Positions 1-42,646 of a stretch of 42,646 nt of DNA are shown here, one piece after another. The number at the start of each line of letters is the position of its first letter. Position 1 is the first letter of the stretch. The stretch lies in assembly GCF_001650875.1 (NCBI RefSeq), contig NZ_LXYI01000022.1:1-42646 (forward strand), written 5' to 3'. The notes beneath the pieces are model-generated. The model was not told the DNA's origin, searched no databases, and was given only the letters and a program-made list of their open reading frames with translations. This stretch comes from Sulfitobacter sp. EhC04. Its GTDB lineage: Bacteria; Pseudomonadota; Alphaproteobacteria; Rhodobacterales; Rhodobacteraceae. A program made the position numbers and the translations under genes.

Positions 1-100
1 TTTCAGGGAAGTGCTTGAATCTCATCAACACCGGCCATCCGACACATTTTCCAGTGAATCCAGTAATGAAATTGAACTGCTTCCCAGCATATCTTGCTAC

Positions 101-125
101 GTCCGATAATGCAAACTTATTGGAC
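101..125. promoter_or_regulatory. Near-perfect 25-bp dyad upstream of the DUF1403 gene
   Basis: Two 9-base arms, GTCCGATAA and TTATTGGAC, are complementary except at one position and flank a 7-base centre (TGCAAAC). The geometry suits either a dimeric repressor operator or the core site of a tyrosine recombinase. It lies about 80 bases before the DUF1403 start. The remaining left-edge sequence (1-203) shows no gene. Function is inferred only from symmetry. Confidence 0.4.
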
Positions 126-203
126 ATAGTGAGACGCCACAAGGTGGGGCGGTTAATGCTGTATATGCTGGAGTTAAGCGCCGTTGTGGGATAGTGTCAC
201 GGC

Positions 204-1166
204 ATGACCTTTCAGCCCGCCACCGTCTCTAACGACCTGACCACGCTACCCAAGCTGCCGGCCTGGGTCACCTCCGGACGTGCGGAAACCTTCGAGTCTG
301 TGGCTTTTCGGTCCGGAGCGGCCCTGACGGTGCTGGATGCTCTGGTTTCCGATCCGGCCCAAGGTGTGCCCCTTAAACTGCTTGCCAACCAGCTTGCATT
401 ACACGCGGCCACGGCGACGTCTAAGCTCGAAGGACGGGTGGCCCGAGAGGCCGATATCCGCGACTCTTTCCATCTGACCCCGCCCGGAGAGGCACGCGGC
501 CCAGATGGAGACCTGCTGGTGTTCTGGCGGGACACGACGCAGTTACGATTGAGCGTGAGGGATTGGCGAGTGGGCTTAGAGGGCCTCGTTGGTCGGCACC
601 TTGCGGCTGACATGCAAGGATGGCTCGCAGTTGGCTCCAAGCGCGCAAAATCTAACGGGCCATTGGCAGGATGCGTTGCTGTGATGCGGGCAGTCCTCGA
701 GGCAGATGACCGGGCGGAACGGATTGCTTGTTTACTGTCCGATATCGCCTTGGCACGCGTGTTAAACTGGCCGGTGCTCCTACCGATTTCGGCACAAAAT
801 CTCACCAAAGCCATGTTGCGCGATTTGGTCGCGGACGGGCAGGGGGCGGACTTGAAAGTTCAGGCGGGCCTTTTGATTTCCATCGAAGACACGATCCGTT
901 TGGCGGGCGATCTCGCATCGAAGGCAGTAGCGTTGCGGGCCGTCGCGCCGAAGCTCCGGGCCAAGGGTTCGGAGGCGGCCGTCGCGCTGTTCCTGTCTGA
1001 AGATGCAATCGGTCCTTCAATGATGCTGTCACCGACAATCCAGGGTACCACGATTCCGATGACCGATCGTGCAGCGCGCCGGTTTTGTGACCGGCTCGTC
1101 GCACTGGGCGTCGCGCGGGAACTCACTGGGCGGCCGACCTTCCGACTCTATGGGATTGTGCGATGA
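204..1166 (+). CDS. DUF1403 family protein
   Basis: A 320-residue protein that I recognise as the DUF1403 family, known mainly from alphaproteobacterial accessory regions and without an established biochemical role. It is rich in Ala and Leu, apparently soluble, with no signal peptide, membrane segment or catalytic motif that I can name. The ATG at 204 has only a weak GGGAT-like ribosome site upstream. Its stop overlaps the next start in an ATGA arrangement, so it is translationally coupled to the scpB-like gene. The coupling suggests the two proteins act together, perhaps in DNA or chromosome maintenance of a mobile region; this last step is inference. Confidence 0.75.
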   Translation: MTFQPATVSNDLTTLPKLPAWVTSGRAETFESVAFRSGAALTVLDALVSDPAQGVPLKLLANQLALHAATATSKLEGRVAREADIRDSFHLTPPGEARGPDGDLLVFWRDTTQLRLSVRDWRVGLEGLVGRHLAADMQGWLAVGSKRAKSNGPLAGCVAVMRAVLEADDRAERIACLLSDIALARVLNWPVLLPISAQNLTKAMLRDLVADGQGADLKVQAGLLISIEDTIRLAGDLASKAVALRAVAPKLRAKGSEAAVALFLSEDAIGPSMMLSPTIQGTTIPMTDRAARRFCDRLVALGVARELTGRPTFRLYGIVR

Positions 1167-1819
1167 CCCGCTCCGCCATGACCTCCGATGCCAAAAGAAA
1201 GAATTCAAAACCGAAGGAGGCCGGACGCGAAGGCGTCTTTGATCGAGAGCTGGAAGACCTGCCGCAAGAGCTGCGGTGGCGGGGATGGATGGGACGGATC
1301 GAGGCGACGTTGTTCGCCAGTGCCTCGCCGGTTGGGCGTGAGGACCTGGCACGTGTGGTGGGGCAGGAGGCCTCGGTCGAGATGCTCATTGAGGATATTC
1401 AGGCGGAGCTTGTGGGGCGACCATATGAATTGGCGGAGACCGCCGGTGGTTGGATGTTTCGGACAAAGACGCAGTTTGCCGAGGCGATCAAGGCTGCGAC
1501 TGATCTTGGGGATCAGCCCTTGGCCTTCACCGAGATGGAAATGGGTGTACTCTGCGCCATTGCGTACCACCAGCCGATTGATCGGGCGGGACTGAAGGAC
1601 ATTTTTGGCAAAGATGTCAGCCGCGACCTGCTGGCGCGGCTGCGGTTTAAGGATCTGATTGCGAGCGGGCCGAGGGCACCGCGCGCCGGTGCCCCGCATA
1701 CCTTTGTGACGACAGAGATGTTTCTGACGGCGTTCGATTTACAGACATTGCGGGATTTGCCTGAACTGGATTTGGCGCTGGCAGACACAGATGAACAGAC
1801 TCGAACGGTACAGATCTGA
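1163..1819 (+). CDS. scpB: ScpB-like SMC-associated protein
   Basis: A 218-residue protein resembling ScpB, the winged-helix subunit that with ScpA and the kleisin-SMC ring compacts and segregates chromosomes. The core, roughly residues 40-170, has the ScpB pattern: an RIEATLFAS helix, then a segment with GGWMFRT, then a second winged helix starting near FTEMEMGVLCAIAYHQP. No scpA is nearby, and the protein carries a charged N-terminal extension, so this is probably an accessory paralogue of the housekeeping ScpB. The ATG at 1163 overlaps the DUF1403 stop; an alternative ATG lies at 1178. It is likely cotranscribed with the DUF1403 gene. Confidence 0.75.
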   Translation: MTRSAMTSDAKRKNSKPKEAGREGVFDRELEDLPQELRWRGWMGRIEATLFASASPVGREDLARVVGQEASVEMLIEDIQAELVGRPYELAETAGGWMFRTKTQFAEAIKAATDLGDQPLAFTEMEMGVLCAIAYHQPIDRAGLKDIFGKDVSRDLLARLRFKDLIASGPRAPRAGAPHTFVTTEMFLTAFDLQTLRDLPELDLALADTDEQTRTVQI

Positions 1820-1913
1820 GGCTCTTCGCTTTCAATTGGTCGGGCTTTGACTTCCAATCAGTCGGAGTTGGAAGCAGACTTTACGTGTGTTTGCACCTTT
1901 TTGAGGTATAGGA

Positions 1914-1973
1914 TTGACTTCTATAGCTCAAAAATGGTCAATATACGAGTTATAGAAAGGGTCTCTATAACTC
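1914..1973 (+). promoter_or_regulatory. Operator/promoter of the fic gene: 10-bp inverted repeat touching the start codon
   Basis: The arms GAGTTATAGA (1947-1956) and TCTATAACTC (1964-1973) are perfectly complementary with a 7-base spacer, and the second arm ends on the base before the ATG. A third, near-identical half-site, TCTATAGCTC, lies at 1920-1929. A possible -35 box TTGACT is at 1914-1919, with an AT-rich -10 candidate around 1939-1945. A protein bound here would block both promoter clearance and ribosome access. The Fic protein itself ends in a winged-helix-like region, so autoregulation is a reasonable inference. Confidence 0.65.
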
Positions 1974-3083
1974 ATGGCATGGAACTGGCAGATATCCGGT
2001 TGGCCGGAATTTCGGTATGACGCGGCAGCATTGGCACCGCTTGAGCAGCGTTTCTTGCTGTCGTTGGGTGAAATTCTGGGTGCGGTTCACCATGTCAGTC
2101 CGTCCGAGCGCGATCAATTGCGCATCGACTTGCTAAGCGATGAAGCCATGAAGACCAGCGCCATCGAAGGCGAGATGCTGGATCGCCAAAGCGTGCAGTC
2201 TTCGCTGCGACGCCAGCTTGGATTGTCGCCTGACAGCTATCCAACCAAGCCCAAGGAACAGGGCGTTGCCGAGATGATGGTCGATGTCTATTCGACCTAT
2301 GCTGAGCCACTTACGCATGAGACCCTGTTCCGATGGCATAGCATGCTGTTGTCCCATGATCGGCGGTTGGAAAGCGTCGGGGCTTACCGCCAGCATGAAG
2401 ACGCCATGCAGATCGTATCGGGTCGCATCGATCGGCCGGTCGTGCATTTTGAGGCACCGCCCTCTTCGCAAGTAGCAGGCGAAATGGATCGGTATGTGGA
2501 TTGGTTCAGCAGAACGGTGCCGAATGCGAAAGAACCCTTGCCCGCTTTGACGCGCGCTGGCCTCAGCCATCTCTACTTCGAAAGCATCCATCCTTTTGAA
2601 GACGGCAACGGTCGTTTGGGGCGGGCCCTCGCAGAAAAGTCTCTAGCGCAAAACATGGGCCAACCCAGCCTGATCGCGCTCGCCTACTCGATAGAACGGG
2701 AGCGGAAAGCATATTACGATCAGCTTGAGCGGCACCAGCAGACGTTGGATGTGACGCCGTGGTTGGAATGGTTCGCGGAGACTGTTCTGACCGCACAACA
2801 GGTCACCCTGGATCGGGTCGGGTTTTTCATCGCGAAGGCGCGTTTTTATGACCAGCACCGCGATCAATTGAACGTCCGGCAGGCCAAGGCGATCGAACGC
2901 ATGTTCCGTGAGGGACCAGACGGGTTCAAAGGTGGCTTGAGTGCCGAGAACTACATTTCGATTACTGGCACGTCACGGGCCACGGCAACACGGGATTTGC
3001 AAGACCTCGTCGAGATGAGCGCTCTGAGTCGGTCCGGCGAACGCCGCTACACGCGCTATTGGTTAAATCTAAAAAGGCCCTGA
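1974..3083 (+). CDS. Fic-domain protein with N-terminal DUF4172 and C-terminal winged helix
   Basis: A 369-residue Fic protein, the family that usually transfers AMP from ATP to protein hydroxyls. The start WNWQISGWPEFRYD matches the DUF4172 N-terminal region. Residues 61-66 (TSAIEG) fit the inhibitory motif (S/T)xxxE(G/N), whose Glu blocks productive ATP binding. Residues 206-214 (HPFEDGNGR) are the complete Fic catalytic motif with His206. The C-terminal ~70 residues, with TSRATATRDLQDL, look like a winged helix. This is the class of self-inhibited, DNA-binding Fic proteins; some act as toxins or stress regulators. No separate antitoxin gene is seen. An inverted repeat abuts the start codon. 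Placement beside cas9 may be chance or part of a defence cluster. Confidence 0.9.
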   Translation: MAWNWQISGWPEFRYDAAALAPLEQRFLLSLGEILGAVHHVSPSERDQLRIDLLSDEAMKTSAIEGEMLDRQSVQSSLRRQLGLSPDSYPTKPKEQGVAEMMVDVYSTYAEPLTHETLFRWHSMLLSHDRRLESVGAYRQHEDAMQIVSGRIDRPVVHFEAPPSSQVAGEMDRYVDWFSRTVPNAKEPLPALTRAGLSHLYFESIHPFEDGNGRLGRALAEKSLAQNMGQPSLIALAYSIERERKAYYDQLERHQQTLDVTPWLEWFAETVLTAQQVTLDRVGFFIAKARFYDQHRDQLNVRQAKAIERMFREGPDGFKGGLSAENYISITGTSRATATRDLQDLVEMSALSRSGERRYTRYWLNLKRP

Positions 3084-3084
3084 A

Positions 3085-3255
3085 ATAGGAAGCGCAGGCC
3101 GTAGCCTGCGCTCCAATGTGGTGCAATCGAATGCTTGTTAACAGCTCGACGCGGATTTTGAACAATGCAATGTTCCGGCCTCACGACCTCGTTGTCAAGC
3201 AGCAACTAGCAAGGTTTGGAAGACCAGCTAAACACAAACAGAATTGGTGTGGACC
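3085..3255 (-). ncRNA. Candidate tracrRNA for the type II-C Cas9
   Basis: The 247-base gap between fic and cas9 holds what a tracrRNA needs on the minus strand. There is a TTGACA box at 3291-3286, about 35 bases before a start near 3255. A possible anti-repeat covers about 3235-3200; its complement ends in CAGCTAAAC, a plausible 3' end for a type II-C repeat. Small hairpins follow (for example TAGC...GCTA at 3230-3207, and ACGA/TCGT near 3190-3181). A strong terminator hairpin at 3111-3092 precedes T-rich sequence. No good -10 box is seen. With no repeat array in the window the anti-repeat cannot be confirmed by pairing, so this rests on position and architecture. Confidence 0.45.
3092..3111 (-). 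terminator. Rho-independent-type hairpin, best read on the minus strand
   Basis: Perfect 8-base stem GCGCAGGC / GCCTGCGC with a 4-base loop. On the minus strand it is followed by TTCCTATTT. On the plus strand the following bases (TCCAATGTGG) contain no T-run. It therefore fits the end of a minus-strand RNA (the proposed tracrRNA) better than the end of the fic transcript, although it could serve both. Confidence 0.6.
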
Positions 3256-3278
3256 CAATCTTTTCCCCGAGTTATGCT
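3250..3278 (+). promoter_or_regulatory. Possible cas9 promoter
   Basis: TGGACC (3250-3255) and TATGCT (3273-3278) are separated by 17 bases and each match 4 of 6 consensus positions of a sigma-70 type promoter. This would start transcription some 45 bases before the cas9 ATG and would overlap the proposed divergent tracrRNA promoter. A short dyad, ATTGG...CCAAT (3243-3259), overlaps it. Weak evidence. Confidence 0.25.
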
Positions 3279-3330
3279 TTGGTTATGTCAATTAACCCTT
3301 AGCAAGGTTTTACACTTAAGGGGTCAAATT

Positions 3331-6300
3331 ATGCGCTTGGGTCTTGACATCGGCACGAACTCAATTGGCTGGTGGCTTTACCAAACGGACGACGGCACGA
3401 TCACGGATGTGCTTGATGGGGGTGTGCGGATATTCTCGGATGGGCGCGATCCGCAATCCAAGGAATCGTTGGCGGTGGATCGTCGCGTTGCCCGCGCGCA
3501 GCGCCGCCGACGGGACAGGTATCTGCGCCGTAAAGCGGCGCTGATGAAGCGGATGGCCGGGGCAGGGTTAATGCCGACCGATCAGGCGCACGCCAAAAAG
3601 CTTGAATCCCTCGACCCATACGCACTCCGCGCTGAAGGGTTGGACTGCGAGTTGCCATTGACCCATCTGGGGCGTGCATTGTTCCACCTGAACCAACGGC
3701 GAGGGTTCAAATCGAACCGAAAGACGGATCGGGGCGACAATGAAAGCGGTAAGATTAAGGATGCAACCGCGCGGCTTGATTGGGCGATGCGCGATGCCAA
3801 GGCGCGGACTTATGGCGAGTTTCTGCATACGCGCCAGCAAAAGGCAGATGATCCAAAACGTATGCCGACGGTGCGCACCCGCTTGACTGTGGCGCGGCGT
3901 GACAATGCCGAGAAGGAGGAGGCGGGGTATGATTTTTATCCGGATCGCCGCCACCTGTCCGAAGAATTCGACGCGCTTTGGGCGGCGCAGGCAGACTATC
4001 ATGAAGCGCTGAGCGATGACCTGCGCGATCAGATCAAAACGATCATCTTTCATCAGCGGCCTTTGAAAACGCCCGAGGTTGGCCTGTGCTTGTTTACGGA
4101 CGAACGGCGCATTCCATCCGCCCACCCGCTGAACCAGCGACGTATTTTGTTGGAAACGGTCAATGCGTTGCGCATCGTCGCACGGGGTGAGGCGGCACGG
4201 CGTCTGACGCTGGAAGAACGCGATCAGATCGTTCATGCACTGGACAACAAGAACCACACTAAAACCCTGTCGGGCATGGCGATGAAACTCAAAGCGCTGG
4301 GGAAGGTAATTAGGCTGCGCAGTGACCAGACTTTCACGTTGGAAACCGCCAACCGTGATGCGATTGCCTGTGATCTCGTTCGCGCGAGCCTGTCGCATCC
4401 GGACCGGATGGGTGGCGTTTGGACGACGCTAGATGAAGGTGCGCAGTGGGAGGTGGTTCAACGTATTCGTGCGGTTCAAAGCGACAGTGAATTTGACGCG
4501 CTTGTTGTATGGCTGGAACAAAATCACGGGTTGGACAATGCCCATGCACAGGCCACGGCCAACGCACCCCTGCCCGAAGGGTATGGGCGGATGGGGTTGA
4601 TGGCGACGCGCCGCATTCTAGCGGCGCTCCAGTCGGATGTGATGCCCTACAGCGATGCCGTTGCGGCCTGTGGCTGGTCTCATTCTGGTGGGCCAACGGG
4701 GGAGGTGTTGGAAAAGCTGCCCTATTACGGTAAAATCCTCGATCGGCATGTAATTCCCGGCACCTATGACGAAAACAACGAAGACGTGAAACGCTACGGG
4801 CGCATCACAAACCCCACCGTGCATATCGGGCTGAACCAGATCAGGCGGTTGGTGAACCGGATCATCTGTATTCATGGCAAGCCGGATGAAATCGTTGTCG
4901 AACTGGCGCGGGACTTGAAAAACTCCGAAGATCAAAAACGCGAAATCCAGAAGATCATAAAGAAAAACACCGACGCCGCGATTAAACGCGGGGAAAAACT
5001 GATCAATGAGTTGGGTCAGAAGGATACGGGCGCGAACCGTTTGGTTCTGCGCCTTTGGGAGGATCTGGGGCATGACGTGATGACCCGCAACTGCCCCTAT
5101 TCTGGAAAACGGATCAGTGCAGGCATGTTGTTTGACGGATCGTGCGATGTCGATCACATCTTGCCCTATTCCCGCACGCTGGATGATGGCATTGCGAACA
5201 AGACCTTGTGCTTGAAAGAAGCGAACCGCCAGAAAAGCAACAATACCCCGTGGGAGGTTTGGGGCGAGACAGAACAATGGGATACCATTGCGGCCAACCT
5301 CAAGAACCTACCTGACAATAAGGCGTGGCGCTTTGCGTCAGATGCCATGCAACGTTTTGAAGGGGAGAACGATTTTTCCGCCCGCGCTCTTAAGGACACC
5401 CAATACCTATCGCGCATTGCGCGCGCCTATCTGGATGCTCTTTATGATGGCGGGGACGGTAATTCCCACGTCTGGGTCGTGCCGGGCCGTTTGACCGAAA
5501 TGTTGCGCCGCCATTGGGGACTGAACGGGTTAGAGGCGCTGACGGATAGCGATGAAAACACCGTCAAGGCCAAGAACCGGATGGATCATCGACACCATGC
5601 CATTGATGCCGCCGTTGTCGCTGCCACGGATCGCGGCCTGATCCAGCGGATCAGCAAGATCGCCAAACGCGACGAACAGGCTGGCGCCGAAGAGGTCGCA
5701 CGCAGCGTTTCACCGCCATGGGATGGGTTTCGCGATGATATCGCGGCACAGCTGTCGCGCATCATCGTCAGCCACCGCGCCGATCACGGGCGGATCGACA
5801 GCCAAGCGAAACAGCAAGGCGAGGATGCGACTGCGGGTCAGCTGCACATGGACACCGCATACGGCGTGGTTGATGCGGGTCGCGTCGTGAGCCGTAAACC
5901 GCTGCTTTCGCTTAGCGAAAGCGATATCAAGAAAATCCGTGACCCTGACTTGCAGCGCCACTTAACACGTGTGACCAAAGGGTTGGATAAAAAGGAGTTT
6001 GAACACGCGCTGTCCGATTTCGCTAATGCCCGAAAGCTGCCCGATCAATCTGAAAACCCCTATTTCGGGATGCGTCGTGTGCGGTTGATAGACGCCCTGC
6101 AAGACAGCGCGCGCGTGTCCGTCAGAGACAGGGATGGACATATTTATAAGGCCTATAAAGCGGGCAGTAACCATTGCTATGAGGTCTGGCGCCTCCCCGA
6201 CGGGAAGATCAAACCGTGGGCGATTTCCACGTTTGAGGCGCATCAAACAGGCACGGAATCCAAACCGCATCCGGCGGCAAAACGGCTTTTAAGGGTGTTC

Positions 6301-6546
6301 AAACGCGATATGGTTGCCATTGAACGGGACGGGGAAACGCTGATGTGCTATGTTCAGAAAATGGACATTGCGAACGGGCTGTTTCTGGTGCCGCATACGG
6401 AAGGCAATGCCGATGCACGCAACCGCGACAAGGACGACAGTTTCAAGTTTATCCAGATGTCTGCAGTGTCGTTGATCAGGGCAAAGATCCGCCGGATTCA
6501 CGTCGATGAAATGGGCCGATTGCGCGATCAGGGACCGCCCCGTTAG
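3331..6546 (+). CDS. cas9: Cas9, CRISPR-associated endonuclease, type II-C
   Basis: RNA-guided DNA endonuclease of 1071 residues, in the compact range of type II-C. RuvC-I is GLDIGTNSIGW with Asp6. The arginine-rich bridge helix is at about 50-75 (RRVARAQRRRRDRYLRRK). RuvC-II is IVVELARD with Glu524. The HNH domain has CDVDHILPYS with Asp608-His609 and ANKTL/NRQKSNN downstream. RuvC-III is HHAIDAAVVAATD with His756 and Asp759. The last ~250 residues form the wedge and PAM-interacting part. All expected catalytic residues are present and the frame is open throughout, so it should be active if a guide exists. The ATG at 3331 is chosen because the family begins here and an AAGGGG ribosome site lies 7 bases upstream; the frame extends to 3244 without support. 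The cas1 following it is truncated. Confidence 0.97.
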   Translation: MRLGLDIGTNSIGWWLYQTDDGTITDVLDGGVRIFSDGRDPQSKESLAVDRRVARAQRRRRDRYLRRKAALMKRMAGAGLMPTDQAHAKKLESLDPYALRAEGLDCELPLTHLGRALFHLNQRRGFKSNRKTDRGDNESGKIKDATARLDWAMRDAKARTYGEFLHTRQQKADDPKRMPTVRTRLTVARRDNAEKEEAGYDFYPDRRHLSEEFDALWAAQADYHEALSDDLRDQIKTIIFHQRPLKTPEVGLCLFTDERRIPSAHPLNQRRILLETVNALRIVARGEAARRLTLEERDQIVHALDNKNHTKTLSGMAMKLKALGKVIRLRSDQTFTLETANRDAIACDLVRASLSHPDRMGGVWTTLDEGAQWEVVQRIRAVQSDSEFDALVVWLEQNHGLDNAHAQATANAPLPEGYGRMGLMATRRILAALQSDVMPYSDAVAACGWSHSGGPTGEVLEKLPYYGKILDRHVIPGTYDENNEDVKRYGRITNPTVHIGLNQIRRLVNRIICIHGKPDEIVVELARDLKNSEDQKREIQKIIKKNTDAAIKRGEKLINELGQKDTGANRLVLRLWEDLGHDVMTRNCPYSGKRISAGMLFDGSCDVDHILPYSRTLDDGIANKTLCLKEANRQKSNNTPWEVWGETEQWDTIAANLKNLPDNKAWRFASDAMQRFEGENDFSARALKDTQYLSRIARAYLDALYDGGDGNSHVWVVPGRLTEMLRRHWGLNGLEALTDSDENTVKAKNRMDHRHHAIDAAVVAATDRGLIQRISKIAKRDEQAGAEEVARSVSPPWDGFRDDIAAQLSRIIVSHRADHGRIDSQAKQQGEDATAGQLHMDTAYGVVDAGRVVSRKPLLSLSESDIKKIRDPDLQRHLTRVTKGLDKKEFEHALSDFANARKLPDQSENPYFGMRRVRLIDALQDSARVSVRDRDGHIYKAYKAGSNHCYEVWRLPDGKIKPWAISTFEAHQTGTESKPHPAAKRLLRVFKRDMVAIERDGETLMCYVQKMDIANGLFLVPHTEGNADARNRDKDDSFKFIQMSAVSLIRAKIRRIHVDEMGRLRDQGPPR

Positions 6547-6614
6547 GAGAATCCAGAAAACTTGTATAAAATCCAATGTGTTAACGATTCGCGTGGGGGC
6601 GTGAGAGGTGACAC

Positions 6615-7082
6615 TTGGACCAAATCATCGAGATTGCCATCGATGGGCGACACCTATCGCGTGACCGTGGATTTCTGAAAGTTTCGCAAGACCACGCCGA
6701 GGTCGGGCGCACGCCGCTTGATCAAATTGCGGGTGTGATCGTTCATGCCCATGGTACAACCTGGTCAACGTCATTGTTGACTGAACTTGCAGATCGCGGT
6801 GTGCCTGTCGTGTTGTGCGCGGCAAACCACGCGCCAAGATCCGTGTTGATGCCGCTGGAAGGGCACCATGCCCAAGGTGCGCGGATGCGGTCCCAATGGC
6901 AGGCGAAAACCTCCCTTGTCAAACAAGCCTGGAAACAAGTGGTGATCGCCAAGGTATTAATGCAGGCCGCAGCCCTTGATGCGGTTGGCGAACCGGACGC
7001 CCCGTTGAAAATGATGGCGCGCAAGGTCACATCGGGTGACGCCACCAACATCGAAGCGCAGGCTGCTGTCACTGTACCCTAA
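6615..7082 (+). pseudogene. cas1: cas1, 3' half lost at transposon insertion
   Basis: Cas1 is the integrase that inserts new spacers into CRISPR arrays. The N-terminal half is clear: DQIIEIAIDGRHLSRDRGF, then VIVHAHGTTWST, LCAANHAP and GHHAQGARMRSQWQ, typical of type II-C Cas1. The first metal-binding Glu (Glu147 in NIEAQAA) remains. The family is about 300 residues, but here only about 150 Cas1 codons (6615-7066) survive. The last few residues (VTVP and the stop at 7080) are encoded by the transposon end, so the downstream active-site His and Asp are missing. The likely start is TTG at 6615, about 70 bases after cas9. The product cannot integrate spacers. Confidence 0.93.
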
Positions 7083-7188
7083 TTAATCAGAATCACGACT
7101 GAAATTTTCATTTGTTTTCAGCAGTGGGCTGCACCCTTAATTTTCATATTGTACCGTTAATTGCCATACTGTACCCTTTATTAGCATA
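7067..7188 (+). repeat. Left transposon end: inverted repeat plus four 19-bp transposase sites
   Basis: The consensus TGTACCCTTAATTANCATA recurs at 7073-7091, 7130-7148, 7150-7168 and 7170-7188. The last three are in phase at 20-bp steps. These are probably binding sites for TniA, as TnsB sites are in Tn7-like elements. Part of the region reads TGCACCCTTAATTTTCATA, showing divergence between copies. Confidence 0.8.
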
Positions 7189-7218
7189 TGGTCGATTCTG
7201 TGGATAAGTATCGGCCAC

Positions 7219-8865
7219 TTGGGTCAGGAGATTGGCGTGGTCAGCGAGCGTCTTGCAAAACATCGAGCTTCGGTCCTGCGTCCGATCCTGGAGCTTGAGA
7301 AGAAGGGTGAGCCGATCAGTGCCGCGATCGGAGATGCTGCTTGGGAACTGGGTCTGGCGAAGAGCCATACCTGGTCCCTTTACCGCCGTTTGCGCGAGAA
7401 CGATGGGCGGGCCACGGCGTTGGAGCTCGGCCGTCGCGGGCCGCAGCTAGGATCGAAACGGATCGCGCGAGAAGTTGAACACCTGATCGATGCGAGCCTG
7501 CGGCGCTATTATCTGGTCCGCGAGCGGCCCAGTTTTCTGCGCATTTGGCGAGAGATCCGTTCGGAGTGCGAGGCGAAGGGTTTTCAGCCCCCGACGCGGA
7601 AGACGGTAAAAGCTCGGCTTGATGCGATGGATGAGAAAGAGATTGTTCGAAAGCGTCGTGGTGCCAAGGAGGCGAATAAGACCTTTGCGGCACGTCCGGG
7701 CCGACTTGCGGTCGGAACGCCATTAGACATTGTACAGATCGATCACACGATGGCTGACATCATCTTGGTCGATTACATGGATCGGCGTCCGCTTGCGCGC
7801 CCCTATCTGACGGTGGCAATCGATGTTGCGACCCGGATCGTTCTTGGGGTTTTTGTCAGCTTTGATGCGCCGTCGGTCTTGTCTATCGCGCTCTGCCTCG
7901 ATCACTGCGTGCGCCGGAAATCAATCCACGTCCCAGGGACGTTGGAAGAGTTGGTCTGGCCAACGTCCGGTATCCCGAAGGCAATCCATGTCGACAATGC
8001 CCAGGAATTCCACAGCGAGGCTTTCTCATCGGCCTGCGAAGATTGGGGCATCGCCGTCGAATACCGCCCGCCTGGTGCAACTCACTTCGGTGGCCACATC
8101 GAACGTTTAATTGGAACGGCTATGGGGGCCGTTCATGTTCTGCCCGGAACCACGCAGTCCTCCGCCGCCGAGAAGGGCGACTACGACAGCGGGAAACATG
8201 CCGCTCTGACTCTAGCCGAGTTCGAGGAGTGGCTTGATCTGGAGATTTGTCGCTACCACAACACGCGTCACGAAGCCCTTGGGCGAACGCCGCTGGCTGC
8301 CTGGGCTGACCTGGGCGGGGACACAGCGGGTCGGCAGGTCATCGACGTTGAAGCCTTTCGCACAAGCTTCTTGCCATTTGAGTGGCGCCAGGTCGGGCGC
8401 ACCGGGATCACTCTCTTTGGGGTGCACTACTGGAGCGATGTCTTCGCGTCGTTGGTCGGACGCGGTCAGGGCAAGGTTCAGGTGAAATACGATCCGAGGG
8501 ACCTGTCACAGGTCTGGGTTCTCGTCGACGACGGCCGCATGATCCCGGCGCGGTATCGGGATCTGAGCCACCCGAGGATATCGCTTTGGGAAAGCCGGCG
8601 GGCGCGGAAGGAATGGCAGGATCGGCATGTTGGCCGGATTAATGAGAAGGCCCTCTTCCAGGTGATCGATGCGCAGCGTCGGTTGGCTGAGGCGGCGCGT
8701 GAGAAGACGAGGACCGCCCGTCTGGAAAGCGAGCGCGCGACGCGGCTTCCAAAGCAAAAGCCGCATCGTGATCCATCCCGGGAGATGTTTGCGATCGATA
8801 CCGGTAACCCCGACCTTCCCACCTATCCGATTGAAGAGTTTGATGACCCCAGAAGAAAGAATTGA
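7219..8865 (+). CDS. tniA: TniA, DDE transposase (TnsB-like)
   Basis: The 548-residue catalytic transposase of the element. An N-terminal helix-turn-helix region recognises the ends. The retroviral-integrase-fold core carries Asp175 (IVQIDHT), Asp259 (HVDNAQEF) and Glu295 (HIERLIG), with D-to-E spacing of 36. A Mu-type C-terminal beta-barrel and a charged tail follow, the tail presumably contacting TniB. Length and motif order match intact family members. The open frame begins with TTG at 7219; a GTG at 7237 is an alternative start, and neither has a strong ribosome site. The gene overlaps tniB by 23 bases. Confidence 0.93.
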   Translation: MGQEIGVVSERLAKHRASVLRPILELEKKGEPISAAIGDAAWELGLAKSHTWSLYRRLRENDGRATALELGRRGPQLGSKRIAREVEHLIDASLRRYYLVRERPSFLRIWREIRSECEAKGFQPPTRKTVKARLDAMDEKEIVRKRRGAKEANKTFAARPGRLAVGTPLDIVQIDHTMADIILVDYMDRRPLARPYLTVAIDVATRIVLGVFVSFDAPSVLSIALCLDHCVRRKSIHVPGTLEELVWPTSGIPKAIHVDNAQEFHSEAFSSACEDWGIAVEYRPPGATHFGGHIERLIGTAMGAVHVLPGTTQSSAAEKGDYDSGKHAALTLAEFEEWLDLEICRYHNTRHEALGRTPLAAWADLGGDTAGRQVIDVEAFRTSFLPFEWRQVGRTGITLFGVHYWSDVFASLVGRGQGKVQVKYDPRDLSQVWVLVDDGRMIPARYRDLSHPRISLWESRRARKEWQDRHVGRINEKALFQVIDAQRRLAEAAREKTRTARLESERATRLPKQKPHRDPSREMFAIDTGNPDLPTYPIEEFDDPRRKN

Positions 8866-9700
8866 CCGCATCCGCAGCGATCATTGGATCGCATTCGACC
8901 GTGCAACGATTGTTCTCAACCGATTGACGGCTTTGATGGAAATGCCGCAGCAGAGCCGGATGCCTGGCCTAATGGTCTACGGCAGTTCCGGCATCGGTAA
9001 AACGATGATCGCCAAACGCATGGCCAGCAAGTATCCGACACAGTACGATGCAGAACTGGGCATCACGAAAACCCCCATCCTGCTGGTTCAGGCGCCGCCG
9101 GCGCCCGACGAGCGACGGTTCTACCAGCATATCCTGTCGACGATCGGAGCGCCGATGTGGGGGCGGCATACCGTGTCCGAACTTGAGGTTCGCGCGCTCA
9201 GCCATCTTCGGGATATGGACCTCAAAATGCTGATGATCGATGAGGTGCACAATTTGCTGGCCGGGAGCTACCGGGAGCAGCGCCGGTTCCTGAACATGCT
9301 GCGGTTCCTGGCCAACGATCTTTGTGCCTCGCTTGTCGTGTTCGGTGTCAACGAAGCCCTTGAGGCCGTCCGCGGTGACGACCAACTCGCCCGTCGGTTG
9401 GACGAACACTACCTGCCGCTCTGGGAGGATGACGTTGAGTTCTCTCAGCTCATTCAGACGTTGATTGCCGCGATGGCACTCGAGCAACGGTCGGGCCTGA
9501 CAGTCGCGTCGCTTCGGACGATCCTGAAGGTGACGGGAGGTGTGACGTCGCGCGTGTTCATCATGATCAAGTCTTTGGCCGTTGAGGCGATCGAGACGGG
9601 TGAGGAGCGGATCACCGATGATGCCGTTCAGTCCTGGCAGCCGGTATGGGCAAAGCACGCCTGGAGCACTCCACGCCGGCCAATGGCAGAGTTCGGGTAA
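8843..9700 (+). CDS. tniB: TniB, AAA+ ATPase of the transposon (TnsC-like)
   Basis: A 285-residue ATPase that in this family selects target DNA and activates the transposase. Walker A is YGSSGIGKTMI and Walker B is LKMLMIDEVHNLL, followed by an arginine-bearing sensor region (LARRLDEHYLPLW). The ATG at 8843 (MTPEERIDRIRSDHW) is chosen as the family-like start; the frame is open to 8669 only because it runs beneath tniA. It overlaps tniA and tniQ on either side, so the three genes form a tight operon. Confidence 0.92.
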   Translation: MTPEERIDRIRSDHWIAFDRATIVLNRLTALMEMPQQSRMPGLMVYGSSGIGKTMIAKRMASKYPTQYDAELGITKTPILLVQAPPAPDERRFYQHILSTIGAPMWGRHTVSELEVRALSHLRDMDLKMLMIDEVHNLLAGSYREQRRFLNMLRFLANDLCASLVVFGVNEALEAVRGDDQLARRLDEHYLPLWEDDVEFSQLIQTLIAAMALEQRSGLTVASLRTILKVTGGVTSRVFIMIKSLAVEAIETGEERITDDAVQSWQPVWAKHAWSTPRRPMAEFG

Positions 9701-10632
9701 CAATCAAACCATTGCCACGCCGTCCGCCGCCGATACGCGATGAGCTGCTCTCGAGCTGGATCAGGCGGCTGGCACAGGCCAATCATTGTTCCGTCGAAGA
9801 CCTCTGCGGATATCTCGGATTGGGGCAGGGCAGGATGCCGGAGCTAATGAACGATCTCGGACAGGTGAACTGGGCTCGCTTTTGCTCGGCGGTTCAACGG
9901 ACCCGGGATGAGATCGAGGCCATGGCTCTTCCGGACACGACCCATCTTCCCGTTCAATGCGTATCGCGTGACGACTTCCAGGTTTGCGAAAGCTGCACGG
10001 ATCAGACGCCCGGACTGATCCTGCGCCACTGGCGCTTGGGTTGGTCGCTGACTTGCGGAAACTGTGGTCGACCCCTTTTGGCGAGGCATCCGTCAGATGG
10101 TCTATCAGACAGGCTACGTGTCCGCGCCGCTCGCGGCGCGGCAGTGCTGCAGACTGTGGTTCAAACCAACGATCTTGGGCGCATACGCCGGATCAGCCGC
10201 ACCTTGTCCGTTCTGAGGATACTTGGTTTGGAGTACCCCGCTTCGTTCACGTCTCGGGGCCAGTTGGAGAGATCAGCAGCACTTGCCGCAGTCGATGTCT
10301 GCACGACCCGCCCGTTGCTGGGCGCAGCAATCCTATTGTGCAGAAACGACAGGGCATTCTGGGAGCTCCGCCGTGTCTTTCCCCAGCACAGACGAGTGAT
10401 TGCGCGGGTGCTAACGCTGTCACACGATCTCGAGAGGCGACTTCCGCGCCAACCAAAAGGGAAGCGTGTGCCAAAGCAAGAAACGCGAACAGCGAACCGA
10501 CCGGTCGCGTCGGAAGGTGCCCTACAGGCAGCCCGCCAGGCCATCTCTGAGCTTGGGCCCGATGCAGCTCGTCAAGTGCTCTTGGCGCGAGCGGATACAA
10601 TCTGGAAGCGCGAAAGCTGCGTCAGGTACTGA
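9646..10632 (+). CDS. tniQ: TniQ family target-selection protein
   Basis: A 328-residue TniQ protein, the transposition accessory factor of Tn5053/Tn7-like elements. The N-terminal domain contains the typical P-x-RDELLSSWIRRLA start. It is followed by paired zinc-binding cysteines, CESC (near residue 114) and CGNC about 30 residues later. The C-terminal half is less conserved and ends in a basic tail. The ATG at 9646 overlaps tniB by 55 bases. No Cas gene is fused or linked inside the element, so nothing suggests RNA-guided targeting. Confidence 0.9.
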   Translation: MGKARLEHSTPANGRVRVTIKPLPRRPPPIRDELLSSWIRRLAQANHCSVEDLCGYLGLGQGRMPELMNDLGQVNWARFCSAVQRTRDEIEAMALPDTTHLPVQCVSRDDFQVCESCTDQTPGLILRHWRLGWSLTCGNCGRPLLARHPSDGLSDRLRVRAARGAAVLQTVVQTNDLGRIRRISRTLSVLRILGLEYPASFTSRGQLERSAALAAVDVCTTRPLLGAAILLCRNDRAFWELRRVFPQHRRVIARVLTLSHDLERRLPRQPKGKRVPKQETRTANRPVASEGALQAARQAISELGPDAARQVLLARADTIWKRESCVRY

Positions 10633-10650
10633 CGCGGAGCCCTGTGGATA

Positions 10651-10726
10651 TATTGTAATTAAGGGTACAAAAACCGCCGAAAAGGCGTCCAATCCGCAGA
10701 ATCTGATTAATTAGGGTACAGTGACA
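10651..10726 (-). repeat. Right transposon end: two transposase sites and inverted repeat
   Basis: Inverted copies of the 19-bp site are at 10651-10669 and, as the terminal repeat, at 10702-10720; the element ends with GTGACA at 10726. The right end thus has two sites against four on the left, an asymmetry known in Tn7-like elements. A small CGCC/GGCG hairpin lies between them. Confidence 0.8.
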
Positions 10727-10741
10727 CCGAGGCTCCCTCAT

Positions 10742-11599
10742 TCATAACGAGAGTCTGCGGGTCTGGTTTTCATATTCTTCGGTTTGGGTTTGAGCAAGCG
10801 CGGCGGGCGCGGAGCCCTCAAATTGCTCAAGCGTCCGGCGCGCTTCTGCGGGTGTATTGTTGCCGAGTGACGAGTGCGGCCTGACGTCGTTGTAATCATA
10901 TCGCCATAGGGCCAGCTTGCGTCTTGCATCGTCCAGGCTGTCGAACATCTCCTCGTTTAGGAGTTCGTCGCGCAAGCTGCCGTTGAAGCTCTCGATGAAG
11001 GCGTTCTGCTGGGGCTTGCCAGGATCGATGTAATGCCACTCAACGCCGTTGCGGTTGGCCCATTCCAGGATCGCGCGACTGGTGAACTCCGTCCCGTTAT
11101 CACTGACAATGCTAGCCGGTTTGCCATAGAGCCGGACAAGTGCATCCAGTTCCCGTGCCACCCGTGCGCCTGAGATGCTGGTGTCAGCCATCAGGCAGAG
11201 GTTCTCACGACAGCAATCATCATTCACAGCCAGGATGCGGAACCGCCGCGATGCGCCGAAAGTATCGGACAAGAAGTCCAACGACCATCGTTCACCCAGT
11301 CTTAGAGCTTCTGGCATCGGTGTGCGTGACCCACGAGCCCGTTTGCGCCCACGTCGCGGCCTGACGCCCAGTTTCTCCTCCGTATAGAGGCGATACAGCT
11401 TCTTGTGGTTCATGATCATTCCCTTGCGTTCCAGCATCACCCCGATCCGCCGATAGCCGAACCGGGGGCGTTTGTGCGCAACGGCCTTCATCTCCTCGCG
11501 GATCTCAGGATTGTCAGGCGGACGATCACGCCGAACGGTTTTGGGGTCGACACCGACAAGACGGCAGGCCCGACGTTGCGAGATGTCATGCTCTCGCAT
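10742..11599 (-). CDS. IS3-family transposase OrfB
   Basis: The catalytic half of the IS3 transposase, normally made as an OrfA-OrfB fusion by programmed frameshifting. The HTH-like start ([19 protein letters not shown]) is followed by the integrase core with Asp108 (WSLDFLSD), Asp167 (IVSDNGTEF) and Glu203 (NAFIESFNG), D-35-E spacing. The reading frame is intact over 285 residues. The first ATG of the frame is given; in vivo translation probably enters by frameshift from orfA at about 11640. Confidence 0.93.
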
Positions 11600-11637
11600 C
11601 GCCTTAAGCGCTGCCGCTCGCCGCTCAGCCGGTGTCG

Positions 11638-11901
11638 TTAGTTCTTTCCCAGCAGATCCTTCAGTACAACATTGTCCAACATGGCATCCGCCAGCAGGCG
11701 TTTGAGTTTGGCGTTCTCGTCAGTGACCGCGCGCAGCTTCGCCGCATCCGACACCTCCATGCCGCCATACTTCGACTTGAACTTGTAGAACGTCCCCTGG
11801 CTGAGACCGTGCTTGCGGCACACCTCAGCAGTTGGCATCCCGGCTTCTTGCTCTTTGATCATCCCGATAATCTGGGCTTCTGTGAAACGGCTCTTTCGCA
11901 T
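11638..11901 (-). CDS. IS3-family transposase OrfA
   Basis: An 87-residue helix-turn-helix protein of the IS3 family that binds the IS ends. It begins [19 protein letters not shown] with the HTH in the first ~45 residues ([20 protein letters not shown]). A leucine-zipper-like stretch ([20 protein letters not shown]) mediates contact with OrfB. It ends just upstream of orfB in a different frame, the layout that uses a -1 frameshift. Confidence 0.93.
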
Positions 11902-11969
11902 CTGTTTGCTCCTTCGAAAGGTTGAGCAAACTCTACATTAAAGTGCGGGAGGTTTCGGGGGGCAGGTCA

Positions 11970-12395
11970 ATATTCTTGCCCCGGTTTTGGATTCGACATT
12001 GGCAAGAAATCCTTGACCTTTAGATTTTTGGGTCTCTTCGTTGCAGGCAAGTCCGTGACTCCGAAATCACTATTTGCCTTCCGAAGTAGAGCAAGAAATT
12101 GGAAAATTTCACCGATACTTGCGGATAGTTTGAACGCTTTCCCGCATACTTCGATGGTTATGACGGTTGTGGACCGGCTCTATGAAGAGGGTAATGTCTA
12201 TTGCCATCTATTCGCGCAGGCGGGTTTTCAGGTGGAGTGACGTGATGATCCCAGGCGACCACATGGGTTTCATATGAATACATAATTCTTGCCGACTGTT
12301 AGCGCAGCGATTAATCGTATTGGGCCTACGTTCGCTGAGTGGTTGACCCTCAGGGCCGAAAAGGCACACACTGAACCATGCGTCATGGATTTTCG
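11970..12395. other. IS flank with one unrecognised short ORF
   Basis: 426 bases between the IS3 end and the efflux-pump gene. An ATG frame at 12013-12240 (+) could encode 75 residues ending VVDRLYEEGNVYCHLF and then a short tail. I do not recognise it, and its composition in the first half looks non-coding. It may be a truncated gene whose 5' part was lost with the IS insertion. It is not the missing part of cas1, and no CRISPR repeat is present. Confidence 0.3.
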
Positions 12396-14899
<2,504 letters not shown>

Positions 14900-15301
14900 A
14901 TGAAAATCGCAAAAGCAGGTTCCAGTGCATCCAGTTGGGCCCCGGCAGAAAACTTTACTGGGCGCGTGCGTCGAGATCCTTTAGTTGCTCCGGAGAGCCC
15001 CGGTCGGGCGGTCGCAGGTTGTGTTACTTTTGAACCGGGCGCGCGGACAGCTTGGCATACGCATCCGGCAGGTCAGATACTCATCATCACAGCCGGAAAA
15101 GGATGGGTCCAACGCGAAGGTGGCCCACGTGAAGAGGTAACGCCAGGAGATTCAGTTTGGTTTGATGCGAACGAAAAACACTGGCACGGCGCGACTGACA
15201 AGACGGCGATGACGCACATTGCGGTGACCGAGTTTATTGAAGGCGAAGCGGCGGACTGGCTCGAGCATGTATCTGATGCCGACTATGACTATAATGGCTG
15301 A
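14900..15301 (+). CDS. Small cupin resembling Mn-dependent hydroxynitrile-lyase cupins
   Basis: A 133-residue single-domain cupin. Metal-ligand positions His53, His55, Gln59 (AWHTHPAGQ) and His94 (NEKHWHG) match those described for the manganese-dependent cupin hydroxynitrile lyases of the GtHNL/AcHNL type. The surrounding sequence (TFEPGARTAWHTHP and GDSVWF) is also alike. The natural role of that family is unknown, and lyase activity may be incidental. Many relatives sit in degradation clusters beside carboxymuconolactone-decarboxylase-like genes, as here. It is the first gene of the plus-strand catabolic island and about 300 bases before the TRAP genes. Confidence 0.85.
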   Translation: MKIAKAGSSASSWAPAENFTGRVRRDPLVAPESPGRAVAGCVTFEPGARTAWHTHPAGQILIITAGKGWVQREGGPREEVTPGDSVWFDANEKHWHGATDKTAMTHIAVTEFIEGEAADWLEHVSDADYDYNG

Positions 15302-15604
15302 TCTGGCTTTTGCTCTGTCAGATGAGCACTCATCGAAAATCAACGTGGTTTTGGGCAGTTAGCTGTTCGTCATAGACCTTTGAAGACTTGTTCAGGACCT
15401 TTGCAGAATTCGCAAAAGTGGTTTGATTTTGAAGGCCTATAGTCATCACAAGACACATTTGGTGACTCGCCAAGTGCATGAGACGGGTAGGGAGGCCCTG
15501 CATCATGAAATCATCAAGAATAGGAATTGCTCAGCGCCTGACGTGTTCGTCAAATGGCGGTGTTCACGCGCAATCAATGCGTTGCCGAATGGAAGTTTAG
15601 TCTA
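15302..15604 (+). promoter_or_regulatory. Leader region before the TRAP operon with repeated GACCTTTG and a small dyad
   Basis: 303 bases with no supported gene. GACCTTTG occurs at 15375-15382 and again at 15396-15403, two helical turns apart. The second copy runs into the dyad TTTGC...GCAAA (15400-15416). These are candidate operator half-sites for a regulator of the transporter operon. The following bases up to the start codon contain a short open frame that I regard as chance. Confidence 0.35.
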
Positions 15605-16156
15605 ATGGGTAGTGTTGAGCGGGCACTTCTGACACTGTCGAAGCTGCTTATCTGGCTTTCCGGGTTATTCTTGTTTTGCATGATGTTACACGTCCTAAGC
15701 GACGTAATCATGAAAACCTTCTTCAATTCCCCGATCCCCGGAACATCAGAGTTTGTCGCTCACTACTACATGGTCGCTGCGGTGTTTCTACCCATGCCTT
15801 TCGTGGAAATGCGGAATTCGGGCATTGCGGTTGATCTTTTTTATAACCTGTTCGGCCCTGCGATTCAGCGGATCATGCTGCTCTGCGCTTATCTCGGGCA
15901 ACTGACATTTTTCTCTTTGTTGGCTTATCAGTCCGGTCTTGATGCTTGGCATGCATGGGAAGTGCGTGAATACCTGTCCGGCCAGATTATCGTCACGATA
16001 TGGCCCGCGTCGTTTTTTCTGCCAGTGGGATTTGGTTTGTCGGCTTTGGCCAGTGCCCTGCGGTTTGTGCAAGTCATCCATCGTCCAGATTGGGTCACCG
16101 TGACTGAATACAAGTCTGCAGAAGAAGTAGACCGCCGCGTAAAGGATATTGGCTAA
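15605..16156 (+). CDS. TRAP transporter small permease (DctQ type)
   Basis: A membrane protein of about 183 residues with four hydrophobic segments, the small integral subunit of a tripartite ATP-independent periplasmic transporter. It supports the large permease in sodium-driven uptake of organic acids. Segments start near LLIWLSGLFLFCMMLHVL, then FVAHYYMVAAVFLPM, MLLCAYLGQLTFFSLL and IWPASFFLPVGFGLSALA. The ATG at 15605 (MGSVERALL) is preferred on family length; the frame is open from 15554. Its stop overlaps the next ATG (TAATG). Confidence 0.9.
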   Translation: MGSVERALLTLSKLLIWLSGLFLFCMMLHVLSDVIMKTFFNSPIPGTSEFVAHYYMVAAVFLPMPFVEMRNSGIAVDLFYNLFGPAIQRIMLLCAYLGQLTFFSLLAYQSGLDAWHAWEVREYLSGQIIVTIWPASFFLPVGFGLSALASALRFVQVIHRPDWVTVTEYKSAEEVDRRVKDIG

Positions 16157-17463
16157 TGGAACGCATTGAAATCGGTATACTTGGTATCGTCATAGCACTG
16201 GTATTGATGGCTTTGCGTATGCAGGTGGGCGTAGTGCTGGGTCTGGTGGCTTTTGTCGGGATTTCCGTCTTGACCAGTGTAAGCGCCGCTTGGGGCATTC
16301 TCACTGCCATCCCCCTGAACTTCATTGCCGACTGGAACCTGAGTGCGGTGCCGATGTTCCTTCTGATGGGCTACATTGCGGCGCAGGCAGGACTGACCAA
16401 AGGCCTTTTTCAGAGCGCCCGTATCTTCTTGGGGCGGGTACCGGGGGGATTGGCATCAGCGACCGTAATAGCCTCGGCGCTATTCGCGTCAGCGTCAGGG
16501 TCCAGCGTGGCAACAGCGGCTGCATTTTCTCGAATTGCCGTCCCAGAAATGCTGAAATCAGGCTACAAGAGCTCTCTGGCGACCGGGAGCGTCGCGGCGG
16601 CGGGAACGCTAGGTTCGCTCATTCCACCGAGCATCTTGATGATCCTATTTGGAATATTCACAGAAACCTCCATCGGTTCTCTGTTCATTGGTGGCATCTT
16701 GCCGGGTATCCTGTCGGCTTTTGCTTTCATCGTGATGATCACAGTGCGCGCAAAGCTCGATCCTACGCTAGCACCCGTCAATGAGGTGCGTGCCACCCAT
16801 CAGGAAACGTGGGAGGCACTTCGCGGAATATGGCCACTGCCGACTCTTATTCTGGGCGTGCTGGGTGGCATTTTTGCTGGCTTCTTTTCACCCACAGAAG
16901 CGGGAGCGGTTGGGGCTGCCTTGGCAGTACTGATCGCTGTGGTGAGGCGCACACTTTCCGTGAAAGCCATTCGGACTGCATTGATCGAGACCGCAGAGGG
17001 TACATCGACGGTATTTGTTATCGCCATCGGTGCGACGATGTTCTCGGTGTTCCTAGGGCTTTCTTCGGTGCCAAACGCTCTGGCCGACTGGTTGCTCGGG
17101 GTTATCGAGTCGCCCGTTGCAGTAATCATGGCCATCGCGGTGATCTACATTTTGCTGGGAATGTTCGTCGACAGCGTTTCAATCATGCTGCTGACAATTC
17201 CCATCATCGACCCGATCCTGAAGGGCCTGGGTGTCGATATGATTTGGTTTGGCATCATTGCGATCAAACTGCTTGAGATCGGCATGGTAACGCCACCTGT
17301 CGGCCTGAATGTCTACGTAATCCGAAGCGCCTTAGGATCAAGCGTAAACATCACCGATGTGTTCCGGGGAGTGTCGTGGTTCATCTTGACCGACATTGTG
17401 ACTTTGGCCCTATTGATCGGTTTTCCGGCAATCACGCTCTTTCTGCCTCAAATCATGAATTAA
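16156..17463 (+). CDS. TRAP transporter large permease (DctM type)
   Basis: A 435-residue large permease forming the elevator-type transport domain. Typical family stretches are seen: ASGSSVATAAAFSRIAVPEM near 112-131, GTLGSLIPPSILMILFG and, in the second half, PPVGLNVYVIRSALG. The multiple hydrophobic helices cover the full length. Start and stop agree with neighbours: it overlaps the small permease by one base and is followed after 52 bases by the binding protein. Substrate cannot be read from the sequence, but the catabolic context suggests a carboxylate intermediate or growth substrate. Confidence 0.95.
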   Translation: MERIEIGILGIVIALVLMALRMQVGVVLGLVAFVGISVLTSVSAAWGILTAIPLNFIADWNLSAVPMFLLMGYIAAQAGLTKGLFQSARIFLGRVPGGLASATVIASALFASASGSSVATAAAFSRIAVPEMLKSGYKSSLATGSVAAAGTLGSLIPPSILMILFGIFTETSIGSLFIGGILPGILSAFAFIVMITVRAKLDPTLAPVNEVRATHQETWEALRGIWPLPTLILGVLGGIFAGFFSPTEAGAVGAALAVLIAVVRRTLSVKAIRTALIETAEGTSTVFVIAIGATMFSVFLGLSSVPNALADWLLGVIESPVAVIMAIAVIYILLGMFVDSVSIMLLTIPIIDPILKGLGVDMIWFGIIAIKLLEIGMVTPPVGLNVYVIRSALGSSVNITDVFRGVSWFILTDIVTLALLIGFPAITLFLPQIMN

Positions 17464-17515
17464 GTTCCGAAACGACCAACTACCATAATCAACACCACCA
17501 AAGGGAGATACTAAC

Positions 17516-18643
17516 ATGAAACTCAACAACTTGCTCGGCGTTGCCGCAGCAGTGGGCATCAGCGTTATCGCCGGAACGGCCCAGTCTGAATCTTTCCGGG
17601 CCGCGACTTGGAATGGTGCGAATTCACCCAACGATGTCTTTCTGAGTGACTTCGCCGATTACACCCGCGAAGCAACGAACGGGGGTATCGACTTTGAAGT
17701 GTTCCCAGGCGGCGCACTGTTGCCGGCGCGTGGCACTTTGGAGGGTCTTGAGCAAGGCGTCGCACAATTTGCCAACATCACTGCGGCTTACATTCCAGCG
17801 AAAATGCCAGTCGACTTTATCACTGCCGACATGTCCTTCATTGCAGAAGACCAGATGGCGCTTGCCTTTGCAAAGACCGAAGTCACGTTCTTTAATCAAC
17901 AAATGCAGAATGAATTGAGTGAGTTGGACGTTGTATTTGGAGCCGGGTTCACGATCGGCGTTTACAACCTGATCTGTGGCTTCGAGGTCAACACTATTGC
18001 GGACCTCGCGGGCAGGACTATCAGGACGTCGTCCGATGCCCAGGTGGGTTATGCTGACCTGATCGGAGCGGTTTCCGTCAACGCACCTGGCAACGAAATT
18101 TATACGGGAATTCAGAGGGGAACGATTGATTGCACGACGGGTACGGCGCTCTATTTGACTGACTTCTTCCAGATGCACGAGATTGCGAAATCAGTGTTCA
18201 TGATCCCGCTTGGGTCGAACGCCAATGGCGGATATTATTTCAGCCAGTCTTTTTGGGAGGACCGTACCCCGGAAGAACGGAGCGCATTGTTGCATGCTGC
18301 TTCCAGAGCGACGGTAAAGAGCATGGTCGAGTGGGGTGCAAAAACTGAAAGTGCATGGCGGGTAGCGCGTGAGGCGCAAATCCCGCTTGTCCAACCCACT
18401 TCGGATGATCTCGCTGCGCTGGAAGCCTTCAGCAACCAGTTTGTCGCTGATCTTCCTGCAAACGCTATGGAGAACCGTGGAATCGAGGATCCAAGTGAGC
18501 TCGTGCAAGCGATGATTACCGCATACGAAAAGTGGGAGACGCTTTTGGCCGATGTAGACCGAACTGATATCGACGCGATTACGGCACTTGTCGACCGCGA
18601 GATATTCGACAAGATCGACGTAAATACATACGGTATTGAATAA
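17516..18643 (+). CDS. TRAP transporter substrate-binding protein (DctP family)
   Basis: A 375-residue periplasmic solute receptor. The N-terminal signal peptide (KLNNLLGVAAAVGISVIAG, cleavage probably after ...TAQS) is clear. The mature domain has the DctP pattern, with a conserved arginine-bearing AGRTIRTSS segment around residue 170 that usually clamps a ligand carboxylate. It is slightly longer than the usual ~330 residues. A ribosome site (GGGAGA) lies 7 bases before the ATG. It completes the three-part transporter with the two upstream permeases. Confidence 0.93.
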   Translation: MKLNNLLGVAAAVGISVIAGTAQSESFRAATWNGANSPNDVFLSDFADYTREATNGGIDFEVFPGGALLPARGTLEGLEQGVAQFANITAAYIPAKMPVDFITADMSFIAEDQMALAFAKTEVTFFNQQMQNELSELDVVFGAGFTIGVYNLICGFEVNTIADLAGRTIRTSSDAQVGYADLIGAVSVNAPGNEIYTGIQRGTIDCTTGTALYLTDFFQMHEIAKSVFMIPLGSNANGGYYFSQSFWEDRTPEERSALLHAASRATVKSMVEWGAKTESAWRVAREAQIPLVQPTSDDLAALEAFSNQFVADLPANAMENRGIEDPSELVQAMITAYEKWETLLADVDRTDIDAITALVDREIFDKIDVNTYGIE

Positions 18644-18736
18644 GCAGAGCATTGCGTGATCAAACCACGTGACAAAAAACCTTGCGCTAGGTTGCGACCC
18701 GGCGCAGGAAACTCTCCGGCGAGAATGGCTTGCAGC

Positions 18737-19591
18737 ATGACCCTTCCAAAAGATAACCGACAGCTTGACTGGATGAAGTCGTCCCCGATCGAGGGCCTTG
18801 TTGCGCTCGTCGTCGGTGCCGGCAGTGGCATGGGGGCGGCCTGTGCGAGAACTTTCGCTGCGAATGGCGGCAAGACAGTCGTTGGCGACTGCAACGTTGA
18901 CAGCGCCCAGTCCGTCATGGATGAGATTACCGAGCGCGGAGATACAGCGATTGCAGTCAAGTTGGATGTTGGATTGCGCGCAGACATAGATGCGGCAGTT
19001 GTCGAGACAATCGAAACGTTTGGTCGAATGGATGTGTTGATCAACGTTGCTGTACTAGTTGAATCAACGATGCTTGAGGACGCTGACCTCGACCAGTGGG
19101 ATTCTGCATTCCACGTCAATGTACGCAGCGCTTTGGAAATGGCACTGGCTTGTGTGCCGTATCTGCGTAAAAGCCCAGCAGCTGCTATCGTTCACGCCGG
19201 ATCCTTGGCCGGAACTCACGGATACGCGCGGTCTGGATCATATGGTCCGTCCAAGGGCGCGCTTATCAGCCTGAGCAAGCAGATGGCGCTTGAATGGGCT
19301 ATCGACGATATTCGCGTCAATGTCGTCATTCCAGGAACCATCGTCACCCCGGCGATGGTCCGCGATATTAGCCCGATAGCCATCGAGACTCGCATCAAGC
19401 AAGTGCCTCTGGGTCGGTTGTCCCATCCAAGCGAGCAAGCGGATGTTGCGGTTTTTCTCGCCTCGCCTGCGGCCTCTTTCCTCACCGGCCAATGTATCAC
19501 CGTAGATGGTGGTTTCTCGCTCAACCTTTATCCGCAACCAATGGGTATGACAGAGTCGCTTCGCGAGCAGCGCACGCGCATGTCAGAATAG
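18737..19591 (+). CDS. Short-chain dehydrogenase/reductase
   Basis: An NAD(P)-dependent SDR of about 284 residues. The nucleotide-binding glycine motif is VGAGSGMG, the catalytic Ser is in HAGSLAG and the YxxxK pair is in SGSYGPSKGA. The C-terminal TGQCITVDGGF is typical of classical SDRs that oxidise secondary alcohols. The NNAG motif is degenerate (LINVAV), but the catalytic Asn in FHVNVRS is kept. The frame opens with GTG at 18656; ATG 18737 (MTLPKDN) is chosen, and ATG 18773 is also possible. It sits 93 bases after the TRAP binding protein, apparently in the same operon. Confidence 0.88.
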   Translation: MTLPKDNRQLDWMKSSPIEGLVALVVGAGSGMGAACARTFAANGGKTVVGDCNVDSAQSVMDEITERGDTAIAVKLDVGLRADIDAAVVETIETFGRMDVLINVAVLVESTMLEDADLDQWDSAFHVNVRSALEMALACVPYLRKSPAAAIVHAGSLAGTHGYARSGSYGPSKGALISLSKQMALEWAIDDIRVNVVIPGTIVTPAMVRDISPIAIETRIKQVPLGRLSHPSEQADVAVFLASPAASFLTGQCITVDGGFSLNLYPQPMGMTESLREQRTRMSE

Positions 19592-19632
19592 ATTCGGCGC
19601 TCAATTTCATTCAAGATGGAGATATCAAAACA

Positions 19633-20397
19633 ATGAAAAGAATGTTGGAAGATAAGGTCGCGCTTGTTACCGGCGCGGCGGGCGGAATTGGTCGCTCATC
19701 GGCTTTGTTGTTCGCGGCAGAGGGGGCGAAGGTAGCAGTTGCAGACCGTAATGCCGCTGGCGCGGAAGAAACTGTGGCTCTAATCCATGAGCAGGGCGGG
19801 GATGCCTTGGCGTTGAACGTTGATGTCACCAATCGCACGCAGGTTGATACGATGGTTTCCAAGATTGTCGAGACTTACGGCCGACTTGACTGCGCCTTCA
19901 ACAATGCTGGGATTACTGGGGGGCAGATTGGTCAAGGCGGCCGTTTCACAGCCGACTGGGACGAAGAGGCCTTCGACAACATCCTGAATGTAAACCTAAA
20001 AGGCACGTGGTTGTGTATGCGCGCAGAATTGAAGCAGATGATGGCGCAGGGTGGCGGCAGTATCCTTAGTACGGCATCGCTGGCGGGACTTTGCGGCTTC
20101 CCTACGACAACCGGTTATTCGGCCAGCAAACATGGAGTTGTCGGAATAACCAAAACAGCTGCAATGGAATATGCGCCGACTGTCCGCCTGAACGCGCTTT
20201 GCCCCGGATATATCGACACTGATATGCTGAAAGACACAATGTCGCGTCGTGGGGAATTGATCCTGTCGCAGATTCCGTCCGGTCGTTTGGGGTCCGGCAA
20301 CGAGATGGCCGAAATGGCTTGCTGGCTTCTGTCAGACCGCGCTTCCTATGCGACGGGACAGGCCTTTACGGTCGATGGCGGCTTCATGGCTGGCTAA
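19633..20397 (+). CDS. Short-chain dehydrogenase/reductase
   Basis: A 254-residue classical SDR, cytoplasmic. Motifs in order are TGAAGGIG, a D-x-x-D basic patch (VADRNAAG), CAFNNAG, Ser in STASLAG, YSASKHG and GQAFTVDGGF. The Asp after the second strand suggests preference for NAD over NADP. The ATG at 19633 is chosen from family alignment; the open frame reaches back to 19492 over the end of the previous gene. It starts 41 bases after the preceding SDR and ends 24 bases before the amidohydrolase. The specific alcohol substrate is unknown. Confidence 0.92.
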   Translation: MKRMLEDKVALVTGAAGGIGRSSALLFAAEGAKVAVADRNAAGAEETVALIHEQGGDALALNVDVTNRTQVDTMVSKIVETYGRLDCAFNNAGITGGQIGQGGRFTADWDEEAFDNILNVNLKGTWLCMRAELKQMMAQGGGSILSTASLAGLCGFPTTTGYSASKHGVVGITKTAAMEYAPTVRLNALCPGYIDTDMLKDTMSRRGELILSQIPSGRLGSGNEMAEMACWLLSDRASYATGQAFTVDGGFMAG

Positions 20398-20421
20398 CAG
20401 GATCATTTGGAGGTTTTTGAG

Positions 20422-21438
20422 ATGAAGAAATGCCGCGAAGGCTTGGACGAAACCATTTTGGAGCCCGAGCTCCCGATTGTTGATGCGCATCACCATTTGT
20501 TTGACCGACCCGCATTGCGTTACATGCTCGAGGACTATTTGGAAGATGCCACCGCAGGCCACCGTATTGTCGCGTCGATCTATTCAGAAACACTTTCTTT
20601 CGTGCGACCCAATGGCCCTGAGCACCTGCGCCCTTTGGGTGAGGTTGAGTTTGCGAACGGGGTAGGCGCAATGGCAGCCAGTGGCCGTTATGGCGATATC
20701 AAGGTCTGCCATGGAATGATCGGGCACGCCGACATGCGACAAGGCGACAAGATCGCGGATTTGCTGGACCAGTCAATGGCGCTTGCACCTACGCGCTTTT
20801 GCGGAGTGCGACATATCACGATGGAGCATTGGTCGGAAGAGCCTTACAAATTCATGAGCATACGTCCCGAACCGGGCCTGATGTCACATCCCAATTTTCA
20901 CAAAGCTTTTCTTCATGTTGCTGAGCGTAAGCTGGTATTTGATGCGGCGGTATTTAGCCATCAACTCCCTGAGGTCTGTGCACTAGCAGACGCTTTTCCT
21001 GATACATCTATAACGCTCAATCATCTTGGGGTTGCGATGGGTCTGGGTATTAGTGCCGCGGAAAAAGCAGAGCTCTACATTGATTGGAAAAAACAATTGG
21101 CGCAGGTCGCCGAGCGGCACAATATTACCTGTAAGGTGGGTGGCTTGGGGATGCCTCTTTGGGGCTTTGGCTTTGAGGAGTGGGATAACCCGACGACGTA
21201 TCTTGACCTAGCGGATGCATGGCGTCCGTACGTCGAAGTCGGTATCGAGCTTTTCGGTCCGGATCGCTGCATGATGGAGAGCAACTTTCCACCCGATGGC
21301 CGCTCGGGTGGTTTTGTTCCTACATGGAACGCGCTAAAACACATTGCGCGCGCGGCGAGCGACGACGAGAAAGCGGCGATGTTTCATAAAACCGCTTTGT
21401 CCGTACACGGTCTAGTATTGCCGGAGCTACTCGAATAG
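20422..21438 (+). CDS. Amidohydrolase-2 family metal-dependent hydrolase
   Basis: A 338-residue TIM-barrel hydrolase of the amidohydrolase-related (PF04909-type) family, which includes lactonases and decarboxylases such as the pyrone-dicarboxylate lactonase. The first metal motif is DAHHHLFD (residues 21-28). A later LNHLG and a C-terminal FGPDRCMMESNFP supply the usual His and Asp. ATG 20422 is preceded by TTGGAGG, so the apparent upstream TTG is not the start. It is paralogous to the hydrolase at 26728. A lactone-opening role would fit the neighbouring monooxygenase, but that is inference. Confidence 0.9.
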   Translation: MKKCREGLDETILEPELPIVDAHHHLFDRPALRYMLEDYLEDATAGHRIVASIYSETLSFVRPNGPEHLRPLGEVEFANGVGAMAASGRYGDIKVCHGMIGHADMRQGDKIADLLDQSMALAPTRFCGVRHITMEHWSEEPYKFMSIRPEPGLMSHPNFHKAFLHVAERKLVFDAAVFSHQLPEVCALADAFPDTSITLNHLGVAMGLGISAAEKAELYIDWKKQLAQVAERHNITCKVGGLGMPLWGFGFEEWDNPTTYLDLADAWRPYVEVGIELFGPDRCMMESNFPPDGRSGGFVPTWNALKHIARAASDDEKAAMFHKTALSVHGLVLPELLE

Positions 21439-21450
21439 CAAAGCGTTGTC

Positions 21451-22257
21451 TCACGTTGCACCGGGGTACAGACGTTCACCGTAGGCGGCGCGCACGTCAG
21501 CGAGTATTTTACCAGTAGGTGGTGCGTATGTCAGACGTTTGCTGGTGAAAGTACCGGTTAACTGACGCATCTGAACTGCCATTTCTCCGGTCTTGACCAA
21601 GGCCGTTATACCGTTCAACACTGGAGCGCCCTGCACATCTGTGACCCCTGCCAAAATCAGCGTTGCCATCAAGCTACCACCCGCAGGGATCAGAACCTCC
21701 GCACCCTTATCGAGCGCAGATTGTGCCACGAGAATAAACTGATCAACAATTTTTTGCCGGACATCTTCGTTCTGCATGGCTTCATCAAAAACGCCGGGTC
21801 GCTCTACTGTCATCATCTCTACTGAAACCATCCTCTGGTCCAAGCCTTGTAATTTTATACCTTCGAAAATGGGGCGGTTGAACTTCGGGTTGATGTTGAT
21901 CAGTGAGAATGTAGGTCCCATCAGACATGCCATGCTGACCGAAGATTCACTCAGGCCAAGAACAGGGATATTAAGCAACTCCCGCAACTGGTGGAGACCG
22001 GGCTGGAAGATGTTGCCGATCAAGAATGCATCGTAACCGTCTTCTTCGGCTTTGATGCCATTTTCGATCACTTCAGCGGCATCCAGAAATTCAAGATACT
22101 TGTATTGATCTGCAACTGCGCGATGCGGGCTTAGACCGGCAATATCAACTTTGGTGCCGGGCGCAGCGGCTTCTGTTATGACCTGTTCCAATAACTTGCC
22201 GTACCCCCCCGTCCGTGAACCACGCGACATTCCGAGGGTTTGATAAAAAATCTGCAT
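21451..22257 (-). CDS. Asp/Glu (hydantoin) racemase-fold protein lacking the catalytic cysteines
   Basis: A 268-residue protein with the duplicated alpha/beta fold of aspartate/glutamate and hydantoin racemases. Family racemases use two cysteines. Here the expected first site reads LIGNIFQPGL (near residue 81) and the second PAGGSLM (near 192). The only Cys is at about residue 111, away from both. Proton-exchange racemisation by the usual route is therefore unlikely; another activity of the superfamily, or a binding role, is possible. It lies on the opposite strand to its neighbours, convergent with the amidohydrolase (12-base gap) and divergent from the monooxygenase. Confidence 0.8.
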   Translation of the reverse strand: MQIFYQTLGMSRGSRTGGYGKLLEQVITEAAAPGTKVDIAGLSPHRAVADQYKYLEFLDAAEVIENGIKAEEDGYDAFLIGNIFQPGLHQLRELLNIPVLGLSESSVSMACLMGPTFSLININPKFNRPIFEGIKLQGLDQRMVSVEMMTVERPGVFDEAMQNEDVRQKIVDQFILVAQSALDKGAEVLIPAGGSLMATLILAGVTDVQGAPVLNGITALVKTGEMAVQMRQLTGTFTSKRLTYAPPTGKILADVRAAYGERLYPGAT

Positions 22258-22592
22258 TTTGTTGTCCTTCTCTACAAAATTCGACAGTTTTGCTTGTGTG
22301 GCGGCATGTCAATCGCAGCAATATCTTTCAAAAGCATTGGCCTACGGTAGGTGGTACAAGTCTACTTGCAGGATAAGACTTAAGTAGTTGATGTTATATG
22401 ATTTTCTAAATTGTCCATGAGTCAATCAGTGACCTTCGCGGATTCTGCCAAGATGCTTTGCGCCATAACGAATATCTGTCGCGTCTCGTGTGTCTTATGC
22501 TTGGAAGCAACAGGGATTTCGAAGTTAGGGCTCCCGACAAATTTCAAAACTTGCCCGTTCTCGCGCAGGAAAGTACAGGAAGGAATGCCCAC
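22258..22592. promoter_or_regulatory. Divergent promoter region between racemase-like and monooxygenase genes
   Basis: 335 bases without a supported gene. A small perfect dyad, CAAGTCTACTTG (22357-22368), lies between the two starts and is a candidate operator. Near 22390-22415 there is an AT-rich stretch that could hold promoter elements. A GGAAGG ribosome site lies shortly before the monooxygenase ATG. The open frame continues upstream to 22458, but that segment does not resemble the family. Confidence 0.4.
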
Positions 22593-24353
22593 ATGAATGT
22601 AGTCCAATCTCCAAAAATCGATCTGAGCGAGATTGTATCGAATTGGTTGGCGGCGTTCGAAGCGGCACTTTCGGCGGTAGATGAAGTCGCACTGCAATCT
22701 CTGTTTGACTCTGAGATGCACTGGCGTGATTTGCTGGCATTCACTTGGTCGATCACACCACATGACGATCGTGCAAGCGCGGTAACCGATTTCATGAAAA
22801 CGCAACCCTACATAAAAGCGCGAAACTTCCGTTTGTCTTCGGAATGCTCTGAACCAAAAATCATTATGCGCCACGGGCGTGAATCAATCGAAGCTTTCTT
22901 TAATTTTGAGACTGAAACCGGGCGCGGTAGCGGTTTGCTCCGTCTTCTGGCGCAGGATCAAGGCAAGGCCTGGGTGCTTGCAACATCGCTGGATGAATTG
23001 AAAGGCCACGAAGAGCAAGTTGGCGTAAATCGCCCGAAGGGTTCTGCCTTCTCTCGCAATTTTGGTGGTGAGAATTGGAGCGACATTCGCACGCGTGAAC
23101 AGCAATTCGAAGATCGTGAACCCGCAGTTCTCATCATTGGGGCGGGTCAGGCAGGTCTGGCGATTGCCGCGCGCCTTCGCTTGCTTGGCGTTGATACCCT
23201 TATGGTCGACAAGCGCGCCCGTGTCGGGGACATTTGGCGCGAGCGCTATCATTCTCTGGCCTTACATAATCAGACAAGTCTCAATCACATGCCATATCTT
23301 CCTTGGCCTTCAAACTGGCCGACGTATCTACCCAAGGACATGATAGCAGGCTGGCTAGAAACCTACGCGTGGGCCATGCAATGCAATGTTTGGAACAATA
23401 CTGAGTTCCTCAAGGCCGACTATGAAGAAGCCGAGAATTGCTGGTCGGTTGCTGTGCGGCGTGAAGACGGGTCCGAACGGATCCTGCGACCGCGCCATGT
23501 GATCTTTGCGAACGGTGTCGCAGGAAAACCGGTGACACCCCGTCTTCCTGGGCTTGATGATTTCAGCGGGGAGGTACTCCACACACATGGTTACAAAGAG
23601 GGTGACAAGTGGCGCGGTAAACGTGTGGTTGTCGTGGGGGCCGGGACCAGTGGGCACGATATTGCGCAGGACCTTCACGGCAATGGCGCCAACGTAACAA
23701 TTATTCAACGCGGTGCCACGACAGTTGCGAGTGTCAAAGCGGCCGGTTTGGTACATGCCGTATACTATGAAGGAGATTTGTCGCTGGAGGAATGTGATCT
23801 AGTCGCGGCGGCCAGCAGCTATCCTCTCTTGGTTCGGAGCTATCAGGCCGCTGTCGAGAGCATGAAGGTCATGGACAAAGACCTCCTCGACGGGCTCGCT
23901 GCGCGCGGCTTCAAGCTCGACTGGGGTGAGGATGAAACTGGTCATCAGATGAAATTCCGTCGTCGGCATGGCGGCTATTATCTGAATTGTGGATGTTCCG
24001 AACTCATTGTCAGTGGTGAAATCGGGCTGATGCAGAACGAGGACATCGAACGTTTTGTCGAAAATGGCGTACTTATGAAGGACGGAACGACCCATCAAGC
24101 TGACTTGATTGTTACGGCCACTGGTTATCAAAGCCAACAAGAAGTGGTGCGCGAGTTGTTGGGAGAAGATATCGCGGACAAAATCGGGCCGGTTTGGGGC
24201 ATCGATGAGAAAGGCGAGATCGCAAATATGTTTGCGCCGACGGCACAACAAGGTCTGTGGTTCGCGGGCGGTGGTTTCGCGCATGCTCGGATTTATTCAA
24301 AATACGTTGCGTTGAACATTGCGGCGCAAGAGTTTGATCTGGTCACAGTATGA
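22593..24353 (+). CDS. Flavin-containing monooxygenase with N-terminal NTF2-like domain
   Basis: A 586-residue flavoprotein. Residues ~20-150 resemble a SnoaL/NTF2-like cone domain. The rest is a class B flavin monooxygenase. The FAD Rossmann motif is GAGQAG (183-188) and the NADPH motif is GAGTSG (349-354). The fingerprint between them, FSGEVLHTHGY, is of the FMO type (FxGxxxHxxxY) rather than strict Baeyer-Villiger type. It would use NADPH and O2 to oxygenate a substrate, possibly a ketone or heteroatom compound. It opens a nine-gene run (to YciI) with short gaps. Confidence 0.9.
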   Translation: MNVVQSPKIDLSEIVSNWLAAFEAALSAVDEVALQSLFDSEMHWRDLLAFTWSITPHDDRASAVTDFMKTQPYIKARNFRLSSECSEPKIIMRHGRESIEAFFNFETETGRGSGLLRLLAQDQGKAWVLATSLDELKGHEEQVGVNRPKGSAFSRNFGGENWSDIRTREQQFEDREPAVLIIGAGQAGLAIAARLRLLGVDTLMVDKRARVGDIWRERYHSLALHNQTSLNHMPYLPWPSNWPTYLPKDMIAGWLETYAWAMQCNVWNNTEFLKADYEEAENCWSVAVRREDGSERILRPRHVIFANGVAGKPVTPRLPGLDDFSGEVLHTHGYKEGDKWRGKRVVVVGAGTSGHDIAQDLHGNGANVTIIQRGATTVASVKAAGLVHAVYYEGDLSLEECDLVAAASSYPLLVRSYQAAVESMKVMDKDLLDGLAARGFKLDWGEDETGHQMKFRRRHGGYYLNCGCSELIVSGEIGLMQNEDIERFVENGVLMKDGTTHQADLIVTATGYQSQQEVVRELLGEDIADKIGPVWGIDEKGEIANMFAPTAQQGLWFAGGGFAHARIYSKYVALNIAAQEFDLVTV

Positions 24354-24380
24354 TCATCCATCCAGTGAAGGTGACCGCCC

Positions 24381-25208
24381 ATGCATGATCTGACCGGAAA
24401 GGTCGCTTTCGTCACAGGTGCTGGCTCGGTTGGCGAAGGTTGGGGCAACGGCAAAGCAGCGGCTGTTCTCATGGCGCGCCAGGGAGCGTTGGTCTTTGGC
24501 GTTGATATAAGTGCCGAAGCATTGGAAAGCACGGCGGCGCTCTTGGCACGAGAAGGAATAGCCGATCGATGGCATAGCGTTGTCTGCGACATGACTGTTG
24601 ATACTCAGGTCGAGAGCAGCGTGCTTGAATGCCAAAGGCACTTTGGCCAGATCGATATTCTGGTGAACAATATCGGAGGCAGTGCGCCGGGCGATCCTGT
24701 GTCCATGAGTGAGGAGGTTTGGCATCAGCAATTGGATCTGAACCTCACGACAGCATTCTTGGCCTGCAAGCATGTATTGCCAATCATGGAACAACAGTTT
24801 GAAGCGACAGCGCATGGTGGGTCGATCGTCAATATCGGTAGCATTGGCAGCATGTCGTTTCAGGTTGGTGGGCGAGTGAGCGCTGGTTACGCCGCCTCAA
24901 AGGCCGGTTTGGAAGCTTTCAGCCGGTCGACAGCGATTGCTTATGTCCTAAAAGGAATTCGGGTAAATACGGTCGTCCCGGGGGTCATGTACACACCTTT
25001 GGTGGAACACCGGCTGGTGGGCCAATTGGGCGCGGCAGATGCAGAGCGTCTGATCGCCGAGCGCCATGCAAGTGTGCCAATGGGCAGAATGGGAGACGCA
25101 TGGGATGTTGCTCATGCCGTGCTTTTTCTCGCCAGCGACGAGGCAGGCTACATTACGGCTACCCAGATCGTCGTCGATGGCGGCATGACTGCGGCACGGC
25201 CTTCATGA
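24381..25208 (+). CDS. Short-chain dehydrogenase/reductase
   Basis: A 275-residue SDR. Its glycine motif is unusual, with an insertion: TGAGSVGEGWGNGKA. NNIGG replaces NNAG, the catalytic Ser is in NIGSIGS, and YAASKAG carries Tyr and Lys. TATQIVVDGGM ends the fold. SDRs of this kind with the G-x-G-W-G-N-G insertion are common in catabolic gene clusters. The start ATG at 24381 follows 27 bases after the monooxygenase stop, and the BKACE gene follows after 37 bases, so cotranscription is likely. Confidence 0.9.
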   Translation: MHDLTGKVAFVTGAGSVGEGWGNGKAAAVLMARQGALVFGVDISAEALESTAALLAREGIADRWHSVVCDMTVDTQVESSVLECQRHFGQIDILVNNIGGSAPGDPVSMSEEVWHQQLDLNLTTAFLACKHVLPIMEQQFEATAHGGSIVNIGSIGSMSFQVGGRVSAGYAASKAGLEAFSRSTAIAYVLKGIRVNTVVPGVMYTPLVEHRLVGQLGAADAERLIAERHASVPMGRMGDAWDVAHAVLFLASDEAGYITATQIVVDGGMTAARPS

Positions 25209-25245
25209 CCCTTACCGTTCAAAAAATATTTAAGGAGATCTACTT

Positions 25246-26118
25246 ATGAGCCGACCAGTAATCATAAGCTGCGCGTTGACGGGGTCGGGCAACACGACAG
25301 GGATAAGCCCACATGTTCCCATTTCACCAGCGGATATCGCGGCGGAGGCGCTTTCCGCGCGGGCAGCTGGTGCCGCCATCGTCCATATCCATGTGCGAGA
25401 TCCGGAGACTGGCGAACCAAGCAGAGACATCGAACTTTACCGAGAAGTTGTGGAAACCATACGGCAATCGGGAAGCGACCTGATCCTCAATCTTACCACT
25501 GGCATCGGCGCGCGCTTCTCACCTGACGAAAGCAACCCGAACTATAATGTCCAAGACGGCATGGTTTTGCCCGAAGCGCGGGCAGAACACGTTGTCGCAT
25601 TGAAGCCAGATATTTGCAGCTTGGACGTGGCAACGATGAACTTTGGCCAGCATGCATTTGTCAACACCCCTGACCATATCGCACGAATCGCCAAAATTGC
25701 GCGTGAGGCCGGCGTGAAGCCCGAACTCGAGGTTTTCGATCTGGGACATATTGCCCTGGCACGCAAGATTTGTGCGGAAGGATTGATAGATGCACCACCA
25801 TTGTATCAGCTTTGTCTTGGCGTCCCTTGGGGTGCGCCTTCAACGCCAGATGGCTTCATGGCAATGCAACGGGCCCTCCCGGACGGCGCTAACTGGAGCG
25901 CCTTTGGTGTAGGAGCGCAGCATTTCGCCGTTGTGGCCTTGTCGACGATAACGGGTGGTCATGTGCGCGTCGGCCTCGAAGACAACTTATACATCTCGCG
26001 CGGAAAACTGGCTGAAGGAAACGCCGTACTTGTAGAACGAGCCGCAAGGATCATCACTGATCTTGGCCAGCATCCGGCAAGTCCGCAAGAAGCCCGCAAA
26101 ATTCTCGATCTGGACTGA
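25246..26118 (+). CDS. BKACE family enzyme (beta-keto acid cleavage, DUF849)
   Basis: A 290-residue TIM-barrel zinc enzyme of the family of 3-keto-5-aminohexanoate cleavage enzyme. These enzymes condense a beta-keto acid with acetyl-CoA to release acetoacetate and a new acyl-CoA. Zinc ligands are seen as His47 and His49 (HIHVRDPETGEPS), and Glu245 sits in GHVRVGLEDN. The core LNLTTG and LGVPWGAP motifs are family-typical. A strong AAGGAGA site lies 8 bases before the ATG. It implies that the pathway makes a beta-keto acid. Which one cannot be told, because substrate residues differ between subgroups. Confidence 0.92.
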   Translation: MSRPVIISCALTGSGNTTGISPHVPISPADIAAEALSARAAGAAIVHIHVRDPETGEPSRDIELYREVVETIRQSGSDLILNLTTGIGARFSPDESNPNYNVQDGMVLPEARAEHVVALKPDICSLDVATMNFGQHAFVNTPDHIARIAKIAREAGVKPELEVFDLGHIALARKICAEGLIDAPPLYQLCLGVPWGAPSTPDGFMAMQRALPDGANWSAFGVGAQHFAVVALSTITGGHVRVGLEDNLYISRGKLAEGNAVLVERAARIITDLGQHPASPQEARKILDLD

Positions 26119-26149
26119 CCATGGCCAATATTGAATGGGCATTTCACTG

Positions 26150-26731
26150 ATGGCACGGCTGAACTTGCCAGAACAAGCAGAGCTTACCAACGAGCAGAGA
26201 ACTGTCTGTGAAGAGGCAATTGCGGGCAAGCGCGGTAAGGTTCCAGCGCCGATGGTTGCATGGATCCGCAACCCCGAACTGGCTCGACGCGGGCAGACGT
26301 TGGGCGCGCTGTTACGGTTCGATACGACATTGTCCGCAAGGGAAAGCGAACTCGCAATCCTAATTTGTGGGCGTCACTGGCTGTCGCACCATGAATGGTC
26401 GGCCCACAAGAAACTGGCCCTTGCTGCTGGGCTTGATGCGACCTCGATCAACGCAATCGCAACCGGCAATGCGCCAGATTTCGACGACCAGAGAATGGAG
26501 ATTATCTACGATGTTTCAATCAGTTTGCTTGAAACGCGGCGGATCCCCGATGCTCTTTACGCACGGGGCACACAGGTCTTGTCCGAACGGGGTTTGGTCG
26601 AACTGGTGTCGATTCTTGGGTATTATTGTCTGGTATCTTTGACGCTGAATGCATTTGAGCTGGGCTTGCCGGAAAATGTAGCGCCCGAGCTGTGTGATCC
26701 CGATTTCAGCGCATCAGGTTCGCCGCAATGA
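26150..26731 (+). CDS. Carboxymuconolactone decarboxylase family protein
   Basis: A protein of about 193 residues with the helical AhpD-like/CMD fold. The central helix ESELAILICGRHWLSHHEWS with AHKKLALAAGL is the family signature. The CxxC of alkyl-hydroperoxidase members is absent, so a peroxidase role is unlikely. Its reaction in this cluster is unknown; relatives near cupins and dehydrogenases are usual. ATG 26150 (MARLNLP) is chosen over 26135 on family similarity, and neither has a clear ribosome site. Its stop overlaps the next start (ATGA), coupling it to the amidohydrolase. Confidence 0.85.
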   Translation: MARLNLPEQAELTNEQRTVCEEAIAGKRGKVPAPMVAWIRNPELARRGQTLGALLRFDTTLSARESELAILICGRHWLSHHEWSAHKKLALAAGLDATSINAIATGNAPDFDDQRMEIIYDVSISLLETRRIPDALYARGTQVLSERGLVELVSILGYYCLVSLTLNAFELGLPENVAPELCDPDFSASGSPQ

Positions 26732-27741
26732 CATCGACCCAACAATTCACTCGCCCAGCTGTCCGCGATGACTGGCTAGCTCAGTCACAAGAATCCGCAA
26801 TCTGGCCGGACCTACTGATTGTTGATGCGCACCACCACCTCTTTGATCGTCCCGGAAACGTCTATCTGGTAGAAGCATTTGCGCAGGATCTGGCGAGCGG
26901 TCACAATGTTGTCGCCACAGTTTATGTTCAGGCACGGACGGCGTACCTGGCGAATGGGGATGAGCGGTTTCGCCCTGTTGGAGAGACAAGCTTTGCCGCC
27001 AAAGCAGCGCAGTCGGGCCGGATGTGTACGGCGATCGTTGCGTTTGCCGACCTTGGCCTAGGCATAGAAGTCGGGCCTGTACTAGATGCGCATCTTGCGG
27101 CGGCCGGTGGTCGATTGCGTGGCGTTCGCCAGATTGCCACGTGGGATAAATGTGCCGGTTTGCTGAATCCGGCCTATCCCACAACGTCAAACATGTTGGC
27201 TTCCGAGGAATTTCGCGCAGGCTTTGCGCAGCTTGGGTCACGGGGGCTCAGTTTCGACGCCTGGATATTCTTTCACCAAATTCCGCTCCTTACAGATCTG
27301 GCGCAAGCGTTTCCGGAGGTCTCGATCATTCTTGACCATTGTGGCGGGATACTCGGGATCGGCCCCTACAGGGGGCAGCGGGATCAAATCTTCGCCGAGT
27401 GGCGTCGATCAATGACGATGCTCGCGAAATGCCCCAATGTATGCGTGAAGCTGGGCGGATTGGGTATGAACCTCAATGGGTTTGGGTTTGAATCGCAAGA
27501 TCACGCACCATCTTCCGAAACTCTAGCCGTTGCATGGCGCCCCTACTTCGAGACCTGCATCACCCTATTCGGCACAGATAGATGCATGTTCGAGAGTAAT
27601 TTTCCGGTTGATAAGGGCAGCTACAGCTATGCCAACGGTTGGAATGCCATGAAACGCATCGTGCAACACGCCAGTGCCGCGGAAGTCAAACAGTTGTTCG
27701 AGACGACCGCTAAGCGCGTCTATCAACTCGATCTAAAATAA
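26728..27741 (+). CDS. Amidohydrolase-2 family metal-dependent hydrolase, paralogue
   Basis: A 337-residue TIM-barrel hydrolase with VDAHHHLFDRPG near residue 35, then GVRQIATWD, ILDHCGG and the C-terminal FGTDRCMFESNFPVD. It shares many blocks with the protein at 20422 (DAHHHLFDRP, ASGHN/AGHR, RPVGE/RPLGE, CVKLGGLGM), so the two arose by duplication. Both may act on successive or alternative lactones or ring-cleavage acids. It is translationally coupled to the preceding CMD-like gene and followed after 61 bases by an aldehyde dehydrogenase. Confidence 0.9.
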   Translation: MTSTQQFTRPAVRDDWLAQSQESAIWPDLLIVDAHHHLFDRPGNVYLVEAFAQDLASGHNVVATVYVQARTAYLANGDERFRPVGETSFAAKAAQSGRMCTAIVAFADLGLGIEVGPVLDAHLAAAGGRLRGVRQIATWDKCAGLLNPAYPTTSNMLASEEFRAGFAQLGSRGLSFDAWIFFHQIPLLTDLAQAFPEVSIILDHCGGILGIGPYRGQRDQIFAEWRRSMTMLAKCPNVCVKLGGLGMNLNGFGFESQDHAPSSETLAVAWRPYFETCITLFGTDRCMFESNFPVDKGSYSYANGWNAMKRIVQHASAAEVKQLFETTAKRVYQLDLK

Positions 27742-27802
27742 AAAATCATGCCCCATTAAACATGTAAACCGTTCAATTCAAAAAACGAGAGCAAAACACA
27801 TC

Positions 27803-29266
27803 ATGTCAGAATCAAGTGCAGTTGGTCGCCCCGCTTATCCGAAAATTGGCCTTCTTATCGACAATCAGTGGATAACAGATCGAAACGCTTATTGTGAGAT
27901 CGAAAATCCGAGTGACGAAAGTATCCTTGGAATAGTTCCAGAGGCCACTGCCAAGGACTTGGACAACGCCTTAGCTGCTGCTGCGCGTGGTTTCGAAACT
28001 TGGAGTGCAACACCTCCGGTCGAGCGCTCACAGCTTTTAAAGCGCGCAGCAACCATCTTGCGGGAACGAAAAACACAGATTTCTGCTGTGTTCACGCTTG
28101 AACAGGGCCGTCCACTTCACGAAACCATCGCCGAAGTGGAACGATCGGCTACATTCCTTGATTGGGATGCAGAGCAGCTATTGCGCGCCTACGGACGGAT
28201 CGTTCCGGGTCCGTCTTCGATCCAGCAATCAGTCGTACGCGAACCAGTGGGACCCGTCGCTGCATTTACCCCTTGGAACGTACCGGTGAGCGCCCCATCG
28301 CGCAAGATCAGCGCGGCATTGGCAGCAGGCTGTTCAGTAGTGATGAAGCCGGCCGATGAGACCCCCGCCAGTACCTGTATGTTCGCTCAGTGTTTCTTGG
28401 ATGCCGGATTGCCGAAGGGGGTATTGAACATCGTTTTTGGGGACCCCGCTGCCATCTCGGAAAAGCTCGTGCGATCGCCAGTTATTCGAATGGTTACGCT
28501 GACCGGATCGTTGGGTGTTGGCAAACATCTTACGCGTCTAGCTGCTGACGGCATGAAGCCGGTATTGATGGAGTTGGGCGGCCACGCCCCCGTCATCATT
28601 GACCAAGATGTAAACGCCGAAGAGATCGGGAGGCTGGCCAGCGAGGCCAAATTCAGACTAGTTGGTCAATATTGCACTGCTCCATCGCGATTCCTGGTTC
28701 ACAAGAATGTTTATGAGCGTTTCGTTGAGAGCTTTGCGGCTGCGGCGAAAAGTATTGTGGTTGGTGATGGTTTCAAGCCCGGCGTTTACATGGGGCCGAT
28801 GATCCACCGGCGCCGCATGGACGCAATTGATTCCCTAGTTACCGATGCAGTCTCGCGTGGCGCGCGTGCTGCTTCGGGCGGCGCGCGGATTGGAAATCGT
28901 GGCTATTTTTATGAACCAACAGTGCTTGCGGACGTGCCGCGCGATGCGCGCGTGATGAGCGAAGAGCCTTTCGGGCCGCTCGCAGCATGTCTTCCCGTCA
29001 GTTCGATGGCCGAGGCCTTGGAAATTTCTAACGAGCTGCCGGTTGGTCTCGCCGCATACATGTTCTCCAACTCGATCGAAACGGTGAACCATCTCTCGCG
29101 TCAGCTTCAGGTCGGATCGGTGTCGGTAAATCTCTTCACGAGCCCCGGTAACGACGCCCCGTTTGGAGGTTACAAGGAAAGCGGTATTGGCCGGGAGGGG
29201 GGCGCAGAATCCGTTGAATCCTATATGGTTACAAAAACCATCGCCCATAGATTAATGCGCGTTTAA
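27803..29266 (+). CDS. NAD(P)-dependent aldehyde dehydrogenase
   Basis: A 487-residue enzyme of the ALDH superfamily. The catalytic nucleophile is Cys291 (VGQYCTAPSRF) and the general base Glu257 (MELGGHAPV). FTPWNVPVSAPSRK gives the Asn-containing oxyanion region, and TLTGSLGVGK the cofactor loop. The length equals that of succinate-semialdehyde-type and benzaldehyde-type enzymes. The Cys is preceded by Tyr rather than the more common Gly-Gln-x, a mild peculiarity. It probably oxidises an aldehyde intermediate of the cluster to its acid. Confidence 0.93.
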   Translation: MSESSAVGRPAYPKIGLLIDNQWITDRNAYCEIENPSDESILGIVPEATAKDLDNALAAAARGFETWSATPPVERSQLLKRAATILRERKTQISAVFTLEQGRPLHETIAEVERSATFLDWDAEQLLRAYGRIVPGPSSIQQSVVREPVGPVAAFTPWNVPVSAPSRKISAALAAGCSVVMKPADETPASTCMFAQCFLDAGLPKGVLNIVFGDPAAISEKLVRSPVIRMVTLTGSLGVGKHLTRLAADGMKPVLMELGGHAPVIIDQDVNAEEIGRLASEAKFRLVGQYCTAPSRFLVHKNVYERFVESFAAAAKSIVVGDGFKPGVYMGPMIHRRRMDAIDSLVTDAVSRGARAASGGARIGNRGYFYEPTVLADVPRDARVMSEEPFGPLAACLPVSSMAEALEISNELPVGLAAYMFSNSIETVNHLSRQLQVGSVSVNLFTSPGNDAPFGGYKESGIGREGGAESVESYMVTKTIAHRLMRV

Positions 29267-29441
29267 GATGCAGTTCTTGTGCTGGCGGCAAGTGAGGGCT
29301 GCTGGGCGCAAGTCTGCCACATCTGGCATTTGATCGTTTCGGGGAAAAGTGTTGAACGGGTTTTGACAATGCCATCTCGCGCCGATTCCGATTAGGGTGA
29401 ACCGCGAAACCGAACAGAAAACCGAAATGTAGGAAGCCTGA

Positions 29442-30431
29442 ATGCGTATCGAAATCGCTGAAGCCCATAAACTGGCTGTAGAAGTTCTGACCTCTCATGG
29501 TATGCCGCAGGATCATGCTATTATTGTAGCCGATCATCTGGTTGATGCCGCGGGCGCGGGGCACGCATTTGCTGGCCTCCCACGCGTGCTTGCATTAATC
29601 GAAAACATCAAAGGTCGTTCTGTCTCTCCGATAACCGTAAGCGAGCGGACGGCAAATTCAGCGCTCGTAGAGGGCGGTGGAAACAATGGCTATGTCACGT
29701 CGCTTGTCGCCATCGACAAGGCCATTGAAGTGGCCAAGAAAAACGGGATAGCAATGGTTGGTGTGCGAAATACGTGGTTCAGCGGGCGACTTGCGTATTA
29801 CGTCGAACGAGCGGCCAAACAGGGGTTGATCGCTCTGCACACCGCCAACACGCAGGCGCGGGTTGCGCCTGCTGGTGGCATCGATCGGATCTTTGGCACA
29901 AATCCGATCGCCTTTGCCTTCCCGGCAAATCCGGATCCGCTGGTGATCGACTTTGGGACTGGAATGACAACTTGGGGCGATGTGCTGCTTCGTCAAAAGC
30001 TTGGCGAGCCTCTCGAGGAAGGGGCGGCGGTGGATCCGGATGGACAGCCCACACTCGATCCCACACAGGCGCTGCTGGGGGCATTCTTGCCCTGGGGCGG
30101 GCATCGCGGTTACGGAATTTCACTCGTCGCCCAGATATTCGGCATCCTTTGTGGGAGCGCCACGGTCGTCGATGATGTCTCCGACAGCGGCTTCTTCTTC
30201 TTGGTTTTCGACCCAGAAATTCTCATGCCGCTAAATGAATTTAAGGAAAAACTTGGGGATTTGGTTAATCGCATCGAAACCTCACGCCCGAAGCCCGGAT
30301 CTGGCGTTGTGCGGGTTCATGGCCGTGGAAGTGCTGCGCGACGGGCGAGGACCAAAGAACTTGGCACTATCGAAGTAGATGAAACTGTCTTCAACACATT
30401 GAGCCAGTTGCGCAACGGCCCCGTCAGTTGA
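29442..30431 (+). CDS. Ldh family (malate/lactate/ureidoglycolate) NAD(P) oxidoreductase
   Basis: A 329-residue protein of the type-2 malate/L-lactate dehydrogenase family, whose fold differs from the classical Rossmann dehydrogenases. Typical blocks are HAFAGLPRVLA near the start, GRLAYYVERAAKQGLIALH, GTNPIAFAFP and GGHRGYGISL. These enzymes interconvert 2-hydroxy and 2-keto acids. An AGGAAG ribosome site lies upstream. It is separated from the aldehyde dehydrogenase by 175 bases, which may contain a secondary promoter, and it is followed by an SDR after 57 bases. Confidence 0.9.
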   Translation: MRIEIAEAHKLAVEVLTSHGMPQDHAIIVADHLVDAAGAGHAFAGLPRVLALIENIKGRSVSPITVSERTANSALVEGGGNNGYVTSLVAIDKAIEVAKKNGIAMVGVRNTWFSGRLAYYVERAAKQGLIALHTANTQARVAPAGGIDRIFGTNPIAFAFPANPDPLVIDFGTGMTTWGDVLLRQKLGEPLEEGAAVDPDGQPTLDPTQALLGAFLPWGGHRGYGISLVAQIFGILCGSATVVDDVSDSGFFFLVFDPEILMPLNEFKEKLGDLVNRIETSRPKPGSGVVRVHGRGSAARRARTKELGTIEVDETVFNTLSQLRNGPVS

Positions 30432-30488
30432 CGGACGAAGAGCGAGAACTTTGAACTAAGGCAGAAGAACAAGAATGGGAGCCGCGTA

Positions 30489-31274
30489 ATGCGTCTGAAT
30501 AACAAGGTGGCAATTATTACCGGCGGTGGCTCTGGGATAGGTCAGAACGCAGCTGAGAGATTTGCAGCAGAAGGGGCGAATGTCATCGTCGCAGACCGGA
30601 ATGAAGCAGGTATCGCCGCTACTTTGGATCGTATTAAATCGGCTGGTGGAAAAGCAAGTGGCCATGTTCTGGACGTTTCAGATCGGGATCAGTGTCACGA
30701 TGTGATGCGGCGTGTAACGGAATCGGAGGGGCAAATTGACATACTGATCAACAACGCCGGCATTTCCGGCTATCGCCCATTCGCTGATATGACTGGCGCA
30801 GATTGGGACCGCGTTCTGGACGTGGATTTGAAAGGTGTGTTTTTCTGCGCGCAAGCTGTTGCGCCCTTCATGGTCGAGCGTAACTACGGTCGTATCGTGA
30901 ACATTTCTTCCGCGCTTGGCACTGGTGCTGCTCCGCATAACACTGCTGGATCACCAGGGGGCAGCGCAGCCTATGCCTCAGCCAAGGCTGCGGTCATTCT
31001 TCTGACCAAGACGCTGGCAAGAGAACTCGGGCCCAATGACATTACGGTCAATGCAATTGCTCCGGGGACGTTTCTGACAGCGATTTCGTCGTCGACACGC
31101 ACGCCGGATCAAGTTCAGGAACATCTCGAATATCGGAAGAAAACGGTAGTGATGAACCGGATCGGTACGCTCGAAGAGCTGTCGGGAGCAATGCTGTTCT
31201 TCGCTTCAGATGATTCAAGCTATGTGACAGGACAATGCCTTTCTGTTGATGGTGGTCGATCTGATCGCATGTAG
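30489..31274 (+). CDS. Short-chain dehydrogenase/reductase
   Basis: A 261-residue classical SDR with ITGGGSGIG, VADRNEAG, LINNAGIS, Ser in NISSALG, YASAKAA and GQCLSVDGG. The residue after strand 2 is Asp, favouring NAD. It is the fourth SDR of the island and closest in type to that at 19633. It probably oxidises a secondary alcohol or 3-hydroxyacyl intermediate. The YciI-like gene begins 36 bases downstream. Confidence 0.92.
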   Translation: MRLNNKVAIITGGGSGIGQNAAERFAAEGANVIVADRNEAGIAATLDRIKSAGGKASGHVLDVSDRDQCHDVMRRVTESEGQIDILINNAGISGYRPFADMTGADWDRVLDVDLKGVFFCAQAVAPFMVERNYGRIVNISSALGTGAAPHNTAGSPGGSAAYASAKAAVILLTKTLARELGPNDITVNAIAPGTFLTAISSSTRTPDQVQEHLEYRKKTVVMNRIGTLEELSGAMLFFASDDSSYVTGQCLSVDGGRSDRM

Positions 31275-31310
31275 CTTCGTGTGGCCCGACATACAGCAAG
31301 GGGAAATCTG

Positions 31311-31670
31311 ATGCATTTTGCAGTCTATTGCACCGATAACGAAAATACATTTGAGTTGCGCAATAAGCATCGTGTTGAACACCGCGAATATCTCAATACC
31401 CAACTTCACCGTATTTTCTTTTCTGGTCCGTTGTTGGCAGATGATGGTATCCTGCAAATCGGCAGCCTTTTCATACTAAGCGTCGATGGCAGAGCGGAAG
31501 CACAAGACTTCTTGGATCACGAACCCTACTCAAATGCCGGGATATTCGCATCGGTTAAGATCATACGAATGCGCAAAGGCCGTTTCCAGCCCGGTAATCT
31601 ATGCGAAGAACAAGAAGCCCCGTTGAGCTTCAATCCGTTCGACGGAAAAGCTGGATCAAAAAGTCAATGA
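31311..31670 (+). CDS. YciI-like (muconolactone-isomerase-fold) protein
   Basis: A 119-residue small protein with the ferredoxin-like YciI fold. The pattern is MHFAVYCTDNENTFELRNKH, then a central FFSGPLLADDG, then FLDHEPYSNAGIF, where the His-Asp/Glu pair typical of YciI is seen. Relatives act as small lyases or isomerases in degradation clusters, but no fixed reaction can be assigned. ATG 31311 with AAGGGGAAA upstream is chosen. Its last 41 bases overlap the end of the convergent LysR gene. Confidence 0.85.
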   Translation: MHFAVYCTDNENTFELRNKHRVEHREYLNTQLHRIFFSGPLLADDGILQIGSLFILSVDGRAEAQDFLDHEPYSNAGIFASVKIIRMRKGRFQPGNLCEEQEAPLSFNPFDGKAGSKSQ

Positions 31671-32532
31671 AAGCGCGCGAGGCGGCTGAAATCTGATGCC
31701 GATGAGGATAGACGACATAGACGGCGATATCCGCTTCAGTTGGGCTGACGTTATGGCCTTCAAGAACGGGCAACAAGTCGCCGGACTGAAGCGCCGATCG
31801 AATGCTGGATTCCTGCAAGAGCGCTATGCCCACGCCTTTGAGTGCACCTTCCATCAAAACTGGAAACGAACTTGTCCTCAGGTTGCCATGCACTTGCACA
31901 CTTTCATTTTCGCCGTTTTTCTCAAAATTCCAAGTATTGGCGTAGTTGCGCGCGGTATAAACCAGACAGTTATGGTCTGCCAAAGCCTGAATCGAAGCCG
32001 GTGCGCCAAATTTTTCAAGATACGCAGGACTTGCGCATATCACGCGGCGCCCGTCATCGATGCGGCGTGCGATCATGCTGGAATCTTCAAGGCTCCCCAG
32101 CCATACCGCCACATCGACACCTTCCGCGACAAGGTCAGCGCGTTCGTCAGTCAACTCGACGTCCAAGGTAATTTCCGGATGATCCCGCAGGAAGGCGGGC
32201 AGGGCGGGCAAGATGACCCGACTACCGACCGAATGTCGAAGGTGGACTTTAAGCAACCCTTGTATTCCGGCTTGATAAGCTTGCGCGTCGCGCTTCGTCA
32301 GATCGATCTCATGCAGGATGCGAGTCATCTGATCATAGTACATTTGGCCAACTTCTGTCAGCGACTGCTGCCGCGTCGTGCGGTTCAACAGCCGGACGCC
32401 CAACTTGTCTTCAAGACCGCTGACATTGCGCGCAGCAGATGTGACCGAGATGTTCATCTTTCTGGCAGCGGCAGAAAAACTGCCTTGCTCTACGACATGA
32501 AAGAAAGTCCGGTTCGCAAAAAGTTCGTCCAT
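31630..32532 (-). CDS. LysR-type transcriptional regulator
   Basis: A 300-residue LysR regulator. The N-terminal winged HTH is FFHVVEQGSFSAAARKMNIS with RLLNRTTRQQSLTEVG following, and the periplasmic-binding-fold effector domain covers about 90-295. It is divergent from the dehydrogenase at 32658 across 125 bases that contain a loose dyad (32558-32569 and 32610-32621, GCATTATCGGTT against AACGATAAATGC). That dyad is a likely binding site. It probably controls the 32658-38021 group, perhaps also the genes behind it. Confidence 0.9.
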   Translation of the reverse strand: MDELFANRTFFHVVEQGSFSAAARKMNISVTSAARNVSGLEDKLGVRLLNRTTRQQSLTEVGQMYYDQMTRILHEIDLTKRDAQAYQAGIQGLLKVHLRHSVGSRVILPALPAFLRDHPEITLDVELTDERADLVAEGVDVAVWLGSLEDSSMIARRIDDGRRVICASPAYLEKFGAPASIQALADHNCLVYTARNYANTWNFEKNGENESVQVHGNLRTSSFPVLMEGALKGVGIALLQESSIRSALQSGDLLPVLEGHNVSPTEADIAVYVVYPHRHQISAASRAFIDFLIQLFRRTD

Positions 32533-32657
32533 TTAAATACCCGTCATAATGTTGGCCGCATTATCGGTTTCCTTTATCGAGTACCGCAACTTTGCGCGAG
32601 TACAATGATAACGATAAATGCAGCCACACCCCCCAAAAAAAACGAAAGGTGTTTCGC

Positions 32658-34010
32658 GTGAAAGTTGGATATATTGGTCTCGGGGCAATGGGCGGTTCAC
32701 TCGTTAAGCACTTGCTCGGCAAATTTGATCTCAGCATTTGGGACATCAACGAGACCGCCGTCAACAAGATAGTCTCTCTAGGGGCTCGCAAGGCGGAGTC
32801 TGCTGCGACACTTGCGCGGGACTGCGATGTCATCATTTTGTGCCTGCCGAGGTCATCGGACGTTGATGTTGTCCTTTTCGGAGAACAGGGGTTGGCGACC
32901 TCACTCGCCCCCGGAAAACTGGTTATAGATCAAACGAGCGGCGTTCCGGCCATGACCAACATGATGGCGGAAAGGCTCTCTGAACAAGGCGTTCTGATGT
33001 TGGACGCGCCCTTGAGCGGTGGAATTCCCGCTGCGAAATCCGGGATCGTCAGCATTATCGCGTCAGGCAGTGATGCTGCATGGGCTATCGCGGAACCGAT
33101 CCTGTCTGGAATGAGTAGCAAGGTGTTTCGCAGCGGTAGCAGTGTCGGAAATGGTCAGGCGCTCAAGTTGATCAATAACGCAATCGGAGCGATCTATAGG
33201 CTTTCGACGCTCGAACTTACCGCACTGGCGTGTAAATCCGGCATTCCCATGGCAGCGGTGGTTGAAAGATTGAACTATGGACCGGCGGCGAATTTCACCA
33301 CGCGCGGTATGCTGGTCGCGCGTCTTGGGGGCAAAGCTTCGACGGACTTCGCCCTTGCGCTGATGCTGAAAGACATCAACGAAGCGCTCACGATTGCTCG
33401 AACCGGACAGGTTCCGATGCCTCTCACTTATATCGTCCGAGACCTGATGCAGACTGGGCTGAACCATTACGGAAAAGAGGCCCGATTGGAAACGGTTATT
33501 CCTCTGATAGAAACGATAAGCGGCGCATCTATTTCGGCGCAGACGACGCTTGATCTCGCCCCAATGCAAGACTGCGAGACGCAAATTCTTCTCGCGGATA
33601 TCGAGAGCGCAGTCGAAATTTGCAATCTAATGGCGGCCTATGAGTGTATTTCCGTTGGACTGGCCAACGGGCTTGACCTTGAAACAATGCGCACTGTGCT
33701 CGACTCTGGGTCGGCCTGGAGCGACGCAAGCATGCGCGCTTTTGAAGGCATGAGCCAAGGCACCGACCCCGCAGGATTTGCGCCCCTTGGTGAAATGGTG
33801 GAAACCTTGCAGCGGGTGACCCGACAGGCTGCCGTTTCAGGTGTCCCGTTGTTCTTTACAAATCGGCTCCTGTCCGATTGTGAGGCCGGTCACCTTGCAC
33901 TCGGTGAAGCGGCCTGTGTCGAAAAAATCGGACTTCATCAGCTTGCCCGGTCCGTTCACGCAGGGTCGCCCGCAGACGCAACAAGTCGTTTGTCAGCCTC
34001 CAGACCATGA
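32658..34010 (+). CDS. NAD-binding beta-hydroxyacid dehydrogenase with duplicated helical domain
   Basis: A 450-residue protein. Residues 1-290 are a 3-hydroxyisobutyrate-dehydrogenase-like enzyme: GYIGLGAMG at 4-12, the substrate-site DAPLSGG, and catalytic Lys170 in LKLINNAIG. The normal family length is about 290-300. Here a second copy-like helical domain follows (about 310-440, with ESAVEICNLMAAYECISVG and TMRTVLDSGSAWS) and no second Rossmann domain. The GTG start at 32658 with AAAGG upstream is chosen. The stop overlaps the transporter start (ATGA). It likely oxidises or reduces a beta-hydroxy acid; the extra domain may form an intramolecular dimer. Confidence 0.85.
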   Translation: MKVGYIGLGAMGGSLVKHLLGKFDLSIWDINETAVNKIVSLGARKAESAATLARDCDVIILCLPRSSDVDVVLFGEQGLATSLAPGKLVIDQTSGVPAMTNMMAERLSEQGVLMLDAPLSGGIPAAKSGIVSIIASGSDAAWAIAEPILSGMSSKVFRSGSSVGNGQALKLINNAIGAIYRLSTLELTALACKSGIPMAAVVERLNYGPAANFTTRGMLVARLGGKASTDFALALMLKDINEALTIARTGQVPMPLTYIVRDLMQTGLNHYGKEARLETVIPLIETISGASISAQTTLDLAPMQDCETQILLADIESAVEICNLMAAYECISVGLANGLDLETMRTVLDSGSAWSDASMRAFEGMSQGTDPAGFAPLGEMVETLQRVTRQAAVSGVPLFFTNRLLSDCEAGHLALGEAACVEKIGLHQLARSVHAGSPADATSRLSASRP

Positions 34011-35437
34011 GGCTCTACCGCTCGGGCATAGTCGCGTTTTACCAGCGATACAGTAACACCATCATCGGTGCCCTACTTTGCATAATTGCCTTTGGCGTGT
34101 TCTTGACGGAATGGTCTCTGGCAACGCCACTGTCCGATCTGGTCACACGCATAGCCGTTGTCGTCGTTATCTGTTTGATGTTTCCGAGGGTAACTTCAAA
34201 CCGAAGAGTATTCGTCATCGCCGCATTGCTACTCTCGGTCATCTGTATCTGGACCACTCCGGGCTGGAGCCACACGATTAAGAGAGGTCTGAGCACAACC
34301 GCTTTCATCGGTGCGTTTTTTGCGGCGCTGTCCTCTTTGGGGGACGCGGCGGCGTCATCCATGTTGATCCAGAACTGTGGCAAGAATATATCAACGCAAC
34401 GGCCGTCAAGACGCTACGCGGTGCTTACTTTCGGGGGAGTTCTGTTCAGTCTTCTGTTGAATTACGGGTCAATTTTTCTTTTGGGCAATCTTGCATTGTC
34501 AGGCAAGCCGGGAACTAAGGAAAACCCTACACGGATACGCCGGATGCTCCTTGCAATAGAACGCGCCCTTGTGGCGACGAACTGCTGGTCACCGTTGTCC
34601 TATACGGTTACGATCAGCATCTTGGTCGTGCCCGGCGCAACCTGGAATGGGGCGTTCCTGCCGTGCCTCGTCAGCGGCATCATCCTGGCAGCCTCGGGTT
34701 GGTTACTCGACTCGGTGCGCGCGCCGAAGTCCACACAACCCGATACATCGTCGGCGATCTCCGCCGCCGGCGCACTGCGCGATCTGAGCCCGCTTATCGG
34801 TCTCCTGATCCTTCTTGCGACGATCACATTCACCATACATTTCATGAGCGGGGTCAGGATTGCCGGCGTCGTGATTTTCGTGATCCCGATCATATCCTTC
34901 ATCTGGATCGCAATTCAGAGCCTCGACAAAGGCAGCCCCGCTGCAGATGTCGGTCAACGCGCAAAGGCTTTTGTTTCGGTGAGATTGCCCAACATGCGCT
35001 CCGAACTGACATTGCTGATGATGGCCGCCTTTATCGGCATAGTCGGCGGCGATCTTCTAGAACCTGTGATCACGTCGATTGGTCTGGATTTGTCAGTTGT
35101 TCCGACGCCGGTGCTACTCGCAACAATTATCGTGTTGATTCCGCTCTGTGGTCAGGCTGGTCTCAACCCATTGCTGGTTGTCGTCCTGATTGCACCGATT
35201 CTACCACCTAGCGAGACTCTTGGAATTACAGCCACGGCTGAGGTTTTGGCGCTCATCGCGGGATGGTCGCTCGGCAATATCTCATCGCCCTTCACTGCAA
35301 CCGCGTCTGTTGTTGGTATGCTGGGGAAAGTGTCGCCACGCACAGTCAGCAATTCATGGAACGGAATATATTCGTTGGTCACGGGCGTGCTGCTGATCGG
35401 CTGGGTGTTGGCTTATTCCAGCATCACAGCGCCATGA
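34007..35437 (+). CDS. Polytopic membrane transporter, ion-transporter-superfamily-like
   Basis: A 476-residue integral membrane protein with about 11-12 hydrophobic segments. It has a re-entrant-looking GNISSPFTATASVVGML motif near residue 425 and PLCGQAGLNPLLVV before it, features seen in anion/sodium symporters of the ion transporter superfamily. I cannot assign a precise family. Coupling to the hydroxyacid dehydrogenase by an ATGA overlap suggests that it carries a related hydroxy or keto acid. The first ~30 residues contain Arg and Tyr followed by the first membrane helix. Confidence 0.7.
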   Translation: MRLYRSGIVAFYQRYSNTIIGALLCIIAFGVFLTEWSLATPLSDLVTRIAVVVVICLMFPRVTSNRRVFVIAALLLSVICIWTTPGWSHTIKRGLSTTAFIGAFFAALSSLGDAAASSMLIQNCGKNISTQRPSRRYAVLTFGGVLFSLLLNYGSIFLLGNLALSGKPGTKENPTRIRRMLLAIERALVATNCWSPLSYTVTISILVVPGATWNGAFLPCLVSGIILAASGWLLDSVRAPKSTQPDTSSAISAAGALRDLSPLIGLLILLATITFTIHFMSGVRIAGVVIFVIPIISFIWIAIQSLDKGSPAADVGQRAKAFVSVRLPNMRSELTLLMMAAFIGIVGGDLLEPVITSIGLDLSVVPTPVLLATIIVLIPLCGQAGLNPLLVVVLIAPILPPSETLGITATAEVLALIAGWSLGNISSPFTATASVVGMLGKVSPRTVSNSWNGIYSLVTGVLLIGWVLAYSSITAP

Positions 35438-35474
35438 CTGACGAAACGCAACGTTACTTTGGGAGGAAGTCCAC

Positions 35475-36539
35475 ATGAAAGTTGATGCATTCGGCGCGAA
35501 CGGTCCCGATACCCCATTCGCCCATCTCGAAATCGCGCGCCGACCTTTGCGTCCAAACGACGTACAGATTGAAATCGCATTCTGCGGGATTTGCCACACC
35601 GATCTGCATCAAGTTCGAGACTGGCCAAATACGCGTTTTCCCTGCGTACCGGGCCACGAAATCGTCGGACATATCACCGCCAAAGGCAGCGCAGTCACCG
35701 GGTTCGAGACGGGGGACACGGTTGGCGTTGGATGTATTGTTGATAGTTGTCAGGAATGCGAAGCCTGCGAAGCGGGATTGGAGCAGTTCTGTGCCAAAGG
35801 GTTCACTGGAACATATAATGCGCCGACTCAGGATCCCCCAGGCTACACGATGGGCGGCTATTCCCGGAGTATTGTCGTCGATCAGGACTACGTGCTGGCG
35901 ATCCGGCATTCGCAACAAGATCTCGCCGCTGTAGCACCATTGCTTTGCGCCGGTATAACGACATACTCGGCCCTCAAAACTTGGAAGGTTGGGACCGGCC
36001 AGACCATAGGTGTTGTCGGTATAGGAGGATTGGGTCATGTCGGCATCCGGATCGCAAGAGCACTTGGAGCCAATGTTGTCGCCTTCACATCCAGCGATAG
36101 CAAACGCGATGAAGCGGCCCGTCTAGGCGCGACCGATGTGGTCAATTCGCGTGATTCAGGCGATGTTGGACGCTACACGGAAAAACTGGACTTCATTCTC
36201 AATACAGTCGCCGCGTCACATGATCTCGATCCATACATTGCGCTGCTGAAGCGCGACTGCACGATGGCCATGTTCGGTGCACCAAACAAACCACACCCGG
36301 CAATAGATGTGCGGCTATTGTTCCGCCGCCGACGTTCGCTATCCGGATCGCTGCTTGGCGGCATAAGGGAAACTCAGGAAATGCTCGATTTCTGCGCCAA
36401 GCACGAAATCGTCGCCGATATAGAAATGATCACTGCCCACCAAATCGACGATGCCTTCGATCGGTTGCTCAGGAACGACGTCAAATACCGCTTTGTCCTG
36501 AATGCAAAATCGCTTGCGCGTGACAAAGATGCCCTATGA
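35475..36539 (+). CDS. Zinc-dependent alcohol dehydrogenase (MDR superfamily, CAD/YahK type)
   Basis: A 354-residue medium-chain dehydrogenase. Catalytic zinc ligands are in FCGICHTDLH and PGHEIVGH. The structural zinc cysteines are in CIVDSCQECEACEAGLEQFC. GIGGLGHVG is the nucleotide motif. This group reduces aldehydes or oxidises primary alcohols, often with NADP. A GGGAGGAAG site precedes the ATG. It is 37 bases after the transporter and 63 bases before an aldehyde dehydrogenase, an arrangement suited to alcohol to aldehyde to acid conversion. Confidence 0.92.
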   Translation: MKVDAFGANGPDTPFAHLEIARRPLRPNDVQIEIAFCGICHTDLHQVRDWPNTRFPCVPGHEIVGHITAKGSAVTGFETGDTVGVGCIVDSCQECEACEAGLEQFCAKGFTGTYNAPTQDPPGYTMGGYSRSIVVDQDYVLAIRHSQQDLAAVAPLLCAGITTYSALKTWKVGTGQTIGVVGIGGLGHVGIRIARALGANVVAFTSSDSKRDEAARLGATDVVNSRDSGDVGRYTEKLDFILNTVAASHDLDPYIALLKRDCTMAMFGAPNKPHPAIDVRLLFRRRRSLSGSLLGGIRETQEMLDFCAKHEIVADIEMITAHQIDDAFDRLLRNDVKYRFVLNAKSLARDKDAL

Positions 36540-36602
36540 ACGCTGTCGGCAGATGAAGGTTTTTCAACTGATACAACAATTACGAATTCGAGGAGAAACG
36601 AC

Positions 36603-38021
36603 ATGAAGAGCTACAATAAATTCTATATCGATGGAGCTTGGGTTGATCCGATTTCTGCAAAGCCGTTCGAATTGGTCAACCCAGCCACCGAAGAGGTTTT
36701 TGCGACCGTCGCCCTTGGCAGTGCTGCCGATGTTGATCGAGCCGTCGCCGCAGCACGGCGCGCATTTTCGAGTTTTTCAACGACGAAGCCACAAGAGCGG
36801 GTCGATCTTCTTGAGAGCATTGTGTCAGTTTTCGAGAAACGGCAACCTGACCTGATGGCCGCACTGACGGAAGAAATGGGTGCTCCCTGTTCACTGAAGG
36901 CACAGACGGGTTCTGGCCTTGCGGCGCTGCAACAGGCGATCGAAACGCTGCGGAATTATGAGTTCGAAACCACGATCGGGAAAAGCATAGTTCAGCGTGA
37001 ACCGATCGGTGTTGCCGGGCTGATCACACCTTGGAACTGGCCGACGCAGTTGATGTGCAACAAAATTGCCTCCGCATTTGCAGCGGGCTGCTCCGTTGTG
37101 GCAAAACCGTCCGAATTCACGCCGGTCAATGCCGTGATCTTTGCGGAAATCCTTCACGAAGCAGGTGTGCCGGCCGGGGTTTTCAATCTGATTAACGGAG
37201 ATGGTCCCGAAGTCGGCAATGCGATCAGCACCCACAAGGATATCAATATCGTCTCTTTTACCGGATCGACCCGCGCCGGGATTCTGGTGGCCGAAGCGGC
37301 GGCAGGGGCAGTCAAAAGGGTGACGCAAGAACTCGGAGGCAAGTCGCCCAATATCATTATGCCTGATGCCGACCTTGAAGCCGCGGCGCAATTCAACGTC
37401 ACACGCGGATATTCCAATACAGGCCAGTCCTGCCATTCTCCGACCCGCATCCTTGTGCACAAGGATCAGCTGGTGGAGTTGGAAAGCCACCTGATTGCCG
37501 CCGTCAACGAGGTTAGTGTCGGCGATCCGCGCAACCCTGAAAGCAATTTGGGTCCGGTTGTAAATCGCGCTCAGTTCGACAAAATCCAGAGCTACATCCA
37601 GTCAGGCATCGACGAGGGCGCCAGATTAATTGCCGGGGGCACCGGCAGGCCTGACGGCGTTGAGCGCGGGTTCTACATTCGCCCGACGATCTTTTCCGAA
37701 GTTAAACAAGACATGACGATTTCACGCGAGGAAATCTTTGGGCCAGTCACTTGCGTCCTGACCTACGACACTGTGGAGCAAGCGATCACCATCGCGAACG
37801 ACACCCATTACGGACTTGGGGCTTATGTATTCGGCCAAGACCGTGATGAATGCCTCGGTGTGTCGCGGCGGCTGCAAGCGGGGCGCGTATTCTACAACGG
37901 AGCGCCTAGCAATACGGATTCTCCAATGGGAGGTTACAAGCAATCAGGTAATGGACGCGAGATGGGCGTCTTTGGTCTGGAAGAGTATCTGGAGGTGAAG
38001 GCAATTATCGGCTTTCATTAA
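36603..38021 (+). CDS. NAD(P)-dependent aldehyde dehydrogenase
   Basis: A 472-residue ALDH. Nucleophile Cys277 is in NTGQSCHSPTR and base Glu243 in TQELGGKSPN. GLITPWNWPTQ and FTGSTRAG complete the family motifs. It is more typical than the enzyme at 27803 and only distantly similar to it. A GAGGAGAAA ribosome site precedes the ATG. Following an alcohol dehydrogenase, it probably finishes the oxidation of a primary alcohol to a carboxylate such as a dicarboxylic acid. The 250 bases downstream hold no supported gene apart from a short leader. Confidence 0.94.
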   Translation: MKSYNKFYIDGAWVDPISAKPFELVNPATEEVFATVALGSAADVDRAVAAARRAFSSFSTTKPQERVDLLESIVSVFEKRQPDLMAALTEEMGAPCSLKAQTGSGLAALQQAIETLRNYEFETTIGKSIVQREPIGVAGLITPWNWPTQLMCNKIASAFAAGCSVVAKPSEFTPVNAVIFAEILHEAGVPAGVFNLINGDGPEVGNAISTHKDINIVSFTGSTRAGILVAEAAAGAVKRVTQELGGKSPNIIMPDADLEAAAQFNVTRGYSNTGQSCHSPTRILVHKDQLVELESHLIAAVNEVSVGDPRNPESNLGPVVNRAQFDKIQSYIQSGIDEGARLIAGGTGRPDGVERGFYIRPTIFSEVKQDMTISREEIFGPVTCVLTYDTVEQAITIANDTHYGLGAYVFGQDRDECLGVSRRLQAGRVFYNGAPSNTDSPMGGYKQSGNGREMGVFGLEEYLEVKAIIGFH

Positions 38022-38270
38022 TCCCTAAGCAAATGAGTAAGAACCTAGCAATCTGTGGGTGGGCCAAAATCGGTACTTTACTTTTGGGTGGTCAATGGCT
38101 TGAGCACACACTTTCAGCATGCGGAAGTAAGGGCTTGTGTTGACCGGTTAGAACTAACAGGTTTCTACCCTGAACTCGGCCACCAGTACTCATACCTACA
38201 TGTGACGGATTGTGGGAAGATAGTTAGCTGCTCAATCCATGCAACATGGGTGCTGAAACGGAGAATAAAA

Positions 38271-38588
38271 ATGGAAGACTTAGACCACTATGAAGCAATC
38301 CCCGAGTTTAATCGCCTCCGCAACGAGGTGCTGTGGGGGGACGTATGGAAACAAACGGAGCTATCGCTGCGAGACCGCAGCCTTGTCACTTGCGCTATTC
38401 TCGGCGCTTTGGGCAAGACAAGCGAACTAGAATATCACATGGGACTGGGCATTGAAAATGGCCTCACTCCTGACGAATTGCGAGGGCTCGTCGTTCAGCT
38501 CGCGATCTATTCAGGGTGGCCAAATGGAGTTGCTGCCGCAAAGGCCGGGTTGGCAATTTTTAAGGCTGACTCCCAAAAGAGCGAATAG
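38271..38588 (+). CDS. Small carboxymuconolactone decarboxylase family protein
   Basis: A 105-residue CMD-fold protein with LSLRDRSLVTCAILGALGK, EYHMGLGIENGLTPDEL and AIYSGWPNGVAAAKAGL. These match the short single-domain family, and no CxxC is present. The frame is open from 38055, but ATG 38271 with GGAG upstream matches the usual length. Its function in the pathway is not known. It is not closely similar to the protein at 26150. Confidence 0.88.
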   Translation: MEDLDHYEAIPEFNRLRNEVLWGDVWKQTELSLRDRSLVTCAILGALGKTSELEYHMGLGIENGLTPDELRGLVVQLAIYSGWPNGVAAAKAGLAIFKADSQKSE

Positions 38589-38769
38589 GAGATCACCGTG
38601 CGGATCTGCGGAAACCCATGCGCTACAATGAGATGCAATTTTTGATACGCTGGATGCATATCTGCATTTCCGTGAAGGTGGTGCTGTACTGATAACGACA
38701 CTAGGATTTCTGAAATCTTCTTCGCCCAATCGAACGAGTCGCTTGACCGCGGTTTTGCCGAGTTTCGCT

Positions 38770-39978
38770 TCAAGAGAATGCTTGCAGGCCAGTGATCGCT
38801 CGGCCGACAATTAGCGCATGAATGTCGTGCGTGCCTTCATATGTATTGACAGTTTCAAGGTTTACCATATGGCGCATTACATGGAATTCTTCTGAGATAC
38901 CGTTGCCGCCATGCATGTCCCGTGACATCCTTGCGATTTCAAGTGCTTTGCCGCAGTTGTTGCGTTTGATCACCGAAATCGTTTCAGGTGCGGCTTGCGC
39001 ATCATCTAAGAGGCGCCCAACGCGTAAGCTCGCCTGTAGGCCGAGGCCGATTTCTGTCAGCATGTTCGAAAGCTTAAGCTGCTGCAGCTGTGTTTGTGCC
39101 AACGGCTTGCCAAACTGCTTGCGATCTAACCCATATTGACGGGCGGATACCATGCAGAATTCTGCGGCACCCAGAACACCCCAGCTGATACCGTACCGAG
39201 CGCGGTTCAAACAACCGAAAGGCCCCTTGAGGCCTTCGACATTCGGTAGAAGCGCATCCTCGCTGACCTCGACGCCATTCATCACTATTTCGCCAGTGAT
39301 ACTTGCACGCAAGGATAACTTTCCAGCGATTTTGGGCGTCGACAGTCCTTTCATTCCTTTCTCTAAAATGAAACCACGTATTTTATCGCCATGGGCTTTC
39401 GATTTTGCCCAAATAACAAACACATCAGCAATAGGGCTGTTGGAAATCCACATCTTGGTGCCTGAGATTGTGTAGCCCGCTGCAGTTTTCGTGGCTGTCG
39501 TTCTCATACCTGATGGGTCGCTGCCGGCATCCGGTTCGGTTAACCCAAAGCAACCGATCCATTCGCCACTTGCGAGCTTTGGCAGATATTTTTCACGTTG
39601 ATCTTCAGAGCCATAAGCATAGATTGGATACATGACGAGCGAGCTTTGCACTGACATCATCGAACGATAACCACTGTCGACACGCTCGACCTCGCGAGCG
39701 ACGAGACCATAAGAAACATATGAAGCGCCAATGCCGCCGTATTCTTCGGGGATAGTTATCCCCAAGAGACCCATTTCGCCCATCTCACGGAAGATCGAAG
39801 CATCTGTATGCTCGTCGCGATATGCTGCGACTACACGCGGCTGTAACTTGTCTTGCGCGTATGCCTTTGCGGCATCGCGCAACATGCGCTCTTCCTCGGT
39901 AAGCTGAGTTTCAAGTGAAAACGGGTCTTCCCAGTTAAATTTTCCTGGAACCGGAGTTTCTTTGGCTTTCAGTGTCAT
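38770..39978 (-). CDS. gcdH: Glutaryl-CoA dehydrogenase (acyl-CoA dehydrogenase family)
   Basis: A 402-residue FAD enzyme that oxidises and decarboxylates glutaryl-CoA to crotonyl-CoA. Typical stretches are [29 protein letters not shown] and the active-site base Glu381 in [12 protein letters not shown]. The DPSGMRT and [10 protein letters not shown] segments favour glutaryl-CoA dehydrogenase over other acyl-CoA dehydrogenases. A GGAGGA ribosome site precedes the ATG. It is divergent from a LysR gene, the arrangement known for gcdH and its regulator. It links the island to lysine/tryptophan-type degradation or to a dicarboxylate made by it. Confidence 0.9.
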
Positions 39979-39992
39979 ATTAATGTCCTCCT

Positions 39993-40016
39993 AACTTCGC
40001 TTTTTCTAGCAAAGTT
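39993..40016. promoter_or_regulatory. Operator-like dyad between gcdH and the LysR gene
   Basis: AACTTCGC and GCAAAGTT are complementary with one mismatch, separated by 8 bases (TTTTTCTA), in the 44-90 bases between the divergent starts. Size and symmetry suit a LysR-type recognition site (T-N11-A style). This is a likely site for the adjacent LysR protein controlling gcdH. Confidence 0.5.
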
Positions 40017-40070
40017 TCCCTCGTGGTGATAACGATAGAAAGTTCTCACTTCATGAGTTTTTGGAATGTT

Positions 40071-40997
40071 ATGACATACCGCCCGAACTACATTCCCACT
40101 ATCCAGGAGCTTCGAGCGTTGGTTCTTTGCGCCGAACTTGGATCGGTCTCCCGCGCAGCAGACTCATTGATGTTGACGCAAAGCGCGGTAAGTCGATCCA
40201 TTCGCTCTCTAGAGGTACGGCTTGGAGTGCGACTCTTTCATCGCGTGCGCAAAAGGTTGCTGTTGTCAGACGCCGGTCGTGCGATGGTTCATGAAGCAAG
40301 GGACATTCTTGAGGCATTGGATCGCTCGGCCAAGATGGCTATGGCATTCGGCAATGGTGGCGACGTTCTTAGGCTCGCGGTTCTTCCTACATTTGCGACC
40401 ACTTGGTTGATACCACGTTTGTCAGATTTTTTGAGATCCCATCCTGACATTTCGATTGATCTTACCTCTGCGCTTCATTCGGTGGACTTTGATGAGACAC
40501 CATTTGACGCAGCAATTCAAAGGACATTGATGGCGCGGAAAGGCAGCCGCGTAACACATTTGTTGAACGAGTCGCTTGTCGTGGTGGCGTCACCAGACTT
40601 GGTCGATCTTGGTAAAGATATTGCAACGGCAAACTTCGCGAAGTATCCGCTCATTCAACTAGCGACTCGGCCCGAACTCTGGAATGACTGGTTTGAAAGT
40701 GCCGGCTCAGTACAATTTGAGAGATTACGAGGCCCAAGGCTTCAGCACTTCGATATGGTAATTTCTGCGGCACAAGCAGGTTTGGGAATTGCAATATTGC
40801 CGGATATTTTCGTTCAGTCGGCGATCGCATTAGGAACTTTGCACCAGATCCACTCGCGCGTACTGCAAGGGTCCTCTCCCTATGGGTTAATCCGTCCGAA
40901 TGGGCGGACAGATAGTCCAGCGATGGGTGCATTTTCAAATTGGTTACGACAAGTTTCGGCCCATTCCGACGCAGGCAAATCGAAGGCCGTTATTTAG
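40071..40997 (+). CDS. LysR-type regulator, probably of glutaryl-CoA dehydrogenase
   Basis: A LysR regulator of about 308 residues with HTH LRALVLCAELGSVSRAADSL and then QSAVSRSIRSLEVRLGVRLF, similar in style to the GcvA group. An effector-binding domain follows (AISAAQAGLGIAILPD in its distal part). Divergence from gcdH across a short gap suggests a GcdR-like role. The open frame begins at GTG 40023; ATG 40053 and ATG 40071 are both possible starts. The latter, MTYRPNYIPTIQE, is chosen because family members begin just before the HTH. The gene ends next to the 387-bp IS3 remnant. Confidence 0.88.
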   Translation: MTYRPNYIPTIQELRALVLCAELGSVSRAADSLMLTQSAVSRSIRSLEVRLGVRLFHRVRKRLLLSDAGRAMVHEARDILEALDRSAKMAMAFGNGGDVLRLAVLPTFATTWLIPRLSDFLRSHPDISIDLTSALHSVDFDETPFDAAIQRTLMARKGSRVTHLLNESLVVVASPDLVDLGKDIATANFAKYPLIQLATRPELWNDWFESAGSVQFERLRGPRLQHFDMVISAAQAGLGIAILPDIFVQSAIALGTLHQIHSRVLQGSSPYGLIRPNGRTDSPAMGAFSNWLRQVSAHSDAGKSKAVI

Positions 40998-41071
40998 TAT
41001 TGGGATTGGAAAAACCTGGGGATCACGCCACTCTCAATTTTCCCGTTGTCTGTCGCCCGTCGAAGTGGGCC

Positions 41072-41458
41072 TGTCCCGTTTTTGTGCCGCCCCAAGTGCT
41101 CGTTTAGGCCACTTTTCTTTCGAAAGCGACGGGCACTGACGGACTCCAACCCGGAACGGTTTTTTAAGATCTCCCTCTCCTCTTTTAGGAGCCGGTTCTC
41201 CCGTCGAAGTCGATCATTCTCTTGAGCGAGGCCCAAATCCTCTTTGTAAACCACGTCTGTGTCCCGGTGCGCGGTGATCCATTTGTTCAGCGTCGACATG
41301 CCAACACCCAGATCGTCAGCAACCTGCTTACGCGTCAGCCCACTGGTCAATGGGATACGCACCGCATCTTGCCGGAATTCGTCCGTTCGTTTCAGTCCCA
41401 TAGTAAGTCTCCTTTGGTGCAGTAAATGCTATCATAGGAGCGGCATCAAACCGTGACA
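41072..41458 (-). mobile_element. Internally deleted IS3-family derivative, 387 bp
   Basis: Ends TGTCCCGTTTTTGTGCCGCC (plus, from 41072) and, on the opposite strand from 41458, TGTCACGGTTTGATGCCGCT form imperfect terminal repeats (17 of 22 positions agree). Between them are only the first ~80 codons of orfA joined directly to the distal end. orfB is missing. It resembles a MITE-like derivative that could be moved in trans by a full-length relative. No clear target duplication is seen. Confidence 0.75.
41160..41401 (-). pseudogene. IS3-family orfA, 3' end and orfB lost
   Basis: Begins MGLKRTDEFRQDAVRI, with HTH LTRKQVADDLGVGMSTLNKW and a coiled-coil stretch (AQENDRLRRENRLLKEERE). All are typical of an IS3 OrfA different from the one at 11638. 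After EILKN (near 41163) the sequence no longer matches and runs on out of family to 40994. The A-rich slippage-like region just before the junction is retained. The product would be at best a DNA-binding fragment. Confidence 0.8.
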
Positions 41459-41511
41459 GGTCCAGTCTGAAGCAATTGAACTCGGAGTTCTGGGCTCATT
41501 AGGATGCTCCC

Positions 41512-41667
41512 ATGCAGGCAGTATCTGATAGAGTCGGGCTAAGGGCTTCAAGCTTGCGAGTTGAAGACGCCGATTTGGAAAGGTACGTTTCGGCTGCGAT
41601 GGCATTTTTGGAAAGCCGTAAGTCGTATCTGACCTCGGCAGGAAAATTCAAAAAATCACGAAATTGA
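41512..41667 (+). CDS. Unrecognised small ORF (51 codons)
   Basis: ATG 41512 to TGA 41667 encodes 51 residues, ending ...LTSAGKFKKSRN. The middle has an amphipathic helix pattern (EDADLERYVSAAMAFLESRK). An in-frame stop lies just upstream, so it is not a simple C-terminal extension, and no strong ribosome site is visible. It may be a fragment of a lost gene or a chance frame between two broken IS elements. Confidence 0.25.
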   Translation: MQAVSDRVGLRASSLRVEDADLERYVSAAMAFLESRKSYLTSAGKFKKSRN

Positions 41668-41669
41668 CT

Positions 41670-42053
41670 TTAACAGACATCAATAGTCGACGCGTTCGTA
41701 TCCATAGTTTCCTGAGTAATCCCGCCATTCGACGAACACTGCTCTCGCTCGTAGAGAGCAACCACTTCGAGTAGGTCCAAACGCAGGCGGGATAGCGCTT
41801 CGGTTGGATCGTTGCCAGCTAAAATCCCCTTGAATCCCGTAGCTCCCGAGGCGAACGCGCGCATATCTACTACAATCTCCGTCGTCTCCGTCGTCATCGA
41901 TAAAGACATCGAAAACGCGAATAGAGCGGACAAAGTTGAATTCGGGGCCGCTGATGTCAATGTCAGCGCGGTGGCACATAAAGGCCTCAACAATCGCGTT
42001 GAGGGATCACATCGACCGACCCGAAAGCGAGAGAAGATCATGGGGCGTTTCAA
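41670..42053 (-). other. Doubtful ORF beside the IS6 remnant
   Basis: A minus-strand frame of 127 codons. Its distal ~80 residues (from TTETTEIVVDMRAFASGATG) have protein-like composition, but its proximal ~45 lie antisense to the IS6 transposase remnant. It is best read as the 3' end of an older gene whose start was replaced by the IS6 element, or as chance. A second frame on the same strand and one on the plus strand overlap it, and I cannot tell which was coding. Confidence 0.2.
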
Positions 42054-42210
42054 ATCGCCCAGGCACGCACAGAGATTTCTGTATGCCCATGATCAAGCCA
42101 ACATTCTCTTCAAGCCTCGCCGTTATAAAATGACCGCCGCTCACTACCGCCAGACCCGATCAGACGCATCCGATCTGTGGAACGCTTATGCCGCCCAGAT
42201 GACCGCTTAA
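41977..42210 (+). pseudogene. IS6-family transposase, C-terminal remnant
   Basis: About 78 residues beginning HKGLNNRVEGSHRPTRKRE and continuing MGRFKSPRHAQRFLYAHDQ. This is the C-terminal third of an IS6 (IS26-like) DDE transposase, including the conserved catalytic Glu-region motif N-x-x-E. The N-terminal two thirds, with the HTH and both catalytic Asp residues, are absent. After the stop, the bases AACTTGGCAATGCC near 42246-42259 may be a worn terminal repeat. Confidence 0.75.
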
Positions 42211-42394
42211 TCCAAAACGACAAACATATCGACGAACCATCAAAACAACTTGGCAATGCCCCCAAAAGTGCTGGCGCAAAAATCCCCATCTTTCGGGTAC
42301 AGCCATCACCCATCCCAACATCAGTGGCACCGATTATTTCCATTAAAAGGACCACAATGTTTGCGGCTGGTTCTCCAGACCGTCCGAGACACGC

Positions 42395-42646
42395 GCGTTG
42401 CAGGGCGTCAGCTTTTGTTTCCAACTGCGCGGATTGTCGTGGTGTAGGTGAAATCGGCTCCAGCAAGTCCACGCTGGCCCGCGTCCTCGTCGTGCTGGTG
42501 TTTCAGGAACCCTACCTCTGCGACACTGTGATTAACATGTACGGCGGCAAGGTGGTCGAGCGCGGAGCGACGGCCAATGTGCTTGACGAACCGAAGAACG
42601 AATATCCCAAGACGCTCATCTCGTCCGTGCCATGCCTGACGCGGTA
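42395..42646 (+). pseudogene. Oligopeptide-type ABC transporter ATPase, frameshifted and internally deleted, cut by window edge
   Basis: ALQGVSF (42395 on) in one frame and VGEIGSSKSTLARV in another recall the Walker A region of DppD/DppF-type ATPases, where VGESGSGKSTLAR would be expected. After VFQEPYL the sequence jumps to VINMYGGKVVERGATANVL and ISSVPCL, which belong near the end of the protein. The signature motif, Walker B and about 100 residues between are missing. The mutated P-loop, frameshift and deletion together show decay. The gene continues beyond the window. Confidence 0.65.

What the first reader, a model, noticed from the sequence alone, without database searches (positions are those of the whole stretch)
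6615..10741. Cas9 locus beheaded by a TniABQ transposon whose two flanks do not match
cas1 stops exactly at the left inverted repeat (7067). Beyond the right inverted repeat (10726) there is no cas1 but an IS3-family element missing about 10 bases of its tip. The 5-base flanks differ (GCTGC versus CCGAG). A simple insertion would give identical 5-mers and cas1 on both sides. The simplest model is recombination between two copies of the transposon, one in cas1 and one in an IS3 end, or an adjacent deletion. Either would have removed or relocated the rest of cas1, cas2 and the array. Basis: flanks and repeats seen directly; the 5-bp duplication rule is family knowledge; the recombination model is inference.
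Basis: partly seen in the sequence, partly recalled or inferred. Interest (0 to 1): 0.75.

Follow-up and report, generated by a model that had tools for sequence, protein, structure and literature searches.

The report
Unresolved transposon scar beheads Cas9 locus
A transposon that likely copies itself without ever cleanly separating the joined DNA sits where half of a Cas9 system's cas1 gene, its cas2 gene and its spacer array are missing, and none of the 21 complete copies scored, this one included, has the matching flanks that a simple insertion leaves.

Summary
A 3,660-bp tniABQ transposon (7067-10726, perfect 25-bp inverted repeats) cuts cas1 after 150 codons; the flanks are GCTGC and CCGAG, and the IS3 element on the right lacks 11 tip bases. 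The cas1 3' half, cas2 and relatives' CRISPR repeat were not found in the assembly. Cas9 is open and a predicted tracrRNA remains.

The mismatch is not peculiar to this locus. None of 17 contiguous complete copies, one IS-split copy, three collapsed copies or six mini-elements has matching 5-mers. In Sulfitobacter sp. THAF37 the partners were found: two target sites are each split between two plasmids, one 5-bp copy beside a different transposon copy. Each rejoined site is intact, 795/795 bp, in three other plasmids. That is the signature of replicative transposition never resolved, fitting an element with neither TnsA nor a resolvase gene.

So the window junction is best read as one product of replicative transposition, with a likely adjacent deletion or a lost partner molecule carrying away the adaptation genes and array. 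It is a variant of known TnsA-less, cointegrate-forming Tni/Tn7-like elements.

The parts
3073..3171 (-). Predicted tracrRNA: anti-repeat (3137-3171), then a stem-loop and a T run
   Evidence: Alignment score 39 to the relatives' repeat complement against a maximum of 31 in 300 shuffles; core conserved in 5 relatives; minus strand 3066-3171 folds with z -2.14, 3 of 200 shuffles as good, while the plus strand 3137-3245 does not (z 0.63). Ends estimated; not shown to be transcribed.
3331..6546 (+). cas9, 1,071 codons, open
   Evidence: NCBIfam TIGR01865 E 2.5e-168 over 2-1062; Pfam HNH_4 and RuvC_III; RuvC-I, RuvC-II and HNH motif patterns matched, my typed RuvC-III pattern did not (motif names recalled)
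6615..7066 (+). cas1 5' fragment, 150 codons; the L032 relative has 303
   Evidence: Pfam Cas1 6-123/283; TIGR03639; 69-87% identical over all 150 codons in 12 of 14 relative loci compared, one further locus matching 76 codons and one with no match (its Cas9 match also breaks off); L032 Cas1 303 aa
7062..7066 (+). Left flank GCTGC, last bases of cas1
   Evidence: sequence
7067..7091 (+). Left 25-bp terminal inverted repeat
   Evidence: perfect pair with 10702-10726
7130..7189 (+). Three motif copies at 20-bp spacing (7130, 7150, 7170) inside the left end; one more near 10669 on the minus strand at the right end: inferred TniA-binding sites
   Evidence: motif scan; function inferred from Tn7/Tn5053 ends (recalled)
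7237..8865 (+). tniA, DDE transposase; D-D-E motif residues present
   Evidence: Pfam rve and Mu-transpos_C; nearest solved relative Tn6677 TnsB, E 4e-39; motifs (recalled)
8843..9700 (+). tniB, AAA+ ATPase
   Evidence: Pfam TniB E 9.7e-61
9646..10632 (+). tniQ
   Evidence: Pfam TniQ E 2.8e-11
10702..10726 (-). Right 25-bp terminal inverted repeat; only 94 bp between tniQ stop and element end, no room for a resolvase gene
10727..10731 (+). Right flank CCGAG, inside the IS3 element
   Evidence: sequence
10727..11969 (-). IS3-family element lacking its terminal 11 bp (TGACCTGCCCC in L117)
   Evidence: Pfam rve/rve_3/HTH_21; IS ends compared with 4 plasmid copies and own C8 copy
204..3083 (+). 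DUF1403 - ScpB - Fic genes left of cas9; DUF1403-ScpB lies near rep genes in plasmids of relatives
   Evidence: Fic, ScpB, DUF1403 by the annotation of plasmid matches; rep genes nearby

Best explanation
This is a tniABQ transposon with no TnsA and no resolvase gene that likely entered cas1 by replicative (copy-in) transposition whose fused product was never resolved, so one flank is half of one target (cas1) and the other is half of another (the IS3 tip). Steps. Shown: the two half-targets, the perfect ends, the absence of the other halves from the assembly, and the lack of matching 5-mers in every scored copy of the family. Shown in a relative: each target's two halves carry one copy of the 5-bp duplication and sit beside two different transposon copies on two plasmids. 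Inferred: TniA nicks and joins only the 3' ends, replication through the element makes a cointegrate (or, within one molecule, a deletion or inversion), and no recombinase separates the products. Here the likely outcome was an adjacent deletion, or loss of the partner molecule, that took the cas1 3' half, cas2 and the CRISPR array and left Cas9 and its predicted tracrRNA without guides or spacer acquisition. Because contig C22 reads through the element unbroken, while a genome with identical copies (G633) has its contigs broken inside the ends, a second identical copy carrying the missing half is unlikely in this genome (inference).
For: One-sided 95% upper bound on the matched fraction at n=21: 13%, if independent. 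(2) THAF37: Tn1 right 5-mer = Tn3 left (GACGG), Tn3 right = Tn2 left (ATCGC). Joined without one 5-mer, both sites are found uninterrupted, 795/795 bp at 100%, in three other plasmids each. Breakpoints fall exactly at the transposon ends. (3) The pattern A[Tn]t1, t1[Tn]t2, t2[Tn]B is what two successive replicative transpositions of one copy give; Tn2's right end faces Tn1's left end in the same orientation, as required. (4) No resolvase gene fits after tniQ, and no TnsA or resolvase domain was matched in TniA, TniB, TniQ or in the 8 of 13 other inner ORFs scanned. [quoted passage not shown] (5) A left flank shared 1500/1500 bp by G633 and a Sulfitobacter alexandrii plasmid has in neither case the same right flank: none of G633's three right flanks is the S. 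alexandrii one. (6) The method sees duplications when present: the IS inside the own C84/C28 copy has a 9-bp duplication (sequences, read by eye), and 2 of 5 IS3 copies have matching 4-mers.
Against: The partner half-sites of the window itself were not found, so the mechanism here rests on relatives. The THAF37 arrangement could also arise from simple insertions followed by homologous recombination; its outer half-sites (CAAGT, CCGGC) have no partner in the two plasmids, and its chromosome was not searched. RecA should resolve 3.6-kb direct repeats now and then and leave matched copies, yet none was seen; the model does not explain this. The sample is small and not fully independent (two pairs share a left flank). 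19 unpaired ends and the collapsed own contig C54 were not scored. No positive control with a resolvase-bearing tni element was run here; published 5-bp repeats around Tn5053-type elements (passages) stand in for it.
Confidence: 0.72

Rival explanations
1. Two simple insertions, one in cas1 and one in an IS3 tip, recombined by homologous recombination; the reciprocal product was lost.
For: Gives the same final flanks; the element is multicopy in some relatives; THAF37 could be written this way too.
Against: Requires simple insertions with matching 5-mers, of which 0 of 21 were seen. The window element has no close second copy in its genome (next best 77%). G390 shows one copy by the end-repeat search, with mismatched flanks. 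In THAF37 it needs more events and a further matched copy, whereas the outer 5-mers CAAGT and CCGGC differ.
Confidence: 0.18
2. Assembly or mapping artefact: the two sides of C22 were wrongly joined through a repeat.
For: Draft assembly, 89 contigs, with other transposon copies at contig ends (C28, C54, C84).
Against: The nearest other copy in the genome is 77% identical, too different to mislead an assembler over 3.6 kb. Finished plasmid records show the same mismatch in 12 of 12 copies.
Confidence: 0.04
3. The element inserts into broken DNA or by an unusual cut without making any target duplication.
For: Such movements are proposed for some IS elements (PMC11708052, passages); no scored copy has matching flanks.
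Against: In THAF37 each split site has exactly one 5-bp copy on each half, and both joins restore sequences that exist uninterrupted elsewhere, so a 5-bp duplication is made.
Confidence: 0.04
4. Ordinary simple insertion whose left or right flank was later replaced by an unrelated deletion or IS event.
For: One flank is an IS3 element, and IS elements cause deletions.
Against: The IS3 is cut 11 bp inside its tip exactly at the transposon's last base, so the transposon end, not the IS end, made the junction.
Confidence: 0.02

Closest known systems
Tn5053/Tn402 family (tniABQ-res-tniR)
   Same: tniA, tniB, tniQ in one direction, 25-bp inverted repeats, 5-bp target duplication, replicative transposition (PMC7765201, passages)
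   Different: No tniR gene; no matching flanks in any scored copy; targets read here include cas1, an IS3 tip and a DUF2235 gene rather than res sites
[quoted passage not shown]
   Same: TnsB/TnsC/TniQ machinery without TnsA or resolvase, forming cointegrates (PMC8188705 and PMC11406308, passages)
   Different: No Cas12k or CRISPR array in the element; the nearby Cas9 is its victim, not its guide
Adjacent deletions by replicative IS elements (IS150, IS903)
   Same: Missing target duplication next to a deletion that starts at the element's end (PMC11708052, passages)
   Different: Different transposase class and a three-gene machinery; for the IS elements it is one outcome among several, here no other outcome was seen
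Type II-C CRISPR-Cas loci of Rhodobacterales (cas9-cas1-cas2-array)
   Same: Gene order, Cas9 and Cas1 families, anti-repeat upstream of cas9; the II-C label is by gene order, recalled
   Different: cas1 cut after codon 150, cas2 and array gone

Membership tests
Tn5053/Tn402 family | tniA-tniB-tniQ operon | tested here: met
   Pfam
Tn5053/Tn402 family | 25-bp terminal inverted repeats | tested here: met
   perfect pair
Tn5053/Tn402 family | res site and tniR serine resolvase | tested here: not met
   94 bp between tniQ and the end; no resolvase domain in tniABQ or in the 8 of 13 other inner ORFs scanned; a res site as such was not searched for; not filed as a member for this reason
Tn5053/Tn402 family | 5-bp direct repeats around the element | tested here: not met
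   0 of 21 scored complete copies around one copy; but a 5-bp duplication split between two copies in THAF37
Tn5053/Tn402 family | preference for res sites | tested here: inconclusive
   Four targets read: cas1, IS3 tip, DUF2235 gene, and a spot 17 bp past a tyrosine recombinase gene. The last could hint at recombinase-linked sites; other targets were not mapped
Type V-K CAST | Cas12k and CRISPR array inside the element | tested here: not met
   only tniABQ recognised inside 7067-10726; no repeats
Type II-C CRISPR-Cas | cas9 with HNH and RuvC domains | tested here: met
Type II-C CRISPR-Cas | complete cas1 and cas2 | tested here: not met
   cas1 truncated, cas2 not found
Type II-C CRISPR-Cas | CRISPR array | tested here: not met
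   none in the window; relatives' repeat core not in the genome at up to 3 mismatches
Type II-C CRISPR-Cas | tracrRNA with anti-repeat | tested here: met
   predicted only, minus strand 3073-3171; expression not tested

The most novel reading that the evidence does not exclude
This is a self-standing family of roseobacter transposons that never makes a finished simple insertion: each move fuses, splits or trims replicons, each copy is a junction between two half-targets, and the family is a main shuffler of the group's plasmids, at times erasing defence genes such as the CRISPR adaptation module.
Probability: 0.4. Interest if true: 0.7.

Novelty: new variant of a known kind. Interest (0 to 1): 0.52.

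Why it matters
[quoted passage not shown] This family has neither enzyme and no CRISPR guide, and its natural copies show what follows: unresolved junctions, targets split across plasmids, and local loss of genes, here the spacer-acquiring half of a Cas9 system. It makes the fate of cointegrates in native hosts testable by sequence alone. It also warns that 'no target duplication' is the usual state for such elements, not proof of misassembly or of a rare accident. No paper describing these elements appeared in the rows listed by my searches (top 9 to 15 rows of each, titles and abstract starts only).

Tried and rejected
Rejected: assembly misjoin (next copy 77% identical; finished plasmids show the same). 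Rejected: a different duplication length or shifted boundary (k 4-10, offsets 0-5: at most 2 of 22 copies fit any one setting). Rejected: insertion without any duplication (THAF37). Led nowhere: plasmid matches for 11990-36900 (none, near mode only); same-genus synteny for 12396-24396 (51 of 58 genomes, own included, have matches, but outside the own genome only pieces of about 500 bp or less at 64-89%); near-identical relatives of the own C54 element in plasmids (none); Rfam (no match); short-distance repeats in own C84, first 20 kb of C28 and C63 (none); folding the anti-repeat region on the plus strand (z 0.63). In S. alexandrii, W02 and W06a share a 9.3-kb block ending at the transposon's right end; this fits a rearrangement but does not by itself show which mechanism. 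One left/right 5-mer match between unrelated genomes (G382 and the W08 mini-element) is taken as chance. Not scored: 19 unpaired ends (11, 2, 6) and own contig C54 (flanks not assembled). Plasmid hit H10 is a copy cut short at its right end beside another tni element, so it has no pair of ends. The end-to-end copies in G382, G107, G233 and G390 were judged complete by the spacing of their two ends (about 3.66 kb), not by reading their genes.
Full report
What is there. The window is the whole of contig C22 (42,646 bp) of a 4.85-Mb draft genome. From the left it carries DUF1403, ScpB and Fic genes, cas9, a cas1 fragment, a tniABQ transposon, an IS3-family element and about 30 kb of other genes. 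The transposon spans 7067-10726. Its ends are the same 25 bp in inverted orientation, found nowhere else in the genome without mismatch. Genes are tniA (DDE motif residues present, nearest solved relative Tn6677 TnsB), tniB and tniQ. Only 94 bp separate tniQ from the right end, so there is no room for a resolvase gene, and no TnsA or resolvase domain was matched in these three proteins or in the 8 of 13 other inner ORFs that I scanned.

The flanks. The left flank is GCTGC, inside cas1 after codon 150; the right flank is CCGAG, inside the IS3 element, whose outer 11 bp are missing. In relatives at 68-80% Cas9 identity, all 6 loci searched for repeats have an array after cas1; in L032, which I read, the order is cas9-cas1-cas2-array with 36-bp repeats, Cas1 and Cas2 confirmed by Pfam. 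In the own genome Cas1 occurs only as this fragment, Cas2 is not found by Pfam, and neither the relative's cas1-3'/cas2/array DNA (best E 0.048) nor its repeat core is found. What remains is an open cas9 and, upstream of it, an anti-repeat conserved in relatives. On the minus strand this continues into a stable hairpin and a T run (z -2.14), which I read as a predicted tracrRNA.

Is the mismatch special? I scored each copy found whose two ends could be paired. In plasmids: 12 complete copies in 9 records. In genomes: four contiguous copies from a 394-genome search of the family, and three collapsed copies in G633 from a 389-genome search of the order. In the own genome: the window copy, and a second copy split between contigs C84 and C28 by an IS with a perfect 9-bp duplication (that C84 and C28 belong together is inferred from that duplication). 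Result: 0 of 17 contiguous, 0 of 1 IS-split, 0 of 3 G633 copies in any pairing, together 0 of 21; and 0 of 6 mini-elements of about 270-530 bp. Allowing other duplication lengths and shifted boundaries did not help. 19 unpaired ends and own contig C54 could not be scored; hit H10 is a truncated copy.

Where the partners went, in one strain. Sulfitobacter sp. THAF37 has three copies in the plasmid collection: Tn1 and Tn2 on pTHAF37_a, Tn3 on pTHAF37_f; its chromosome was not searched. Tn1's right flank starts GACGG and Tn3's left flank ends GACGG; Tn3's right flank starts ATCGC and Tn2's left flank ends ATCGC. Joining each pair without one 5-mer gives sequences that exist uninterrupted, 795 of 795 bp, in other plasmids: three Sulfitobacter plasmids for the first; S. 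indolifex, S. pontiacus and Ruegeria sp. THAF33 plasmids for the second (8 records in all covering at least 80%). Alignment to the S. indolifex plasmid breaks exactly at the transposon ends. Beyond about 640 bp the left half of the second site continues on pTHAF37_a with the same neighbour gene as in Ruegeria THAF33, not as in S. indolifex, so the S. indolifex plasmid is a reference for the sites, not the ancestor of the whole. One target's halves, each with one copy of the duplication, thus sit next to different transposon copies on different plasmids.

Mechanism. A transposase that joins only 3' ends, with replication through the element, leaves t[Tn]B and A[Tn]t: each copy then has one flank from the donor and one from the target. 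Two such events starting from one copy A[Tn]B give A[Tn]t1, t1[Tn]t2 and t2[Tn]B, which are Tn1, Tn3 and Tn2. The model also requires Tn2's right end to face Tn1's left end in the same orientation, and it does. Whether the 37.8 kb between them was ever a separate replicon is not settled; no replication gene is listed there, in a gene table that is incomplete. Homologous recombination among simple insertions could give a similar picture but needs more steps and matched copies that were not seen. [quoted passage not shown] PMC3960245, passages); a TnsA-less, resolvase-less CAST gives mostly cointegrates (PMC8188705, passages).

Applied to the window. The element's flanks are half of cas1 and most of an IS3 element, the same anatomy. 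The other halves are not in the assembly. In G633, which has identical ends on several contigs, the transposon collapses into its own contig (C63) and its neighbours end 95 bp inside it. Contig C22 instead runs through unbroken, so a second identical copy with other flanks is unlikely here. I therefore favour an adjacent deletion by intramolecular transposition, or a cointegrate whose other part was lost, over an exchange with a surviving partner. Either removes cas1 3', cas2 and the array in one or two steps. The left side carries DUF1403-ScpB, which lies near rep genes in other plasmids, so the Cas9 locus was probably plasmid-borne; the right side (11990-36900) gave no plasmid match in near mode.

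What does not fit. RecA should turn some cointegrates into matched simple insertions, yet none of 21 is matched. Either intramolecular events outrun resolution, or something limits recombination between copies. I cannot tell which. A left flank shared by G633 and S. alexandrii (1500/1500 bp) without a shared right flank, and one shared by W02 and W06a, suggest that rearrangement at the element's end goes on after insertion.

Verdict. It is a resolvase-less, TnsA-less variant of Tni elements, with direct evidence in a relative for targets split between replicons.

Noticed in passing
W08 (NZ_CP085156.1) 115300-115827; G107:C16:9483-9789; G106:C2:114280-114586; G247:C55:1112-1420; G640:C46:6512-6817; G520:C8:247198-247464: Mini-elements of about 270-530 bp bounded by the same 25-bp ends (up to 3 mismatches), too short for the tni genes; all six have mismatched 5-mers, as if moved in trans by the same unresolved process.
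   Followed up: partly
window 204-3083; L125 6422-7908; L124 170360-171843; L134; L135; L055: A DUF1403-ScpB gene pair near rep genes and a tyrosine recombinase in roseobacter plasmids borders a spot that holds varying defence-type genes (Fic, Cas9, AbiEii-type) and, in several plasmids, this transposon.
   Followed up: partly
own contig C54 (L003): A 3,659-bp contig that is one whole tniABQ element plus one base (71% identical to the window's), likely a collapsed multicopy repeat; its flanks are unknown.
   Followed up: no
own contigs C84:7176-7282 and C28:1-3636: A second transposon copy split by an IS with a perfect 9-bp duplication (GGCGGTTTG); its left end cuts a gene that looks like an antirestriction or zincin-type protein (no family search run); its own flanks are CCTAT and ACATC.
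   Followed up: partly
L054 (Ruegeria sp. SCSIO 43209 plasmid, NZ_CP065363.1 17422-22754): A copy nested between TniQ and TniB fragments of another tni element, with partly repeated gene order on the two sides.
   Followed up: no
L055 (pSD25, Ruegeria sp. PR1b): A copy cut off inside tniB (2,066 bp kept), sitting after ScpB-Fic as in the window but without an annotated cas9 between them.
   Followed up: partly
CP069018.1 and other Pseudosulfitobacter pseudonitzschiae plasmids: Plasmid-borne cas9 genes about 65% identical in DNA to the window's: 18 of the 20 rows listed.
   Followed up: no
L125 29373-30022: In pTHAF37_f the transposon sits 17 bp past the end of a tyrosine recombinase gene, which may hint at a taste for recombinase-linked sites.
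   Followed up: no
window 20463-20512 and 26805-26854: A 50-nt stretch repeated at 80% identity 6.3 kb apart, probably inside two related genes.
   Followed up: no
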